A stretch of 64,000 nt of DNA. Source: Acidovorax sp. A79. Lineage in GTDB: Bacteria > Pseudomonadota > Gammaproteobacteria > Burkholderiales > Burkholderiaceae_C. Of this stretch, positions 1 to 64,000 are shown piece after piece (the stretch's first letter is position 1; every line of letters begins with the position of its first letter). A program made the position numbers and the translations under genes. Location: the NCBI RefSeq assembly GCF_041154505.1, contig NZ_AP028672.1, positions 3,512,501 through 3,576,500 of the forward strand, in the 5' to 3' direction. The notes under the pieces are model-generated. The model had not been told where the DNA came from and searched no databases. It saw only the letters and a program-made list of their open reading frames with translations.

Positions 1-28
1 GGTGGTTCGATTCCGCCCCAGGCCACCA
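1..28 (+). tRNA. 3' end of a tRNA gene, probably tRNA-Phe (truncated by window start)
   Basis: The first 28 bases fold as a T-arm (GGTGG, loop TTCGATT, CCGCC), followed by a 7-nt acceptor strand CCAGGCC, discriminator A and an encoded CCA (26-28). The T-arm and acceptor end resemble betaproteobacterial tRNA-Phe. The anticodon lies outside the window, so the identity is an inference. tRNA 3' ends are common attachment sites for integrative elements. Confidence 0.75.
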
Positions 29-67
29 CTCTCATTTTGTAGTCGTACATAGACGACTGCAGAAGTC

Positions 68-104
68 AAAAAGCCCTAAGTAAATCAACGACTTAGGGCT
101 TTTT
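68..104. terminator. Strong intrinsic terminator downstream of the tRNA
   Basis: A perfect 14-bp inverted repeat (AAAAAGCCCTAAGT / ACTTAGGGCTTTTT) with a 9-nt loop. It has a T-run on the + strand and an A-run at its 5' side, so it could also act on the other strand. It sits 40 nt after the tRNA CCA end and most likely ends tRNA transcription. Confidence 0.85.
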
Positions 105-150
105 CCATTCCGGGCCCGTCCGTAGTTATCCACCCCAAGCCAGCGCAAAG

Positions 151-173
151 TGGGGGCAACTTTGGGGGCAACT
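151..173. repeat. Tandem direct repeat TGGGGGCAACT x2 beside the tRNA end
   Basis: Two exact copies of TGGGGGCAACT (151-161 and 163-173), 12 bp start to start. Short G-rich direct repeats of this kind occur near attachment sites of tRNA-integrated elements, where integrases bind arm sites. No integrase gene is visible here, so the role is inferred. Confidence 0.5.
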
Positions 174-532
174 GCTGGGCTCGGGAGCAATATGTCCGGG
201 CGACGCGCTTTCATTCACCATTGAGCGCAGTGATGGATCGAGACGATCCGCCAATGCCGCTGCGGATCAGCCCTTTGGTCCGATTGGCGTGCTTCAAGCT
301 GGACCAGGGCATTCGAATCCCGCAGACGGACTGCCGCTCAGCTCAGATCAGCATTGGACGGAGCGAGCATGGCGTTCGATCTCGCTCACGGTAGCCCTTC
401 GCGCTGCGTGCGGCTTGCGGTCTTCGATAGCGGCGCCTAAAGGCGACCGGTGGAACTCTGCGGGCATTGCAACGATGCCCGTATCCCTTTCCGGGGGAGA
501 CATAGTCTGGGACGTTGGGCAGGACGCTGCTC
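174..532. other. Intergenic stretch with no recognisable gene
   Basis: About 360 bp between the repeat and the end of the isomerase gene. Only short open frames cross it, with no recognisable motif and no ribosome-binding site. It may be scar DNA left by an element once inserted at the tRNA. Confidence 0.4.
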
Positions 533-952
533 CTAAGCTGGTTGCCGTTCGGCAAGATCAGGTCGTTGTCTTGCGGTTGGAAGTGGTCCATTCCACTCAC
601 GCTTGAGGTAGTGTGTCTTCGGATGCTCACGCAGAAACACGCAGCATTGCACCCAGTCCATGGTCGCCGGGTGGGCGTCGATTGCGTGAGAAAGATGATC
701 CAACACCATCGCGGCCATCGCGGCGCAGGTATCCGGCGGGCGCGGGTTGGTCAGCATGAGGGTCGCGATCAGTTGCTGCGCTTGCGGATCTACTCCGCAC
801 AACTCGGCGGCGATGGGAGTCACGCGCGACTTCAGGTCTGCGAGCACTGCCCATCCGCGCTCCGCCAGCGCATGGTGCAGAGCCCGCAATACAGGCTCCC
901 ATTCAATCGCTGCAAGCAGCGGCGGTGAAACCTGGATGGCAATATGCGGCAT
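533..952 (-). CDS. 5-carboxymethyl-2-hydroxymuconate isomerase (CHMI) family protein
   Basis: A 139-residue protein starting MPHIAIQVSPPLL. After removal of Met the N-terminal proline is the catalytic base of this tautomerase-superfamily family, which isomerises unsaturated oxo-acids in the homoprotocatechuate pathway. The family is usually about 125-130 residues, and the last 20 or so residues here look unlike it, so the tail may be divergent. The start lies 14 bp after the stop of the upstream tctC gene, so the two form an operon. None of the other homoprotocatechuate genes (hpaB-E, G, H) is nearby, so the true substrate is uncertain. Confidence 0.65.
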   Translation of the reverse strand: MPHIAIQVSPPLLAAIEWEPVLRALHHALAERGWAVLADLKSRVTPIAAELCGVDPQAQQLIATLMLTNPRPPDTCAAMAAMVLDHLSHAIDAHPATMDWVQCCVFLREHPKTHYLKREWNGPLPTARQRPDLAERQPA

Positions 953-966
953 GGGGGGCTCCGTGT

Positions 967-1947
967 TCAGTCGATCTTGATGCCGACATCGCGGATCAGC
1001 TTCTGCCAGCGTGTTCGCTCGCTCGCCATCAGCCGCGCGAAAGTCTGGGGGGAGCTATCGACAGGGACCGAGCCGAGTGCGGCCAGCTTGTCTTGAGTGG
1101 TCTTGGTTGCGAGCACTGCGCCCATGTGTTTGACCAACCAGTCCGTGCGGTCGGCCGGCGTGGCAGCGGGGGCCAGGAAACCGTACCAGCCGCCAATTTC
1201 GGCATCCACACCCGATTCCTTGAGCGTTGGCACATTGGGCAAGGAGGGAATGCGCTGGGCTGCCGTCACCGCAAGCGCCTTCAGGCGCCCGCTGTGCACA
1301 TGCTGCAAGATGGCCGGCATGGCCTCGAACACCATGTGAGCCGTCCCTCCCAGTACATCGTTGAGTGCAGGGGCGGAGCCGCGGTACGGAATGTGGAGGA
1401 TGGACGTACGGGTCTGCTGCTTGAACAGTTCGCCCGCCAAGTGTTGAGGTGTGCCATTGCCAGCAGACGCGTAGAAGTACTTGCCGGGGCTCTTGCGCAG
1501 CAGTTCGAGGGCTTCGTTGACCGTCGTCGCTGCAAAGGTGGGGTGCACGGCCCAGAGCAACGGCACCGAAGCGGCCCATGCCAGCGGTGTGAAGTCCTTT
1601 GCTGCATCGAAGTTGAGCTTGGGATACAGCGCAGGGTTGGCGGCCAACGGGCCGAGCGCACCCAGCAGCAGCGTATATCCGTCGGCCTCACCGCGTGCGA
1701 CCGCCTCGGTGCCGATGTTCCCGCCCGCACCACTGCGGTTGTCGACCATCACCGTGGCACCGCTGTGCGTTTGCAAGGCATTCGCCATCAGGCGCGAAAC
1801 CGCATCCGTAGTAGCGCCTGCTGGATAGGGACACACGATCCGGATCGGCTTTGAGGGAAAAGCCTGCGCGTGAGCGCAGGGCGTCACGCCGAGGGCGGGA
1901 AGTGCCGTGGCCGCGCCAGCGTACTGAAGGAAGTTGCGTCTTTTCAT
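967..1947 (-). CDS. Bug/TctC-family tripartite tricarboxylate-type solute-binding protein
   Basis: 326 residues. The start at 1947 gives MKRRNFLQYAGAATALP, an RRxFL export signal that looks Tat-like, ending near AHAQA. The mature part opens with the Bug hallmark FPSKPIRIVCPYPAGATTD and continues with ATVMVDNRSGAGGNIG. These periplasmic proteins bind carboxylates and small polar ligands. No TctA/TctB membrane subunits are nearby. It is transcribed divergently from a LysR gene with a 104-bp gap holding a palindromic operator, and is followed by the CHMI-family gene. The ligand cannot be read from the sequence. Confidence 0.88.
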   Translation of the reverse strand: MKRRNFLQYAGAATALPALGVTPCAHAQAFPSKPIRIVCPYPAGATTDAVSRLMANALQTHSGATVMVDNRSGAGGNIGTEAVARGEADGYTLLLGALGPLAANPALYPKLNFDAAKDFTPLAWAASVPLLWAVHPTFAATTVNEALELLRKSPGKYFYASAGNGTPQHLAGELFKQQTRTSILHIPYRGSAPALNDVLGGTAHMVFEAMPAILQHVHSGRLKALAVTAAQRIPSLPNVPTLKESGVDAEIGGWYGFLAPAATPADRTDWLVKHMGAVLATKTTQDKLAALGSVPVDSSPQTFARLMASERTRWQKLIRDVGIKID

Positions 1948-2031
1948 CGGTGCACAGTTGGTTGGAGTTATCTCGTGTTGTAGTGTCGACAGTGCAGCGG
2001 GTCTGCGCAATTTGCATTTTCTGGTCGTATC

Positions 2032-2048
2032 TATCGGATAATCCGATA
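2032..2048. promoter_or_regulatory. Palindromic operator TATCGGAT-A-ATCCGATA in a divergent LysR/tctC promoter
   Basis: A perfect 8-bp inverted repeat with a 1-nt spacer. It contains the T-N11-A pattern of LysR sites (T2034, A2046). It ends 3 bp before the LysR ATG and lies about 85 bp upstream of the divergent tctC start, a position suited to autorepression and control of tctC. Confidence 0.65.
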
Positions 2049-2051
2049 ACG

Positions 2052-2984
2052 ATGGGCACACGCGACCGCGATCCACTTGATCTTGTCTCCTTGCGCCAGT
2101 TGCGCTACTTCGCGGCAGCGATGCGTGCGCGCAGCTTCAATGCAGCTTCGCGCGATGCCTCGATCTCTCAGGCGGCCCTGTCGGAGCAAATCGCCTTGTT
2201 GGAATCGACCCTCGATGTGCATCTGTTCGACCGTACGAGCGGGCGCGCCATTGCGACGGTCTCTGGGCAGGAGCTTGACCGCCGGGTTTCGGCCTGTCTG
2301 ATGGAACTGCAGTCGGCCCTGCGCGATGCGCGCCAACGTGCGAACACCGTGGCAGGGCTGGTCCGCGTCGGCCTGGTGCAGTCTTACGCTGGATGCTGGG
2401 TACTCCCCGTGGTGCGCACCGCGCAAGCTCAGTGGCCGGAGCTTTCGATTGCGCTGCGCAGACGGACTGCACAAGCCTTGATCGAAGGCGTTTTGCGCGG
2501 TGATCTTGATCTTGCTGTCAGTTTCGACCCGGAACCACATGCGGATCTTGAAGTCCTGGCATGTTTCGAGGAGTCTGCTGTTGCTGTCGGGTTGGGGGCC
2601 AGAAGGCGCTCGCTGAGCCTCGCCGACGTCGCGAAGCATCCTCTGGCATTGCTTCCCGCCGAGTATTCAATGCGCCGCCAGCTCGACAACGCCTTTGCCG
2701 CGCTGGGGCTGAAGCCAAACGTCCAACTTGAGTCCGATGCGCTTGAAGATCTTGTGCATGCTGCGCGTGAAAACAGCATGGTTGCACTGCTCAACGGCGC
2801 TGCCGCGCTGAGCCTGGATGTGAACGACGCCACCCCTTTGGCTGACAAGAATCTACGCAGGCAAGCCTGCCTGGTGCGCTCACGCAGCCGGCATCACAGC
2901 CTGGCTGCCCGGCATCTTTGGGATGCGCTGTCGGCCGCAAGCCCCAGGCAGCCGGTATCGTGGGTCCGACGATCAAAAAACTGA
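2052..2984 (+). CDS. LysR-family transcriptional regulator
   Basis: 310 residues. An N-terminal winged helix-turn-helix (about residues 13-70) shows the usual LRQLRYFAAAMRARSFNAAS... SQAALSEQIALLE... LFDRTSG pattern, and a substrate-binding-like effector domain follows. The ATG at 2052 fits the usual LysR N-terminus better than upstream in-frame codons, which would overlap the operator. It is divergent from the tctC/CHMI operon and probably regulates it in response to the imported acid. The 3' end converges on the next LysR gene. Confidence 0.88.
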   Translation: MGTRDRDPLDLVSLRQLRYFAAAMRARSFNAASRDASISQAALSEQIALLESTLDVHLFDRTSGRAIATVSGQELDRRVSACLMELQSALRDARQRANTVAGLVRVGLVQSYAGCWVLPVVRTAQAQWPELSIALRRRTAQALIEGVLRGDLDLAVSFDPEPHADLEVLACFEESAVAVGLGARRRSLSLADVAKHPLALLPAEYSMRRQLDNAFAALGLKPNVQLESDALEDLVHAARENSMVALLNGAAALSLDVNDATPLADKNLRRQACLVRSRSRHHSLAARHLWDALSAASPRQPVSWVRRSKN

Positions 2985-3143
2985 AGAAGACAAGGCCCGG
3001 TAGCTGCCATGGCCTTGAGCGGGAACACTTCGCCAGGCGTCTCGACTTCCATCTCGCCTAGGCTAGCTACCCTTGCATCGACGTTCCCAAGAACCAGTGG
3101 ACTGGCACTGAGCCGTCCCGCGGTTTGCGCACACTGCTGGTTC

Positions 3144-4055
3144 TCAACAGGAACTCGCGGCGGACAGCCTCAGGTGGTCTCGCAGAAGTCCCGCCGCGGC
3201 TGAACAGGACGGCGACACTCCGAGGAGAAGGTTGCGCCTGGCCCACGGCTCACTCAAATGGACCGTCTTGAGTGGATGAGGTTGCGTATTTCTCAAGACG
3301 GCAACTGGCAAGACTCCAATCCCGAGGTTCGCGTTGATCATCTGGCACATCGCGTCGAAACTGCGGACCTGCACGCGAACGCGCATCACTTCGCCGTATT
3401 GCTCTGCGGCTCGCGAGGTCAGTTCAAGCAAAGAGCTCCCACGATTCAGGCCCACAAAGTCGTACTTCAGGCATTCCCTGAAGCTGACCCGCTTCCGCTT
3501 TCCCAATGGATGGTTGTGCGCACAAACGGCCACAAGAAGGTCTTGCTGGAATCGCTCCACGTTCAAGTCGCCGACCGCCGTGTTCTCGGCGAATATGCCA
3601 ATGTCCGCAACGCCTTCGACCACCGCGCGGACGATGTCACCGCTCAGTTGCTCTTCGAGCTCCACATGGATGTCGGGGTACTCGGCCATGAACGTGGAGA
3701 GGCAGCCAGGCAGGAACTCCGTCAGTGCGGACATGTTGGCCCACAGGCGGACATGGCCGCGTATCCCTTTGGTGTAGTCCCGGATCTCGCTGCTGAACTG
3801 TTCGAACCCCTGGAAAAGCCGAAGCGCATGCTGCATTGCCAAGTGGCCAGCAGGTGTCAGTTGGACTCCACGGGATGTTCTATCGAAGAGCCTTGTTCCC
3901 GAAGCGTTTTCAAAGTCCGACAGCCGCCGGCTCGCGGCCGAGACAGCGAGACTGCAGGCTTCAGCCCCCCGTGTAACGCTGCCCGCCTGCGCGACTGCGC
4001 AAAAGAGCCTGAGGGTGACGAAGTCAACGCGTGCGGGGTTGATGAGCGTGGGCAT
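3144..4055 (-). CDS. LysR-family transcriptional regulator (divergent to CaiB cluster)
   Basis: 303 residues with an N-terminal HTH (FVTLRLFCAVAQAGSVTRGA, then SAASRRLSDFE and GTRLFDRTSRG) and a C-terminal effector domain (INANLGIGVLPVAVL). It is divergent from a CoA-transferase/HMG-CoA-lyase operon with a 112-bp gap containing a 15-bp LysR-type inverted repeat. It is therefore the likely regulator of that operon, with a CoA-pathway intermediate or the imported acid as co-inducer (inferred). Confidence 0.88.
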   Translation of the reverse strand: MPTLINPARVDFVTLRLFCAVAQAGSVTRGAEACSLAVSAASRRLSDFENASGTRLFDRTSRGVQLTPAGHLAMQHALRLFQGFEQFSSEIRDYTKGIRGHVRLWANMSALTEFLPGCLSTFMAEYPDIHVELEEQLSGDIVRAVVEGVADIGIFAENTAVGDLNVERFQQDLLVAVCAHNHPLGKRKRVSFRECLKYDFVGLNRGSSLLELTSRAAEQYGEVMRVRVQVRSFDAMCQMINANLGIGVLPVAVLRNTQPHPLKTVHLSEPWARRNLLLGVSPSCSAAAGLLRDHLRLSAASSC

Positions 4056-4074
4056 GGGTCAATTCTAGGAAGGT

Positions 4075-4089
4075 TTCGCAAAACGCGAA
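4075..4089. promoter_or_regulatory. LysR-type box TTCGC-AAAAC-GCGAA
   Basis: A perfect 5-bp inverted repeat in a 15-bp frame with inner T-N11-A (T4076 to A4088). It lies between the divergent LysR (start 4055) and CaiB (start 4168) genes, about 80-90 bp upstream of the CaiB start, a typical recognition-site position. Confidence 0.6.
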
Positions 4090-4167
4090 TGCCGTGCCAC
4101 AAATGAGCAATTCCACGACAGCAATGATCCTCCTACAGTCGCCCCACAGACAACGGATAAGGCGAAC

Positions 4168-5346
4168 GTGCAAGCACTCCACGGAATCAAGGTACTGGAA
4201 CTCGGGCAGCTGATTGCGGGCCCGTTTGCTGGCAAGACTCTGGCCGACTTCGGCGCGGATGTCATCAAGGTAGAGCCGCCAGGGGTTGGCGACCCGCTGC
4301 GAAAATGGCGCCTGCTCCGGGAGGGCACCTCGGTCTGGTGGGAGGTCCAGTCCCGCAACAAGAGGTCGGTCGCACTGGACCTTCGCACGCCCGAAGGCCA
4401 GGACGCAACCCGTGCGCTGCTCACCGAGGCAGACGTGGTCATCGAGAACTTCAAGCCCGGAACCATGGAGGCCTGGGGTCTGGGTTGGGAGACGCTGCAT
4501 GCGCTCAATCCCAGGCTCATCATGCTGCGTATCTCTGGGTATGGGCAGACGGGGCCCTACAGGCAGAAGCCCGGCTTCGGCGTTCTCGGCGAGGCCATGG
4601 GCGGCCTGCGCCACCTGACGGGCGAGCCTGGGCGGGTGCCGGTGCGCTGCGGCATCTCCATTGGGGACAGTCTGTCCGCCATGCACGGAGCCCTCGGCGT
4701 CATGCTGGCTCTCTACCACCGTGATGCCCGGGGCGGCGAAGGCCAGGTGATTGACGTCGCCCTCTATGAGAGTGTCTTCAACATGATGGAGAGCCTGGTG
4801 CCCGAATACGACGCCTTCGGCGCTGTGCGTGAGCGCTCGGGCAGCGCGCTGCCAGGAATCGCGCCGACCAATGCCTATCGGTGTTCTGATGGTGGCTATG
4901 CGCTGATTGCGGGCAATGGCGACAGCATCTTCAAACGGCTCATGGCTGCCATAGGCCGGCATGACCTGGAGCATGAACCGGCACTTGCCCAGAACGACGG
5001 CCGTGTCGCACGGGTTCAGGAAATTGACGCCGCCATCGAGGCATGGACACTCACCAAGTCGCTGGCCGAAGTGCTCAACGTGCTCGACGAGGCCAAGGTG
5101 CCTGCAGGCAAGGTCTACACGGTGGAGGACATCGTGCACGACCCCCAGTACATCGCCCGGGAAATGATTGTCGAGCAGGAAACTGCCGACGGAACGCGAG
5201 TGAAGGTACCTGGCATCGTTCCCAAGCTCAGCGCCACACCCGGACGTGTTTCATATCCAGCGCCTCTGCTGGGAGAACACACCCACGTCCTGTCGGAAAC
5301 CTCAGGATGGCCAGCACGCAGCGAGAAGGAGGCCCACCATGTTTGA
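4168..5346 (+). CDS. CaiB/BaiF family class III CoA-transferase
   Basis: 392 residues starting at GTG. Family marks are VLELGQLIAGPFAGKTLADFGADVIKVE at the N-terminus, NKRSVALDL, the ADVVIENFKPGTME block and the catalytic aspartate in GISIGDSLSAMHGALG (about residue 169). Such enzymes move CoA between an acyl-CoA donor and a free carboxylate through an aspartyl-CoA thioester. The gene overlaps the downstream HMG-CoA-lyase-like gene by 8 bp, so the pair probably activates an acid and then cleaves it. The acid is not identifiable from sequence. Confidence 0.88.
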   Translation: MQALHGIKVLELGQLIAGPFAGKTLADFGADVIKVEPPGVGDPLRKWRLLREGTSVWWEVQSRNKRSVALDLRTPEGQDATRALLTEADVVIENFKPGTMEAWGLGWETLHALNPRLIMLRISGYGQTGPYRQKPGFGVLGEAMGGLRHLTGEPGRVPVRCGISIGDSLSAMHGALGVMLALYHRDARGGEGQVIDVALYESVFNMMESLVPEYDAFGAVRERSGSALPGIAPTNAYRCSDGGYALIAGNGDSIFKRLMAAIGRHDLEHEPALAQNDGRVARVQEIDAAIEAWTLTKSLAEVLNVLDEAKVPAGKVYTVEDIVHDPQYIAREMIVEQETADGTRVKVPGIVPKLSATPGRVSYPAPLLGEHTHVLSETSGWPARSEKEAHHV

Positions 5347-6319
5347 GGGCAGGGCGATCAAGCTCAAGATCAATGAGGTCGGCCCCCGCGACGGCCTTCA
5401 GAACGAGGCCGCGTTCGTAGAGACCGACGACAAGGTGCGGTTGGTGGACCATCTGAGCGGACTGGGGTACTCCAAGATCGAAGTGACGTCGTTCACCTCG
5501 CCGACCGCAATCCCTGCGCTCAGGGATGCCGAGGCCGTCATGCACCGCATTCGGCGCGAGCCCGGTGTTGTGTACACCGCGTTGATTCCCAATGTCCGTG
5601 GCGGCGAGCGCGCCCTGGAGTGCCGGGTCGACGAATTCAACCTGGTGATGTCGGCCAGCGAAACCCACAACCTGGCCAACCTGAGGATGACCCGTCCACA
5701 GTCGCTGCGCCAGCTGGGTGATGTGGCTGCCGTTGCCTTGTCGGCCAAGGTGCCTGTGAACATTTCGCTGTCCTGCGTGTTCGGTTGCCCCATGGAGGGA
5801 GAGGTGCCGCAGGCCACCGTGCTGGACCTGGTGGGTCAGTTCGTTGGTCTGGGTGCAACGGGCGTCACGCTTTGCGACACGACGGGGATGGCATACCCCA
5901 CCCAGGTCCATGGCATCTGCGAATCAGTCGCCAAGGCCTATCCCCAACTGAACATCACCGGCCACTTCCACAACACGCGGGGGATGGGCCTGGTCAACAC
6001 ACTTGCGGCGGTCGAGGCTGGCATCCGCCAGTTCGACATGTCGCTGGGCGGCATCGGTGGCTGCCCCTATGCCCCTGGTGCGTCCGGCAATGTGGCCACG
6101 GAGGACGTGGTCCACATGCTGCAGTGGATGGGCTACGACACGGGTGTCGATGTTCCTGGTCTCATCCAGGCGGCCCACGAGCTGGAGCGGCTGATTGGCC
6201 ACGAGCTCCCCGCCCAGGTGAGCCGCGCCGGTGAACGCCTCAAGCGCCATGAGCCACCGGCGGGCTTCGATGAAATCCGGGAGCGTGCCATCGCTCGCAA
6301 CACGGCATCTGCAAAGTAG
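5339..6319 (+). CDS. Hydroxymethylglutaryl-CoA lyase family protein
   Basis: 326 residues. The start at 5339 is preceded by GAAGGAGG. It has the HMG-CoA lyase signatures NEVGPRDGLQNE near the N-terminus, and GGIGGCPYAPGASGN, which carries the catalytic cysteine loop. A metal-binding HFHNTRG motif lies between them. The family cleaves 3-hydroxy-3-methylglutaryl-CoA, or related 3-hydroxy acyl-CoAs, to an oxo-acid plus acetyl-CoA by a TIM-barrel retro-Claisen reaction. Operon position after a CoA-transferase suggests an acid activated first and split here. Leucine catabolism is a less likely role, because no liu genes are present. Confidence 0.85.
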   Translation: MFEGRAIKLKINEVGPRDGLQNEAAFVETDDKVRLVDHLSGLGYSKIEVTSFTSPTAIPALRDAEAVMHRIRREPGVVYTALIPNVRGGERALECRVDEFNLVMSASETHNLANLRMTRPQSLRQLGDVAAVALSAKVPVNISLSCVFGCPMEGEVPQATVLDLVGQFVGLGATGVTLCDTTGMAYPTQVHGICESVAKAYPQLNITGHFHNTRGMGLVNTLAAVEAGIRQFDMSLGGIGGCPYAPGASGNVATEDVVHMLQWMGYDTGVDVPGLIQAAHELERLIGHELPAQVSRAGERLKRHEPPAGFDEIRERAIARNTASAK

Positions 6320-6327
6320 TCCACACC

Positions 6328-6729
<402 letters not shown>

Positions 6730-6818
6730 CCGCCGAACACTTCCCCGATTCTCTCAGCCCGGATGGCCTCACGGCACCCGGGATGGGGATGCTTTTTCCA
6801 CAAAAAAAGGAGACAGAC

Positions 6819-7781
6819 ATGATTCGTAGAAATGCATTGCTGGGCATCGCGGTGTGCGCGGCGTTCGGGGCTGCGCACGCGGAAACCTACCCCTCCAAAC
6901 CCGTCACGCTCGTGGTGCCCAGTGCCCCGGCGGGTTCCACCGACATCGTGGCCCGCCTGATTGGCGAGCAGCTGCAGACGGCGCTTGGCCAGGCCGTCGT
7001 GGTTGACAACAGGCCCGGCGGCAGTGGGAACATCGGCACCGAGTTTGCGGCCCGCGCACCGGCCGATGGCCATACGCTGCTGGTCCAGTACTCGGGCTAT
7101 CACGTGGGCAACCCCGCGCTGTTCTCGCAGATTCGCTGGAAGACCTCTGACTTTGTGCCCATCGCGCTGGTGATGCGCGCACCGCACGTCGTGGCGGTCA
7201 GTGCCACCCTTCCGGTCAACAGCCTGAAGGAGTTCATCGCCTACGGCCAGAAGAATCCCAAGGGCCTGTTCTACGCATCTTCTGGCAATGGCTCGATTCA
7301 GCACATTGCCGGCGAGATGTTCGGCAAGCAGTCCAAGGTCCCTGTGACCCATGTGCCCTACAAGGGCGCTGGTCCGGTCATCACCGACCTCATCAGCGGC
7401 CAGGTCGACATGTTCATCACGACGCCGCCCTCCGTCATTGGCCAGGTGCAAGCGGGCAAGTTGAAGGCCCTGGCGTATGCGGGGCCCAAGCGCCATCCAT
7501 CCCTTGCGAATGTGCCGACCGCTGCCGAGGCGGGGCTGCCCGGCTACGAAGTTGAAAGCTGGTTCGCCGTCTTCGCCCCCGCCAAGACACCCTCCGCCAT
7601 CACGGCCCGCCTCGCCGCAGCCATCAAGACCATCGTCGAGAGCGACAACTACAAGAAAAAGATCGAAGACCAGGGCGCCTTCGCCGCCTACATGGGCCCC
7701 GCAGAACTGGGCAAGTTCGTGGACCAGGAAACAGCCGCGTGGGCCAAGGTGGTTCGCGAAGGCAACATCAAAGCCGAGTGA
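6819..7781 (+). CDS. Bug/TctC-family solute-binding protein
   Basis: 320 residues. ATG 6819 follows AAAAAGGAGACAGAC. The signal peptide is MIRRNALLGIAVCAAFGAAHA, followed by ETYPSKPVTLVVPSAPAGSTD, and VVVDNRPGGSGNIGTE marks the ligand-binding fold. It lies 12 bp before the carboxylesterase gene. This pairing suggests a periplasmic ester or its acid is hydrolysed and bound in the same compartment (inferred). Confidence 0.9.
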   Translation: MIRRNALLGIAVCAAFGAAHAETYPSKPVTLVVPSAPAGSTDIVARLIGEQLQTALGQAVVVDNRPGGSGNIGTEFAARAPADGHTLLVQYSGYHVGNPALFSQIRWKTSDFVPIALVMRAPHVVAVSATLPVNSLKEFIAYGQKNPKGLFYASSGNGSIQHIAGEMFGKQSKVPVTHVPYKGAGPVITDLISGQVDMFITTPPSVIGQVQAGKLKALAYAGPKRHPSLANVPTAAEAGLPGYEVESWFAVFAPAKTPSAITARLAAAIKTIVESDNYKKKIEDQGAFAAYMGPAELGKFVDQETAAWAKVVREGNIKAE

Positions 7782-7793
7782 GGGGGCAAGGGC

Positions 7794-9347
7794 ATGAAAT
7801 TCGCACTACGTCTACTGACGACGGGTCTGTCCATGGGCCTCCTGATTTCCTGCGCATCCCCCGGTGGTGGCGCTGACACCGGCCTTGCCACGGCACGGAC
7901 CGAGTCGGGCGTTGTCCGTGGCCACGGCACGGACGTGAAGAAGTTCTACGGCATTCCCTACGCCGCCGCGCCCGCCGGCGACCTGCGCTGGAAGCCGCCG
8001 CAGCCAGCCGCCCCATGGACCGGTGTGCGCGACAGCACCTCGTTCGGCGACTACTGCGTCCAGCCGCAGGAGTACCCTGAGCAGCGCGGTGGCATGAGCG
8101 AGGACTGCCTGAACCTGAATGTCTGGACACCGGCCCGGCGCAAAGATGAACGCCTGGCGGTCATCGTCTGGATCCATGGTGGCGGGTTCGCGTACGGCGC
8201 AGGCTCCCATCCCTCCTACGATGGCGAAGCCCTTGCCCGCCGCGGCGTGGTCGTCGTCACACTGAACTACCGCCTCGGTCTGCTGGGCTTCATGGCCCAC
8301 CCCCACCTCACTGCGGAGTCGCCCCAGCGGGCCTCGGGCAACTACGGCCTGATGGACCAGGCGGCCGCGCTCAAGTGGGTGCAGCGGAACATCGCGGCCT
8401 TTGGTGGCGACCCGGCCAGGGTGACCGTGATGGGCCAATCCGCCGGCGCCCATGCCATCAGCACGCTCATGACCACGGACATGGCCCAGGGCACGTTCCA
8501 GAAGGCGCTCATGCAGAGCGTGGGTGTGATGCGCCCGACGATGGCGCTGAAGGATGCGGAGCTGTACGGCCTGCGTTTCGGCAGCGACCTGGGCGCGCTG
8601 CGCAAGCTCCCTGCTACCGACTTCGTGGAATTGATCAAGAAGCAGCCCTCTGGCCGGTCTCTCGCCACCGGAAGGCCGGTGAGCATCATCAACGATGGCT
8701 ACGCCGTGAAGACGCCCGACTACCAGGCGTACGCCACCGGCAAGTTCGCCAAGGTCCCCATCCTTGTTGGAAACAACGAGAACGAAGGGGGCGGGGCCAC
8801 CCGCAACTGGTCCATCAAGACCGTGGCGGATTTCCAGGGCTTCGTCCAGCAGTCCTTCAAGGGCAGGGAGCAGGCAGCCTGGGCCGCGTACGCCGTGGCC
8901 AGCGACGACAAGGTTCCTCAGGCGCTGGCCGACCTCTACGCTGATACGGAGTACCTCTTTGGCACGCGGGAACTGCTGGCGCGTTACCAGGACCATGGCC
9001 TGAAAAGCTACCGCTACGTGTTCACCCGCCATCGCAATGAGGCGGCGGCAATGCCCATCCACGGGGATGAGCTGCAGTTCGTCTTCGACAACCTGCAGTC
9101 ACCGCACCGCGGGAAGAACCGCCCCTTCAATGCCGTCGATGCAACCGTCGCAAGAACGATGGCGGATGCCTGGGTGCAGTTCGCAAAGACCGGCGACCCC
9201 AACGGCCAGGGCTTGAGTGCCTGGAAGCCGTACAGCGCCCAAGAGCAGTCGTACATGGAGTTTGGAGCCAGACCGGCCCTGCGCGCAGGCTACAACGGCA
9301 AGGGCATCGACTTCGTGCGCGACCACTTCAGCTCAGCGGGGCGCTGA
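7794..9347 (+). CDS. Type B carboxylesterase, predicted lipoprotein
   Basis: 517 residues. The N-terminus MKFALRLLTTGLSMGLLISCASPGGG carries a lipobox (LISC, Cys20), so the enzyme is probably lipid-anchored in the envelope. Carboxylesterase/lipase type B signatures are present: FYGIPYAAAPAGDLRW, EDCLNLNVW, the oxyanion loop IHGGGF, the nucleophile elbow GQSAGA, the acid residue in NENEGG and the histidine in PIHGDELQFVF. It likely hydrolyses an ester to release the carboxylate used by the adjacent CoA-transferase/lyase genes. The substrate is unknown. The gene converges with a LysR gene 40 bp away. Confidence 0.88.
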   Translation: MKFALRLLTTGLSMGLLISCASPGGGADTGLATARTESGVVRGHGTDVKKFYGIPYAAAPAGDLRWKPPQPAAPWTGVRDSTSFGDYCVQPQEYPEQRGGMSEDCLNLNVWTPARRKDERLAVIVWIHGGGFAYGAGSHPSYDGEALARRGVVVVTLNYRLGLLGFMAHPHLTAESPQRASGNYGLMDQAAALKWVQRNIAAFGGDPARVTVMGQSAGAHAISTLMTTDMAQGTFQKALMQSVGVMRPTMALKDAELYGLRFGSDLGALRKLPATDFVELIKKQPSGRSLATGRPVSIINDGYAVKTPDYQAYATGKFAKVPILVGNNENEGGGATRNWSIKTVADFQGFVQQSFKGREQAAWAAYAVASDDKVPQALADLYADTEYLFGTRELLARYQDHGLKSYRYVFTRHRNEAAAMPIHGDELQFVFDNLQSPHRGKNRPFNAVDATVARTMADAWVQFAKTGDPNGQGLSAWKPYSAQEQSYMEFGARPALRAGYNGKGIDFVRDHFSSAGR

Positions 9348-9387
9348 TGCACCTGCGCAAGGGGTATCCCCGCCGCTGTCTGGCCAC

Positions 9388-10323
9388 CTAGGCAGGCGCG
9401 TCGCCAATCCACTCCGCTGGCCAGAGCCCTTGCTCAACCAGCGAGCGCATTTCCTCGGTCACCAGCGAAATCATGGCCGCGGTCGCCGGCGTCACGGGGC
9501 GCGTCATCGAGGTCGCACATGCCACCTGGCGCGGGATGTGCGGCCGGGTGATGGTGGTGACCGCCAGGTGGCCCGCCTGCACCTCGTCGGCAACCGCGCC
9601 CGGCGACAGGATGGTGCTGGCCATGCCTTCCTGCACCGCCTTCTTGATGTTCGGCAGCGAGTCAATCTCCGCAATCACTTCCAGCTCCACTCCATGCTCC
9701 GCGCACACCCTGTCGATGATCCTGCGCAACCCGTGTTCCTGGGCGGGAAGCACGAGCGGGCGGGAGGCCAGAGACTTCAAGGAAATCTCCCTGGTGGCAG
9801 GTGTGTCCTGGGGCGTGGTCACCAGCGCGAGCCGTTCTTCAAGAAGCAGGCGGTACTCGAAAGCCGGCTCATTGCCGGATACGAACAGAACCGACAGGTC
9901 CAGCCGTCCGGCGCGCAGCCACTCGCCCAGAAAGCCGCTGTGGCTCTCGATGATCTTGAGCTTCAGCTTCGGGTACCGCGTCCTGGTGGCGCGCAGGATG
10001 GGCAGCGTTGCCACCAGCGCCACGGTCGTCGGCAACCCCACGGCCATCTCACCCTGGATGTCCAGTGCCGAATGCTGAACGGCACTGCGGGCCCGCTCGA
10101 TGTCGGCAAGCACAACCCGCGAGTGTTCAAGCATGGTGCGGCCCGCATCCGTGAGGGTCATTCCCCGGTTCGTCCGCACGAACAGCTGCACCCCCAGCTC
10201 GCCCTCCAGCGAGGAAATGCTCTGGCTCAGCGCTGGCTGCGCCACGTGCAAGGTCTTGGACGCAGCCAGCACGCCCCCCGCCTCACAGACCCCAATCAGG
10301 TACCGAAGTTGGCGCAGTTCCAT
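9388..10323 (-). CDS. LysR-family transcriptional regulator
   Basis: 311 residues, MELRQLRYLIGVCEAG start, HTH (TLHVAQPALSQSISSLEGELGVQLF), and effector domain with FVSGNEPAFEYRLLLEERLALV. N-terminal sequence and length resemble the CatR/NAC-like branch of the family. It is divergent from the second CaiB gene (10411), with an 87-bp gap holding GATAT/ATATC half-sites, so it is the likely regulator of the CaiB-CitE-tctC operon. Confidence 0.88.
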   Translation of the reverse strand: MELRQLRYLIGVCEAGGVLAASKTLHVAQPALSQSISSLEGELGVQLFVRTNRGMTLTDAGRTMLEHSRVVLADIERARSAVQHSALDIQGEMAVGLPTTVALVATLPILRATRTRYPKLKLKIIESHSGFLGEWLRAGRLDLSVLFVSGNEPAFEYRLLLEERLALVTTPQDTPATREISLKSLASRPLVLPAQEHGLRRIIDRVCAEHGVELEVIAEIDSLPNIKKAVQEGMASTILSPGAVADEVQAGHLAVTTITRPHIPRQVACATSMTRPVTPATAAMISLVTEEMRSLVEQGLWPAEWIGDAPA

Positions 10324-10324
10324 T

Positions 10325-10345
10325 GATATTGATTTTCGCGATATC
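10325..10345. promoter_or_regulatory. Candidate LysR site GATAT-N11-ATATC
   Basis: GATAT (10325-10329) and ATATC (10341-10345) form a spaced inverted repeat starting 1 bp after the divergent LysR start. A further GATATC occurs at 10371-10376. The repeated half-site in a divergent promoter fits a recognition plus activation site pair, but the core is short and AT-rich. Confidence 0.4.
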
Positions 10346-10410
10346 CAGTAGATGTCGAATGTATTTTACAGATATCAGATGAAAACAGAGACTTGCCCCA
10401 GGAGCTAATG

Positions 10411-11628
10411 ATGAACCCACAAAACCACTCTTCGGCCCGTGGCGGCACGCAACCCCTGTCGGGGGTGAAAGTCGTCGACCTCTCGCGCCTGGTGTCTGGA
10501 AACATGCTGACCCACGTGCTCGCAGACCTCGGCGCCACGGTCATCAAGGTGGAGCCGCCGCGCAAGGGCGACGAGCTGCGCGCCTGGCAGCGCGAAGGCA
10601 TGAGCACCTACTGGCTCGCGTACAGCCGCAACAAGGACAGCGTCGAGCTCAACCTGCGCACCGGGGACGACATGGCCAGGCTGACGGGTCTCCTGGCCGA
10701 TGCCGACATCCTGGTCGAGAACTTCCGCCCTGGCACGCTGGAGCGCATGGGACTCGGCAAGGACCGGCTCAATGCCTTGAACCCGAAGCTGGTGGTGGTT
10801 CGCATCTCCGGCTGGGGCCAGACGGGCCAGTTTGCAAGCAAGGGTGGTTTCGGCTCGCTGATTGAAGCCATGAGCGGCTTCGCGGCCATGAATGGCTTCG
10901 CCGACCTGCCGCCGGTGCTTCCACCCTTCGCCATGGCCGATTCCGTGGCCGGCATCTACGGCGCCGCGCTGGCGCTCGCCGCGCTCCATGGCCAGCGTGG
11001 CAATGCGAACGCATCGGTCCAGGAGATTGACCTGTCGTTGTTCGAACCGCTGTTCTCCATCCTCGGGCCCCAGGCAGCGGAGTTCCAGCTGACGGGCAAG
11101 TCGACGCCGCGGTCGGGCAGCCGTTCGCCCACCCATGCACCTCGCAACGTCTACAAGACCCGCGACGAGAAGTGGGTGGCCTTGTCGGCCGGCATGGAGG
11201 GCACGCTGGCCCGCTTGTTCGAAGGCATCGGCTACCCGCAAGGTCTTCAGGACCCGCGGTTTTCCTCCCATGAGGCGCGGCTGAAGAACATAGACGCCCT
11301 GGATGCGCTCATCCAGGGGCACATCACCCAACTCACGCTGCCAGAGGCGCTGGAGTTCTTCGCGGTGCGGGACATCACTGCCGGCCCGGTCTGTGACATC
11401 GCGGACCTGCTGGAGCATCCCTATATCGCGGAAAGCCAGCTTCTGGTCGACCAGGTCGCTCCAGATGGCCGGACGGTCTCCGTCCATGCGGCGCCTTACC
11501 GCATCAATGGGCAGCGCCCCCCTATTCGCCGCGGCGCGCCTGCGCTCGGCCAAGACAACACCGCCTGGTTTGGCGCCGCCAAGCCGTCTGCCGACACAGG
11601 TTCCGCTGCAGCCGCACAACCGACTTGA
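10411..11628 (+). CDS. CaiB/BaiF family class III CoA-transferase
   Basis: 405 residues from ATG 10411. AGGAG at 10401-10405 sits well for this codon, and the ATG at 10408 is an alternative. Family blocks are VKVVDLSRLVSGNMLTHVLADLGATVIKVE, SRNKDSVELNL, ADILVENFRPGTLE and the probable catalytic Asp in FAMADSVAGIYGAAL. The downstream CitE-type lyase begins 4 bp after the stop, so activation and cleavage are translationally coupled. An itaconate-, mesaconate- or malate-type dicarboxylate is a reasonable guess for the substrate, but it is not shown. Confidence 0.86.
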   Translation: MNPQNHSSARGGTQPLSGVKVVDLSRLVSGNMLTHVLADLGATVIKVEPPRKGDELRAWQREGMSTYWLAYSRNKDSVELNLRTGDDMARLTGLLADADILVENFRPGTLERMGLGKDRLNALNPKLVVVRISGWGQTGQFASKGGFGSLIEAMSGFAAMNGFADLPPVLPPFAMADSVAGIYGAALALAALHGQRGNANASVQEIDLSLFEPLFSILGPQAAEFQLTGKSTPRSGSRSPTHAPRNVYKTRDEKWVALSAGMEGTLARLFEGIGYPQGLQDPRFSSHEARLKNIDALDALIQGHITQLTLPEALEFFAVRDITAGPVCDIADLLEHPYIAESQLLVDQVAPDGRTVSVHAAPYRINGQRPPIRRGAPALGQDNTAWFGAAKPSADTGSAAAAQPT

Positions 11629-11632
11629 TGCC

Positions 11633-12484
11633 ATGAAAACTGTCCGCTCTTTCCTCTTCGTTCCGGCCGCCAATGAGAAGCTGCTGCGGAGCGCCGTCAC
11701 CAAGTCCAGCGACGCTGTCATCCTGGACCTCGAGGATGGAACCCACCCTTCCCAGCGACCGGTGGCCCGTGAGCGGCTCGCGGATTCGATGGGCCGTCTG
11801 AAGGCGGTGAACAAGCTGGCCGCCGTGCGCATCAACGGCGACTGGCTCACCGCGGTCGTGGACCTGAAATCCGCGGTGTTGCCCGGCCTGGACATCATCG
11901 TGCTCCCGAAGGTGGAGCATGCACGCGACGTTCAGATCATCGCGCAGATGGTCACGGACCTGGAAGCAGCGGCGTCGGTGCCACCGGGGCATGTGCGTTT
12001 TCTCCTGCAGATTGAAAGCGCGGCGGCCTTGCCGCATCTCCACGACATCGCGGCGTCTTCGCCCCGCGTGATGGGAATGATGCTCGGCAGTGAGGACTAC
12101 TCGCTCGATTGCGGAGGCCTCCCGACCGCCGACGCATTGCTCTATCCCAGCATGGCCGTCCTGACCGCGGCACGTGCGGCCCGGATCCAACCCATCGGCT
12201 TCATTGCATCGATTGCCGAGCTTGGTACTCCCGAGGACTTCAGTGCCGTGGTGCTGCGTGCCCGCGGGCTGGGGTTTCGGGGGGCCGTCGTCGTGCACCC
12301 CAAGTTCGTCGATGTGGTCAACGAGTGCTACACGCCGACCGCCGACGAAATCCAGCGGGCCCAGCGAGTGGTGGATGCCTTTGACGAGGCGTCCGCCCGC
12401 GGAGAAGGAGCCATCAAGCTCGATGGAGCCATGGTCGACAAGCCCGTGTACCTCCGTGCCCAGGAGCTGCTCGCGCAGCTCTAG
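11633..12484 (+). CDS. HpcH/HpaI (CitE-type) acyl-CoA lyase
   Basis: 283 residues. Typical CitE-like features: RSFLFVPAANEKLL, VILDLEDGTHPSQR (metal site), LLQIESAAALPHL and MMLGSEDYSLDCG. The family cleaves or condenses citryl-, citramalyl-, malyl- or beta-methylmalyl-CoA with Mg2+. The neighbouring CoA-transferase (4 bp upstream) and the TctC protein downstream fit the pattern CoA activation, then lyase. The length is near that of stand-alone citramalyl/malyl-CoA lyases rather than citrate-lyase beta chains in a complex, and no acyl-carrier subunit is present. Confidence 0.8.
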   Translation: MKTVRSFLFVPAANEKLLRSAVTKSSDAVILDLEDGTHPSQRPVARERLADSMGRLKAVNKLAAVRINGDWLTAVVDLKSAVLPGLDIIVLPKVEHARDVQIIAQMVTDLEAAASVPPGHVRFLLQIESAAALPHLHDIAASSPRVMGMMLGSEDYSLDCGGLPTADALLYPSMAVLTAARAARIQPIGFIASIAELGTPEDFSAVVLRARGLGFRGAVVVHPKFVDVVNECYTPTADEIQRAQRVVDAFDEASARGEGAIKLDGAMVDKPVYLRAQELLAQL

Positions 12485-12522
12485 GAACCCCGTTCCCCAC
12501 ACCAGAAATACAGGAGACAACC

Positions 12523-13491
12523 ATGAATCCAACACGCCGCGAGTTCAGCGTCCTGGCCGCAACGGGCCTGCTGGGCTTGAATGCCTTTGCCGATACATAC
12601 CCGTCCAAGCCGGTGACCATCGTCGTGCCGCAGGCGCCCGGTGGCACCAACGACACGGTCGGCCGCATCCTGGCCCAGAAGCTGAGCGAGCTGAGCAACC
12701 AGCGGATCATCGTGGACAACCGTCCCGGCGCCGGCGGGAACATCGGCACCGATTTCGCTGCGCGCGCGCCCAAGGATGGCTACACCTTGCTGTTGACCAT
12801 CAGCAGCACACAGGCCATCAACCCTGCCTTGTATAAAAAGGTGCCATTCGACCCGGTCAAGGACTTCGAGCCCATCGCCCCCGTGGGCGTCGTGCCCAAC
12901 GTGTTGGTGGTGAATGCATCCTTTCCCGCCAGGAACCTGGCCGATTTCATCAAGGTGGCTCGCGCCAGCAAGGAAGAGATTCAGTACGCCTCCGCGGGCA
13001 ACGGCTCGCTGAACCACCTCCTGGGGGCCATGCTTTCCACGAGCACGGGCGTGCCGCTGCAGCATGTTCCGTACCGCGGTGTGGCACCTGCGTTGACCGA
13101 CGTCATGGGTGGACAGGTCCCCGTGGCCTTCGCCAGCCTGCCCTCGTGCATCGAGTTCATCAAGAGCGGCAAGCTGCGCGCCCTGGGCGTGAGTTCCGCC
13201 AAGCGGTCTCCCGCGCTTCCCGATGTGCCCTCCATCAGCGAAGTGGTTCCTGGCTACGTCGGAGACCTCTGGGTAGGCCTGTTCGCGGCACGTGGCACGC
13301 CAGCACCCGTGGTATCCAAGCTGACCCAATGGGTCACCGCCGCGGTCGCCGCCCCCGATGTGCTGGAGCGATTCAAGGTTGCAGGCGTCGAGCCGCTGAG
13401 CGGGGGGCCGACACGGCTTGCGCAGCTGCTGCAGGAAGACATTGCCCGATGGGCACCCATCGTCAAGGCGTCGGGGGCGGTTGTTGACTAG
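12523..13491 (+). CDS. Bug/TctC-family solute-binding protein
   Basis: 322 residues with a Tat-like signal (MNPTRREFSVLAATGLLGLNAFA), then DTYPSKPVTIVVPQAPGGTND and IIVDNRPGAGGNIGTD. ATG 12523 is preceded by CAGGAGACAACC. It is the last gene of the CaiB-CitE operon and is followed within 35 bp by a clear terminator. It probably captures the substrate for the two upstream enzymes. Confidence 0.9.
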   Translation: MNPTRREFSVLAATGLLGLNAFADTYPSKPVTIVVPQAPGGTNDTVGRILAQKLSELSNQRIIVDNRPGAGGNIGTDFAARAPKDGYTLLLTISSTQAINPALYKKVPFDPVKDFEPIAPVGVVPNVLVVNASFPARNLADFIKVARASKEEIQYASAGNGSLNHLLGAMLSTSTGVPLQHVPYRGVAPALTDVMGGQVPVAFASLPSCIEFIKSGKLRALGVSSAKRSPALPDVPSISEVVPGYVGDLWVGLFAARGTPAPVVSKLTQWVTAAVAAPDVLERFKVAGVEPLSGGPTRLAQLLQEDIARWAPIVKASGAVVD

Positions 13492-13522
13492 ACCTTTGCC
13501 TCTCTCGACGTAGACCCTCTCG

Positions 13523-13557
13523 TCAGCTGTCCCTGCAATGGGGGACAGCTGATTTTT
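13523..13557 (+). terminator. Intrinsic terminator after the CaiB-CitE-tctC operon
   Basis: An 11-bp perfect stem (TCAGCTGTCCC / GGGACAGCTGA) with an 8-nt loop and a TTTTT tail at 13553-13557, 32 bp after the tctC stop. It separates this operon from the reductase/glycerate-kinase pair, which therefore needs its own promoter between 13558 and 13613. Confidence 0.9.
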
Positions 13558-13613
13558 GCGTTTCCACATTCCTATTCGCCTCCACTACTAAGCTGGCCGT
13601 TGCCAGGACCGCC

Positions 13614-14576
13614 ATGAAGATTGCATTCCTTGACCGTTCCACGCTGTCCCCTGACACCACTCTGCGCGCACCTTTGTTCGAGCATGAGCTCGTGAGCTAC
13701 GAAAACACGCAGCCTGGCGAGGTGGCGCAGCGCATCGCGGACGCCGACATCGTCATCACCAACAAGGTGAAGCTCGGCGCCCAGGCCCTGCAGCAGGCAT
13801 CCAGGCTGAAGCTGGTGGCCGTGGCGGCCACCGGAACCGACAACATCGACTTGAAGGCATGCGCCCAGCATGGCATCACGGTCACCAACATCCGCAACTA
13901 CGCTGGAAACACAGTTCCCGAGCACACCTTTGCGCTGATGTTCGCGCTCCGGCGGAGCATCTGTGCCTACCGGGAATCGGTGAGGGCTGGCCGGTGGCAG
14001 CAGTCAGGCCAGTTCTGCTACTTCGACTACCCCGTGCGCGACCTCGCCGGCTCCACGTTGGGCATCGTGGGCGACGGCGTGCTTGGCAATGCGGTGGCGG
14101 CCATCGGGCGCGCGCTCGGCATGAAGGTGCTCTTCTCGGCCTTCAAGGGCCGTTCTGGCCAGGGCAGCCTCTACACCCCATTCGACGACGTCCTTGCGCG
14201 TTCCGACATCATCACGCTCCATTGCCCGCTGAACGCCCAGAGCCACAACATGCTGGGCGCCGAAGAGTTCGCCAAGATGGCGCGCAAGCCGCTCATCGTC
14301 AACACGGCACGGGGCGGCCTGGTGGACGAGGCAGCGTTGGCCGCCGCCCTGCGCGGCGGGCAGATTTCCGGAGCGGCGTTCGACGTCGTCTCCGCCGAGC
14401 CGCCGCCAGCCGACCACCCCTTCATGGCGCTCCTGGACCTGCCGAACTTCATCCTGACCCCGCACGTCGCCTGGGCTTCCCAGGAAGCCATCCAGGGCCT
14501 TGCAGACCAGCTCGTCGACAACCTGGAGGCGTTTGTCCGTGGTGAGCCCGTCAACGTGGTGGGGGCCGCAGCGTGA
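13614..14576 (+). CDS. D-2-hydroxyacid dehydrogenase (hydroxypyruvate/glyoxylate reductase type)
   Basis: 320 residues. N-terminal catalytic-domain motifs include KLVAVAATGTDNIDLKAC, then a nucleotide-binding loop TLGIVGDGVLGNAVA, NTARGGLVDE with the catalytic Arg, and HVAWAS with the catalytic His. The sequence and length fit glycerate dehydrogenase/HprA-like enzymes, which reduce hydroxypyruvate or glyoxylate with NAD(P)H. It overlaps the downstream glycerate kinase by 4 nt (GTGA), a strong sign of pathway coupling: hydroxypyruvate to D-glycerate to phosphoglycerate. Confidence 0.85.
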   Translation: MKIAFLDRSTLSPDTTLRAPLFEHELVSYENTQPGEVAQRIADADIVITNKVKLGAQALQQASRLKLVAVAATGTDNIDLKACAQHGITVTNIRNYAGNTVPEHTFALMFALRRSICAYRESVRAGRWQQSGQFCYFDYPVRDLAGSTLGIVGDGVLGNAVAAIGRALGMKVLFSAFKGRSGQGSLYTPFDDVLARSDIITLHCPLNAQSHNMLGAEEFAKMARKPLIVNTARGGLVDEAALAAALRGGQISGAAFDVVSAEPPPADHPFMALLDLPNFILTPHVAWASQEAIQGLADQLVDNLEAFVRGEPVNVVGAAA

Positions 14577-15880
14577 ACCCGATTGCCGACCCCCGGGCGC
14601 TTCTTGAGCGCCTCTTCAGGGTGGCGGTGCGGCGCGCACAGCCGTCGGAGACCTTGGCGGCCCATCTACCTCCTGCCCCGAAAGGCCGCACGCTGGTGCT
14701 TGGAGCCGGAAAGGCAGCAGGGGCGATGGCGCACGCGTTGGAGGCGGCGTGGCCCGAGGGTGCGCCAATGAGCGGGCTGGTGGTCACGCGATATGGCCAC
14801 ACCCCGCCGCGCCCGAAGGGATTGCCGGAACGCATAGAGATCATGGAAGCCTCTCATCCCGTACCTGACGAAGCAAGCCGAATCGCCGCCGTGCGCACCC
14901 ATGCAATGACCCGGGGCCTCTGCGAGGACGACCTCGTGGTCTGCCTGATATCGGGTGGTGGCTCGGCGCTGCTCACCCTCCCGGTCGCCGGACTCGATCT
15001 GGCCGACAAGCAACGCATCAACAGGGAGCTGCTGGAAAGTGGCGCCGACATCCGGGAGATGAACTGTGTCCGCAAACACCTGTCGCGCCTCAAGGGCGGG
15101 CAGCTGGCTGCGGCATGCTGGCCCGCGCAGGTCGTCACCCTCGCGATCAGCGACGTGCCCGGCGACGACGTTTCGGTCATCGCCAGCGGCCCCACGGTGG
15201 AGGACGCCACCTCCTGTCGTGACGCGCTCGGCATCCTGGCCCGCTACTCCATCGCGGTGCCAGAGGCGGTCCACGCAGCCCTGGCCGAGGGAAAGCTGGA
15301 AACCCCAAAGCCGGGAGACAAGCGTTTTGCGCGGAACAGCGTGCACCTCATTGCCACGCCCCACGAATCATTGCTGGCAGCCGCCGAGGAAGCGCGCCGC
15401 CTGGGCATGGAGACGCGCATCCTCTCCGACGACATCGAGGGCGAGTCGCGGGAGGTAGGCAAAGTGCATGCTGCGTTGGCAAGATATGCCCTGCGCGATG
15501 GCAACTCCAGAACGAGCCCGTTGCTGCTGCTCTCTGGCGGAGAGACCACGGTCACGGTCAGGTCCCAACCTGCTGGCAGCCTGCGTGGCCGAGGTGGGAG
15601 AGCGGGAGAGTTCTGCATGGGGCTAGCCCACGCTCTTCAGGGGGAGCCAGGCGTTTGGGCGCTGGCAGCCGACACCGATGGAATCGATGGTGTTGAAGAC
15701 AACGCGGGGGCCTTCGTGATGCCCGACACGATCGCCCGTGGCCGCGGGGCTGGCCTCACGCTGGCCGATCACCTGGAGAGAAATGACGCGTACGGCTACT
15801 TCTCGGCGCTCGGGGATCTTTTCGTCACCGGGCCCACCCATACCAATGTCAATGACTTCCGAGCGTTGTTGATTCTGTAG
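14573..15880 (+). CDS. ttuD: Glycerate 2-kinase, MOFRL family (TtuD/GckA type)
   Basis: 435 residues from a GTG start overlapping the upstream stop. N-terminal DUF4147 domain features are LVLGAGKAAGAMAHALE, ISGGGSALL and MNCVRKHLSRLKGGQLA. The C-terminal MOFRL domain has LLLSGGETTVTV and the DTDGIDGVEDNAGAFV block. The enzyme phosphorylates D-glycerate to 2-phosphoglycerate in tartrate, glycolate and hydroxypyruvate use. With the adjacent reductase it forms a two-step route from glyoxylate-derived C3 acids into glycolysis. The gene symbol is by family, not proven orthology. Confidence 0.85.
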   Translation: MNPIADPRALLERLFRVAVRRAQPSETLAAHLPPAPKGRTLVLGAGKAAGAMAHALEAAWPEGAPMSGLVVTRYGHTPPRPKGLPERIEIMEASHPVPDEASRIAAVRTHAMTRGLCEDDLVVCLISGGGSALLTLPVAGLDLADKQRINRELLESGADIREMNCVRKHLSRLKGGQLAAACWPAQVVTLAISDVPGDDVSVIASGPTVEDATSCRDALGILARYSIAVPEAVHAALAEGKLETPKPGDKRFARNSVHLIATPHESLLAAAEEARRLGMETRILSDDIEGESREVGKVHAALARYALRDGNSRTSPLLLLSGGETTVTVRSQPAGSLRGRGGRAGEFCMGLAHALQGEPGVWALAADTDGIDGVEDNAGAFVMPDTIARGRGAGLTLADHLERNDAYGYFSALGDLFVTGPTHTNVNDFRALLIL

Positions 15881-16006
15881 AGGTCCTGGAGTGCCCTTTC
15901 CCGTTGAACGGAGCCATGAGATATGCCATCCGCATTTTCGGCGTGGGGCGCGCGCCAGGCGCCATGCATGCGCGCTGCCCGCGAAACAGCCCTGGATGCG
16001 GCGTGA

Positions 16007-16426
16007 ATGTCGCGCAATGCGAATGAAGTCGCGTCGGTGAAGAAGGTGCCGGCGCCCTCCACCAACATGGCTCGGCTGGACCTGTTGTCCCTGCGGCTGG
16101 TGGTCGCCTGCGCGCAAACAGGTTCGTTGACGCATGCGTCTCCGCTGTGCCACATGTCGGTCATGTGTGCCAGCCGTCGCTTGAGGATTCTTGAGGAGCG
16201 CCTGGGCGTTGTGCTCTTCTATCGCCGCAAAGGGGGGCTGGTACCGACCGATGCCGGGCACATCGTCGCAACCACTTCGCAAGAGCTGCTCGTGAAACTG
16301 GACCAGATGATCGCTGACGCCGTGTCTGCGCCAAGGCCTTCCGGCAACATCCATGAGAACTGCGGCCGGGCTGGCCACCGCCAGGGCACATTGAGCAGTC
16401 GCTTGGACAGTGTCCAGCATGCATGA
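16007..16426 (+). pseudogene. LysR-family fragment (HTH domain only)
   Basis: The first ~100 residues are a recognisable LysR HTH (LDLLSLRLVVACAQTGSLTH, MCASRRLRILEERLGVVLFYR, LVPTDAGHIVA). The frame then turns into unrelated residues and stops at 139, without the ~200-residue effector domain. It lies head-on to an intact LysR gene 26 bp away. It is probably a 3'-truncated remnant. A functional HTH-only protein is less likely. Confidence 0.7.
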
Positions 16427-16451
16427 ACCCGTGGCCGCCGGGTGCCCGTGA

Positions 16452-17345
16452 TCAGGAGCTTGCGTTTCCTTCGCACAGTGTGTCGATGAACTGCGCAACG
16501 AAAGGGCTGCGCAGGGTCTGCTCCCGAAGGCATATCTGCAGATGGCGCATGGCCCAGGTTTCCTTGATATCAAGCACTGCCAGGTGCTGCAGGTCAGCAT
16601 CCTGGAGCGCTGAGCGTGGCACGACGCCGATGCCAGCCCCGGAGGCCACGAGCTGCGCGATGGCGCGGTAGCCCGATACCTGCACCCGGATATCCAATTT
16701 GCCGCCCAGCGCCACCGCGTGATTGGCCAGAAATGTGTGCAGGGCCATGCCGGACTGAAGGCTGACGAAAGGCTCACTCAGGCACGCGCCGAAATTGATG
16801 CTGCCGCGTCCCGCCAGCGGGCTGGAACGTGGCACGAGCAAAATCAATTCGTCTTCTCGGTAAGGCAGGTAGCGCAGTTCCGAGTGCGGTTGTTCGACGG
16901 CCACGACCCCGAGATCGGCGCGCCCTGCCATGATGGCTGTCACGATGTCCAGGCTCGGCCGCTCCTCCAGGGTGATGCGCACCGATGGATGGCGCGCGAA
17001 GAATCGCGCCAGATCGCCAGGCAGGTGACTGCTGATGGCATTGTTGTTGGCGAACAGGGTGATGTGGCCTCGAATTCCATCAGCGAATGGCGCCAGGTCG
17101 GCATGCATCTGTTCGAGCTGGGCAATACACCGGCGGGCGTGTTCCAGCATGACGGCTCCAGCCGGCGTGAGTTCCATTCCGCGGGCATGGCGTTTGAAGA
17201 GTGGTGTCCCGACGGCTTCCTCAAGCTCCCTGAGGCGTAGGCTGGCTGAAGACGGTGCCAGAAAACAGCGGGCGGCGCCGCGGGAGAGATTCTGTGCATC
17301 GGCCACGGCCAGAAACACTCTCAGATCCATCAAGTCGTAGCGCAT
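16452..17345 (-). CDS. LysR-family transcriptional regulator
   Basis: 297 residues from ATG 17345 (MRYDLMDLRVFLAVADAQNLSRGAA). HTH FLAPSSASLRLRELEEAVGTPLFKRHARG and effector domain with ASGAGIGVVPRSALQ. Upstream in-frame codons add 91 low-complexity residues without homology, so the 17345 start is preferred. It is divergent from the third CaiB gene across a 124-bp gap and likely controls the CaiB-hydratase-tctC operon. Confidence 0.87.
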   Translation of the reverse strand: MRYDLMDLRVFLAVADAQNLSRGAARCFLAPSSASLRLRELEEAVGTPLFKRHARGMELTPAGAVMLEHARRCIAQLEQMHADLAPFADGIRGHITLFANNNAISSHLPGDLARFFARHPSVRITLEERPSLDIVTAIMAGRADLGVVAVEQPHSELRYLPYREDELILLVPRSSPLAGRGSINFGACLSEPFVSLQSGMALHTFLANHAVALGGKLDIRVQVSGYRAIAQLVASGAGIGVVPRSALQDADLQHLAVLDIKETWAMRHLQICLREQTLRSPFVAQFIDTLCEGNASS

Positions 17346-17469
17346 GAATTGATCCCGCACAGGAGCTTCAGTAGCGCCTAGTATGTACAAAGAGCGTTCG
17401 CGCAAGACGAAGGCTGGGTTTGGAAAAACTCGCTTGTTGGCAGAGACGCAGAGTTTGAAACTTCGGCCT

Positions 17470-18642
17470 ATGAACACCGAACTGCTTTCAACCTCCTTGG
17501 CGTCGACCGCCCCTTCAAAAAAACCGTTCGAAGGTCTTCTTGTCGTGGCCATGGAGCAAGCCCTGGCGGCACCGTTCGCAACGTGCAGGCTGGCCGAGAT
17601 GGGCGCACGGGTCATCAAGATCGAACGCCCCGAAGGCGACTTCGCGCGTGGCTACGACCGTGCGGCCAACGGCGAGGCCTCGTACTTCGTCTGGACCAAC
17701 CGCGGGAAGGAATCCGTGGCGCTGGACTTCAAGCAGCCGCATGACCGCGCGGTGCTCGACGCCTTGCTGGCGAAGGCCGATGTCTTCGTGCAGAACCTCG
17801 CTCCGGGGGCGCTGGCCCGCGCCGGGCTCGACAGCGACGCGCTGCGCGTGCGCCACCCCCGGCTCATCACCTGCGACATCAGCGGCTATGGCGCCGAGGG
17901 GCCCGCCAGCACGCTCAAGGCCTATGACCTGCTGGTGCAATGCGAGAGCGGCCTGGCGGGCATCACTGGCTCCCCCGAGGCGTGCGGTCGCATTGGCGTA
18001 TCGATCTGCGACATCGGTGCCGGCCTCAATGCGACGATCGGCATCCTCTCCGCCCTGGCCTCGCGCGCGCGCACTGGCAAGGGTTGCGGCATCTCCGTCT
18101 CGCTCTTCGATGGCGCCGCCGACTGGATGACGGTGCCTTACGTGCACGCGATCTACGGTGCCGGCGCTCCCACGCGCCAGGGTTTGCAGCACCCCTCCAT
18201 TGCCCCCTACGGGGCCTACGCCACGCGCGATGGTGGCAGCGTGGTCATCAGCATCCAGAACGAGCGCGAATGGCGCAACTTCTGCGAATCCTTCCTGGGG
18301 CAGGGCGCGCTGGCGCAGGACGAGCGTTTCAGCAGCAACTACCTGCGTGTGCAGAACCGCCTGGAACTCAACGCACTCATCGCCCAGAGGTTCGCTGAAC
18401 TGGATCTTGCGCAGGCCTTGCAGCAGTTGCAGGTCGCCAACACCGCCTACGGCCAGGTGCGATCCGTTGCCGATATGGCCCGGCACCCCGCGTTGCGCAC
18501 TTGGCCCATGGCTGTCGGCGACAAGGAACTCGACCTGGTCGCACCGCCCGTCCGCGCCCCCTGGGACAGCGGGCGCTTCACGGCCGCGCCAGGTCTGGAC
18601 CAGCACGGCGCCGCCGTGCGCGCCGAATTCCTTCCCGCATGA
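17470..18642 (+). CDS. CaiB/BaiF family class III CoA-transferase
   Basis: 390 residues from ATG 17470. Family motifs are VVAMEQALAAPFATCRLAEMGARVIKIE, TNRGKESVALDF, ADVFVQNLAPGALARAG and the catalytic Asp in ISICDIGAGLNATIG-type context (GVSICDIGAGLNA). The N-terminal AMEQALAAPFAT pattern is typical of the CaiB subgroup next to MaoC/hotdog hydratases in itaconate- or mesaconate-type pathways. The hydratase gene starts 15 bp downstream. Confidence 0.86.
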   Translation: MNTELLSTSLASTAPSKKPFEGLLVVAMEQALAAPFATCRLAEMGARVIKIERPEGDFARGYDRAANGEASYFVWTNRGKESVALDFKQPHDRAVLDALLAKADVFVQNLAPGALARAGLDSDALRVRHPRLITCDISGYGAEGPASTLKAYDLLVQCESGLAGITGSPEACGRIGVSICDIGAGLNATIGILSALASRARTGKGCGISVSLFDGAADWMTVPYVHAIYGAGAPTRQGLQHPSIAPYGAYATRDGGSVVISIQNEREWRNFCESFLGQGALAQDERFSSNYLRVQNRLELNALIAQRFAELDLAQALQQLQVANTAYGQVRSVADMARHPALRTWPMAVGDKELDLVAPPVRAPWDSGRFTAAPGLDQHGAAVRAEFLPA

Positions 18643-18656
18643 CACGAGATCACTCC

Positions 18657-19523
18657 ATGAGCACACTGAACACCTCGGATGGCAGCGCCTTCGATCTGGA
18701 TTTCCTTCGAACCTGGATGGGCCGGGAGTCTGTCGCAGAAGACACGCTGTCGGTACGCCATGCCCGCCTCATGGCCGCAACGCTGGGGCTGCCGCAGGCG
18801 CAATTCGCCGAAGGCACGCCGCTGCCGCCGTTGTGGCATTGGCTGTATTTCCTGGAAGGGCTTCCCGCCAGCGAACTCGGCCGCGATGGCCATCCGGCCC
18901 GGGGCGGGTTCTTGCCTCCGGTGCCCCTGGCGAACCGGATGTGGGCAGGCGGTCGCCTCGCGTTCCACGCACCGGTGGCGCTGGGCACCACGGTGCGCAA
19001 GCGCTCCGCCGTCACCTCGGTCGAGCACAAGCGCGGCCGCAGCGGCGACCTGGTTTTCGTCACGGTGCGGCACGAGATTCTCGATGGCCAAACGGTGGCG
19101 ATCACCGAAGACCACGACATCGTCTACAAGCAACCCACGCCGCCTGGCACGACGCGCGCCGCCGCGGTGGCCATGCCGGCACCGAGCCACAGCGAACCTT
19201 TCGAGGCGACCTCCACGGTGCTGTTCCGCTACTCGGCGCTCACCTTCAACGGCCATCGCATCCACTACGACCTGGACTACTGCCGCAACGTCGAGGGCTA
19301 CGCCAACCTGGTCGTGCACGGACCGCTGCAGGCCACCCTCCTGGCGGGGCTGGCGGCACGACTGGGGACGCGGCCGCTCCGGCAATTCCGCTACCGCGGC
19401 GTGCAGCCCAATCTGCTTGGCACCCCGCTGACCGTCAATGCGGCGCCCAGCGGCGATGGCCTGACGCTGTGGACTGCGCAGCCGGACGGCGCGGTGTCCA
19501 TGCAGGCCGAGGCGTCGTTCTAG
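18657..19523 (+). CDS. Hotdog-fold acyl-CoA hydratase (mesaconyl-C4-CoA / itaconyl-CoA hydratase-like)
   Basis: 288 residues with two hotdog repeats. An N-terminal half (PPLWHWLYFLEGLPASELGRDGHP, VPLANRMWAGGRL) precedes a C-terminal half with FRYSALTFNGHRIHYD and VVHGPLQATLL. The latter carries the MaoC-type Asp/His-containing hydratase motif. This architecture is that of mesaconyl-C4-CoA hydratase and the fungal HTD2-like group. It hydrates an unsaturated dicarboxyl-CoA, for example itaconyl-CoA to citramalyl-CoA. The upstream CoA-transferase would provide the substrate. The exact substrate is inferred from family and context. Confidence 0.8.
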   Translation: MSTLNTSDGSAFDLDFLRTWMGRESVAEDTLSVRHARLMAATLGLPQAQFAEGTPLPPLWHWLYFLEGLPASELGRDGHPARGGFLPPVPLANRMWAGGRLAFHAPVALGTTVRKRSAVTSVEHKRGRSGDLVFVTVRHEILDGQTVAITEDHDIVYKQPTPPGTTRAAAVAMPAPSHSEPFEATSTVLFRYSALTFNGHRIHYDLDYCRNVEGYANLVVHGPLQATLLAGLAARLGTRPLRQFRYRGVQPNLLGTPLTVNAAPSGDGLTLWTAQPDGAVSMQAEASF

Positions 19524-19616
19524 GCGACCTTTCCCACTTTCGCGAAAACCCGAGCACGGGCCGCCCCTGGCGGCCCGAGGACTCGCCACATCCATACACA
19601 TCCATAGGAGACAACC

Positions 19617-20612
19617 ATGCCCGCTACATCTCGCCGATTCGTTCTCGCCGCGGCTGCCAAGGCCGCTCTGGCAGTTGCACTGCCGCTCGCCACGCAACTT
19701 GCCTGTGCGCAGGACTACCCCACCAAGCCCATCACCCTCGTGGTGCCCTTCGTGGCGGGTGGGACCACCGACATCCTCGGCCGCATCGTGGCGGATGGTT
19801 TGGGCAAGAAGCTGGGCCAACCCGTGATCGTCGACAACCGTGGCGGTGCTGGCGGCAACATCGGCGCGGCGGCAGTCGCCAACGCCAAGGCCGATGGCTA
19901 CACCTTGCTGATGGGCTACAACGGAACGAATGCGATCAATCCATCGCTGTATAAAAAGCTGTCCTGGAATCCCGTGAACAGCTTCGATCCGGTGTCGCTC
20001 GTGGCGCGTGTCAACAACGTGGTGGTCGTCAACCCGACACTTCCGATCAAGACCTTGCCTGAACTGGTGGCCTATGCGAAGGCCCATCCGGGCAAGGTGA
20101 ACTATGGTTCGGCCGGGCCCGGCAGCATCTTTCACCTCGCGGGGGAAATGCTGTCGCAGCAGGCCGGCATTTCCATGACCCATGTGCCTTACAAAGGCGC
20201 CGCTCCCGCGCTGACGGATTTGATGGCGGGCCAGACACAGGTCATGTTTTCGACCATACCCACCGCGCTGCCTTTCATCAAATCGGGCCAGTTGCGAGCG
20301 ATCGCCGTCACCGGCGCTCAGCGATCCCCTGTCTTTTCTCAGTTGCCCACCGCCAGGGAGGGCGGCCTGAAAGACATGGTCGTGGACTCCTGGTTCGGCG
20401 TCTTTGCGCCCAAGGGGCTGCCTGCCCCGATCCTTGGCCGCCTGAACCAGGCGCTTCACGAAGTGCTGGTAGACCCCGCCGTCGTGCGGAGTTTGAAAGA
20501 ACAAGGTGCGGAGCCCGTCGCCTCCACGCCGGCAGAATTGGCCACCTTGTTGGCCAACGACCTGAAAAGCTGGCAGGCCATCGTCAAGAGCGCCAGTGTG
20601 TCCCTCGACTGA
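19617..20612 (+). CDS. Bug/TctC-family solute-binding protein
   Basis: 331 residues with a Tat-like signal (MPATSRRFVLAAAAK...ACAQ), then DYPTKPITLVVPFVAGGTTDI and VIVDNRGGAGGNIGAA. The start follows ATAGGAGACAACC, nearly the same leader as the tctC at 12523. It ends the CaiB-hydratase operon, 93 bp after the hydratase stop, and probably delivers that pathway's acid. Confidence 0.9.
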   Translation: MPATSRRFVLAAAAKAALAVALPLATQLACAQDYPTKPITLVVPFVAGGTTDILGRIVADGLGKKLGQPVIVDNRGGAGGNIGAAAVANAKADGYTLLMGYNGTNAINPSLYKKLSWNPVNSFDPVSLVARVNNVVVVNPTLPIKTLPELVAYAKAHPGKVNYGSAGPGSIFHLAGEMLSQQAGISMTHVPYKGAAPALTDLMAGQTQVMFSTIPTALPFIKSGQLRAIAVTGAQRSPVFSQLPTAREGGLKDMVVDSWFGVFAPKGLPAPILGRLNQALHEVLVDPAVVRSLKEQGAEPVASTPAELATLLANDLKSWQAIVKSASVSLD

Positions 20613-20872
20613 GGCGGGCCTGGACATGGGAGGGCGAGGCGTTGATGTTCGGCTTGCTGTTGAGAATGGTCTGGGGAGCTGCGCTCCTTTTCGATTGTTC
20701 TCAATACTGGAACAGTTAGTTCGCGACCAGGTGGTTTTTCTTTGGATACCCCAGGCGTACAGTTCAACCCATCGATGAGCCGAACCCGCAAGGCGACTCA
20801 CCGAACCCGGTTCAGAAATGGTTTTTGTCCCGGCTTTTTTGAGACGCTTTTTTAACTTCAAGGATTTTCATC

Positions 20873-21166
20873 ATGAACACGACCGCACGTTTCCTCTCCA
20901 TCGCCGCTGTGGCTGCTTTCGCTTCTTTCGGTGCCCAGGCCGATGAAGCCGATGCTTCGCAGTTCGCCACCAAGTTCGAAACCAACCGCACCCGCGCCGA
21001 AGTGCAAGCCGAAGCCGCCACCGTGGCACAGACCCGCTCCATCGAACCCGCCGGTTCGCGTGTGGTGACCTACAAGTCCACCGCCGACCGCGCCGCAGTG
21101 CGTGCCCAGGCCGCTGAAGCCGTGCGCACAGGCCAGATCCCTTCGGGCGAATTCAGCGCCATGTAA
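20873..21166 (+). CDS. Small exported DUF4148-type protein
   Basis: 97 residues with a Sec signal (MNTTARFLSIAAVAAFASFGAQA) and a mature part rich in Ala, Arg and Glu, with repeated TRAEVQAEAA and DRAAVRAQAAEAVRTGQIPSGE segments typical of DUF4148 proteins. These small periplasmic proteins are abundant in Burkholderiales and have no established function. It has its own 260-bp upstream region and a strong downstream hairpin, so it is a monocistronic unit. Confidence 0.8.
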   Translation: MNTTARFLSIAAVAAFASFGAQADEADASQFATKFETNRTRAEVQAEAATVAQTRSIEPAGSRVVTYKSTADRAAVRAQAAEAVRTGQIPSGEFSAM

Positions 21167-21191
21167 TTGAATTGACGCAGTTGCGGGCCTT

Positions 21192-21239
21192 CCCATGGTG
21201 GCGGCACTTCGCGGGTGCCGCTGCCATGGGGAGTGTTTT
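21192..21239 (+). terminator. Long hairpin terminator after the DUF4148 gene
   Basis: CCCATGG...GGCGGCAC pairs with GTGCCGC...CCATGGG around a TTCGC-type loop (21192-21230). The stem is about 15-16 bp with two weak pairs, and a GTTTT tract follows. It lies 26 bp after the stop codon. Confidence 0.7.
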
Positions 21240-21437
21240 GAACAGACCCGCACTGATGACAAGCAAACTGGGTTCCCTTTGGGAGCCCTTTTTGTTGGTG
21301 CAACGCATCCTTGCCAGCGGCGATAGGCCGCGAGTGCGGTGACCGCTCCTGCGCCGTGGTCCCCAGCTTCCCGCGAGTGAGCCAACTCGCAGAATCGGCC
21401 CGCATCCGCCGCCTTGGCAGGAATGTGGGCGTGGCGC

Positions 21438-22412
21438 TCAGTTTGGCAGCACGTTCGCGGCTTCCGCCACCTGCTTCCAGGTTGCCACGTCTTCGGCCAT
21501 CAGCTGGCGCAGTTGCGCTGGCGGCAGGTAGGCCGGCTGTATTCCGAGTTCCAGCATCCGGTCCGCAACGCCTTTGTCCGCCAACGATTCTTTCAGCGCC
21601 TCCGTGAGCTTGAGCGTCAACTCCGCCGGCAACCCCCCGGGGGCCAACAGCACCCAGCTGAGCTCGCTCTTGAAATCAATGCCTTGGTCCGGGTAGGTCC
21701 CCACGTCCGGCATGCTGGGCGAGCGTGTTCCGCAGATGCCCAGCGCCCGGATCTTGCCTGCTTTCACGAGGGGCGACGCGGTGCCCATGTCGAGCACCGC
21801 CACGTTGATGTGGTTGCCCAGAAGGCCTGTGACCAGGTCGGACGAAGACTTGAAGGGGATGTGGTCGAATTTCGCTCCCGCTTTCTGAACCATGACTTCG
21901 CCACACAGGTGACCGGTGGAACCATGACCCCAGGTCGCGTACTGAAGCGGTTTGTCGAGGGTCTTGGAGTGCGCGACCAGCCCCTTGAGGTCCTTGGCGG
22001 GAAATGCCATCGTGGAAACCACCACGACCCCTGCGGTACCGATGCGGCCAATTTGAGTGAAGTCCTTCACGGGGTCGTAGGGCAGCTTCGCATAGACGGC
22101 CGGCGCAATGATGTGGGACGTCATGCCTCCCATCGTGATGGTGTATCCGTCGCTCGGCGACTTGGCCGCCTGGGCGGCCCCGATGGTCCCGCCGGCCCCC
22201 ACCCTGTTTTCAACGAAGAACGATCCGTTCAAGCGCTTGCCCATCGCTTCGGCGACCAGGCGGCCCAGGGCGTCGCCGCCGCTGCCCGCGGACAAGGGAA
22301 GCAAGAGCTTGATGGGACGGTGGGGATAGTCCTTGCCTTGCGCAAGGGCCGCCACGCTCGCCAGCATCACGAGGCCGGCAAGAACGCGAGATAGCTTGAA
22401 TGTCTTCGTCAT
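21438..22412 (-). CDS. Bug/TctC-family solute-binding protein
   Basis: 324 residues with a Sec-type signal (MTKTFKLSRVLAGLVMLASVAALAQG). KDYPHRPIKLLLPLSAGSGGD replaces the more common VPxAPGG motif, and FFVENRVGAGGTIGAAQ follows. It is the last gene of a four-gene minus-strand operon (cupin, tctC, MBL hydrolase, tctC) and starts 33 bp after the MBL stop. Two binding proteins in one operon suggest two related ligands or a substrate and its product. Confidence 0.88.
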   Translation of the reverse strand: MTKTFKLSRVLAGLVMLASVAALAQGKDYPHRPIKLLLPLSAGSGGDALGRLVAEAMGKRLNGSFFVENRVGAGGTIGAAQAAKSPSDGYTITMGGMTSHIIAPAVYAKLPYDPVKDFTQIGRIGTAGVVVVSTMAFPAKDLKGLVAHSKTLDKPLQYATWGHGSTGHLCGEVMVQKAGAKFDHIPFKSSSDLVTGLLGNHINVAVLDMGTASPLVKAGKIRALGICGTRSPSMPDVGTYPDQGIDFKSELSWVLLAPGGLPAELTLKLTEALKESLADKGVADRMLELGIQPAYLPPAQLRQLMAEDVATWKQVAEAANVLPN

Positions 22413-22445
22413 CGGTTGTCTCCTTTTTGGGGTTGCACTGGCCCG

Positions 22446-23342
22446 TCAGCTGAGGTACTTGAACTTGAAGCCGTGACTGCATGAATGGATGCGGCCGGCG
22501 GTCGGCGCGGGGAAGTGCATCGTCAGCAGGACGGACGATGTGTCGGCAAATCGCTCACAAAGCCGTTGCCGCGTCTCCCGCGCCTGCGTGGGGTTCCAGT
22601 CGCCGGTGTTGATGAGCCCGGGCTCCAGGAAGATGATGGGGTGATGGAAGATGTCGCCCGTCATGACCCCGTGCTGTCCGTTGTCCTTCACATGGACCGT
22701 GACGTGGCCTGGCGTATGCCCTTTGGCATCCTCGAGCCAGACGCCTTTGGCCAGGTCTCCATCCACCCTGTGGTTGGAGTCGACCAACAGGGCCTGCCCG
22801 GCCTCCACGACCGGCAGCACGCTGTCCAGGAAGGAGCCCTGGCCCACCGGAAATTCCGGCCCGCTTTGGTGCTGCCGAAGGAAATGTTCGAACTCTTCCC
22901 GTGCAAAGATGTACTTTGCGCGGGGAAAAGTCGGCATCCATCGGCCATCACTGAGCACGGTGTTCCACCCCACATGGTCGGTGTGGAGGTGGGTGCACAG
23001 AACCATGTCGATGTCCTCGGGGCCCAGGCCCAGGCGTGCCAGATTGCGCAAGTACTCCTGCGACTTGAACATGTGCTGCCACTTCGCGCGGGGCCGGTCC
23101 TTGTGATTTCCGTTGCAGGTGTCCACCAGGATATTGGCCGTCCCCGTGCGCACCAGATAGCTGTGAAAGCTCAGGTTGAGTTTCTTCGTCTCTGGGTGAA
23201 TCAACGTCGGGCCCAAGGCCTCCTGGTGTTTCAAGACTGCTGACGGTTCAATGTTGGGATAGAGCCAAGTGGGGTCTACCCAGAAATTGTCGATTTCCAC
23301 GACCTTGTCGACCGTGGTGTTGCCCAGGTGGAGCTGTTTCAT
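22446..23342 (-). CDS. MBL-fold metallo-hydrolase
   Basis: 298 residues from ATG 23342. The metal-binding motif THLHTDHVGW is clear. Further ligands are predicted in GHTPGHVTVHV and TGDIFHHP, giving a dinuclear metallo-beta-lactamase-fold site. The family includes lactonases and thioester or ester hydrolases. The protein is predicted cytoplasmic (no signal). In this operon it probably opens a lactone or hydrolyses an ester or thioester intermediate, but the substrate cannot be named. Confidence 0.85.
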   Translation of the reverse strand: MKQLHLGNTTVDKVVEIDNFWVDPTWLYPNIEPSAVLKHQEALGPTLIHPETKKLNLSFHSYLVRTGTANILVDTCNGNHKDRPRAKWQHMFKSQEYLRNLARLGLGPEDIDMVLCTHLHTDHVGWNTVLSDGRWMPTFPRAKYIFAREEFEHFLRQHQSGPEFPVGQGSFLDSVLPVVEAGQALLVDSNHRVDGDLAKGVWLEDAKGHTPGHVTVHVKDNGQHGVMTGDIFHHPIIFLEPGLINTGDWNPTQARETRQRLCERFADTSSVLLTMHFPAPTAGRIHSCSHGFKFKYLS

Positions 23343-23376
23343 CGCAGGAAAAGCACGGATGACGACATGCGGGCAC

Positions 23377-24363
23377 CTAGCCAATGTTCTGGCGCGTCAC
23401 ACCCGCTTCACGGGCAATCCGGGCCCACTGGGCGAACTCGTGGGAGATGACCTTCTTGAAGTCCTCCGGCCCGACGAACTCGGCGATGGCACCGAGCTCT
23501 TCGATGCGGCTCTTCACGGCCGCAAGGGCCATCGCCTTGCGCACCTCGTCGGCGATGGTGTGCACGGCATCGGCGGGGGTTCCGGGCGGCGCCATGATGC
23601 CCACCCAGAACTCCTTGGTCTCGTTGATGACCAGTCCTGCCTCGTCCATCGTGGGGACATCGCGCATGGCCGGCGATCGGTTCCTGGACATGACCGCCAG
23701 CGGCTTCAGGTGTGCGCGTGCCGATGAAATCAGCGGAATGGCGCCCATCATGGCATCCACCTGGCCAGCCATCAGCGCCTGAATAGCCGGAGCGCTGCCG
23801 GTAAACGGCACGTGCAGCATCTCCCTGGTGCCGGCGGCGCGGCCGAAGAGCATCATGGCGGCCTGGCCGGTGGTGCCCACGCCCCAGGTCGAGAAGCTCA
23901 CTTGCTGGCGCTTGGCGAGCGCGATGAATTCGCCAACGTCCTTCACGTCCAGGTCCTTGCGCACGGCCAGCGCGAACGGCACGAAGCACAGCACGGCCAC
24001 GGGGACGTGGCCTTCGGGGCGGAAGTTCGGATTGTTGAAGAAGTGCGGGTAGATGGTGTGGGTGTCGCTGCTGGCGGCCAGCAGGTAGTGGCCGTCTCCT
24101 GGCGACTTGCTCAGAATGCCCGATGCCAAGGTTCCCGAGGCGCCAGGCTTGTTGTCCACCACGATGGGTTGGCCCAGGGCATTGCCGATGGCGTTGGAGA
24201 TCAGTCGGGCAAAGATGTCGGAGTTGCCCCCTGCCTGGCCAGGAACAATCAATTGAATCGGCTTTTTCGCCGTCCATTTGGCTTGCGCCCATGACAGGGC
24301 AGGAGCAAACACCGAGGCGGCGACCGCCGCAGTGGTTTTCAGAACGTTTCTGCGCGACTTCAT
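23377..24363 (-). CDS. Bug/TctC-family solute-binding protein
   Basis: 328 residues with a Tat-like signal (MKSRRNVLKTTAAVAASVFAPALSWAQ). KKPIQLIVPGQAGGNSDIFARL and IVVDNKPGASGTLASG mark the Bug fold. ATG 24363 is preceded by AAAAGGAGACATGAT. It sits between the cupin gene (37 bp upstream) and the MBL hydrolase. Confidence 0.88.
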   Translation of the reverse strand: MKSRRNVLKTTAAVAASVFAPALSWAQAKWTAKKPIQLIVPGQAGGNSDIFARLISNAIGNALGQPIVVDNKPGASGTLASGILSKSPGDGHYLLAASSDTHTIYPHFFNNPNFRPEGHVPVAVLCFVPFALAVRKDLDVKDVGEFIALAKRQQVSFSTWGVGTTGQAAMMLFGRAAGTREMLHVPFTGSAPAIQALMAGQVDAMMGAIPLISSARAHLKPLAVMSRNRSPAMRDVPTMDEAGLVINETKEFWVGIMAPPGTPADAVHTIADEVRKAMALAAVKSRIEELGAIAEFVGPEDFKKVISHEFAQWARIAREAGVTRQNIG

Positions 24364-24400
24364 ATCATGTCTCCTTTTGCGGTTGAAAATCAGGCCGGGA

Positions 24401-24904
24401 TTATCTGTTTTTGTATCCGGCAGCCCTGGGTGAGATATATGCAGGTATGGAATGCCCTTGTGTCCTTGCATAATTCAATATCCCGTCTTCGATGGCCCCT
24501 GCATCGCGGACATTCATGAAGGCCTCGCCATCGAAATTCACATTGGCTCCGTGAACGACCATGAATCCTTCCGCCGGCTCCGGTGCGTCGTCAGGCACGC
24601 AAAAAGTGTGGATGGAGCCCGCCGGCTCATAGAGGTAGCTCCCGGCGGTCTGCGGGTTTTGGGGGTACTCGACGTAGTTCCATTGCCCCTTGGTGGTGAA
24701 AAAGTGCACCGTACCTGTGTGGAAGTGCTTTGGAAGCCTGGTGCCAGGGGCGAATTTCCCATAAAGCACCCATATTCCATTTTCCCGGTCGAGAAAGAGC
24801 GGAATGATTTCTGAGCCCGGTGCTCCGCCCGGGAAATAGTCCATGTTCCTGATATTGACCGTGAGCAGCTCATCTTGTGGGGTCAGCGAGGTGGGGGTTG
24901 CCAT
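24401..24904 (-). CDS. ChrR-like cupin (2,4'-dihydroxyacetophenone dioxygenase-like)
   Basis: 167 residues from ATG 24904. A single cupin barrel has APGTRLPKHFHTGTVHFFTTKGQWNYVEYP as motif 1 and SYLYEPAGSIHTF as motif 2, giving His residues for one metal. The pattern resembles 2,4'-dihydroxyacetophenone dioxygenase and Dke1-like C-C-cleaving enzymes. It is first in the minus-strand operon, 24 bp from a LacI-type operator. It could cleave a diketone or hydroxyketone to acids for the downstream genes (inference). Confidence 0.75.
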   Translation of the reverse strand: MATPTSLTPQDELLTVNIRNMDYFPGGAPGSEIIPLFLDRENGIWVLYGKFAPGTRLPKHFHTGTVHFFTTKGQWNYVEYPQNPQTAGSYLYEPAGSIHTFCVPDDAPEPAEGFMVVHGANVNFDGEAFMNVRDAGAIEDGILNYARTQGHSIPAYISPRAAGYKNR

Positions 24905-24928
24905 GGGGTATCCTGTCCGCGTTAATAT

Positions 24929-24944
24929 GAAGAAACGTTTCCGC
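24929..24944. promoter_or_regulatory. LacI-type operator 1 (core GAAACGTTTC)
   Basis: The 16-mer GAAGAAACGTTTCCGC has a perfect 10-bp palindrome at 24932-24941 with the central CG typical of LacI/GalR sites. It lies between the divergent cupin (start 24904) and lacI (start 25006) genes. It matches two other sites downstream, and likely mediates control of the cupin operon and of lacI itself. Confidence 0.8.
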
Positions 24945-25005
24945 AAAAACTAAAAATAGGCGTAAAATTGCGGCGATTGAATGATTTGAACGGACGGCGG
25001 ATTCG

Positions 25006-26010
25006 ATGGCAGCAGTTAGCATTCACGATGTGGCTCGCGTGGCGGGCGTTTCGATCAGCACCGCATCTCGGGCCATGAACCGGGCGGGCCGTGTCAGTGA
25101 AGACACGGTGAAAAAGGTTCAGGAGGTTGCGGCGCGCCTGGGTTACCAGCCCAATGCGATTGCGCGGGCCATGCGTTCCAAGCAGAGCCATGCGGTGGGC
25201 GTTATCGTGAGCGACATCTCCAATCCGTTCTACGGCCGCCTGGTCAAGACACTCGAGCGCAGCCTGTCCGAAAGTGGCTACGCCTGCTTTGTCGCCAGTT
25301 CCAACAACGACATCTCGACCGAAGTCAACCTCGTGCGCCTGTTCAAGAGCCGAGAGGTCGACGGCATCATTCTTGGCCCGTGCCAAACCGACTCCATCGC
25401 GCACCTGGTGTCTGAAATCAAAGGCACGCCAACAATTCTGTTCGACCGCGATGGAGGAAACGCACTGAGTTCGGTGAAGGTCGACCACTACCAGGGCACG
25501 TGCTCCGCGATGCGCTATCTGATTGCCAGGGGCCACCGGCGCATCGCCCTTCTGACACCGGGCAGCCAGATCCAGCCCATCAAGGACCGGATCCGGGCCT
25601 ATCAGGACTGCCTCGTGGAAGCGTCCATAGGCTTCGACCCCAGCCTGATTTGCCTGGCGGATTCGTCGATGAACTTTCCTCCCGAGCGGGCCCAGATGCT
25701 CCTGAACATGCCGGGAGAGCGGCCAACGGCATTCCTGTGCCTGGGCACGAAGATTCTGGCGGGCGTCCTGGCCGCGATACGCAGCGCTCGGCGGGTCATC
25801 CCGAAAGACGTGAGCGTGATATCCATCGGCGACTCGGACTTCTCGGAACTGCACAGCCCGTCCATCACCTCGCTGGCCTGGGACATCAAGGCGTTGTCGG
25901 GCGACATCTCCTCGCTGCTGCTCTCCCAGATGCGGGACGAATCCACAGGCCCCCGTTCGGCCGTTGTGGAGATGCGGCTCATCGAGCGGGAGTCGTGCGC
26001 GACCATCTAG
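25006..26010 (+). CDS. LacI/GalR-family transcriptional regulator
   Basis: 334 residues. The N-terminal HTH (SIHDVARVAGVSISTASRAMN) and hinge (YQPNAIARAMRSKQ) precede a periplasmic-binding-protein-like sensor (VGVIVSDISNPFYGRLVKTLE, GIILGPCQTDS). Three near-identical GAAACGTTTC-type operators within 2 kb suggest it is a local repressor. The effector is unknown, and nearby genes indicate an organic acid or ketone rather than a sugar. Confidence 0.92.
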   Translation: MAAVSIHDVARVAGVSISTASRAMNRAGRVSEDTVKKVQEVAARLGYQPNAIARAMRSKQSHAVGVIVSDISNPFYGRLVKTLERSLSESGYACFVASSNNDISTEVNLVRLFKSREVDGIILGPCQTDSIAHLVSEIKGTPTILFDRDGGNALSSVKVDHYQGTCSAMRYLIARGHRRIALLTPGSQIQPIKDRIRAYQDCLVEASIGFDPSLICLADSSMNFPPERAQMLLNMPGERPTAFLCLGTKILAGVLAAIRSARRVIPKDVSVISIGDSDFSELHSPSITSLAWDIKALSGDISSLLLSQMRDESTGPRSAVVEMRLIERESCATI

Positions 26011-26040
26011 CGCGCCGGCCTGAAGGGGTGGGTGTTGCAC

Positions 26041-26484
26041 CTACAGGAGCCCGAGTTGCTGAAGCTTGAGGTCCGGCGAGGTGTAGGGGCGCTCGCAGAT
26101 GATTTTCGCCGAGCCCGGCTTGAACAGGAACGTGGCCGCCATGCGCACCTTGAAGCTCTTGCCGGTCGGCGCAAACGTCCTGTCGCGCACGCGGAACTCG
26201 CCCAGGTGAGTTCCGAAAAGGAAGAACTCCACCAGCACGGTGTTCTGTGCATCGTCGGCGGCGATGGCGATGACTTCGTTGGCTTGGTCCGGGAAGGCCT
26301 GGCGCGAAGCGTGGAAGTAGGCGCGAACCTGCTCTTCGCCGTCGTAGACAGCGCCATTGCCATACATCTCATACCGCGGGTGCTCGAAGGTGTCGATGAC
26401 ACCGTCCCAGTCCTGGGTGCACTCCAGCGCCATGTGGTCTCGCACGGTCTGGATGCGCGCCTGGCGCAACTCTTCGTTGGTCAT
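26041..26484 (-). CDS. SnoaL-like / NTF2-fold protein
   Basis: 147 residues from ATG 26484. Features of the SnoaL/NTF2-like alpha+beta barrel are RDHMALECTQDWDGVIDTFEHPRYEMY, VYDGEEQVRAYFHASRQAFPD and FFLFGTHLGEF. Members are hydratases, isomerases or cyclases, or act on small carbonyl substrates, and function is not predictable. It has its own LacI-type operator 18 bp upstream. It is placed back to back with the SDR gene and convergent with lacI. Confidence 0.75.
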   Translation of the reverse strand: MTNEELRQARIQTVRDHMALECTQDWDGVIDTFEHPRYEMYGNGAVYDGEEQVRAYFHASRQAFPDQANEVIAIAADDAQNTVLVEFFLFGTHLGEFRVRDRTFAPTGKSFKVRMAATFLFKPGSAKIICERPYTSPDLKLQQLGLL

Positions 26485-26501
26485 GGGTCCTTTTCCTTGT
26501 T

Positions 26502-26517
26502 GTGGAAACGTTTGCGC
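26502..26517. promoter_or_regulatory. LacI-type operator 2 (core AAACGTTT)
   Basis: GTGGAAACGTTTGCGC matches operator 1 and operator 3 in the central GGAAACGTTT-like core, and the outer bases fit less well. It lies 18 bp upstream of the SnoaL-like start. Confidence 0.75.
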
Positions 26518-26690
26518 TATTTTGCGCAGATTCTGCCAAAGGGTTGACCGGGGTTTACCCTGCCATGTCGACAGGTGTTGATTTCTGAAATTCCCCCAAG
26601 GCAATAGGCCCACTGCGCAAATTCACCCGACGAACCGCGAGACCGTGGGGTTATCCCCATCCGCTCCGTGACGAGGTTGGCATAGCATGA

Positions 26691-26706
26691 GAGGAAACGT
26701 TTCCTC
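26691..26706. promoter_or_regulatory. LacI-type operator 3, perfect palindrome GAGGAAACGTTTCCTC
   Basis: A 16-bp perfect palindrome 12 bp upstream of the SDR start codon, at a position that would block transcription or initiation. It is the best copy of the three operators and defines the consensus. Confidence 0.85.
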
Positions 26707-26718
26707 AAAGGCTGGGCT

Positions 26719-27513
26719 ATGAAACTGAAAGACAAGGTGGTGCTCGTCACGGGTGCCGGTACCCTGCGCAAGGACTTCACGGACGCAGGGCAGGTGGGCA
26801 ATGGGACCGCGTGTGCGCTCACCTTCGCGCGGGAAGGCGCGATCGTGGTTTGTGCAGACCGCTCGCTGGACGCCGCCGGGCTCGCTGCAAAGATGATTCA
26901 CGGGGAATCCGGCCGCGCCCAGGCCGTGCAGATGGACGTCACCGACACGGCGCAAGTGAACGATGTCGTGCGCCAGCTTCTGTCGCAGCACGGGCGCATC
27001 GACGTGTTGCACAACAACGTGGGCATTGAAATGCAGGGCGACCTCCTGGAGGTGAAGGATGAGGACTGGGACCGGGTCATGGAGATCAACCTTCGCGGAG
27101 CGATGGCCACGTCACGTGCTGTGGTGCCCGGGATGCGCGCCCGCAAGTCGGGCTCCATCATCAATGTCTCGTCCACGGCAAGCCTGAAGTGGAGCCCCAT
27201 GCAGTTTCTGTCGTACAGCACGTCCAAAGCCGGCCTGAACCACATGACCCGTGTCATTGCCCGGCAATATGCCGCGGACCAGGTGCGTTGCAACTGCATC
27301 ATCCCCGGCATGATCCGCACCCCCCATGCCGACGCTCTGTACGGCGGCGCGGAAGAGGCTGCAGCCGGCCACCGGGCCCGTGATGCGCGATGCCCGATGG
27401 GGCGCCAGGGTTCGCCCTGGGACATCGCCAAGGCCGCGCTGTTTCTTGCCTCGGACGATTCGTCCTACATCACCGGGGTCCAGTTGGTCGTCGATGGGGG
27501 CTCGAGCTTGTAG
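26719..27513 (+). CDS. SDR-family oxidoreductase
   Basis: 264 residues of classical SDR type: VVLVTGAG at the N-terminus, HNNVGIEM (NNAG variant), INVSSTAS with the catalytic Ser, YSTSK with Tyr and Lys, and a GxQLVVDGGSSL C-terminus. The dinucleotide loop is longer than usual (TGAG to GNG is spaced by about 12 residues), as in a subgroup with GWGNGKA-type loops. It probably oxidises or reduces a hydroxy/keto intermediate of the LacI-controlled pathway. Operator 3 overlaps its promoter region. Confidence 0.88.
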   Translation: MKLKDKVVLVTGAGTLRKDFTDAGQVGNGTACALTFAREGAIVVCADRSLDAAGLAAKMIHGESGRAQAVQMDVTDTAQVNDVVRQLLSQHGRIDVLHNNVGIEMQGDLLEVKDEDWDRVMEINLRGAMATSRAVVPGMRARKSGSIINVSSTASLKWSPMQFLSYSTSKAGLNHMTRVIARQYAADQVRCNCIIPGMIRTPHADALYGGAEEAAAGHRARDARCPMGRQGSPWDIAKAALFLASDDSSYITGVQLVVDGGSSL

Positions 27514-27651
27514 CCACACATGGCAGGCAAGGGCCAGCGCTGCGGGTGCGAACAGCGCCCTGGCCGGAGCCTTTTTTGGAGGCGGGAAAGAAAGAAGAAT
27601 GCCAGCAGGGCGGGGGCGCCGATCGGGCCGATGGGCAAGAATGGAGCGCTG

Positions 27652-28710
27652 ATGAAAGATCCGACCCACACCCTTCCCGCCCTGCGGGGCGGCCTGCTTG
27701 CGTTGCTGGCGGCCGTCCTGTTTGGCATCAGCACGCCGCTGGTGCAGAAACTCGGCCTGGGCGTTGGCCCGTTCACCACGGCGGCGCTGCTCTATGCAGG
27801 CGCTGCCTTCATCGGCGCACTGCTGCGCCAGCCCGCCGAGCGGGAGGCGCGCCTGCGGCGTTCAGACTTTCCGCGCCTGCTGGCGATGGCCTTGCTGGGC
27901 GCCAGCATCGGCCCCGTGGCCCTGGCCTGGGGTCTGCAGCGCACGAGCGGCACCGGCGCGTCGCTGATGCTGACCCTGGAGGCGCTGTTCACGGCCTTGC
28001 TGGCATGGCGCCTCTACGGCGAAACCATGGACCGCAGAGTGGGACTGGCCGTGGCACTGCTGCTGGCCGGCGGGATCGCCCTCGTGCTGGACCAGGGGCA
28101 GAGCGGAAACAGCAGCCAGTTCTGGGGACTGATGGCCGTTGTGGGCGCCACGGCAGCCTGGGGCCTGGACAACACGCTGTCACGTGCGCTGGCGGAGCGT
28201 GACCCGGGGCAGGTCGTGGTGGCGAAGGCCGTGCTGGGCGTCACCGCCACGCTGGCGCTGGCCTGGCTGACGGACGAGCCCGCTCCCGCGGCGGGGCCCG
28301 CCCTGGGGCTTCTGGCCGTGGGTGCAAGCGGCTATGGCCTGAGCCTGCATTTCTACCTGCTCGCACAGCGCGCGCTCGGGGCGGCACGCACGGGATCGGT
28401 ATTTGCCTTTGCCCCGTTCATGGGCGCGGCGCTGGCGCTCATGCTGGGGGATCGCCCCGGGGGGTGGGGCATGCCGCCGGGGGGCGTGCTGATGCTGCTG
28501 GGGGTGGCCGTTCATTTGATGGAGTCGCATCACCACGAGCATGCGCACGAGTTCCTGGAACATGAGCACGCCCACACCCATGACGACGGTCACCATGGGC
28601 ACGCCCATGAGCCCATGCCCGCGGGGCCGCACAGCCATGTGCACGTCCACGGTCCGGTGCGGCACCGCCACGCCCACGTGCCGGATGCCCATCATTCGCA
28701 CAGGCACTGA
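27652..28710 (+). CDS. EamA/DMT-family transporter with a histidine-rich C-terminal tail
   Basis: 352 residues from ATG 27652. Ten hydrophobic segments of two EamA repeats occupy about residues 8-287 (for example LLALLAAVLFGISTPLVQKL, LLGVAVHLMES). The last ~60 residues are a tail rich in His with some Asp/Glu (HHHEHAHEFLEHEHAHTHDDG and onward to HHSHRH), typical of Zn/Ni/Co-binding loops. DMT proteins export or import small metabolites. The tail suggests metal sensing or metal transport (inference). It is monocistronic, 139 bp after the SDR gene. Confidence 0.85.
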   Translation: MKDPTHTLPALRGGLLALLAAVLFGISTPLVQKLGLGVGPFTTAALLYAGAAFIGALLRQPAEREARLRRSDFPRLLAMALLGASIGPVALAWGLQRTSGTGASLMLTLEALFTALLAWRLYGETMDRRVGLAVALLLAGGIALVLDQGQSGNSSQFWGLMAVVGATAAWGLDNTLSRALAERDPGQVVVAKAVLGVTATLALAWLTDEPAPAAGPALGLLAVGASGYGLSLHFYLLAQRALGAARTGSVFAFAPFMGAALALMLGDRPGGWGMPPGGVLMLLGVAVHLMESHHHEHAHEFLEHEHAHTHDDGHHGHAHEPMPAGPHSHVHVHGPVRHRHAHVPDAHHSHRH

Positions 28711-28751
28711 GGGGCCCCGCAGCCCTCAGCGCATGCGACGGCGGCGTGCGT

Positions 28752-28789
28752 CCCGGGCCAGAAATGGGGCTATCCATTTCTGGCCCGGG
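28752..28789. repeat. Perfect 16-bp inverted repeat between convergent genes
   Basis: CCCGGGCCAGAAATGG (28752-28767) and its exact complement (28774-28789) flank a 6-nt loop. There is no T-run, so it is a weak classical terminator in either direction. It could act as a bidirectional RNA-stabilising hairpin or be a mobile palindromic repeat. Confidence 0.6.
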
Positions 28790-28848
28790 GTCGGTCCAGG
28801 CCGGGCCGGTTCATGGCGGTCGAGATGCCGTGGAATGCCGGGTTTTTC

Positions 28849-29568
28849 TCACGGAGTCTCCTCCTGAAGGCCTGGCTCGATACCGTCCAGCCAGGCGGTG
28901 AAAGCCGCCCGTGCCGCCAGCGGCAAACCGGGTTGCAAGGCTTGCGCTTCGGCGCGCAATGCGCGCGGATCGATGCCCGCCTGCGCGAGTTCGCAGGCAT
29001 GGCCGACCAGCCATCGCTCGATCTGGCGGGGGTCGGCTTCCAGATGACATTGCAGCGCCAGCACGTGGCGTCCCATGCGGAAGGCCTGGTTGGCGCAGGT
29101 GGGTGTACCCGCCAGTCGCGTTGCCCCCTCGGGAATGTCGAAGCGGTCGCCATGCCAGTGCAGCACGGGCATGTGGGCCAGCGCCGCCAGCGGCGATGCC
29201 TCGCCTTCCGGGGTCAGCACCAGGGGCGCAAAGCCGATTTCCTTGATGCCCATGCTGGCAACACCCGCACCCAGGGCGCGGGCAATCAGCTGCGCGCCCA
29301 GGCAGATGCCCAGCAGCGGTCGCCGGCTTTGCAGCCGCTGACGTATCACCGCCAGCTCGTCGTGGATGAAGGGGTAGATGTGGTCATCGAAAGCGCCGAT
29401 GGGGCCGCCCAGCACCACCAGCAGATCCGCCGCGGTCGTGTCCACGGCGTGCAGATCATCCGTGGTGGCGTCCAGATAGCGCACGGCATAGCCACGCGCC
29501 GCCAGCAGCGGCTCGAGCGTGCCCAGGTCTTCAAAATGCAGATGGCGCAGGGCAATGGCGGTTTTCAT
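28849..29568 (-). CDS. Class I glutamine amidotransferase-like protein
   Basis: 239 residues from ATG 29568. GATase1 features: VVLGGPIGAFDD, the nucleophile loop LLGICLGAQLIARALG (Cys) and ALQCHLEAD with the catalytic His and Glu. It is a stand-alone domain with no synthase partner, like the GMP-synthase-related glutamine amidotransferases of unknown acceptor. It overlaps the upstream yggS by 4 nt, so it is part of the benE-yggS-amidotransferase operon. Confidence 0.85.
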   Translation of the reverse strand: MKTAIALRHLHFEDLGTLEPLLAARGYAVRYLDATTDDLHAVDTTAADLLVVLGGPIGAFDDHIYPFIHDELAVIRQRLQSRRPLLGICLGAQLIARALGAGVASMGIKEIGFAPLVLTPEGEASPLAALAHMPVLHWHGDRFDIPEGATRLAGTPTCANQAFRMGRHVLALQCHLEADPRQIERWLVGHACELAQAGIDPRALRAEAQALQPGLPLAARAAFTAWLDGIEPGLQEETP

Positions 29569-30380
29569 GGGCGTGGCTCCTGGGTGCTGGGCTCGCCGGG
29601 CCAGTAGTGGCTGTCGGGCAGGGGGCGGGCGCCAAAGATGGCCTGGCCGACACGCACCACCGTGGCGCCTTCCTCGATGGCGATCTCGAAATCGCCGGAC
29701 ATGCCCATGGACAGCTCCTCCAAGGCGATGCTGGCGGGCGCACTCTGGCGCAACTGGTCGCGCAAAGTGCGCAGCAGAATGAAGCACTGGCGCACCCGCT
29801 CGGCATCGGAAGAAAACAGCGCGAGCGTCATCAGCCCGCGCACGCGCAGTGCCGGGAAAGCGGGCAGGGCGCGCAGGAACGCCGGAACGTCCTCGGGCGT
29901 CAGGCCGTACTTGCTGGCCTCGCCGGAGGTGTTGACCTGCACGAACACATCCAGCGCGCGGCCCTCGGCCTGCAGACGGCGCTCCAGCGCCTCGGCTACG
30001 CGCAGACTGTCCAAAGCCTGGAACTCACTGGCGAAGCGCGCCACCAGCCTGGCCTTGTTGGTCTGCAGATGGCCGATGACCGACCAGTGCAGATCGGCCA
30101 GGTCCTGCATGGCTTCCCATTTGCCGAAGGCTTCCTGCACCTTGTTTTCACCCAGCAGGCGGCAACCCGCCGCGTAGGCCAGGCGCAGGCTGGACTCGGG
30201 CTTGGTCTTGCTCACCGGCAGCAGGCGCACCCCGGCCGGGTCGCGCCCCGCGCGGCGGCAGGCGGCATCCATGCGGGCGCGCACCACCGCCAAGTTGCGC
30301 CGCAAGTCATCGACGGAAGCTGCCTGCGGATAGCGGCCATGCTGGCCGTGGCGGGTCTGGGTGTCCGGTGGCTCAAGCAT
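29565..30380 (-). CDS. YggS/PLPBP-family PLP homeostasis protein (paralog 1)
   Basis: 271 residues from ATG 30380. The alanine-racemase-like TIM barrel shows LLPVSKTKP (PLP lysine), LLGENKVQEA, HWSVIGHLQTNKA, VQVNTSGEASKYGL, GLMTLA, LSMGMSGDFEIAI and GATVVRVGQAIFG. It is about 30 residues longer at the N-terminus than typical YggS and differs from the copy at 62934. It overlaps benE by 8 nt. The product binds PLP and buffers cellular PLP, with no known catalytic activity. Confidence 0.88.
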   Translation of the reverse strand: MLEPPDTQTRHGQHGRYPQAASVDDLRRNLAVVRARMDAACRRAGRDPAGVRLLPVSKTKPESSLRLAYAAGCRLLGENKVQEAFGKWEAMQDLADLHWSVIGHLQTNKARLVARFASEFQALDSLRVAEALERRLQAEGRALDVFVQVNTSGEASKYGLTPEDVPAFLRALPAFPALRVRGLMTLALFSSDAERVRQCFILLRTLRDQLRQSAPASIALEELSMGMSGDFEIAIEEGATVVRVGQAIFGARPLPDSHYWPGEPSTQEPRP

Positions 30381-31638
30381 TGGCCTGGTTCCTTTCCCTC
30401 TTGACGATCGCGGGCTCTGCGGCCAGTGCCGCGGTGGCGGGGCGCCCGCGGCGCGGTAGCGTGCCATTGAGCACGGCGTGGGCCGCCAGGCCCACCACCA
30501 GGCCCCAGAACGCACCACCGATGCCCAACAGCGTGATGTTGGCCGCCGCAGCCAGGAAGGTGATCAGCGACGCTTCGCGCGTCTTCACGTCGGCCAGGGC
30601 AGTGGCCAAGCTGCCGCCGATGGTGCCCAGCAGCGCCAGGCCCGCCAGCGTCGTGATGAAGGTCGCCGGGAGGGCCATGAAGACGGCGGCCAGTGTGACC
30701 CCGAACACGCCTACGAGGATGTAGCTCACGCCTGCGGCGATGCCTGCAATCCAGCGCTTGGACGGATCTTCGTGCGCCTCCCGGCCCGTGGCGATGGCGG
30801 CCGTGATGGCGGCCACGTTGAAGGCATGCGAACCGAACGGCGCCATCAGCAGCGAGCCGAGCCCGGTCAGCGCCACGATGGGATTGGCGCTGGTCTTGAA
30901 CCCGTCATTGCGCAGCACCAGCATGCCGGGCATGTACTGGCCGGTCAGCGTGATGAGAAACAGCGGCAAGGCCACGCTCAGCAACGCGTTGAGCGAGAAC
31001 GCCGGCATGGTGAAGACCGGGGCGGCGAGCCTCAACGACAGTCCCGACAGGTCCACCCGGTCCTGCATGAGCAGAAAGAGCAGGCCCAGCGCCAGGATGC
31101 CCACGACGGCATAGCGTGCACTGAGCCGCTTGAGCACCAAGTAGGTCGCGATCAGCAAGCCAGCCAGTACCGGATCGATGCCCATGCCGCCGAAAGCCTG
31201 GATGCCGAACTGCAGCAGGATGCCCGCGAGCAAGCCTGCGGCCACGCCCGGAGGAATCAGCCGGATCAAGCGGTCGAACCAGCCTGACAGCCCCAGCGCC
31301 ACAAAGGCCGCGGCAGAGATCAGGTACGCGCCCACCGCTTCGGCATAGGGCGTGGTCGCCAGCGCCGTCACCAGGAACGCTGCAGCCGGCGTGGACCACG
31401 CGGTAATGATCGGCTCGCGCGTCCGCCAGCTCAGCACCAGCCCCGTGACACCCACGCCAATCGAGATCGACCACACCCACGATGCCGTCAGCTCCGGGCT
31501 CAGGCCTGCCACCCTGGCCGCCTGGAACACGAGAATGAAGGTACCGCCGTAGTTGACGATGACGGAAATGAGGCCCGCAACAATGGGATGGGCGAGATCG
31601 GACCAGCGGGAAGAGGAGGCGGGCGGTGGGGACGGCAT
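30373..31638 (-). CDS. benE: BenE-family benzoate/H+ symporter-like transporter
   Basis: 421 residues from ATG 31638. About 11-12 hydrophobic segments with family motifs such as SVIVNYGGTFILVFQAARVAGL, PIITAWSTPAAAFLVT and GQYMPGMLVLRNDGF. BenE proteins import benzoate, but many relatives act on other aromatic acids or nucleobases, so the substrate here is open. No ben/cat genes are nearby. It is divergent from the MocR-type regulator with direct repeats between the two. Confidence 0.8.
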   Translation of the reverse strand: MPSPPPASSSRWSDLAHPIVAGLISVIVNYGGTFILVFQAARVAGLSPELTASWVWSISIGVGVTGLVLSWRTREPIITAWSTPAAAFLVTALATTPYAEAVGAYLISAAAFVALGLSGWFDRLIRLIPPGVAAGLLAGILLQFGIQAFGGMGIDPVLAGLLIATYLVLKRLSARYAVVGILALGLLFLLMQDRVDLSGLSLRLAAPVFTMPAFSLNALLSVALPLFLITLTGQYMPGMLVLRNDGFKTSANPIVALTGLGSLLMAPFGSHAFNVAAITAAIATGREAHEDPSKRWIAGIAAGVSYILVGVFGVTLAAVFMALPATFITTLAGLALLGTIGGSLATALADVKTREASLITFLAAAANITLLGIGGAFWGLVVGLAAHAVLNGTLPRRGRPATAALAAEPAIVKRERNQANA

Positions 31639-31720
31639 GTGGGATCGGGGCTCCTGAAAGTGGCGCCATGGAGCGGGCCATGGTGCTGATTTATAGACTT
31701 GAAATGGCATACTGTGCCCA

Positions 31721-31756
31721 GCCAATTTTTCAATGAGATACCGGCCAATTGTTCAA
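31721..31756. promoter_or_regulatory. MocR-type direct-repeat operator (GCCAATT-T/G-TTCAA x2)
   Basis: GCCAATTTTTCAA (31721-31733) and GCCAATTGTTCAA (31744-31756) are direct repeats differing at one base, with starts 23 bp apart, about two helical turns. MocR/PdxR regulators typically bind direct repeats in divergent promoters. The second repeat overlaps the predicted TTG start of the regulator. Confidence 0.7.
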
Positions 31757-33233
31757 GCATGCGCAACTTGAATCCGTGAAAGCCTGGGTGCTCGATCCAG
31801 CGCATGGCGCTTTGCCCCTGCACGCGCGCATTCAGCGCGCCATCCGGCAACTCATCCTCGACGGTGCGCTGGAGGTGGGGGCACCGCTGCCTGCGTCGCG
31901 CGCACTGGCAAAGTCGCTGGGCCTGTCTCGCGACACGGTGGAGGCGGCATACAGCCAGCTGCATGCCGACGGGTTTATCGAACGGCGCGTGGGCAGCGGC
32001 AGCTTCGTTTCGGAGAGGGCTCAGCGTTTGCGGGGGCGGGGCACGGGGCGGCGCCCTGCGGCACGGCGGGAACCTCTGCGGTTGAGCCAGCGCGGATCGG
32101 CCATGTTCCGCGGCGGTGGGGTGCGGGACTTTCTGGCTCCCCGCCCGTTCGCTCCCGGCGTGCCGGAAACGCGCGGCTTCCCGCTGGCCACCTGGGAGCG
32201 GCTGGAGCGGCAGGTGCTGAAGGACTGGGGCACCACGGCACTGCTGCACAGCCCACCGCAAGGGATGGAGCCGCTACGGCGTGCGATTGCGAACTACGTC
32301 AATCTCGAACGCGGCGCGCATGCCACGGCCGAGCGTGTGCTGGTGCTCACCAGCTCCCAGCAGGCCCTGACCCTGTGCGCTACCGTGCTGCTGGACGCTG
32401 GCGACCGCATCTTCGTTGAAGACCCCGTGTACCACGGCGCGCGCAAGGCGTTCGACGCCGCGGGGCTGGAATGTGTGCCCGTGCCGCTGGATGGGGAGGG
32501 AATGCGGGTGGAGCCTCTGCGCAAGGCGCGGCAACCGGGCAAGGCGGTGTTTCTCACGCCTTCGCATCAATTTCCGACCGGAGCGACCCTGGCGCTGGAC
32601 CGGCGGCTGGACATCATCGAATGGGCCCGGCAGCACCAGGCCTGGATCATCGAGGATGACTACGACAGCGAGTTCCATTACGCGGGCAAGCCCACGGCCT
32701 GCGTGCAGGGCCTGGACCCGAACCAGCGAACGATCTACATCGGCACATTCACGAAGTCGATGTTTCCGGGCTTGCGCATTGCCTTCATGGTGCTGCCGCC
32801 CGAACTCGTGGCTCCGATGACCGCCGCACGCACCCTGCTGGATGGCCACAGCGCGCCGATTCCGCAACTGACCCTGGCGCGCTTCATGGAGGGTGGCCAT
32901 TTCGGGGCCCACGTGCGGACCATGCGTGCCGTCTATTGTGAGCGGCGCGATGCCCTGGAACTGCTCGTGCGCAGGCACCTGGCGGACTTCGTCGAGCCTG
33001 AAGTGCCGGACGGCGGCATGCAAATGCCCTGCCGGTTCATTCGCGACATTCCCGAGCTGGAAGCCATGGGCGCAGCGCAGCGTGCCGGTATCGATCTGCT
33101 GGGACTGACGCCATTGCATGCAGCGGGCACGAGCCGGGCCGGATTCCTCATGGGATTTGCCGCGTATGCGCCGAAGGAACTGGAGACCGCTGTGAAGAAG
33201 CTCGCGCAGGTGTTGCGCACGCTGGATCGTTGA
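31749..33233 (+). CDS. MocR/PdxR-family transcriptional regulator (GntR HTH + aminotransferase fold)
   Basis: 494 residues from TTG 31749. Residues ~20-85 are a GntR-type winged HTH (LHARIQRAIRQLILDGALEVGAPLPASRALAKSLGLSRDTVE), and residues ~115-494 are a class I aminotransferase-like domain with SSQQALTLCATVL and GTFTKSMFPGLR, the latter containing the PLP lysine. It likely senses PLP or a PLP-amino-acid adduct and controls the divergent benE-yggS-amidotransferase operon. The start could be a downstream GTG, because the TTG lies inside an operator repeat. Confidence 0.86.
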   Translation: MFKHAQLESVKAWVLDPAHGALPLHARIQRAIRQLILDGALEVGAPLPASRALAKSLGLSRDTVEAAYSQLHADGFIERRVGSGSFVSERAQRLRGRGTGRRPAARREPLRLSQRGSAMFRGGGVRDFLAPRPFAPGVPETRGFPLATWERLERQVLKDWGTTALLHSPPQGMEPLRRAIANYVNLERGAHATAERVLVLTSSQQALTLCATVLLDAGDRIFVEDPVYHGARKAFDAAGLECVPVPLDGEGMRVEPLRKARQPGKAVFLTPSHQFPTGATLALDRRLDIIEWARQHQAWIIEDDYDSEFHYAGKPTACVQGLDPNQRTIYIGTFTKSMFPGLRIAFMVLPPELVAPMTAARTLLDGHSAPIPQLTLARFMEGGHFGAHVRTMRAVYCERRDALELLVRRHLADFVEPEVPDGGMQMPCRFIRDIPELEAMGAAQRAGIDLLGLTPLHAAGTSRAGFLMGFAAYAPKELETAVKKLAQVLRTLDR

Positions 33234-33611
33234 AGGCGGCCGCCCAGTCCGTGGCTGGGAAGGTTTCGGATCCGTCGAGGTTGCTGCCGAAGCCCCATGG
33301 CCATTCTGTGGATGCGCAGCGCGGCCATCCACCCGCAGCGACACCCCCCAGCCGCAAGGCGCCCAGCGTATGGGGGCGGTCTGTCGGCTCATTGGCCACC
33401 GGCACGGGCCGGACAAGCCCGGGGTTGTCTTTCCTTCAGGCACATGCCGCGTCCGGGGTGAACGCGGGCGCAGGGCATCACCGCGCGGCATGTGCGGATT
33501 TCCAGCCTCTCCGGTTTTTTGGGATGGATTTTCATCCAGGAATGCGGGAAAGGTGCCGCCATGGAAATGGAAATCTCTTTGAAATCAATGACTTCCAAGG
33601 ATGGCGCCGTG
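33234..33611. other. Long upstream region of the pga operon with a 12-bp inverted repeat
   Basis: No gene is evident in these 380 bp. A perfect 12-bp inverted repeat, GCACATGCCGCG (33440-33451) and CGCGGCATGTGC (33484-33495), is spaced by 32 bp, with arm centres 44 bp apart. It lies 120-175 bp upstream of the sigma54 promoter, the distance at which NtrC-family enhancers are found, so it is the best candidate regulator site. Confidence 0.5.
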
Positions 33612-33627
33612 TGGCACATGCGTTGCT
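33612..33627 (+). promoter_or_regulatory. Sigma54 (-24/-12) promoter for the pga operon
   Basis: TGGCAC-ATGCG-TTGCT fits the consensus TGGCAC-N5-TTGCW exactly in spacing and in the GG and GC elements. The orientation is toward pgaA, and the predicted transcription start is about 12 bp downstream, leaving a leader of about 260 nt. A sigma54 activator (DctD-like) is encoded at the end of the same cluster. Confidence 0.75.
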
Positions 33628-33700
33628 AGATGGACATTCGTTGATCGGTTCATCGATTGCAGAAATGGATGTCGTGTGAACCATCTTCTCGCGTGATTTC

Positions 33701-33724
33701 AAGCCGCCATGAACAAGGCGGCTT
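33701..33724 (+). other. Leader hairpin upstream of pgaA
   Basis: AAGCCGCC (33701-33708) pairs with GGCGGCTT (33717-33724) around an 8-nt loop. It lies in the presumed sigma54-derived leader, about 180 nt before the pgaA start. No T-run follows, so it is more likely an RNA-stability or regulator-binding element than a terminator. Confidence 0.4.
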
Positions 33725-33900
33725 CGTCCAACACAGGTTCAGGAACCCCCATCTCCATGCTGTCACACCCCAAGCCGCACGCCCCTCCACCCTGCCTCCA
33801 CCCGTCTTGCCAGGCAGTCATCGGCGATGACGGCGAGCGCCTGGGGCGTGCATGGGCGCCGCGCACTGCTGCCAAATTCCATCGATAGCCGGATTGCCGA

Positions 33901-36528
33901 GTGCCAGTCCTCCAACAAGACGGCGGATCGTTTGCCGCGGAACGGCCATCCGGGGCTGTCGGGGCAGTTCCGCTGCGGCATCGAAGGTGGTCGAAGGCTT
34001 TCCCTCCCATCGCCTGCGCATTGATGCTGGGTGCCTCGGTGGCATTCGCGAACCCGGCGGACTCCACCCCAGCTGCCACGGACCGCAGTTCCATGGCCTA
34101 TGACCCGCAGCGGCATGATGCCTTGATCCTGGCGCACCGCGGGGGGCATGTCCCCCCGGCCCAAGCGCTGCAGCAGTTGAAGGACTGGCTCGACGTGCCA
34201 TTGAGCGACAGCGTGCGCCAGCGTCTGGTCTCCGACGCCGTCGTGATGGCGACCGCCGGTGGTCAGTTCGCCGAAGCCGTGACATTGGGACGCCAGCAAA
34301 CCCCGGCGGGGTTGAGCGACTACGCGCTGGAGACGCTCGCCGTGGCCGCGCGGCGCGTGCAGGACACCGCGTTGCAAGGCGACACCATCAGCATCTGGCG
34401 CGCGCGGCAGCCGCAGGCGCTCGGACCCCGCATCCACGAAGCTTTCTGGCGCCTCGACAGCGGAGATGTCGTGGGCGCGAAAACAATCAGCGAGGCGCTC
34501 ATGCGGAAAGCGGCAGAGCACATCGAAGTCCGTGTCGCGCTGCTGGAGTTGCGCGCTGCCGTGGCCCGCGCCGAAGACCAGCCACTGATCGCGATGGCCG
34601 CCTACGCCGAGGCCGGTGCGCTGCGCCCCGAGCGCCTGGACATTCGCCGCGAGGCCGACTTTCTGCTCGCCGACAACGGCGCGGCGCCTACCGCCTTCGA
34701 CGACGCCGAAGCGGCCGCAGGGAAAAACCCCGGCGCCTTTTCCGCGCTGGCGCTGTCCATGCTGCAGCAGAAGGCACTGGCCCAGCGGCTGCGCTGGGCC
34801 CTCCAGGAGCGCGACCAACGCCGGGGCGTGGCGCGCGTGGTCGCACTCGACAAGGTGCTGGCCGGCCAGGAGGCCGCCCTGGTCCGGCTCGAAGCCGCGG
34901 CGCAGCAGGCCCACGGCGCGGACGCCGAGGCCTGGCGCGTGCTGCGCAGGAATCTTGAGTCCGATCGGCTGCTCGCGCTGGTGGAGCGCGGCCGTCCCGG
35001 GGACGCCGTCGCGCTCTACGAAACCCTGAGCTTGGCGGGCATCGACCTGCCGTTCCACGGACTCGCCGCGGCGGCCCGCGCTTTCGCGCAGGAGCGCCGT
35101 TCGGCCGAGGCCGTGCCCCTGTATGAGGCCGCCATCGCGAAGGGCGGGGCGGACGTGCCGATGCCGGGCGAAATCCACTTCGGCCTGGTCTATGCCTATC
35201 TGGACACCGGCCGCTTCGAACAGGCTGAAGCCCTGCTCAAGCGGCTCGAGGAGAGCACGCCGGCGCTCACGCGCCTGGCACCCGAACCTGGCCGGCCCAA
35301 CAGCCAATACACCGAGGTGATTGGCATGCGTGCGCTGATGCAGCTTTACACCGACCGGCTCGCGCTTGCTCAGCAGAGCTTCACGGCGCTGACGCTGGAC
35401 GCGCCGCTCAACGCGGGCTATGCCCTTGGCGCCAGTCTCACCGAGCGCTTGCGCGAACGCCCCGAGGCCGGGCTCGCGCGCCTTGAGGCGCAGATGGCGG
35501 ACCATCCCGACGACATCGGCATGCGCGTCGGCCATGTCGAGGCGCTGCTCGGTGCGGGCTGGTTCGGCGAAGCCCGCCAGCGCGCCGCATCGCTGGTGGC
35601 CGATGTTCCCGACAGCCTGCAGGTGCGCGACATGGAACGCAAGCGCGATACCCTCACCGGTGCGCGGCTTGAGGTCGACGCCGCGGCGTCGCGTGGTGGC
35701 GCCGTGATCGCCAGCAGCGAGTGGCGCATCGACAGCCGGCTGAGTTCGGGACTCATCGCAGACCAGTGGCGCGTGTTCTACGACCAGTCGCTCGCCCAGG
35801 GCAGCACCGAGGCCGGCAACGCCAAAAGGGTCCGTGGTGGCCTCGGCCTGCGCTGGCAGCGCGGTCCCTGGGTGGCCGAAGGTGCTCTGCAGCATGCCGC
35901 TGCCGGCCCCTACCGCAACGGGATGGCCGGTCGCGTCGATTACCGCGCCAGCGATGCCTGGCGGCTGTGGGCTGCCTACGATGGCGACAGCAAGGAACTG
36001 CCCTGGAAAGCGCGGGTGGCTGGCACAGGCGCGCGCGAGATGGCGGGCGGCGTGGGCCATGTGGTGAACGAGGCGCGCCGCTTCAACCTGCAGTGGCAGC
36101 GCCTGGATTTCAGCGACGGCAATGTGCGCAGCGGCCTGGGCCTGGGCTGGACCGAGCGCTGGGTCAGCACGCCGCGCGTCCAGGCCGAGACCCGGCTCGA
36201 GGCCGGCACGGGCCGTGGCCGCGTGCTGGACACGCCGTACTTCAACCCGCCGCGCGATGCCAGCGTGCGGCTTGCGGCGCGGGCCCAATGGCTCACGTGG
36301 AAGAGCGACGACCGGCAGTTCTTCCAGGCCATCGAGGTCGGTGGCGGCAACTATCACCAGCGCGGCTTCGGCAGCGGCCCGATGTGGAGCCTGCGCTATG
36401 AACACAGCTGGAGCCTGGGCCAGCGGCTCACGCTGCGCTACGGCCTGGGCATCGCCAGCCATCCCTACGACGGCGTGCGCGAACGACAGCGCAGCGTCTT
36501 TCTGAACTTCTCGATGCCCCTGCAGTGA
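33901..36528 (+). CDS. pgaA: PgaA, outer-membrane PNAG export porin with TPR domain
   Basis: 875 residues from GTG 33901, the only in-frame start that keeps the positively charged n-region (RHRRWSK) before the hydrophobic signal segment ending ASVAFA. The YDPQRHDALILAHRGG stretch matches the start of the periplasmic TPR superhelix. Degenerate TPR repeats fill about residues 60-540, and a C-terminal beta-barrel of alternating aromatic strands ends in FLNFSMPLQ. It exports deacetylated poly-beta-1,6-GlcNAc through the outer membrane. The start is the least certain part of the call. Confidence 0.85.
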   Translation: MPVLQQDGGSFAAERPSGAVGAVPLRHRRWSKAFPPIACALMLGASVAFANPADSTPAATDRSSMAYDPQRHDALILAHRGGHVPPAQALQQLKDWLDVPLSDSVRQRLVSDAVVMATAGGQFAEAVTLGRQQTPAGLSDYALETLAVAARRVQDTALQGDTISIWRARQPQALGPRIHEAFWRLDSGDVVGAKTISEALMRKAAEHIEVRVALLELRAAVARAEDQPLIAMAAYAEAGALRPERLDIRREADFLLADNGAAPTAFDDAEAAAGKNPGAFSALALSMLQQKALAQRLRWALQERDQRRGVARVVALDKVLAGQEAALVRLEAAAQQAHGADAEAWRVLRRNLESDRLLALVERGRPGDAVALYETLSLAGIDLPFHGLAAAARAFAQERRSAEAVPLYEAAIAKGGADVPMPGEIHFGLVYAYLDTGRFEQAEALLKRLEESTPALTRLAPEPGRPNSQYTEVIGMRALMQLYTDRLALAQQSFTALTLDAPLNAGYALGASLTERLRERPEAGLARLEAQMADHPDDIGMRVGHVEALLGAGWFGEARQRAASLVADVPDSLQVRDMERKRDTLTGARLEVDAAASRGGAVIASSEWRIDSRLSSGLIADQWRVFYDQSLAQGSTEAGNAKRVRGGLGLRWQRGPWVAEGALQHAAAGPYRNGMAGRVDYRASDAWRLWAAYDGDSKELPWKARVAGTGAREMAGGVGHVVNEARRFNLQWQRLDFSDGNVRSGLGLGWTERWVSTPRVQAETRLEAGTGRGRVLDTPYFNPPRDASVRLAARAQWLTWKSDDRQFFQAIEVGGGNYHQRGFGSGPMWSLRYEHSWSLGQRLTLRYGLGIASHPYDGVRERQRSVFLNFSMPLQ

Positions 36529-38624
36529 TGTTCGCAAAGAACACCTTCCCCTTCCTGCGGGCCGCCATGCCATGGCTGCTGATCGGGCTTGCGCTGTGCG
36601 CGCTGTCCCGGCTTGCGCCCGCCCAACCGCTGCCGCCGGCTGACCCCGACGATGGCGTGAGCTTTCGCGTGATCTCGTTCCATGACGTGCGCACCGGCGT
36701 GCGCGCCAGTTTCGAGAGCTCGCCCGATGCCACCGCCATTGACGACCGCACGCTCGTGGAGGTGTTCGCCTGGCTGCAGTACAGCGGCTACCACCCGGTG
36801 AGCCTGCAGCAGATCATCGACGCGCGTGCGGGCGGCCGGCCCCTGCCCGTCCGGCCCGTGCTGTTGACCTTCGACGACGGCTACCGCAGCGCCTACACCA
36901 AGGTGTTTCCGCTGCTCAAGCGCTACGGGTACCCGGCGCTGTTCGCGCTGGTGACGAGCTGGCTCGAGGTGCCCGAAGGCCAGCCGGTGCACTGGGGCGA
37001 CAAGCCGGCGCCGCGCGAGAACTTCCTGCTCTGGCGCGAGGCCGCCGAAATGGCGCGCTCGGGCCTGGCCGAGTTCGCCAGCCACAGCGATGCCATGCAC
37101 ATGGGCATCCAGGCCAACCCGCAGGGGAACATGCTGGCGGCCGCCGCCACGCATCGCTACGATCCCGGGACCGGCCGCTACGAAGAAGATGCCGCCTACC
37201 TGCACCGCATCGAGACCGACCTGCGCCGCAGCCGGGAGATCATCGAGGCGCGCACCGGCGCCAGGGTCCGCGCCACCGTCTGGCCTTATGGCGCCTACAA
37301 CGCGATGGCGCTGCGGGCCTCCGAGCGCGCGGGCATGCCGATCACCTTCACGCTGGACGATGGCCCCAATACGGCCGCCGTGCCGCTCGCACGCATCCGC
37401 CGCGCGCTGGCCGTCTACGACAATGCGGCGCCCGAATACGCCCAGCTCCTGCGCAGCCCTGCGGGCGGCGAGACGCGGCCTGTCAACCGCGTGATGCACG
37501 TGGACCTTGACTATGTGTACGACCCCGATCCGGGACAGCAGGAGCGCAACCTTTCGGCACTGATCGAGCGTGTGGCCGCCGTGCGGCCGCGCTCGGTGTT
37601 CCTGCAGGCCTACGCCGACCCCGATGGCGACGGCGTGGCCGATGCCATGTACTTCCCGAACCGCCATCTGCCCGTGCGCGCCGACCTGTTCGGCCGCGCT
37701 GCCTGGCAGCTGCGCAGCCGCGTCGGCGTGAAGGTCTATGCCTGGATGCCGGTGATGGCCTACCGTCTGCCGGCTTCGCATCCGCTGTCTGCCCATACGG
37801 TGATGACGCGGGGCGGCAAGGCGCCGGCCGACCGCTATCACCGGCTCACGCCCTTCCATCCGGCGGTGCGCACGCTGATCGGCGACATCTATGAAGACCT
37901 GGGCCGCTACACCTTCTTCGATGGCCTGCTGTTCCACGACGACGCAATGCTGGCCGACGACGAGGACGCCTCTCCCGACGCGCTGTCCGCCTACGCCCGC
38001 TGGGGCCTGCCGCCCGACGTGGGCGCCATCCACTCCGATCCGGCGCTGCGGTCCCGCTGGACCACCGCCAAGACCCGCCACCTCATCGAGTTCACCCAGG
38101 AGCTCCTGGGCCGGGTGGGCGCCTGGCGGCCGACGCTGGAAACCGCGCGCAACCTGTACGCCCGGCCCGTGCTCGAACCCGAGGCGGAGCAATGGTTCGC
38201 GCAAAACTACGAAGCATCGCTCGCGGCCTACGACTATGTTGCGCTGATGGCCATGCCGCGCATGGAGCGCGAGAGCGATGCCCAGGGCTGGCTTGCCCGG
38301 CTGGCGCGCCGCGCAGCCGACACCCCCCGTGGCCTGGACGGCACCGTGTTCGAATTGCAGGCCCGCGACTGGCATACCGGAAAGCCCGTGCCCAACGACG
38401 AGCTCACGCGCCAGTGGGCGCAGCTGCAGCGCGCAGGCGTGCGGCACCTGGGCTACTACCCGGATGACTTTCTTGGCAACCATCCCTCGCTCGACACGGT
38501 GCGCCGCGCGATCTCGGTGCGCAAGCTGCTGCCGCGCGCGCTGCGCTCGCCGGCGGGTGCCGCGGCGACGGTCCCTCCACAGACGGGGCCTGCGGTCCCT
38601 GCGCAGGCCGGGGAATCCCGATGA
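36528..38624 (+). CDS. pgaB: PgaB, PNAG N-deacetylase / glycoside hydrolase
   Basis: 698 residues from ATG 36528, whose A is the last base of the pgaA stop. The N-terminal polysaccharide-deacetylase (CE4) domain has the metal-binding aspartates in LLTFDDGY (about D116/D117) and histidines H186 and H191 in the ASHSDAMHM segment, the same four-residue spacing as the E. coli enzyme. The C-terminal half (about residues 310-640) is the GH153-type domain. The signal end LALCALSRLAPAQ lacks a good lipobox, so unlike E. coli PgaB it may be a soluble periplasmic enzyme. Confidence 0.9.
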   Translation: MFAKNTFPFLRAAMPWLLIGLALCALSRLAPAQPLPPADPDDGVSFRVISFHDVRTGVRASFESSPDATAIDDRTLVEVFAWLQYSGYHPVSLQQIIDARAGGRPLPVRPVLLTFDDGYRSAYTKVFPLLKRYGYPALFALVTSWLEVPEGQPVHWGDKPAPRENFLLWREAAEMARSGLAEFASHSDAMHMGIQANPQGNMLAAAATHRYDPGTGRYEEDAAYLHRIETDLRRSREIIEARTGARVRATVWPYGAYNAMALRASERAGMPITFTLDDGPNTAAVPLARIRRALAVYDNAAPEYAQLLRSPAGGETRPVNRVMHVDLDYVYDPDPGQQERNLSALIERVAAVRPRSVFLQAYADPDGDGVADAMYFPNRHLPVRADLFGRAAWQLRSRVGVKVYAWMPVMAYRLPASHPLSAHTVMTRGGKAPADRYHRLTPFHPAVRTLIGDIYEDLGRYTFFDGLLFHDDAMLADDEDASPDALSAYARWGLPPDVGAIHSDPALRSRWTTAKTRHLIEFTQELLGRVGAWRPTLETARNLYARPVLEPEAEQWFAQNYEASLAAYDYVALMAMPRMERESDAQGWLARLARRAADTPRGLDGTVFELQARDWHTGKPVPNDELTRQWAQLQRAGVRHLGYYPDDFLGNHPSLDTVRRAISVRKLLPRALRSPAGAAATVPPQTGPAVPAQAGESR

Positions 38625-39898
38625 CCTCCGGCCCGTGGCTCGTCCAGGCGCTGCCCTCGCTGCTCTTCGGTTTCGTTTTCTACTACCCGTTCTTCATGGC
38701 GTGGGTGTGGATGGCCGGCGGCCTTTCGCACGCGTGGGCGTTCGAACGCAAGGACGACGTAGAGACCGACCCTTTGCTGGCATTGCCCTCGCGGCCGTTC
38801 GTCACGGTGGTGGTCCCTTGTTTCAATGAGGCGCCTCACCTGCGAGAAGTGATCGAGCAGCTGATGCGCACGCGCTACCCGAACTATGAAGTGATCGCCG
38901 TCAATGATGGCAGCACCGATGGAACTGGCGAGCTGCTCGACGCGATGACGCTGGAGTTCAGCCGCCTGCGCGTGATCCACAACGCCAGCAACCAGGGCAA
39001 GGCCGTCGGCCTCAACACCGCGAGCCAGCTCGCGCGCGGCGAGTACATTCTCGGCATCGACGGGGACGCGCTGGTGGACCCCAACGCCATCGCCTGGATG
39101 CTGCGGCGCATGCTGGTCTCGGACCGCATTGGCGCCGTCACGGGCAACCCGCGCATCCGTACGCGCACCACGCTGCTCGGGCGCATGCAGGTGGGAGAGT
39201 TCTCCTCGATCATCGGTCTCATCAAGCGCTCGCAGCAGCTTGTCGGCACGCTGTTCACGGTGTCCGGCGTGCTCGCCATGTTCCGCCGCCGCGCGGTACT
39301 CGAGGTGGGCTTCTGGAGCCCCGATGTGCTCACCGAAGACATCGACATCAGCTGGAAGTTGCAGCTCCTTGGCTGGCGGCTGCGGTTCGAGCCGCGCGCG
39401 CTGTGCTGGATTCTGATGCCGGAAACCCTGCGCGGCCTCTGGAAACAACGCCTGCGCTGGGCGGTGGGCGGTATCCAGACCATACTGCGCATCACGCCCT
39501 CCATCCTGCGTCTGCGCAGCTGGCGCCTGTGGCTCATCTATGGCGAATACATGGCGAGCGTGGTGTGGGCCTACGCGATGGCGATCGTGCTGCTGATCAG
39601 CGCGATGCGTCCGCTGCTGCCGCAGGAGTCGGTCTGGCACTCCACGCTTCTTCCGCACTGGCAAGGCACGCTGCTGGCCATGACCTGCATCCTGCAGATG
39701 CTGCTGAGCCTGTGGATCGACCGGCGCTACGACCGCGATCTCATGCGCTATTTCGCGGGAACGATTTGGTATCCGATCGCATTCTGGACCATCACGATGA
39801 CCACCACCGTGGTCGCGCTTCCCAACGCTCTGATGCGCCGCCGCGGCAAGCGCGCTGTGTGGACGAGCCCCGACCGAGGAGTCTCCGATGTCTCATGA
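38621..39898 (+). CDS. pgaC: PgaC, inner-membrane PNAG glycosyltransferase
   Basis: 425 residues, overlapping pgaB by 4 nt. This is a GT2 family processive synthase with VVPCFNE, D96 in VNDGST, the D147-x-D149 metal motif, the catalytic-base aspartate D240 in TEDIDIS and Q276-xxRW (QRLRW). Flanking membrane segments are at the N-terminus and C-terminal to about residue 310. It polymerises UDP-GlcNAc into poly-beta-1,6-GlcNAc, with PgaD as partner. In E. coli, c-di-GMP binds PgaC/PgaD. Confidence 0.92.
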   Translation: MTSGPWLVQALPSLLFGFVFYYPFFMAWVWMAGGLSHAWAFERKDDVETDPLLALPSRPFVTVVVPCFNEAPHLREVIEQLMRTRYPNYEVIAVNDGSTDGTGELLDAMTLEFSRLRVIHNASNQGKAVGLNTASQLARGEYILGIDGDALVDPNAIAWMLRRMLVSDRIGAVTGNPRIRTRTTLLGRMQVGEFSSIIGLIKRSQQLVGTLFTVSGVLAMFRRRAVLEVGFWSPDVLTEDIDISWKLQLLGWRLRFEPRALCWILMPETLRGLWKQRLRWAVGGIQTILRITPSILRLRSWRLWLIYGEYMASVVWAYAMAIVLLISAMRPLLPQESVWHSTLLPHWQGTLLAMTCILQMLLSLWIDRRYDRDLMRYFAGTIWYPIAFWTITMTTTVVALPNALMRRRGKRAVWTSPDRGVSDVS

Positions 39899-40469
39899 GC
39901 CTGACGACCATTCCCTGCCGCCCGCGCCGCACGCCGACGTGCGCCCACCGAGCCGGCGGCATTCCTGGGGGCAGCCAGTGGGCGAGGAGCCGATCATCGA
40001 TGCCGCCCGGGTTTCGCTGCAGGCGTTCGGCGCGGGCCGGTCGCCGCGGCGCACGCTCGCCATATACCTCTGGCTGCGCGTGCTGCGCCCTGCGCTCACC
40101 CTTGCGATCTGGTTCTGTGCGGTCTGGTACGCTTGGCCCTATGTGCTCAATGCCCGCTCGCAGCCCGAAGTGCTACATCTGCTTGGCCTGTACGCGGCAG
40201 TGATCGCCGCGATCCTTGTATCGATGTTGGTGGTGGCACCGTGGCGCCGCCGCCAGCATGAACGCGAGGCGCCATCCACCCATGAGCCATCGTCGCTGTC
40301 CGCATTGGCCTCCTACATTGACGTGCCGCCCGCCCGCCTGTCGTCCTGGCAGCGCACGCGGCAGCTGCTGGTTCACCACGACCATGAAGGGCAGCTCAGG
40401 GATGCCACCGACACCACCCCCGGGGAGCTGGAGCCCGAGCCCCCTGCATCGCGCCGGGGACGGCGCTGA
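39888..40469 (+). CDS. pgaD: PgaD, PNAG synthase accessory protein
   Basis: 193 residues overlapping pgaC by 11 nt. Two transmembrane helices (LWLRVLRPALTLAIWFCAVWYAW and LLGLYAAVIAAILVSMLVV) follow a hydrophilic ~70-residue N-terminus, and a cytoplasmic C-terminus carries RRRQHERE. The size and topology match PgaD, which stabilises PgaC in response to c-di-GMP. The N-terminus is longer than in E. coli. Confidence 0.85.
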   Translation: MSHEPDDHSLPPAPHADVRPPSRRHSWGQPVGEEPIIDAARVSLQAFGAGRSPRRTLAIYLWLRVLRPALTLAIWFCAVWYAWPYVLNARSQPEVLHLLGLYAAVIAAILVSMLVVAPWRRRQHEREAPSTHEPSSLSALASYIDVPPARLSSWQRTRQLLVHHDHEGQLRDATDTTPGELEPEPPASRRGRR

Positions 40470-40519
40470 TGGAAGAATGGGCCTGCGCCGTGCAGGCAGG
40501 TTGACCCCACGGATCGCCC

Positions 40520-42424
40520 ATGACGACACCCCGCAATGCCTCTTCGCTGCGGGTCTTGCCTGCGGCGGATCCGCTGCGCGATGCATCCTCGGGCGATCTC
40601 TCGATACCCGCCCGGGCGGGCACGACGCTCCGCTGGCGGTGGCGCCACGTTGTCGTGCTGGCGGCATGCGCGCTGTGCGGCGCGGTCGCCTATGTGGCCA
40701 CCTTCACTTTCTATCGGGAAGAACAGGCCCGGGGCGCCGCGAAACGCCTCGAGTTTGTCGTGCTCAGCCTGCAGGCGCTCGTCCATCGCAACGAAGCCCT
40801 GCCAGGCATCATCGGACTCAAGTCAACGCTTGGCTCGCTGCTGGACACGAACACGCTGGCGGCCCAGGCCGCCGCCAACGCGTATCTTGAAACGGTGGCG
40901 AAGGCCTCCGGCATTTCTGCCGTCTACCTGCTGGATGCCGGCGGGACGACGCTGGCTTCGAGCAACTGGAACCAGGTGCTGACCTTCGTTGGCGAGAACT
41001 ACGCCTATCGGCCTTACTTCAAGGATGCGATGGCGGGCCGCACCGGGCGCTTCTACGGCATCGGATCCACCACCGGCGAAGCCGGCTACTTCCTGGCGGC
41101 CGGCGTGGTGGCGCCGGGCGGCGCCCGCGGTGTGATCGCGGTCAAGCTCTCGCTCGAAAAGTTCGAGGAAGCCATGCGGCAGAGCACCGACGTGGTGATC
41201 CTCACGGACCGCGAGGGCGTGGTCATTCTCAGCTCCGTTCCCGAGTGGCGGTACCGCACCGTCGCCGCGCTCGCACCGGCCGCGCGCGAGCGCATCCGGC
41301 AATCGCGGCAGTATGGGGACCTGCCACTGCTCGCGCTGCCCGGGCCGGGGCTGGATTTCACCCGGTCCCACGCAACGCTCGCGCTTGAAGGGGGCATCAC
41401 GCACTACACCATGGCGACCCATGCGAGCGAAGATCTGGGTTGGCGTGCCGCACTTCTGGTGGACCAGGCACCCTCGCGCCGCGCCGCCGTCCTGGCCGCA
41501 CTGGCCGCCACCTCCGTCGCCGCCTTCCTGGGGGCGCTCACCGTCGGCTTTCAGGAAGGCCGGTATCGCCGTGAGGAGATGCGCAAAGCCAAGCGCGCGC
41601 TGGTGGAAGCGAGTGCCCGGCTCGAGCAGCGCATCATCGAGCGCACGGCGGATATCAGCCAAGCCAATGCCTCGCTGGAACGCAAGATCGAAGAACTGCG
41701 CCGTACCGAGGCGATTCTTCATGAGACGCGGGACGGTGCGGTGCACGCGGGCAAGCTCGCCGTGCTCGGGCAGATGTCTGCGGGCATGGGCCACGAGCTC
41801 AGCCAGCCGCTCACCGCGCTGCGGACCCTGTCGGACAACGCGATCACGCTGCTTGACGGCGCGCGCCTGGAAGAGGTGCGCGAGAACCTTCACCTCATCA
41901 GCGAACTCACCGCCCGCATGGGGCGCATCATGGCGCTGCTCAAGGCCTTTGCCCGCGCCGACAGCACCAGCCTCGAACCCGTGGCCATGGACATGGCGAT
42001 CCATCATGCGCTCATGCTCGTAGAGTCTCGGCGGTGCGAGGTGCGGGCGGATATCCTGGTCAGCTCAACGCTGGCGACCCGCCCGGTGCGGGCCGACGCC
42101 ACCCGGCTCGAACAGGTGCTCGTGAACTTGATGCGCAACGCGCTCGACGCGGTCGAGTCCCGGGCGGAGCGCCTGGTGAGGGTGGCGGTCCGGCAAAAGG
42201 GGCGCCATGCCGTCATCTCCGTCAGCGACACGGGCGGCGGCATCGCGCCAGAGGCCATGCAACGGCTGTTCGAACCGTTCTACACCACCAAGCCCGCGGG
42301 CGCGGGGCTGGGTCTTGGGCTCGCCCTTTCGCAAAGCATCGTCGAGAGCTTCGGCGGGCGCATCGAAGCGCGCAACCTGGACCGGCAGGGCGCGCTCTTC
42401 ACCATCACGCTGGAGGTCTATTGA
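40520..42424 (+). CDS. DctB-like sensor histidine kinase
   Basis: 634 residues. TM1 is near residues 44-64 and TM2 near 325-345. They enclose a periplasmic double-PAS/CACHE region (YRPYFKDAMAGRTGRFYGIG, SLEKFEEAM), the type that binds C4-dicarboxylates or similar ligands in DctB. The cytoplasmic part has a coiled-coil, the phospho-acceptor H425 in GHELSQPLTALR and HATPase motifs (LMRNALDAV, DTGGGI, GLGLALSQSIVESFGG). It starts 50 bp after pgaD and is coupled to the response-regulator gene. No dctA/dctPQM transporter genes are present. Confidence 0.88.
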   Translation: MTTPRNASSLRVLPAADPLRDASSGDLSIPARAGTTLRWRWRHVVVLAACALCGAVAYVATFTFYREEQARGAAKRLEFVVLSLQALVHRNEALPGIIGLKSTLGSLLDTNTLAAQAAANAYLETVAKASGISAVYLLDAGGTTLASSNWNQVLTFVGENYAYRPYFKDAMAGRTGRFYGIGSTTGEAGYFLAAGVVAPGGARGVIAVKLSLEKFEEAMRQSTDVVILTDREGVVILSSVPEWRYRTVAALAPAARERIRQSRQYGDLPLLALPGPGLDFTRSHATLALEGGITHYTMATHASEDLGWRAALLVDQAPSRRAAVLAALAATSVAAFLGALTVGFQEGRYRREEMRKAKRALVEASARLEQRIIERTADISQANASLERKIEELRRTEAILHETRDGAVHAGKLAVLGQMSAGMGHELSQPLTALRTLSDNAITLLDGARLEEVRENLHLISELTARMGRIMALLKAFARADSTSLEPVAMDMAIHHALMLVESRRCEVRADILVSSTLATRPVRADATRLEQVLVNLMRNALDAVESRAERLVRVAVRQKGRHAVISVSDTGGGIAPEAMQRLFEPFYTTKPAGAGLGLGLALSQSIVESFGGRIEARNLDRQGALFTITLEVY

Positions 42425-43779
42425 TGCCCGTGCCACCCATCCCTGCCGACGAAAGGCCGCGAGTTCTCCTCGTGGATGACGAGCCCGCCGTGCGGCGCGG
42501 CCTCGAGCAAGCCATGGTGCTTGCCGGCATCACCGTGAAGGCGGTCGGCAGCGCGGAGGCCGCGCTGGATGTTTTCGAGGACGTGCAGCCGTGGGCCGTC
42601 GTGAGCGACGTCAAGTTGCCCGGCATGGATGGCCTGGAGCTGCTCAACAGATTGCGCCAGCATGATCGTGAAGTCGCGATGGTTCTCATCACCGGGCACG
42701 GGCACGTCGCCATGGCGGTGCAGGCAATGCGCGAAGGCGCCTACGACTTCATAGAGAAGCCGTTTTCCTCGGAAACGCTGGTCGGCGTCGTGCGCCGGGC
42801 CGTCGAGCGGCGCGTGCTGCTGGAAGAAAACCGGCGCCTGCGCGAGCGCTTGCCTTGCGAAGAGGGGCGTCCGCTCATTGGCCAGACACCCGCCATGCAG
42901 CGTGTCCGCCAACTGGTTCGCGCACTGGCGGCGACCAACGTGGATGTCCTGATCGCCGGAGAGACGGGCGCGGGCAAGGAGGTCGTGGCACGGGCGATTC
43001 ATGCCGCCAGCGGCCGCAGCGGTCCCTTTGTTGCGCTCAACTGCAGCGCCCTGCCAGAGAGCGTCATCGAGAGTGAAATCTTCGGCCACGAGGTGGGTGC
43101 CTTCACCGGCGCGGCCAAGCGGCGCGTGGGGCGCATCGAGTTCGCCAACAAAGGCACGCTGTTCCTCGATGAAATCGAGTCGATGCCGCTCTCCGTTCAA
43201 CTGAAGCTGCTGCGGGTGCTGCAGGAGCGCGAGATCGAACGGCTGGGCAGCAATGTCTCCATACCCGTCGATTGCCGCGTGCTCGCCGCCGTCAAGGGGG
43301 ACCTCAAGGCCATGACGGCGGCAGGCCGATTCCGCGAGGATTTGTTCTACCGGCTCAATGTGGTGACGATCGACGTCCCGCCATTGCGCGATCGCATGCC
43401 GGACATCCCGCTGCTCATGGCCCACTTCCTGCGCGAGTTCGCCCAACACCACGGCATGGCGCAACCGGAATGGAGCGATGACGACCTGCGCCGCTGGAAG
43501 GCCCACCGGTGGCCCGGCAATATCCGCGAGCTGCGCAACGTTGCCGAGAGGCTTTGCCTGGGCCTGCCCGACGGGCTTTCGCAAGCCGATCCGCCGCCGG
43601 TTTCTACGTCGCTCACCGCGCGCGTGGACGAAACAGAGGCCGCGCTGATACGTGAAGCGCTTCGCCAGGCACGGGGCCGCGTGGCCCAGGCCGCCGAGCA
43701 GCTCCATCTCCCCCGAAAGACGCTGTACGACAAGTTGCGCCGGCATGGCCTGGTGGCAAGAGACTTCCTGCGCGGCTAG
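42424..43779 (+). CDS. DctD-like sigma54-dependent response regulator
   Basis: 451 residues. The receiver domain has phospho-acceptor D62 in VVSDVKLPGMDG. An AAA+ sigma54-activator domain has Walker A GETGAGKE (179-186), the sigma54-contact loop GAFTGA (225-230) and Walker B LFLDEIE. The C-terminal Fis-type HTH is QAAEQLHLPRKTLYDKLRRHG. Its ATG overlaps the kinase stop (TGATG), so the two are translationally coupled. It is the likely activator of the sigma54 promoter in front of pgaA. It may also act on distant C4-dicarboxylate genes. Confidence 0.9.
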   Translation: MPVPPIPADERPRVLLVDDEPAVRRGLEQAMVLAGITVKAVGSAEAALDVFEDVQPWAVVSDVKLPGMDGLELLNRLRQHDREVAMVLITGHGHVAMAVQAMREGAYDFIEKPFSSETLVGVVRRAVERRVLLEENRRLRERLPCEEGRPLIGQTPAMQRVRQLVRALAATNVDVLIAGETGAGKEVVARAIHAASGRSGPFVALNCSALPESVIESEIFGHEVGAFTGAAKRRVGRIEFANKGTLFLDEIESMPLSVQLKLLRVLQEREIERLGSNVSIPVDCRVLAAVKGDLKAMTAAGRFREDLFYRLNVVTIDVPPLRDRMPDIPLLMAHFLREFAQHHGMAQPEWSDDDLRRWKAHRWPGNIRELRNVAERLCLGLPDGLSQADPPPVSTSLTARVDETEAALIREALRQARGRVAQAAEQLHLPRKTLYDKLRRHGLVARDFLRG

Positions 43780-43953
43780 GGTCCCGCTGCGCACGGAAGT
43801 CCCCATCGCACAGTCTTCTTCGCTCTATGGTGGCATTCCACGCCCTCTGGATCGCCACCGCTGTCGCTGCGGTGGATGCCTTGTGCTGGCGCCATCGGCC
43901 CTGAACCGGTGCCAACGATCCCGTGGCGGCTGGCTCGCGCGGAGGGCGGGGTG

Positions 43954-45921
43954 TCAGCCCTGCTTGTGCAGCGGCAGCCACAGCGTGAAGGTGGAACCTT
44001 GCGCCTGGGCGCCGTCACTGGTGCTCCAGGTGCAATGCGCGCCCAGCGCCAGCGCGCGGCTGTGCACGTTGGGCAGGCCCCGGCGGGCGGGCGCCAGCGC
44101 CTCGGACGCCGGGGGGCTGAATGGACGGCCGTTGTCCCGTATGCACACCTGCACGCCGCGCGTGCCATCGCCGCCGCCCTCTGGCGGGGGCCAGACGGCC
44201 TCGGCCGTGCTCAGCACGATCTCCGTCGCGCCACTGTGCTTGAGGATGTTGGTGAGGATCTCCTGCAGGATGCGCAGCACGTGCAGCGCGTTTTGCGCGT
44301 CCAGCCAGGGCAGCGGCGGCAGGTCGTCCACCTGCCAGTGCATGACCAGTCCCGCGCCCTCCAGCCGCAACCCGAGCCGATAGCGCAGGCCGGCCAGCAG
44401 TGCCAGCAGATCCGCATTCACGGGCTCCAGTGAGTCGATGGAGATCTTCAGGTCGTCGATGCACTCCCGCAGCACCTGCGCCACGTCCACGGGTGCCGCC
44501 GGCGCAGTCTCTACCAGCCGCAGTGCGCTCATCAGCGAGGAACCCACGCCGTCGTGCATCTCCCGCATCAGGCGCTGGCGCTCGTGCAGCAGCGTCTGCT
44601 CGCGCTCGGCGGCGCGCAGCAGCTCGTGTGTTTCGCGCAGCTGCAATTCCTGCGCGGCCAGGCGCTCGGCCTGCACGGCGTTGGCTTGCTCGGCGACTTC
44701 CAGCGCCCGGTGGTAGCGCGTGAAACCGACCAGCAGGAACATGGTGAACACGCCCATGTACACGTAGGGCGTGAGGTAGATGTGCTCGATGCTGATGCGG
44801 TAGCGCTGCATCGCCAGGTCGTGGACGGCCAGGGGGAACGAGAGCGCCACGGCCCCCGCCAGCAGCACGCTGGACCAGGAGCGTTCGCGCCACGCGCCCA
44901 GCGCCGCCACGCACAGCACCACCAGGGCCGGAGGAAACAGCGCCAGGCGCAACAGCGGCAGCATCGCCTCGTGCCGCAGGTCCCACAGTGGCAGGGCCGC
45001 CAGCGCCACCAAGCCGCAATAGGCGACCACGGCGCGCGCCAGCCGCGGATAGCCCCGGCCCAGCATCCGGCACAACAGGAAGAAGGAGCAGGCCGACGAC
45101 CCCAGCGAGCCCACGAGCGTGAGCCAGGAGAACCATTCATCGGGCACGCCGAAGCCCTCGGCATCGACCAGGTAGAACAGCGTGGCCAGCAAGTGCCCCA
45201 CCGACAGCAGGAAGAACAGCAGGTAGCCCGCCTCGCCCCGGCCGCGCCGCACCAGCCACACCGCCAGCGCGAACACACCCAGCACGAGGTAGGCACCGCG
45301 CAGGTAGGCCACCAGGTCGGTCTGCAGCAGGCTGCGCAGCCGCCACCCCGGCCAGAGCGCCTCGGCCGGCCCGGCCCACACGCTGGACAGCGCGCCGCCC
45401 ACGCCGGGCAGGTTGGCCATGCGCACATGCACCTCCAGGGGAACGCCGGGCGCAGCATGGCCCGCCAGGTCCACCCACACCGGGCGGTTGAAGCTGTTCC
45501 AGACCCGGCTGCCGTGCGACTGCCAGACGAGGTGCCCATCGGCATACACCGCCACCGTGCCCACTGTCTGCCAGCGCGGGATGTACAGGCGCGTGCCCTG
45601 GGGCGTGGCGGCGAGCGCCTCGCCCGGCACCCGCAGGCGGTACCACCACACCTCGGGTGGCGCATCGGCCTGCGCGGCTGTCGAGACCGTGCTGCGTGCG
45701 CGGGCATGTGGCAGGTCCACCGTGCTCCACGGTATGGTGCTCGAAAGCACTGCATCGGGTGATTCGTGCAGCGAGGGCGGCGGCGCCCAGCCCCCGCTGG
45801 CGGGATTCCACGCCTGCGCCTGCACCAGGTGCGCGGGCAGCACGCCTGCCAGCGCCGCGCCCCCGGCGGCGGCACCGGCCAGCAAGAACCGCAGCGCCAG
45901 GCGCGCGAGATCAAGCCACAT
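43954..45921 (-). CDS. 7TM-type sensor histidine kinase (HisKA_3 / NarX-like)
   Basis: 655 residues with a signal-like N-terminus and a long periplasmic beta-rich sensor (about residues 35-190, DISMED2-like). About seven hydrophobic segments follow (about 205-400). A coiled-coil precedes the phospho-acceptor H456 in MREMHDGVGSSLM, and a HATPase_c domain ends with GLPNVHSRALAL. This is a 7TMR-DISM architecture. It overlaps the response-regulator gene by 11 bp. The cue is unknown. Confidence 0.86.
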   Translation of the reverse strand: MWLDLARLALRFLLAGAAAGGAALAGVLPAHLVQAQAWNPASGGWAPPPSLHESPDAVLSSTIPWSTVDLPHARARSTVSTAAQADAPPEVWWYRLRVPGEALAATPQGTRLYIPRWQTVGTVAVYADGHLVWQSHGSRVWNSFNRPVWVDLAGHAAPGVPLEVHVRMANLPGVGGALSSVWAGPAEALWPGWRLRSLLQTDLVAYLRGAYLVLGVFALAVWLVRRGRGEAGYLLFFLLSVGHLLATLFYLVDAEGFGVPDEWFSWLTLVGSLGSSACSFFLLCRMLGRGYPRLARAVVAYCGLVALAALPLWDLRHEAMLPLLRLALFPPALVVLCVAALGAWRERSWSSVLLAGAVALSFPLAVHDLAMQRYRISIEHIYLTPYVYMGVFTMFLLVGFTRYHRALEVAEQANAVQAERLAAQELQLRETHELLRAAEREQTLLHERQRLMREMHDGVGSSLMSALRLVETAPAAPVDVAQVLRECIDDLKISIDSLEPVNADLLALLAGLRYRLGLRLEGAGLVMHWQVDDLPPLPWLDAQNALHVLRILQEILTNILKHSGATEIVLSTAEAVWPPPEGGGDGTRGVQVCIRDNGRPFSPPASEALAPARRGLPNVHSRALALGAHCTWSTSDGAQAQGSTFTLWLPLHKQG

Positions 45922-46657
45922 CGATCCACCCTTTGCGCGCCGCGGCGCTCACCGCTTCGGCCTGGGTCGTCACCTGCAGCTTGGCGTACACGCGCCGCAC
46001 GAAGGTACGCACCGTGTGGCGCGACACGCCCATCGCCCGCGCCACCTCGTCCAGTGTGTAGCCGCGTGCCACCATGCGCAGCAACTCGGCCTCGCGCGCC
46101 GAAGGTGCCACCTCCGTGATCTCCGCCGCCGCCAACCCCGGCTCCAGGCCCGCTGACGGCTTGGCTGTCACGGGAGACTGCGCGCGGCGCAGCAGCAGCT
46201 TGCGCGCCACCATCGGATTGATGGGGCTGCCCCCCGCATGCAGGCTGCGCACTTCGTCCACGACGGCGCTGGGTGGCAGGTCCTTGAGCAGGTAGCCCAT
46301 CGCACCGGCCTCGATGGCGCCCAGAACATGCGCCTCATCGCCAAAGATCGTGCTCACCATGGCCGCCGCCCCGGGCCAGCGCGCGCGCAGCACGGCCAGC
46401 ACGTCGAGCCCGCTGCCATCGGGCAGCCCCAGGTCCAGCAGCAGCACGTCCAGCGGCGCATCGTCCGCCTGCAGCGCCGCCAGCGCTTCGGCGCGGCTGG
46501 CCGCCACCCACTGCAGATGCATGTCGGCCGCGCCTTGCAAGGCATGCGCCAGCGCGTTGCGGCAGACGAAGTCGTCCTCCACCACCGCCACGCGAATGGC
46601 AGGGGGCGCAGGCGCCGCATCCGGCGCCCAGGGAGTTGTGCGAGGAAGGGAAACCAT
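45911..46657 (-). CDS. NarL/LuxR-type response regulator
   Basis: 248 residues from ATG 46657. Receiver domain with acidic pocket VEDDF and phospho-acceptor D75 in LLLDLGLPDGSG, and a C-terminal LuxR HTH (SAREAELLRMVARGYTLDEVARAMGVSRHTVRTFVRRVYAKL). It is the first gene of the operon with the 7TM kinase. A plausible target is the divergent gene for the IPTL-CTERM surface protein, about 390 bp away (inference). Confidence 0.9.
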   Translation of the reverse strand: MVSLPRTTPWAPDAAPAPPAIRVAVVEDDFVCRNALAHALQGAADMHLQWVAASRAEALAALQADDAPLDVLLLDLGLPDGSGLDVLAVLRARWPGAAAMVSTIFGDEAHVLGAIEAGAMGYLLKDLPPSAVVDEVRSLHAGGSPINPMVARKLLLRRAQSPVTAKPSAGLEPGLAAAEITEVAPSAREAELLRMVARGYTLDEVARAMGVSRHTVRTFVRRVYAKLQVTTQAEAVSAAARKGWIDVA

Positions 46658-47044
46658 GCGCCGATGCTGCCACAGGCCCAGGTCAAAAGCGCCGGGCCTG
46701 GCGGGGCTGCTGTGCCCGGCAGGCCGGCTGCGCCAGCCGGTACGGTGGCAAGCGGCGGATCATGTTCGGTTCTTCGGGCTGCATGCGGGGTCGGTGGGTT
46801 TCTGCATGGGTTCAAGGTCGTCAATGCGCGCCCATTCGGCGGGTGCTCTGTCCATGCTGCCATCCCCCGGGGCCCTTGTCATGTCGCCCAAACGGGGGAC
46901 ATACAAAACCGTGCCCATCCGGTAACTTCCGGTCCCGCAAGCAGGGGCCTGCGCCTGAATCCACAAGAACACGGTGGCCGACACCGTTCCATCCAGGGCA
47001 AGCCCGAGCGGCTTTTCTCGAACGCACCACGGAGTGAGGAATAC
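46658..47044. other. Divergent promoter region between response regulator and IPTL-CTERM gene
   Basis: About 390 bp with no recognisable gene. A GGAGTGAGGAATAC ribosome-binding region lies just before the ATG at 47045. No clear operator could be named by eye. Confidence 0.4.
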
Positions 47045-49930
47045 ATGATTCGGATGGTAGAGGCCGCGATGCGGCCGGGCGCAACGGCGCGCCACAGCTC
47101 CCGGCCAGGGCGCAGCGCGGGCGCATCCCTGGAAAGGTCCCGGGCGGTCCGGGGGCTCGCGCTTGCGACGGCGGTGGTCTTGCTGCAGGCCTGCGGCGGA
47201 GCGACCTTGTCGTCGTGGATCGAGGCGCCGCTTGTCGCCGACGGCTACACCCGCAACGCGGACTATTTCCCCTTCGAGCCCACGCTGCTCGTGAACCCCG
47301 ACGCGAATGCGCAGCTGAAGTTCTCGTACGCCACGTTGCCGAGCGGAACGTTGACCAAGCTGGTCGTGGACAAGGCGAGCACGACGGCCTCCGTGGGGCA
47401 GGAAGCCTACACGCTGAATGCCGACAAGGTCGCGCGCGCGCGCCTGGTGCTCTATGTGGAGAAAGTGGCCGCGCCTGGCTACATCGCGATATTCAGCGCC
47501 CATCAGGACGGTGCCGATTGCTTCGAGCGCGAGGACACGGCACCCCACTGCGGCCAGTCCGTGGCCAGCGCCGATGCGGCCGCCACCGATGCGGACAGTC
47601 CCGCGCAGCCCCTGCGCATCACCACGCCGGGTTTCTACAGCTTCGATGTCACCAAGCTGGTCAAATACCGGTTGGCCAACAACGTCGAGTCGATGATGCG
47701 TGTGGGCGCGGCCCCCGATCCCAACGACAACACCTTTGGCAGTTTCGAGTTCGCGAGCAAGGAGCTTCCAGCGGGGCAGGCCCATGTACTGCACCAGCCC
47801 CAGCTGCTGATCACGCTCAGCGATGCGGTGGGCGCCACCAGGAACGCCTATGCCGCGACCAGCGTGCGCCAGTCGTCCATCGACCCCTCCGTGGCTTCAC
47901 GGAATTTTGCCCAGGACGAAAATCTGTGGCTGAGCGGCGTCCCGGGCAACCGGGCATATGCGCTGATACAGCCGCAATCATTGCCCACGGGCGCCTTCAC
48001 CTTGCGCACCGCCCTGAACGAGATGGGTTCCGTGGGGGTCAAGCAAACCATGGTGGCGTTCGTGAATGCGCCGGTGCCGGAACAGGCCACGGCACAGCCG
48101 CAGGCGAATTTCTACACCAGGCCGGGATTCACCTCGCAGAACCAGCAGGTCACCTCCTGGAACGGGGGCTGGACCGAACCATCCGCAGCAGCCTTGTTCG
48201 CCACCGCACCGCTCGACCGGGATGCGCAGAACCAGTCCCTGTTCGTCGATGCCAGTGAGGGCTATGTCTCCGCGCTCGCGGGTGCCTACAACGCGGATCG
48301 CCGCGAGAACTTCGCCATCGCCGGCTCGACGAACCTGCAGGCTCCGCTGACGCTGGACAGCGACAACAACACCCGGACCGGGCACATGCCGCGTTTCGTC
48401 GCCGCGATCACGCCCGTGTCGGACAGGATGCGCAATTTCATGAAGTTCGACAGGGACGACAGCGAACACACCCGCAACTACTGCCTTGCGCTGGGCGATG
48501 GGATGTGCAACCCGTCGCTGTCGCTGCGCGCGCGCCTGGGGCAGCTCTTCACAAGAAACCCCATCGTCATCGACCCAAGGGCATCGACCCCCGAAGGTTC
48601 CTACCTGCCCTATGCGACCCCGATCAACGTCGCGGTGCCGTCCAGCGGCGCCAGCGCGATCATTCAGAGTGATCCCGATCCGGCGGAGCAGGGCTTCATG
48701 GGCGATGGCGGCACCGGCTACTACATCTACGACGCCCGGGCCAACCGCGTCGCGGGCCAGTACCAGGGAATCATCAGCATGCCGGGGCACAACCTGCGCG
48801 CCGTCATCCACTTCGAGAACCTGCCGCTGCCCGCGCCGTCGCTCGGTGGCCCGGGCACCATCGACATGGTGCCCGGCGCCGCGTCGGTGACGGTCGCGGC
48901 CAATGCGCCGATCCCGTTCCGGCTGACCGTGGCCGACCCGGTCAATGCGAACATCGACGATACGACACGCTGGGCGATCACGAGCAGCAACCCGGGCGAC
49001 ACGATGCCGGGCGAGATCCAGCAAAGCGAAGGCAGCGCGGCGTTCGCGGCGACGTTTGCCGGGCCCGGCTCGCGCACGCTCACGGCGACGAGCAAGGGCG
49101 ACGGCACGATCAAGACGACGATGAACGTCCTCGTCAACCAGGTGGTCCTGCCCGGCCAGGCGATCACGTTCACCTCCACGCCACCGGCGTACCCCGTCGT
49201 GGGCGGGGCCTATGCGGTGTCAGCCCTCGGCGGCGGCTCGGGCAACCCGGTCGTGTTCACCATCGATGCCGCCTCGACGGCCGGTGCCTGCTCGGTCGCG
49301 GGCAGCGTGGTGACATTTGCCGGCGCGGGCACCTGCACCGTCAATGCCAACCAGGCAGGCGACGCGAACTACGCCGCTGCCGCCCAGGTGCAGCAGACCA
49401 TCGCCATCCCTGTCACCTACAGCGGCACCACCGTGCCCACCACGGGTGCGGGCGGCCCGGCCAGCGCCAGCTTCACGGGTGGAGGCGCCGGCTGCCGGTT
49501 CGACCCCGCCGCCACCGGCTTCATGGCCGCCAGCGCCGCCCCGCCGGGGCAGAGCGCGCCGCAGGGCGCGTTCCGCGTCCGGCTGGTGGACTGCACCCCG
49601 GGCGCCACGGTGCGTGTGACCACCCTGTGGCCGCAGCCGGTCGCCGGCTTCACCAAGTACGGCAGGGCCAGCAGCGGCGCCGCCAGCGCCAGCTTCTTTG
49701 CGCCGAGGAATCTCACCATCGACGGCAACGCCGTGAGTTTCGACCTGACCGACGGCCAGCTGGGAGACGACGATTGGGCCCAGAACGGCGTGATCGTGGA
49801 CCCGGTGATGCCACTGGCCGCCGCGGGCCTGGCCACCGCCATTCCCACGCTGAGCGAATGGGGCGTGGTGCTGACGGGGGCCACGCTGGCCGCCATGGCC
49901 TTGCTGGGGTTGCGCCGCCGCCGGGGCTGA
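47045..49930 (+). CDS. Large exported protein with IPTL-CTERM sorting signal
   Basis: 961 residues. The N-terminal hydrophobic segment ends in LLQACGG, a lipobox-like site (Cys50) after an unusually long n-region. The N-terminal part has a CBM96/DNRLRE-like beta domain (VARARLVLYVEKV...). A repeat near residues 700-790 (QAITFTSTPPAYPVVGG...) is MBG/Ig-like. The C-terminus IPTLSEWGVVLTG-A-TLAAMALLGLRRRRG is a clear IPTLxxWG-CTERM signal, recognised by a dedicated exosortase. It is a secreted, surface-anchored protein of unknown function. Confidence 0.85.
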   Translation: MIRMVEAAMRPGATARHSSRPGRSAGASLERSRAVRGLALATAVVLLQACGGATLSSWIEAPLVADGYTRNADYFPFEPTLLVNPDANAQLKFSYATLPSGTLTKLVVDKASTTASVGQEAYTLNADKVARARLVLYVEKVAAPGYIAIFSAHQDGADCFEREDTAPHCGQSVASADAAATDADSPAQPLRITTPGFYSFDVTKLVKYRLANNVESMMRVGAAPDPNDNTFGSFEFASKELPAGQAHVLHQPQLLITLSDAVGATRNAYAATSVRQSSIDPSVASRNFAQDENLWLSGVPGNRAYALIQPQSLPTGAFTLRTALNEMGSVGVKQTMVAFVNAPVPEQATAQPQANFYTRPGFTSQNQQVTSWNGGWTEPSAAALFATAPLDRDAQNQSLFVDASEGYVSALAGAYNADRRENFAIAGSTNLQAPLTLDSDNNTRTGHMPRFVAAITPVSDRMRNFMKFDRDDSEHTRNYCLALGDGMCNPSLSLRARLGQLFTRNPIVIDPRASTPEGSYLPYATPINVAVPSSGASAIIQSDPDPAEQGFMGDGGTGYYIYDARANRVAGQYQGIISMPGHNLRAVIHFENLPLPAPSLGGPGTIDMVPGAASVTVAANAPIPFRLTVADPVNANIDDTTRWAITSSNPGDTMPGEIQQSEGSAAFAATFAGPGSRTLTATSKGDGTIKTTMNVLVNQVVLPGQAITFTSTPPAYPVVGGAYAVSALGGGSGNPVVFTIDAASTAGACSVAGSVVTFAGAGTCTVNANQAGDANYAAAAQVQQTIAIPVTYSGTTVPTTGAGGPASASFTGGGAGCRFDPAATGFMAASAAPPGQSAPQGAFRVRLVDCTPGATVRVTTLWPQPVAGFTKYGRASSGAASASFFAPRNLTIDGNAVSFDLTDGQLGDDDWAQNGVIVDPVMPLAAAGLATAIPTLSEWGVVLTGATLAAMALLGLRRRRG

Positions 49931-49984
49931 TGGGCGTGCAGGGGCCCTCACGGCGCACGGCCTCTGCCCGGCGCGTGAACGCGG

Positions 49985-52900
49985 TCATCCCCCGGGCGGG
50001 GGAGCCGGTGCCCTGAAGCTGGCGGCCCACGCCGGGAACTCGTCCGCCGGCATGGGCCTGGCAATGAAGTAGCCCTGCGCTATGTCGCACCCCAGATGCA
50101 AGAGCTGCTCCCAGTGTTCGCGGGTCTCTATGCCCTCGGCCACTGTCTTGCGGTCCAGGTCATGGACCAGGTCGATGGTGGAGCGCACGATCTTGGCGGA
50201 GCTCTTGTCGTGTGTCATGGCGGCGACGAAAGACTGGTCGATCTTGATGCAGTCTACGGGAAGCTTCTGCAGGTATGCCAGGGACGAGTAGCCGGTGCCA
50301 AAGTCGTCGATGTACAGCGGAATGCCTTCCTCCCGCAGGGCGTGGAGCACGCCCATGGCGTATTGCGCATCCTCCATGACGGTGCTCTCGGTGATCTCCA
50401 CCTCCAGCAGCCCGCGTGCCACGCCGCGCTCGCGCTGCCAGTGGCGGAACTTGGCGAACAGCTGCTCATCGCGCAGGTTGCGCGCCGAGAGGTTGACGGC
50501 GATGGGCAGGGCGCAGCCCTGGCGCTGCCAGGCCTGGAGTATGTCGAGCACGGACACCAGCATCCATTCCGTCAGCGGCTTGATGAGCCCCGTGTGCTCC
50601 GCCAGTTCGATGAAGACCCCGGGCGCCAGCAGGCCGCGCTGGGGGTGGAGCCAGCGCACCAGTGCCTCGGCGCCGCAGACGCGGCCGCTGGCGAAATCGA
50701 CCTTGGGCTGCAGGTAGACCCGCAGCTGGCCGGCGTCGATCGCGTGGCGCAGCTCGCCCGCCATGTTCAGGCGCTCGGCCTGGTCCTGTTCCTGCTGAGG
50801 AATGAAAACGACGTGGTCCACGCCCATTCTCTTGGCCTGGTGAACCGCCTTGTCCATGCGGCGCAGCAGGTCGTGCACGGTTCGCCCGTGCTCCGGGAAC
50901 AGCGCGATGCCGGCCTTGGCCACCACATCCAGCGCGATGCCGGCCACCGAAATCGGCTGTGACAAGTTCTGCTCCAGCATGTTCACCGTGTGGCGGGCGG
51001 CGTGCAGGTCGCTGTCCGGCAAGAGGGCCGCGAACTCATCGCCGCGCAGGCGGGCCACCAGGGCCGATGGCGGGGCGCTGCGCTGCAGCCGCCGTGCGAA
51101 CTCGCGCAGGATGTCGTCGCCGTGCGCAAAGCCCAGCGCTTCGTTGATTTCGCTCAGGCGCTCGATATTGAATTGCAGCACCGCCAGCGAGCGCGGCTGT
51201 TCACCGCCTTCGTGGATGGCGGCGGCCAGCGCCTCTTCGAACTGGAGGGCATTGGGCAGGCCCGTCAACGGGTCATGCCGGGTGAAGTGGTGCATGGCGG
51301 CCTGCACGCGCTCCTGTTCGACGCGCGAGCGCAAGGTCGCGATGCCATAGGCCAGGTCATCGCTGGACTCCGTGAGCAGCGCGATTTCGTCCTCGCCAAA
51401 GGTGTCGGGTTCCGGGTCGTAGATGGACAAGGCGCCAATGACCCGGCCTGCCACCCGCAGCGGGCACGAGATGCCGGATCTCGGCCCGTGGGGCCTGCCG
51501 TGCCAGGGCGCATGGCCGGGGTCGGTGTTCATGTTGCGCACCAGGCAGACCTCCTCGGTCCGGATGGCGCTGGAGGTGACCCCCTGGCCCAGGGCCGTGC
51601 CGCTCAGGTCCAGCCCCAGCTGCCGCAGCGCGTCCATGCCGCCGGGGTAGCCGCATTCGGCCATGGGTTCAAGGGGCAGCTCCGGGCGGCTGCCGCAGTA
51701 CCAGACCACGGCCATGCCATAGCCGCCGGCCGTGACGATGGCCTGGCACATGCTGTCCAGCAGATCCTGTTCCTCGCTGGCCCGCAGCATGGTGCGGTTG
51801 CCGGCGCTCAGGGTGCGCAGGGCGCGGGTCGCGTGCTCCAGCTGCCGTATGCGCTGCTCCAGTTCGGTGTTGAGCGTCTGTATGCGGTTCTCGAAGTGCT
51901 TGCGGTCCGTGATGTCGGTGCCCAGCACGTAGTAGCCGCCCACCTTGTCGTCCGCCTCGAACCTGGGCAGGTAGCGGATGGCCTGCCAGACCCCGGGGAA
52001 GGGCTGCCAGTCATAGGCCTGCGGGGTGCCCGTCAGCACGCCGTCGATCATCGGGGCGGCCTGGCCGTAGCGTTCGTCGCCGAGTATTTCCTGCACCGTG
52101 CACCCCGTGATGTCCGCGCGTTCCGGGGCGAAGCTCTGGCGGTACTGGTCGTTCACGTACACATAGCGCCGCTCGGCGCTCACGAACGCGATCAGCGCGG
52201 GAACCGCGCCAATGACGCTGCGCAGGTGGTCTTCGCTTTCTTTGAGCTGCGTCGTCCGCTCCCGGACGTGCGACTCCAGCAGGATGTTCTGCGCGCGAAT
52301 GGTCTGCTCGGCCTGGCGCTCCGCCGTGACGTCACGGAAGACGAGGACCACGCCATGCAGCTGGCCGTTGGCATCCCGGATGGGGGCCGCGCTGTCCGCG
52401 ATGGGGCATTCCGTGCCGTCGCGCGCGAGCAGCGACGTGTGGTTGGCGAGGGCTTGAATCTCGCCGGTGGCAAGCGCGGCGGCCACGGGCACCAGGGCGG
52501 GCTCGCGGGTCTGTTCGTTGACGATGCGAAACACCGCTTCCACCGGCAGCCCCCGGGCCAGCGCGATGGGCCAGCCCGTCAACTGCTCGGCCACGGGGTT
52601 CATGCGCAGGATGCGGCCCTCGGTGTCGGTGGCCAGCACGGCATCTCCGATGGAGTGCAGCGTGGTCGACAGGCTTTCTTCGCTGTCCGCCAGCGCGCGC
52701 TGGCTGGTTTCGGTTTCGCGCAGCTGCCGGCGGATCAGCAGGTAGGTCGCGCCCAGCAGGGCCACCAGCATCGCGGCGGCGATGGAGCCCGCCACCACCA
52801 GTTTCTGCCGTGCCTGGGCATGCGCGTTGGCACGCAGCGTGAGCAGGTGGCGCTCCGCCGTGTCCATGTCGCCGAGCAGCTCGTAGGTGCGTGCGCGCGT

Positions 52901-53434
52901 GGCCCGCAGCGGCGCGGTGGCCACGAAGGCATTGGCGGCCTCCTGGCCCTGGGTCTTGCGCAGCATCTCGACCTGCCGGGAGATCACCATCCGCTGGTTC
53001 ACGATTTCCCGCAGCTGGCCCCAGCGCTGGTGCTGGTCGGGGTTGCTGGCGGTCAGCAACTGGATCCTCTCCAGCGTGCGCTCTCTCTGCGCGATGGTGT
53101 CGTCGCGTTCGGCGATGTGGGCGGGGTCTCCGCTGAGCCGGAAGTTCTGCGTGGCCAGCTCGATCTGCAGGGTATAGCCACGGGTGCGGGCCAGGTTGTT
53201 GAGCACCTCATGGGTATGCGCGAGCATCAGCGCGGTCTGGGACGCATCGTTCGCCACCCGCCAGGTGGCCGCCACCAGCGCCGCCACCACCAGCACGGCG
53301 GCGCCGAATGCAATGGCGACCTTGCTTTCGAAACTGGACCAGCGTGCCACCGTATTGACCTTTCCGTGAGGAGACCCGGCCGGATGGACCCGGATCGAAC
53401 AGTACGCCGGCACCGGAAGGACGGGGTTCGCCAT
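49985..53434 (-). CDS. Membrane sensor with CHASE3, PAS, GAF, degenerate GGDEF and EAL domains
   Basis: About 1149 residues from ATG 53434 (an upstream ATG at 53536 is possible). TM1 and a CHASE3-like periplasmic region (LARTRGYTLQIELATQNFRLSGD) and TM2 precede PAS domains and a GAF domain. A GGDEF-type domain follows, with the active-site motif replaced by RGDEF in RLRGDEFAALL. Next is an EAL domain with AEALVRW, AVNLSARN, LEVEITEST, IDDFGTGYSS and KIDQSF, so the phosphodiesterase residues look intact. It probably lowers c-di-GMP, with the GGDEF as a GTP-sensing input. Confidence 0.85.
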   Translation of the reverse strand: MANPVLPVPAYCSIRVHPAGSPHGKVNTVARWSSFESKVAIAFGAAVLVVAALVAATWRVANDASQTALMLAHTHEVLNNLARTRGYTLQIELATQNFRLSGDPAHIAERDDTIAQRERTLERIQLLTASNPDQHQRWGQLREIVNQRMVISRQVEMLRKTQGQEAANAFVATAPLRATRARTYELLGDMDTAERHLLTLRANAHAQARQKLVVAGSIAAAMLVALLGATYLLIRRQLRETETSQRALADSEESLSTTLHSIGDAVLATDTEGRILRMNPVAEQLTGWPIALARGLPVEAVFRIVNEQTREPALVPVAAALATGEIQALANHTSLLARDGTECPIADSAAPIRDANGQLHGVVLVFRDVTAERQAEQTIRAQNILLESHVRERTTQLKESEDHLRSVIGAVPALIAFVSAERRYVYVNDQYRQSFAPERADITGCTVQEILGDERYGQAAPMIDGVLTGTPQAYDWQPFPGVWQAIRYLPRFEADDKVGGYYVLGTDITDRKHFENRIQTLNTELEQRIRQLEHATRALRTLSAGNRTMLRASEEQDLLDSMCQAIVTAGGYGMAVVWYCGSRPELPLEPMAECGYPGGMDALRQLGLDLSGTALGQGVTSSAIRTEEVCLVRNMNTDPGHAPWHGRPHGPRSGISCPLRVAGRVIGALSIYDPEPDTFGEDEIALLTESSDDLAYGIATLRSRVEQERVQAAMHHFTRHDPLTGLPNALQFEEALAAAIHEGGEQPRSLAVLQFNIERLSEINEALGFAHGDDILREFARRLQRSAPPSALVARLRGDEFAALLPDSDLHAARHTVNMLEQNLSQPISVAGIALDVVAKAGIALFPEHGRTVHDLLRRMDKAVHQAKRMGVDHVVFIPQQEQDQAERLNMAGELRHAIDAGQLRVYLQPKVDFASGRVCGAEALVRWLHPQRGLLAPGVFIELAEHTGLIKPLTEWMLVSVLDILQAWQRQGCALPIAVNLSARNLRDEQLFAKFRHWQRERGVARGLLEVEITESTVMEDAQYAMGVLHALREEGIPLYIDDFGTGYSSLAYLQKLPVDCIKIDQSFVAAMTHDKSSAKIVRSTIDLVHDLDRKTVAEGIETREHWEQLLHLGCDIAQGYFIARPMPADEFPAWAASFRAPAPPPGG

Positions 53435-53642
53435 GCCTGCTGCATCGTGCAGCACATCAGGAATCCGTTGGCTGGCTGCTATCGGCCAGGTCGAATATAC
53501 CGACTGGAGGCCTTGCGGGGAACCAATAGATGGCATGGTGGAGCTCTGTGGGCCCCCTCAGGGCGCGCCGCCCGCCGGTCCCGTGGGGCACGGCGAGTCC
53601 CTAGAATCGCGGGAGCCCACCGACCCCCCAAGAAACACGACC

Positions 53643-54068
53643 ATGGAACGAGCAACCCGCCAGCGTGCGGCAATCCACGCCGCGATAGCCACCGCAGGGC
53701 GTCCCTTGTCGCCGCAGGAGGTCCTGGAGGCAGCACGCGCCGACATCCCCTCGCTGGGGGTGGCAACCGTCTACCGGAATCTTCGCGCGCTGATGGAGGA
53801 CGGCACGATCGAGCCGGTGACCCTGCCCGGCAGCAGCGCCCGCTACGAGATGGCGGGGCAGGACCACCATCACCATTTCCTGTGCAGGGTCTGCCACCGC
53901 GTGTTCGATATCCATGCATGCCCCGGCGGCTTCGCGCACCTGGCCCCGCCGGGCTTCACCGTGGACGGCCACGACATCACCTTGTACGGCCAGTGCAGCG
54001 ATTGCCAGCCCCCGCCGCCGGCGAAGAAGGCGCCGGCCCCGGCGCGCCGGGGCCTCACCCGGGGCTGA
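53643..54068 (+). CDS. Fur-family transcriptional regulator
   Basis: 141 residues. Winged HTH with GVATVYRNLRALMEDGTI, then the histidine-rich hinge QDHHHHFLCRVCHRVFDI and a CxxC/CxxC zinc site (CRVC and CSDC). A regulatory metal site is probable from HHHH. The proline- and lysine-rich C-terminal tail is unusual. It could be a Zur- or PerR-like sensor. It is divergent from the GGDEF-EAL gene. Confidence 0.85.
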   Translation: MERATRQRAAIHAAIATAGRPLSPQEVLEAARADIPSLGVATVYRNLRALMEDGTIEPVTLPGSSARYEMAGQDHHHHFLCRVCHRVFDIHACPGGFAHLAPPGFTVDGHDITLYGQCSDCQPPPPAKKAPAPARRGLTRG

Positions 54069-54331
54069 CGGCCTGCCTTTCCCGTGCCCGCCGGTGGCCG
54101 CGGCGGGCGGTCGCCGGTTTCCATGCGCACCTGCCGGGGGCGGCATGCCGCTTCGGGCCAAGGGCGCGCGGAGCGTGAGACAATGCCGCCCTGCGCAGCG
54201 GCTCCACGGGAGCCCCACTGCCGCTGCCGATCCGAGGGCGCCATGCCGTGGCAGGCACCAGGCCCGGCGGCAACGCCAGGCAACGGCGTGTGAATGCGCG
54301 GCCGATGTGCCGGTACCCGCCTGCACAGCCG
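54069..54331 (+). other. Non-coding region, possibly structured RNA, before a strong terminator
   Basis: No gene is supported here. Nested hairpin potential is visible, for example GCAGC...GCTGC around GGCTC/GAGCC in about 54195-54235. It ends at a strong terminator, which could serve the fur gene or a short non-coding RNA starting near 54190. It does not contain the SRP RNA GGAAGG core. Confidence 0.35.
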
Positions 54332-54373
54332 AAGGCCCTTGATTTGATGAAGGAATCAAGGGCCTTTTCTTTT
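54332..54373 (+). terminator. Strong intrinsic terminator
   Basis: A perfect 13-bp stem AAGGCCCTTGATT / AATCAAGGGCCTT with a 9-nt loop and a TTCTTTT tail, lying about 265 bp after the fur stop and 150 bp before the yegD-like gene. Confidence 0.9.
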
Positions 54374-54525
54374 CAATGGGCGCCCTGGGCGCCGGACGGT
54401 TTCCCCCGGCATGCCTCGCGGCATGCCATTCACCCTGTTCCACGCGGCCACCGCCGCCACTCGCCGGCCCGGGCACGACAGTTCGGCCGTGCAGAGTGAC
54501 TTCGCCACCGATTCTCTGACCTCCC

Positions 54526-55782
54526 ATGACACCCTTCCTGAAGGACACCACCCTCGGCATCGACTTTGGCACTTCCAACTCCGCGATGGCCGTGCGCCAG
54601 GGCACCGGGCCCGCGCGGATGATCGCGCTCGAAGGAGGCGCCCCCACACTGCCCACCGCGCTGTTCTTCAATGCGGAAGACCACCGCACCCACTTTGGCC
54701 GGGATGCCGTGGGGCAGTACCTGGCGGGCACGGAGGGGCGCCTGATGCGCTCGCTCAAGAGCCTGCTGGGCAGCGCGCTGCTGCAGGACAAGACGGCGGT
54801 GCACAACAAGCTGGTGAGCTACCAGGACATCATCAGCCTCTTCTTGCGCATGCTGGTGCAAAAGGCGCGCGATGACCTGGGCGGCATGCCGGCCCGGGTG
54901 GTGATGGGGCGCCCGGTGCATTTCGTGGACGGGGACGCCGGCCGCGACCAGCAGGCGGAAGATGCGCTGCGCCAGGCCGCGGTGGACGCGGGGTTCGCCG
55001 AGGTGTCGTTCCAGCTGGAGCCCATCGCCGCCGCGCTGGACCACGAGCAGCGCATCACGCACGAGTCGCTGGTGCTGGTGGTGGACATCGGCGGGGGCAC
55101 GTCGGACTTCACGGTGGTGCGGCTGGGGCCGCAGCGCATGGCGCGCGCCGAGCGCGGCAGCGATGTGCTGGCCACCACCGGCGTGCACGTGGGCGGCACC
55201 GACTTCGACCGGCGGCTGAGCCTGGACCTGCTGATGCCCCTGCTCGGATTTCGGCACACCGGCCCCGCGGGGCGCGAGGTGCCCAGCCGGGTGTTCTTCG
55301 ACCTGTCCACCTGGCACCTGATCCAGTGGCTGTACTCGCCGCGCGCGCTGCGCGACGCGCAGAACCTGCGCACCGACTATTCAGATGCCCGGCTGCACGC
55401 GCGGCTCATGCGGGTGCTGCACGAGCGCCTGGGGCACCGCATGGCCAACACCGTGGAGCAGGCCAAGATCGCCGCGTCCCTGGGCGATGCCGACGCGCCC
55501 ATGCCGCTGGACTGGATCGAGACCGGGCTGGCTGAATCCGTCACCCCCGAGGGGCTGGCGCGGTTCCTGTCGCAGCCCCTCGAACAGGTGGTGGCCTGCG
55601 CGCAGGAATGTGTGCAGCTGGCGGGCCTGGGGCAGCAGGGGGTCGATGCGATCTATCTCACGGGCGGCTCGTCGGCCCTGCGGCCGCTGCGCCAGGCCCT
55701 CAAGGCGGCATTTCCCGGCACCCCCCAGGTGGAAGGCGACCTGTTCGGCGGCGTGGCGGCCGGGCTGGCGGTGTCGGGGTGA
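54526..55782 (+). CDS. YegD-like Hsp70-family protein
   Basis: 418 residues. Actin/Hsp70 fold with LGIDFGTSNSAMAV (phosphate 1), VVMGRPVHF, LEPIAAALDHE, VVDIGGGTSDFTV (phosphate 2) and YLTGGSSALRPLR (adenosine). It lacks the C-terminal substrate-binding domain of DnaK. YegD-type proteins are atypical chaperones of unknown client. Monocistronic, convergent with rsmI. Confidence 0.87.
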   Translation: MTPFLKDTTLGIDFGTSNSAMAVRQGTGPARMIALEGGAPTLPTALFFNAEDHRTHFGRDAVGQYLAGTEGRLMRSLKSLLGSALLQDKTAVHNKLVSYQDIISLFLRMLVQKARDDLGGMPARVVMGRPVHFVDGDAGRDQQAEDALRQAAVDAGFAEVSFQLEPIAAALDHEQRITHESLVLVVDIGGGTSDFTVVRLGPQRMARAERGSDVLATTGVHVGGTDFDRRLSLDLLMPLLGFRHTGPAGREVPSRVFFDLSTWHLIQWLYSPRALRDAQNLRTDYSDARLHARLMRVLHERLGHRMANTVEQAKIAASLGDADAPMPLDWIETGLAESVTPEGLARFLSQPLEQVVACAQECVQLAGLGQQGVDAIYLTGGSSALRPLRQALKAAFPGTPQVEGDLFGGVAAGLAVSG

Positions 55783-55845
55783 GAGTCCGGCGGGAGGTGC
55801 CGCGCACCCTGGCCGGTGCCGGTACTCGCCGTGGCGGGTTGGTTT

Positions 55846-55862
55846 GCTATTGAAAATGTAGC
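55846..55862. repeat. Dispersed GCTA-N9-TAGC repeat (Comamonadaceae type)
   Basis: GCTATTGAAAATGTAGC, followed by TGTTGGCGCTTTTCTGCCAAGGGTC, resembles the intergenic repeat that occurs in many copies in Comamonadaceae. It lies between the convergent yegD-like and rsmI genes. A second GCTA-N9-TAGC copy is at 59635-59651. Confidence 0.55.
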
Positions 55863-55920
55863 TGTTGGCGCTTTTCTGCCAAGGGTCTAAGGCCAATTTT
55901 GCATGAAATCCGGGCCGGAA

Positions 55921-56874
55921 TCAGTCCGCGGTGCCGCTGTCTGCACCCCCGTCGTCCGCACCGCTGCGCTTCCATGCCAGGGCCGTGTCGTACAGCACAT
56001 TGCGCGATGCGCCGGTGATCTCGGCGGCCAGGCGCACGGCGGTTTTCAGTGGCAGCTCCTGCACCAGCAGGCGCAGCACCCGCAGGCTGGAGCCATCGTC
56101 GCTGGCCACCGCCACGGGGTGCAGCAGCACCACGAACTCGCCGCGCGAACGCTGGGGGGCGCCGTCCAGCCACGCCGCCAGCTCATGGGCGGGCCGCGTG
56201 GTCACTTCCTCGAACTGCTTGGTCAATTCCCGCGCCAGCGTCACCGGGCGATCGCCCAGCACCGCCAGGGCCTGGGCCAGTTCGCCGATGCGGTGCGGGG
56301 CTTCGAGCAGCACCACGCAGCGGGGCTCATGGGCCAGCTGCTGCGCAATCACCGTGGCGCGTTCGGCGTTCTTGACGGGCAGGAAGCCCGCAAACACGAA
56401 GCCGCCGTGTTCGGTGCTGTGGGCCACGGCGCCAGCCACGCTCAGCGCGGTGGTGATGCTGCTGGCGCCGGGCAGGGGCACGGCGCGCAGGCCGGCCGCC
56501 TGCACGGCGGCCACCAGCCGGGCGCCGGGGTCGCTCACGCCGGGCGTGCCCGCGTCGCTCACGTACGCCACGCGCTGGCCTTGCTGCAGCCGCTGCACGA
56601 CGTTCTGAGCGGCTTCGGCCTCGTTGTGCTGGTGCACGGCCAGCAGCTGCGAGGCCCCCTTGTCGATGCCATAGGCGCGCAGCAGGGATTGCGTATGGCG
56701 CGTGTCCTCGCAGGCCACGGTGTCGGCCATCTGCAGCACATGCAGCGCGCGCAGGGTGATATCGGCCAGGTTGCCGATGGGCGTGGCCACCACGTACAGG
56801 GCGCCCTCGGGATAATGCTGCGCAGCCGCCGCTTCACGCGCGGCGCCCTGGGCTGAAGCGAAAGATGCGCTCAA
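55921..56874 (-). CDS. rsmI: RsmI, 16S rRNA (cytidine1402-2'-O)-methyltransferase
   Basis: 317 residues from TTG 56874 (SD-like AAGGA upstream). SAM-dependent tetrapyrrole-methylase fold with LYVVATPIGNLADITLRAL, EDTRHT, LLAVHQHNE, YVSDAGTPGVSDPG, GASSITTALSVAG, GFLPVK and GEFVVLL. It acts on C1402 of 16S rRNA in the ribosomal decoding centre. Its start codon is head-to-head with yraN, and the two start positions touch. Confidence 0.92.
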   Translation of the reverse strand: MSASFASAQGAAREAAAAQHYPEGALYVVATPIGNLADITLRALHVLQMADTVACEDTRHTQSLLRAYGIDKGASQLLAVHQHNEAEAAQNVVQRLQQGQRVAYVSDAGTPGVSDPGARLVAAVQAAGLRAVPLPGASSITTALSVAGAVAHSTEHGGFVFAGFLPVKNAERATVIAQQLAHEPRCVVLLEAPHRIGELAQALAVLGDRPVTLARELTKQFEEVTTRPAHELAAWLDGAPQRSRGEFVVLLHPVAVASDDGSSLRVLRLLVQELPLKTAVRLAAEITGASRNVLYDTALAWKRSGADDGGADSGTAD

Positions 56875-57284
56875 TGAAATTCCTTGGAAAGAGAAAACCG
56901 GCGGAAGCCCCTGGCCCGGCCGCCAAACCCGCCACCACGCGCGAGCGCGGCAATGCGGCGGAAGACCAGGCCCTGGCCCACCTGCAGGCGGCGGGCCTGC
57001 AACTGGTGCAGCGCAATTATCGGACGCCCGGGCGCGGCGGCGGCGAGATCGACCTGGTGATGCGTGCACGGGACGGCACGCTCGTGTTCGTCGAGGTGCG
57101 CAGCCGCGCGGGCCGCGCGTTTGGCGGCGCAGGGGCCAGCATTGGCGCCACCAAGCAGCGGCGCATCATTTTCGCGGCCCGGCACTACCTGCTGCGCCTG
57201 CCTTCCCCGCCGCCGTGCCGCTTCGATGTGGTGCTGGTCGAGGAGTCCGTGCAGTGGCTGCAGGCCGCCTTCGATGCGCAGTAG
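56874..57284 (+). CDS. YraN-family protein (UPF0102)
   Basis: 136 residues from ATG 56874. Motifs of the endonuclease-like UPF0102 fold: ERGNAAEDQALAHLQAAG, RNYRTPGRGGGEIDLVMR and LVFVEVRSRAG. Function is unproven. The start base lies opposite the rsmI TTG start, so their 5' regions overlap entirely. The order rsmI, yraN, diaA, dolP mirrors E. coli, except that lpoA is absent, as usual outside gammaproteobacteria. Confidence 0.88.
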   Translation: MKFLGKRKPAEAPGPAAKPATTRERGNAAEDQALAHLQAAGLQLVQRNYRTPGRGGGEIDLVMRARDGTLVFVEVRSRAGRAFGGAGASIGATKQRRIIFAARHYLLRLPSPPPCRFDVVLVEESVQWLQAAFDAQ

Positions 57285-57383
57285 GCGCGCGCCCGGTGGC
57301 CGCCATCCCTGGCGCCGGCGCCATGCAGGGAACTACGGTTTGCTACAAAAGCTGTAACACGCGGCGGGTATCATCGGGCCCTC

Positions 57384-57986
57384 ATGCTTGAGCAACGCAT
57401 CCAACAGCATTTCATCGACAGCGCCGACCTGAAGTACCAGGCCGCGCAGGTTCTGAGCCACCCCATCGCCGCCGCCGTGCAGGCCGTGCTGGCCTGCGTG
57501 ACCAGCGGCGGCAAGGTGCTGGCCTGCGGCAACGGCCCCTCGGCCGCCGAGGCGCAGCAGTTCGCCGCGTTCTGCGTGGCCGGTTTCGAGCGCGACCGGC
57601 CCGAGCTGGCCGCGCTGGCCCTCACCTCCGACAGCACGCTGCTCACGGCCGCCACGGGTGGCAGCCACGATGCGGCGCAGCAGTTTGCGCGCCAGGTGCG
57701 AGCGCTGGGCCAGGCGGGCGACGTGCTGCTGGCGCTGTCGGTCACCGGCAATGACGCCAACCTGCTGGCCGCCGCCGAGGCCGCCCACGAGCGTGACATG
57801 ACCGTGGTGGTGCTGACCGGCCGCACGGGCGGCAAGCTGGCCGCCCTGCTGCGCGAGACCGATGTGTTGATCAGCGTTCCGCACGACCGCGCCGCGCGCG
57901 TGCGCGAAGTCCATGCCCTGGTGCTGCATTGCCTGAGCGATGGCGTGGACGCCCAGTTACTTGGCGAACAGGAGATTCCCCTATGA
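57384..57986 (+). CDS. diaA: DiaA/GmhA-like SIS-domain protein
   Basis: 200 residues with SIS-domain features (SGGKVLACGNGPSAAEAQQFAAF, LLALSVTGNDANLLAAAEAA, VVVLTGRTGGKLAALL). Its place after yraN identifies it with DiaA (binds DnaA), although the family also contains phosphoheptose isomerases. The dolP start overlaps the end by 4 nt. Confidence 0.85.
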   Translation: MLEQRIQQHFIDSADLKYQAAQVLSHPIAAAVQAVLACVTSGGKVLACGNGPSAAEAQQFAAFCVAGFERDRPELAALALTSDSTLLTAATGGSHDAAQQFARQVRALGQAGDVLLALSVTGNDANLLAAAEAAHERDMTVVVLTGRTGGKLAALLRETDVLISVPHDRAARVREVHALVLHCLSDGVDAQLLGEQEIPL

Positions 57987-58651
57987 AGCAAACCACCCTG
58001 AAACGTACCCGGCGCACCGTGTGCACGGTGCTGGCCGCCGCCGCGCTGGTCACGGGCCTGTCGGCCTGCGCGCCGTTGATCGTGGGCGGCGCTGTCGTGG
58101 GCGGCGTGATGGCCGTGGACCGCCGCACGACCGGCACGCAGATCGAGGACGAAGGCATCGAGCTGCGCGCCGCCAACCGCATCCGCGAAACCCTGGGCGA
58201 CCGCGCCCATGTCAACGTGACCAGCTACAACCGCCAGGCCCTGCTGACCGGCGAGGTGCCGAACGCCCAGGACCGCCAGACCGTCGAGCAGATCGTGTCG
58301 CAGGTGGAGAACACGCGCTCGGTCGTCAATGACCTGGCCGTGATGCCCGCCAGCAGCCTGAGCCAGCGCTCCAACGACACCTTCATCACCGGCAAGGTGC
58401 GCGCCAGCCTGGTGGACGCCCAGGACATCTCGGCGAATTCCTTCAAGGTGGTGACCGAGCGCAACATCGTCTATCTGATGGGCCGCGTGTCGCAGCGCGA
58501 GGCCAACCGCGCCACCGAGATCGCCCGGGGCGTGAGCGGCGTGAGCAAGGTCGTGCGCGTGTTCGAGATCGTCTCGGAAGAAGAGCTGCGCCGCATCGCG
58601 CCGCAGCCCGCGCCAGTGACCACCGACAACAGCGCATCGCCCGGCGGTTGA
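57983..58651 (+). CDS. dolP: DolP-like BON-domain lipoprotein
   Basis: 222 residues from ATG 57983. Signal peptide with lipobox GLSAC (Cys29) and two BON domains (about residues 60-125 and 135-205, with RIRETLGDRAHVNVTSYNRQALLTGEVP and NIVYLMGRVSQREANRAT). DolP is an outer-membrane lipoprotein that supports envelope integrity. Confidence 0.9.
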   Translation: MKQTTLKRTRRTVCTVLAAAALVTGLSACAPLIVGGAVVGGVMAVDRRTTGTQIEDEGIELRAANRIRETLGDRAHVNVTSYNRQALLTGEVPNAQDRQTVEQIVSQVENTRSVVNDLAVMPASSLSQRSNDTFITGKVRASLVDAQDISANSFKVVTERNIVYLMGRVSQREANRATEIARGVSGVSKVVRVFEIVSEEELRRIAPQPAPVTTDNSASPGG

Positions 58652-58698
58652 AAGCGGGCGGTCAGGCTCGATAGCCTGCACAGCCCCTGAGTGGAAAC

Positions 58699-58732
58699 AT
58701 CCCGGTTCGCATGACGCGGACCGGGATTTTTT
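58699..58732 (+). terminator. Intrinsic terminator after dolP
   Basis: ATCCCGGT (58699-58706) pairs with ACCGGGAT (58720-58727), with an inner CGC/GCG extension and a TTTTTT tail (58727-58732). It is 48 bp after the dolP stop. Confidence 0.9.
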
Positions 58733-58874
58733 CTTGGAGACCCTGCATCGCGCGTTGCGGCATGAAGCTGGCACGGCACAAGCGAGTGCACCCGCAGAGC
58801 CGGCTTCGCCAGGCCGAAGAGGCCGCGCGCGCTTCTGGCGCGTGCCACCGGGGCGCCGCAGGCGACCCAGGGGG

Positions 58875-59789
58875 CTATGTCAGCCTTTTGATCAGGCTCG
58901 ACGTGTCCCAGCGGTTGCCGCCCATCTTCTGCACATCGGCGTAGAACTGGTCCACCAGCGCCGTCACGGGCACGCGCGAGCCGTTGCGCTTGGCTTCGTC
59001 GAGCACCAGGCCCAGGTCCTTGCGCATCCAGTCCACCGCAAAGCCGAAGTCGAACTTGCCGTCCACCATGGTCTTGCCACGGTTGTCCATCTGCCAGCTC
59101 TGGGCCGCGCCCTTGCCGATCACCTCCAGCACCTGTTTCATGTCCAGGCCCGCGTTCTGGCCAAACGCCACCGCCTCGGACAGCCCCTGCACCAGCCCGG
59201 CGATGCAGATCTGGTTGACCATCTTGGCCAGCTGGCCCGCGCCGCTGTCACCCAGCAGCGTGAAGGCGCGCGAGAACGCCATGGCCACGGGCTGGGCCGC
59301 CTCGAAGGCCGCCGCGTCGCCGCCGCACATCACGGTGAGCAGGCCGTTTTGCGCGCCGGCCTGGCCGCCGGAGACGGGGGCATCCACGAAGTGCAGGCCC
59401 AGGGCACGGGCGGCTGCGTACAGCTCGCGCGCCACCTCGGCCGACGCGGTGGTGTGGTCCACGAAGATCGCGCCCGGCTTCATCCCGGCAAAGGCGCCGT
59501 CGGCTCCCAGGGTGACGGAGCGCAGGTCATCGTCGTTGCCCACGCAGCAGAACACGATGTCGGCACCGGCCGCGGCCTCGCGCGGCGTTGCGGCATGCCT
59601 TGGCGCCTTGGCGCCGGCGTACTCCGCGCACCAAGCTATGGATTTTGTAGCGGTTCGGTTGTAGACCGTGACCTCATGCCCGGCCAGCGCGAGGTGGCCG
59701 GCCATCGGATAGCCCATCACGCCCAGGCCCAGGAAGGCGACCTTGCGGGATGGGGTTGCGTCGTAGTTGCGGGGATTGGTGCTTGGCAT
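58875..59789 (-). CDS. 3-hydroxyisobutyrate dehydrogenase / beta-hydroxyacid dehydrogenase family
   Basis: 304 residues from ATG 59789. NAD-binding GLGVMGYPMAGHL, DHTTASAEVARELY, the substrate loop DAPVSGGQAGAQNG and catalytic lysine in GQLAKMVNQ. This is the family of 3-hydroxyisobutyrate dehydrogenase and 2-hydroxy-3-oxopropionate reductase, so a tartronate semialdehyde reductase role is possible. A GCTA-N9-TAGC repeat lies in the coding region near the N-terminal third. Confidence 0.85.
   Translation of the reverse strand: MPSTNPRNYDATPSRKVAFLGLGVMGYPMAGHLALAGHEVTVYNRTATKSIAWCAEYAGAKAPRHAATPREAAAGADIVFCCVGNDDDLRSVTLGADGAFAGMKPGAIFVDHTTASAEVARELYAAARALGLHFVDAPVSGGQAGAQNGLLTVMCGGDAAAFEAAQPVAMAFSRAFTLLGDSGAGQLAKMVNQICIAGLVQGLSEAVAFGQNAGLDMKQVLEVIGKGAAQSWQMDNRGKTMVDGKFDFGFAVDWMRKDLGLVLDEAKRNGSRVPVTALVDQFYADVQKMGGNRWDTSSLIKRLT
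59635..59651. repeat. GCTA-N9-TAGC repeat inside the hydroxyacid dehydrogenase gene
   Basis: GCTATGGATTTTGTAGC sits in frame in the coding sequence at about residues 47-52, within the segment RTATKSIAWCAEYAG, which looks inserted relative to the family. It matches the copy at 55846-55862 in its ends and spacing. Confidence 0.5.
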
Positions 59790-59956
59790 GGGAGTGGTTC
59801 TTGCAAAAAAAGGCCGCCACGGGGGCAGCGTTTGAAACTGGCGCGGCCCAGGCCAGCGGACGCCGTGGAACTGGCTTTGCCAGGCCACCAGCGTCGTCCC
59901 CCTTCCCGCGCGCAGCGCGAGAGAAGGGGGAAGCGGCGCAGCCGCTCAGGGGGTTG

Positions 59957-61093
59957 TCACACAATCGCGAAGTGCTCGGTGCCCGAGGCAAGGTCCGGCG
60001 ATTTGGCGCGCTGGCTGTTGAGCTTGATCTGCAGGCGCAGGTCGTTGAGCGAATCGGCGTTGCGCAGCGCGTCTTCATAGCTGATCACGTTGGCCTCGTA
60101 CAGGTCGAACAGTGCCTGGTCGAAGGTCTGCATGCCCAGGTTGCGGCTCTTCTTCATGATCTCCTTGATCTCGGAGACATCGCCCTTGAAGATCAGGTCG
60201 GAGATCAGCGGCGTGTTCAGCATGATTTCCACGGCCGCAGCACGGCCCTTGCCGTCCTGCTTGGGGATCAGGCGCTGGGACACCATGCCGCGCAGGTTGA
60301 GCGACAGGTCCATCAGCAGCTGCGCGCGGCGCTCTTCGGGGAAGAAGTTGATGATCCGGTCCAGCGCCTGGTTGGCGCTGTTGGCGTGCAGCGTGGCCAG
60401 GCACAGGTGGCCGGTTTCCGCAAAGGCCACGGCATGCTCCATGGTCTCGCGGTCGCGGATTTCGCCCATCAGGATCACGTCGGGCGCCTGGCGCAGCGTG
60501 TTCTTCAGGGCTGCTTCCCAGCTGTCGGTGTCCAGGCCCACCTCGCGCTGCGTCACCACGCAGTTCTTGTGCGGGTGCACGAATTCGATGGGGTCTTCCA
60601 CCGTGATGATGTGGCCGAACGAGTTCTCGTTGCGCCAGTCCACCATGGCGGCCAGCGTGGTCGATTTGCCCGAGCCCGTGGCACCCACCAGGATGCACAG
60701 GCCGCGCTTGGTCATCGTCACTTCTTTCAGCACCTGCGGCACGCCCAGGCCGTCGATGGTGGGCAGCGTGAGCGGAATCGTGCGCAGCACCATGCCGACC
60801 TTGCCCTGCTGGATGAACGCGTTGACGCGAAACCGCCCGATGCCGGCGGGCGAGATCGCGAAGTTGCACTCCTTGGTGCGTTCGAAATCGGCCACCTGCT
60901 TGTCGCTCATGATGGCGCGCGCCAGCGTGAGCGTGTGGTTGGGCGTGAGCGGCTGGGGCGACACCTTGGTCACCTTGCCATCGACCTTGATCGCGGGGGG
61001 GAATTCCGCCGTGATGAACAAGTCGCTGCCATTGCGGCTCACCATCAACTTGAGCAGGTCATTGATGAATTTACTGGCCTGATCGCGTTCCAT
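59957..61093 (-). CDS. pilU: PilU, twitching-motility retraction ATPase
   Basis: 378 residues from ATG 61093. Secretion-ATPase N-terminal domain, Walker A GATGSGKST (about 137-145), aspartate box, Walker B (VILMGEIRD) and His box (CLATLHANSANQALDR). PilU assists PilT in retracting type IV pili. It is transcribed after pilT and the cNMP-binding protein. Confidence 0.93.
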   Translation of the reverse strand: MERDQASKFINDLLKLMVSRNGSDLFITAEFPPAIKVDGKVTKVSPQPLTPNHTLTLARAIMSDKQVADFERTKECNFAISPAGIGRFRVNAFIQQGKVGMVLRTIPLTLPTIDGLGVPQVLKEVTMTKRGLCILVGATGSGKSTTLAAMVDWRNENSFGHIITVEDPIEFVHPHKNCVVTQREVGLDTDSWEAALKNTLRQAPDVILMGEIRDRETMEHAVAFAETGHLCLATLHANSANQALDRIINFFPEERRAQLLMDLSLNLRGMVSQRLIPKQDGKGRAAAVEIMLNTPLISDLIFKGDVSEIKEIMKKSRNLGMQTFDQALFDLYEANVISYEDALRNADSLNDLRLQIKLNSQRAKSPDLASGTEHFAIV

Positions 61094-61157
61094 CAGAATT
61101 TCTCCCGGGGGTGTTCGTCTGTCGGGTGGTCGTTGTGCAGGTGGTATCCGCGCATCA

Positions 61158-61793
61158 TCATTTCTGGTTGTCGCTCAGGCGGGCGCTCACCACGCGCAGG
61201 CGCAGCGACAGCTTGCGGGCCAGCAGCGCGATCAGGCTGGCGGCGAGCTGCGGGTCCTTGGTCATCATGTCGTCCATGGCCTCGGCGCTCAGCACGGCGA
61301 TCTCGCAGTCGGTGAGCGTGGTGCAGGCCGAAAAGCGGATGCCGCTGTCGAGCAGCGACATCTCGCCCAGGATGTCGCCGGGCCGGGTCTCGGCCAGGCG
61401 CAGCTGTTCGCCCCAGGGCTGCACGCGGTCCACCGCGATGGTGCCGGTGAGCAGCACCACCATGAAGTTGCCGTATTCGTCCTGGCGGATCACGTCGCGG
61501 TTGGACGGGATGGCCGCGAATTCGAAGAAACGCTCCATGCGCTCCACGGCGTCCTTGTCCAGGTGCGCCATGTACTTGTCCTTGGCCCACAGGCCCTGCA
61601 GCAGCTTGCCGCCACGGCTGGTGGGCAGGCGCTTGGCGCCCACTTCTACCGCACGCGCCTCCCAGGGCACGAGCATCGAATCGTCCACGCCCTGGCCGGC
61701 GAAGGCCGTGGAAAACAGCACCGAATCCGTGTTGTCCTCCATGGGCTTGCCGCCGCGGGTTTTCATTTTCAGAAGGCTCAGAATGCCTTTCAT
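61158..61793 (-). CDS. Cyclic-nucleotide-binding-domain protein between pilT and pilU
   Basis: 211 residues. Cyclic-nucleotide-binding fold: EFAAIPSNRDVIRQDEYGNFMVVLLTGTIAV, RPGDILGEMSLLDSGIRFSACTTL (phosphate-binding cassette with Glu and Arg) and a C-terminal helix. No enzyme domain is present. The gene lies 60 bp after the pilT stop and 64 bp before pilU, so it probably regulates twitching. Confidence 0.85.
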   Translation of the reverse strand: MKGILSLLKMKTRGGKPMEDNTDSVLFSTAFAGQGVDDSMLVPWEARAVEVGAKRLPTSRGGKLLQGLWAKDKYMAHLDKDAVERMERFFEFAAIPSNRDVIRQDEYGNFMVVLLTGTIAVDRVQPWGEQLRLAETRPGDILGEMSLLDSGIRFSACTTLTDCEIAVLSAEAMDDMMTKDPQLAASLIALLARKLSLRLRVVSARLSDNQK

Positions 61794-61853
61794 ACAGTGC
61801 TCCGGTGTGCGGCAGCTCGTCGGGCCGCAGGGTACATGGGTGCCGCGCGCGGA

Positions 61854-62897
61854 TCAGCCCGGGAAGTTTTCGGGGATCTTGGCCTTGGCGCGCGCCTCGG
61901 CCGGGCTGATGATGTTGCGGCGAACGAGGTCGGTGAGATTCTGGTCCAGCGTCTGCATGCCCACGCTGTTGCTGGTCTGGATGGTGGAGTACATCTGCGC
62001 CACCTTGGCCTCGCGGATCAGGTTGCGGATGGCGCTGGTGCCCAGCATGATCTCGTGCGCCGCCACGCGGCCCGAGCCGTCCTTGGTCTTGCACAGCGTC
62101 TGCGAGATCACGGCCTGCAGCGATTCGGACAACATCGCGCGAACCATTTCCTTTTCTTCGGCCGGGAACACGTCGATGATCCGGTCGATGGTCTTGGCGG
62201 CGCTGGAGGTGTGCAGCGTGCCGAACACCAAATGGCCCGTTTCCGCCGCCGTCATGGCCAGACGGATGGTTTCCAGGTCGCGCATTTCGCCCACCAGGAT
62301 GGCGTCCGGGTCTTCGCGCAGCGCGGACTTCAGCGCGGCGGCGAACGACAGCGTCATCGGGCCGACTTCACGCTGGTTGATCAGGCACTTCTTGGATTCG
62401 TGCACGAACTCGATCGGGTCCTCCACCGTGAGGATGTGGCCGTACTCGGTTTCGTTCAGGTAGTTGACCATGGCGGCCAGCGTGGTGGACTTGCCCGAGC
62501 CCGTGGGGCCGGTCACCAGCACCAGGCCGCGAGGCTTCAGGGCCAGGTCGCCGAAGATCTTGGGCGCGTTGAGCTGCTCGAGCGTGAGGATCTTGGAGGG
62601 AATGGTCCGGAACACGGCGGCCGCGCCGCGATTCTGGTTGAAGGCGTTGACGCGAAAGCGGGCCAGGCCTTCGATCTCGAACGAGAAGTCGACCTCCAGG
62701 AACTCTTCATACGTCTTGCGCTGCGAGTCGCTCATGATGTCGTACACCATGGCATGCACCGTCTTGTGGTCGAGCGCATCGACATTGATGCGGCGGACAT
62801 CCCCGTGGACCCGGATCATGGGCGGCAGACCGGCTGAAAGGTGCAGGTCGGAGGCCTTGTTCTTGACGCTGAAAGCGAGCAGTTGGGTAATGTCCAC
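61854..62897 (-). CDS. pilT: PilT, twitching-motility retraction ATPase
   Basis: 347 residues from GTG 62897. Walker A GPTGSGKST (130-138), ILVGEMRD, HLVFGTLHTSSAAKTIDR (His box) and AIRNLIREAKVAQM near the C-terminus are hallmark PilT features. PilT disassembles type IV pili. The yggS gene is divergent 36 bp away, a widely conserved arrangement. Confidence 0.95.
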   Translation of the reverse strand: MDITQLLAFSVKNKASDLHLSAGLPPMIRVHGDVRRINVDALDHKTVHAMVYDIMSDSQRKTYEEFLEVDFSFEIEGLARFRVNAFNQNRGAAAVFRTIPSKILTLEQLNAPKIFGDLALKPRGLVLVTGPTGSGKSTTLAAMVNYLNETEYGHILTVEDPIEFVHESKKCLINQREVGPMTLSFAAALKSALREDPDAILVGEMRDLETIRLAMTAAETGHLVFGTLHTSSAAKTIDRIIDVFPAEEKEMVRAMLSESLQAVISQTLCKTKDGSGRVAAHEIMLGTSAIRNLIREAKVAQMYSTIQTSNSVGMQTLDQNLTDLVRRNIISPAEARAKAKIPENFPG

Positions 62898-62933
62898 GGA
62901 ATCCCTCTATCGTTTGATACGCTGTCAAACATT

Positions 62934-63650
62934 ATGACCACGATTGCTAACAACCTCCAACAGGTTCTGGGCAGGATGGCGCGGGCGTGCACAGCCGCCT
63001 CGCGCGACCCGGCCAGCGTGTCCTTGCTGGCGGTTTCCAAGACCTTTGGCGCCGACGCCGTGGCCGAGGCCGTGGCCGCCGGGCAGCGCGACTTCGGCGA
63101 GAACTACATCCAGGAAGGGGTGGACAAGATCATCGCCCTGCGCGCCGCCGCGCCCGGCGTGGCGCTGCAGTGGCACTGCATCGGGCCCATCCAGAGCAAC
63201 AAGACGCGCCTGGTGGCCGAGCACTTCGACTGGGTGCACACGGTGGACCGCCTGAAGATCGCCGAGCGCCTGTCGGCGCAGCGGCCGGAGCACCTGGCGC
63301 CGTTACAAATATGCGTGCAGGTGAACATCGACGGCGGGGCCACCAAGTCGGGCGTGGCGCCGGCCGACGCGCTGGAACTGGTGCGTGCTGTCGCGAAACT
63401 GCCACGGCTGGTGGTGCGCGGGATCATGAGCATCCCGGACCATGCTCCTGAATTCGAAGCACAGTTGGCCATCCACACCCGCGCCCGAGCGCTTTTTGAC
63501 GAGATATGCGCCCTGAACGAGCCAGGCTTGGCTCGTTTTGACACGCTCTCGATGGGCATGACGGCCGACCTGGAGGCCGCCATCCACGCCGGCAGCACGA
63601 TGGTGCGCGTGGGCACCGGCATTTTTGGAGGTCGGACTTACCCCGCCTGA
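62934..63650 (+). CDS. yggS: YggS/PLPBP-family PLP homeostasis protein (paralog 2)
   Basis: 238 residues from ATG 62934. LLAVSKTFGADAV (PLP Lys), FGENYIQEGVDKI, HCIGPIQSNKTR, VQVNIDGGATKSG, RGIMSIPD, LSMGMTADLEAAI and GSTMVRVGTGIFG. It is the canonical yggS, next to pilT. The length is typical. A perfect 9-bp hairpin with TTTT at 63516-63539 lies in its coding sequence. Confidence 0.93.
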   Translation: MTTIANNLQQVLGRMARACTAASRDPASVSLLAVSKTFGADAVAEAVAAGQRDFGENYIQEGVDKIIALRAAAPGVALQWHCIGPIQSNKTRLVAEHFDWVHTVDRLKIAERLSAQRPEHLAPLQICVQVNIDGGATKSGVAPADALELVRAVAKLPRLVVRGIMSIPDHAPEFEAQLAIHTRARALFDEICALNEPGLARFDTLSMGMTADLEAAIHAGSTMVRVGTGIFGGRTYPA

Positions 63651-63666
63651 AGCATGAGCCGGTCGA

Positions 63667-64000
63667 TCAGCCCGGCAGCTGGAACCGCCCCACGCAGTCC
63701 AGCGCCGCTGTCACATCGGCCTCGCTCACGTCCAGATGCGCCACCCAGCGCAGGCGCGTGGCGACGCCGTACAGGCTGCTCGTCACCCGCACGCCGTGCT
63801 CGGCCAGCCAGGCGGTGAAGGCCGGGGCCACATCCGCATGCAGGTCGGTGAACAGGATGTTGGTCTGCCAGGGGTGGACCGTGATCTTGCCCTGCAGCAC
63901 CGGATGGCGCTGGTTGATATCGCTCAGCCCCTGGGCCAGCCGTGCCAGGTTCGCATGGTCGTCGGCCAGTCGGCGCACGTGGTGCTCCAGCGCATGGTGG
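63667..64000 (-). CDS. ltaE: L-threonine aldolase, C-terminal part (runs off window)
   Basis: A continuous minus-strand frame reaches the window end, with its start beyond 64000. Residues HHALEHHVRRLADDHANLARLAQGL and VTSSLYGVATRLRWVAHLDVSE match the C-terminal domain of low-specificity L-threonine aldolase. It converts L-threonine to glycine and acetaldehyde with PLP. It converges with yggS, another PLP-linked gene. Confidence 0.8.
   Translation of the reverse strand, partial: HHALEHHVRRLADDHANLARLAQGLSDINQRHPVLQGKITVHPWQTNILFTDLHADVAPAFTAWLAEHGVRVTSSLYGVATRLRWVAHLDVSEADVTAALDCVGRFQLPG

Follow-up and report, generated by a model that had tools for sequence, protein, structure and literature searches.

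Control of exopolysaccharide (EPS) synthesis by a DctB/DctD-type two-component system is already known in Vibrio vulnificus, where, according to the available parts of two reports, dicarboxylates act through DctB2/DctD2 to activate two EPS clusters from RpoN-dependent starts (PMC9040800, PMC11077940); these clusters are other than pgaABCD, and dctB2D2 is named there as an operon of its own. In rhizobia, a kinase sensor and regulator of similar architecture have a transporter as their output (DctB/DctD-dctA). MifS and MifR of Pseudomonas aeruginosa are likewise DctB/DctD homologues and RpoN-dependent, and mifR mutants form no microcolonies, but the known output is alpha-ketoglutarate transport, and the available part of the source describes no pga link (PMC4482717). 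BerB of Burkholderia cenocepacia, as far as the available part of its description goes, is a c-di-GMP-binding sigma54 activator near an exopolysaccharide cluster; it has no N-terminal input domain and works via berA on the bep genes (PMC5552954).

In the 64-kb stretch of Acidovorax sp. A79 DNA analysed here (the window), pgaD is immediately followed by a co-oriented DctB/DctD-type pair (Table 1), and from sequence comparison we put at roughly 70% the probability that a Variovorax-type pgaABCD operon has come under a two-component system of this type, with pgaABCD rather than a transporter as its output. The control proposed for A79 is a variation on that of V. vulnificus: the two have in common a DctB/DctD-type pair, an RpoN-dependent start, upstream DctD-type sites and an exopolysaccharide output (start and sites being predicted in A79), whereas the V. 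vulnificus system is dicarboxylate-induced and the A79 signal is only perhaps a carboxylate. The original prediction had held that such control would be unusual, a view that the V. vulnificus precedent, as described in the available text, makes too broad; what is left of it concerns the target, pgaABCD, and the encoding of the regulators in the same cluster.

Table 1. Features of the pga locus, in window coordinates.
Feature	Position	Strand	Basis
Putative enhancer site 1 for the DctD-like regulator, TGTGCGGATTTCCAGCCT	33491..33508	+	Relatives' matrix, 12.0 bits
Weak candidate enhancer site 2, GGGATGGATTTTCATCCA	33521..33538	+	Relatives' matrix, 3.0 bits
Sigma54 (-24/-12) promoter element, TGGCACATGCGTTGCT	33612..33627	+	Consensus score 29/30
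pgaA, outer-membrane PNAG export porin, GTG start	33901..36528	+	TIGR03939 above cut-off; PgaA barrel
pgaB, deacetylase / GHL13	36525..38624	+	TIGR03938 above cut-off
pgaC, PNAG synthase	38621..39898	+	TIGR03937 above cut-off
pgaD	39888..40469	+	TIGR03940 above cut-off (35.9 vs 31.45 bits)
DctB-like sensor histidine kinase, periplasmic double-Cache domain	40520..42424	+	Structure relatives; HATPase_c above cut-off
DctD-like sigma54 activator: receiver, AAA+ with GAFTGA, Fis-type HTH	42424..43779	+	Domain matches

The four PNAG genes stand in order, each passing its NCBIfam equivalog cut-off. In E. coli, PNAG production is c-di-GMP-dependent. The closest PgaA-D proteins are those of Variovorax (L026-L035; 60-72% for PgaA, 85-92% for PgaC), whose N-termini back the GTG start of pgaA; no clear Shine-Dalgarno sequence was seen before this start. 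PgaC relatives occur in 66 plasmid records, every one below 60% identity. No direct repeat pairing both ends of an insert was found in 33000-44200, no tRNA in the window, and no Rfam match within 30000-47000.

As had been predicted, 50 bp separate the pgaD stop from the ATG of the kinase (40520), and GAFTGA is present in the regulator. The sensor part of the kinase (about residues 83-279) has 3by9, 2zbb and 3e4o as its top solved relatives (E 6e-35 to 2e-32) and aligns to succinate-binding DctB; relatives may bind acids other than C4-dicarboxylates. Two kinase domains score just below their cut-offs (Pfam dCache_1, 44.6 vs 45; HisKA, 26.1 vs 26.9), and the regulator's receiver matches the DctD structures 1qkk/1l5y. 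Among the 25 NCBIfam models listed, no kinase model reaches its cut-off for the kinase, and no model does so for the regulator. The pair is not linked to a carboxylate transporter gene, its adjoining operon being pgaABCD. The earlier statement that no dicarboxylate transporter lies near is borne out for five query types (SDF/DctA, MFS, TAXI, DctM and Peripla_BP_6), none of which found a match in the window at a threshold of E 1e-3. Six genes for TctC-like binding proteins are nevertheless present 9-33 kb upstream, the nearest of them about 9 kb away.

The sigma54 site predicted upstream of pgaA, pointing to the gene, is present as a near-perfect element, and its score (our own consensus count against TGGCACG-N4-TTGCW) is the highest in the window; a score of at least 29 was reached in 0.13% of 3000 order-1 resamplings of 33234-33900. 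The pattern TGGCACN5TTGCW has 13 matches genome-wide versus 4 for its reversed control, so that a lone sigma54 match in this genome would not be proof. There is one copy of rpoN in the genome. The element ends 273 bp before the GTG (33901), and transcription of pgaA would be expected to start near 33638, giving a leader of about 260 bases.

Of 20 loci examined that hold relatives of the kinase-regulator pair, 17 have a transporter or binding-protein gene among their scanned neighbours, and 11 of the 17 transport-type neighbours are preceded by a sigma54 site scoring 27 or more (0.25 expected). Nine relatives have in common a one-strand order of promoter, output, kinase and regulator. When dyads were simply counted around 25 pair loci, the result did not stand out convincingly from shuffles; a DctD-type enhancer common to the promoters of these transport genes emerged after the promoters were aligned by their sigma54 sites, and a matrix was trained on 12 of the relatives' promoters, with the window excluded. 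Enhancer and sigma54 site occur in combination in 17 of the 25 pair loci (6/13 among those outside training); the remaining eight have no combined site, which counts against the proposed control.

With this matrix, putative site 1 ranks first in the whole window, 121 bp upstream of the sigma54 site. Its score is reached by 3% of shuffles of the 378 bp preceding the promoter, and it falls to rank 30 in the window when the two TctC-linked promoters are left out of training. The site resembles the rhizobial DctD enhancer TGTGCGgaaatCCGCACA, as quoted in the available part of PMC11077940, with which its left half is identical. Candidate site 2 is the second-best match in 33234-33611 and lies 30 bp on from site 1, a distance of 30-33 being frequent in the relatives; its score is reached by 25% of shuffles. 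At pga, the predicted tandem of DctD-type sites with a -24/-12 element comprises a good promoter, a good first site and a weak second one; the imperfect right half of site 1 and the weakness of site 2 both speak against the proposed control. A perfect 12-bp inverted repeat (33440-33451/33484-33495), initially suspected to be the enhancer, differs from the motif of the relatives, although putative site 1 is overlapped by the right arm of the repeat.

Conceivably, the sigma54 promoter is used but driven by another activator such as NtrC, tying PNAG to nitrogen or some other signal. About ten proteins in the genome have a sigma54-activator domain, NtrC controls EPS in B. cenocepacia according to the available part of PMC5491218, and an NtrC-like gene neighbours pga at one other locus (L134). 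We regard this as quite improbable because the upstream site matches the motif found at relatives of this very pair, and the 16 bases of its core are present unchanged in a held-out close relative (L138), where they adjoin the gene for a regulator about 60% identical to that of the window.

The arrangement was further compared with 47 other pga loci, in none of which is such a pair next to pga. The ten Variovorax loci lack the pair, the sigma54 site and an enhancer site, and their leaders are unlike that of A79. The idea that pga promoters in general form a sigma54 class was rejected, the best of 20 other upstreams (ten Variovorax and L128-L137, some with merely estimated pgaA starts) scoring 26/30 (L136); the remaining 27 loci were scanned just for the combined site. 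Conservation of the pga-kinase-regulator order, a check set beforehand, was found within one species only, which also stands against the proposed control, and the sister strain compared is so close to A79 that it cannot show selection.

The same scans bear on whether the sites are functionless, consensus-like sequences that arose by chance in GC-rich DNA between genes. Loose matches of sigma54 type are frequent, and the control loci contain four loose combined matches in 921,498 bases (L033, L183, L189 and L192), none of them upstream of pgaA and facing it (coordinates read by eye). Chance is nevertheless very improbable, the least likely of the readings considered: at strict thresholds, which the window passes, no combined site occurs in the 47 loci, and of seven loose matches genome-wide (none for the reversed control; single gap range), the pga promoter alone scores high in both parts. 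Of the other six, only one scored fairly well (L204; UAS 11.8, sigma54 25); because it falls within an opposite-strand ORF, it was judged to be chance.

Since the closest relatives of the pair adjoin TctC genes, promoter and pair could stem from such a locus. They might then be relics of a transporter locus between which pgaABCD has landed, with another (sigma70-type) promoter dominating and the pair's main targets elsewhere, a reading that the long leader and the pgaA start without a clear Shine-Dalgarno sequence would suit; these two features also count against the proposed control. It is unlikely, given that the promoter and putative enhancer are intact and face pgaA, and that the loose genome-wide search, with its one spacing range, gave no second combined site in which enhancer and sigma54 part are both of good quality. 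A crude sigma70 scan of 33200-34000 gave no match, which says little, as the same scan was blank in two Variovorax leaders.

The link from the pair to pga, inferred in the original prediction, is now supported by comparison: the relatives' enhancer motif lies at the expected place, and both site and pair are missing from the ten Variovorax loci. Under the proposed control, an outside carboxylate would bind the Cache domain of the kinase, which would then phosphorylate the regulator; this would bind the putative enhancer at 33491, and perhaps the one at 33521 as well, and open RNA polymerase-sigma54 at 33612, so that pgaABCD is transcribed. The kinase and regulator genes would be transcribed along with pgaABCD, giving positive feedback. 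On the simplest reading, pgaABCD would sit in the transporter's slot of the related [enhancer-sigma54]-output-kinase-regulator operons, and since it appears to do so behind a control sequence of the pair's type, outside acids may switch the polymer on. With somewhat less confidence than in the control itself, we favour a DctB/DctD-type module in which pgaABCD has replaced the transporter as output, and through which external carboxylate would induce PNAG directly and self-amplifyingly.

If true, this would be the first sigma54-class pga operon and a natural case of two-component output swapping, in which a regulatory module changed its output gene and kept its promoter, enhancer and regulators. 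PNAG, a widespread biofilm polymer, would be directly controlled by an outside nutrient signal through sigma54. From the recovered enhancer motif, targets can also be predicted for many of the carboxylate-sensing pairs of Burkholderiales.

The pgaA, pgaB, pgaC and pgaD genes of the window all lie above the curated equivalog cut-offs, and the host genome (5.87 Mb; the window is 3512501-3576500 of its contig 1) contains a single copy of rpoN. The sigma54 promoter match that the original prediction placed ahead of pgaA stands, with TGGCACATGCGTTGCT at its position scoring 29/30 (consensus count), the top of the window. The predicted sensor kinase and GAFTGA-bearing regulator past pgaD are likewise present. 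The regulator consists of a receiver, whose match is DctD, an AAA+ domain with GAFTGA, and a Fis-type helix-turn-helix; the solved structures nearest to the periplasmic part of the kinase are the DctB sensor domains 3by9, 2zbb and 3e4o. Neither protein reaches an NCBIfam equivalog cut-off among the 25 models listed, so the names DctB/DctD-like rest on likeness. The 7TMR-DISM-like kinase of the second two-component pair has two more matches in the genome (59% and 50% identity).

Features of the window (window coordinates)
Feature	Position	Strand or direction	Remark
Six TctC-like (Bug-type) binding-protein genes	970-24387		inside 24 kb
Stop of PdxR-like regulator gene	33233		
Perfect 12-bp inverted repeat	33440-33451 / 33484-33495		arms 32 bp apart; right arm overlaps site 1
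Putative enhancer site 1	33491-33508	+	12.0 bits
Candidate enhancer site 2	33521-33538	+	3.0 bits, weak
sigma54-like element	33612-33627	+	29/30
pgaA	start 33901	+	
DctB-like kinase gene	40520-42424	same direction as pga	begins 50 bp past pgaD
DctD-like regulator gene	42424-43779	same direction as pga	overlaps kinase stop
Second two-component pair (7TMR-DISM-like kinase, NarL/MadR-like regulator)	43954-46657	opposite	directly after regulator gene
1230-aa protein with IPTL-CTERM sorting signal	46238-49930		

The kinase-regulator pair has matches in 101 genomes, from which 25 loci (L138-L162), for the most part high-ranking ones, were taken as its relatives; one neighbour per locus was scanned in 20 of them. 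Seventeen of these neighbours are transporters or substrate-binding proteins (sodium:dicarboxylate symporter, MFS permease, read as KgtP-like, TctC, NMT1_3 and Peripla_BP_6), and three are not of transport type (L140, L148 and L159). A TctC gene adjoining the kinase was recognised later in L140 and L138, and genes for TctC-type binding proteins adjoin the nearest relatives of the pair. Sigma54 sites scoring at least 27 lie ahead of 11 of the 17 transport-type neighbours, versus 0.25 expected from resampled sequence, and sites of at least 28 ahead of nine, versus 0.05; the six without a site of at least 27 include L138, where the other neighbour had been scanned. In nine loci (L147, L149-L152, L154, L157, L158 and L160), a single strand carries first the promoter, then the output gene, the kinase and last the regulator, as it does in the window.

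Upstream of their sigma54 sites, the relatives share an inverted repeat with the core CGG-N4-CCG, frequently in two copies 30-33 bp apart. The repeat is similar to the rhizobial DctD binding sequence TGTGCGgaaatCCGCACA, as quoted in PMC11077940. A matrix trained on 12 of the relatives' promoters, with the window left out, has its top match in all 64 kb at putative site 1, which precedes the sigma54 site of pga by 121 bp; when the 378 bp leading up to the promoter are shuffled, 3% of the shuffles attain this score. The second match, 30 bp beyond, is attained by 25% of shuffles. On leaving one out, p is ≤0.01 for 10 of the 12 training promoters (L157, 0.05; L146, 0.36), and data-derived seeds give an identical matrix, with site 1 again at rank 1. 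Site 1 falls to rank 30 when the two TctC-linked promoters are left out of training, and stands at rank 4 with a matrix from these two and L147. These changes with the training set fit half-sites that differ by subgroup, being mostly GTGCGG in TctC-linked promoters, as in the window, GGCGG in MFS-linked ones and mostly TTCGG in symporter-linked ones. The 9-mer GGCACATGC, from the left arm of the 12-bp inverted repeat, is found again inside the sigma54 element.

Combined sites were defined loosely (sigma54 score of at least 26 with an enhancer of at least 9 bits) or strictly (28 and 11). Loose sites occur in 11 of the 12 loci used for training and in 6 of the 13 remaining pair loci, 17 of 25 in all, and four times in the 921,498 bases of 47 control pga loci, where no strict site was found. 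Besides the window (29, 12.0), 12 of the 25 pair loci pass the strict thresholds, and L138, L142 and L145 among these were outside the training set. The regulator of L138 (genome G400) is 60-61% identical to that of the window, the sites of the two share GTGCGGATTTCCAGCC (16/16), and the L138 site precedes a TctC gene by ORF reading. In L145 (4979-7585), the combined site lies ahead of a tannase-like DUF6351 gene, which a TctC gene adjoins.

Ten of the 47 other pga loci are from Variovorax, ten came from the initial searches (L128-L137) and 27 from those of the order and the genus (L171-L197); two stretches that repeat named Variovorax records (L126, L127) were left out, the sister strain was kept separate, and some stretches end at contig ends (e.g., L026, L173, L180 and L189). 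At the thresholds used, none of the 47 has a kinase with the window-type sensor domain, the remaining kinase matches spanning the catalytic core only, and none of the 25 fetched pair loci has pga genes. The arrangement is carried by a single species, and the conserved pga-kinase-regulator order suggested as a check in the original prediction is not seen outside it. A sigma54-type regulator occurs in two of the 47 loci, L134 and L185, in the latter approximately 5 kb from pga on the opposite strand. In L134 (4900-14346), which comes from a different genus in the family, the regulator gene was read as ntrC and follows pga on the same strand; ORF calling gives no such gene at that place in L135, a second genome of that genus.

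PgaB is present in 12 of 399 genomes of the family sample, 30 of 399 of the order sample and 5 of 47 genomes of the genus; within the genus, the window's type is confined to the two genomes of its species, and the PgaB proteins of the other three are 47-49% identical. The nearest named operons are those of the ten Variovorax loci. Upstream backbone homology with two congeners (three loci) stops at 33217-33249, approximately at the end of the PdxR-like regulator gene, and DNA-level alignment of the Variovorax loci upstream of 34030 gave nothing beyond 20-base matches, so that neither the congeners nor the Variovorax leader provides a match to the control region (33250-33900). The Variovorax leaders upstream of pgaA (L026-L035) have a common conserved block and a AAGGGAGCAGAGTG-like start region, and the window has neither. 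In the sister strain (G144), the promoter and sites are unchanged, with 13 substitutions and one gap in 732 aligned columns, too few for argument.

A known parallel is V. vulnificus DctB2/DctD2, a pair by which two EPS clusters with RpoN-dependent starts are activated on dicarboxylates (PMC9040800). Other papers describe action of BerB/RpoN (PMC5552954) and NtrC (PMC5491218) on EPS in B. cenocepacia, an effect of the DctBD homologues MifSR on P. aeruginosa biofilm (PMC4482717), and a general tie of sigma54 to exopolysaccharide genes in a comparative study (PMC3162934); in a table for P. fluorescens PF07, the pgaABCD row is without a value for the rpoN mutant (PMC9207406). No report linking pgaABCD or PNAG to sigma54/RpoN or dctB/dctD was found among the papers listed by the literature searches, in which subscription journals are thinly covered.

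In the established DctB/DctD logic, a ligand outside the cell leads to phosphorylation of the regulator, which binds the enhancer and drives ATP-dependent opening of sigma54 polymerase. By analogy, an external ligand would act through the same steps at the pga promoter, and PNAG would be made and exported as the output of the switch. The kinase and regulator genes stand past pgaD in the orientation of the operon, so induction would also increase the amounts of both proteins. E. coli PgaC and PgaD need c-di-GMP, and so the polymer might depend on c-di-GMP and the signal of the pair together. Judged from sequence comparison, DctB/DctD-type control is probably how this pga operon works.
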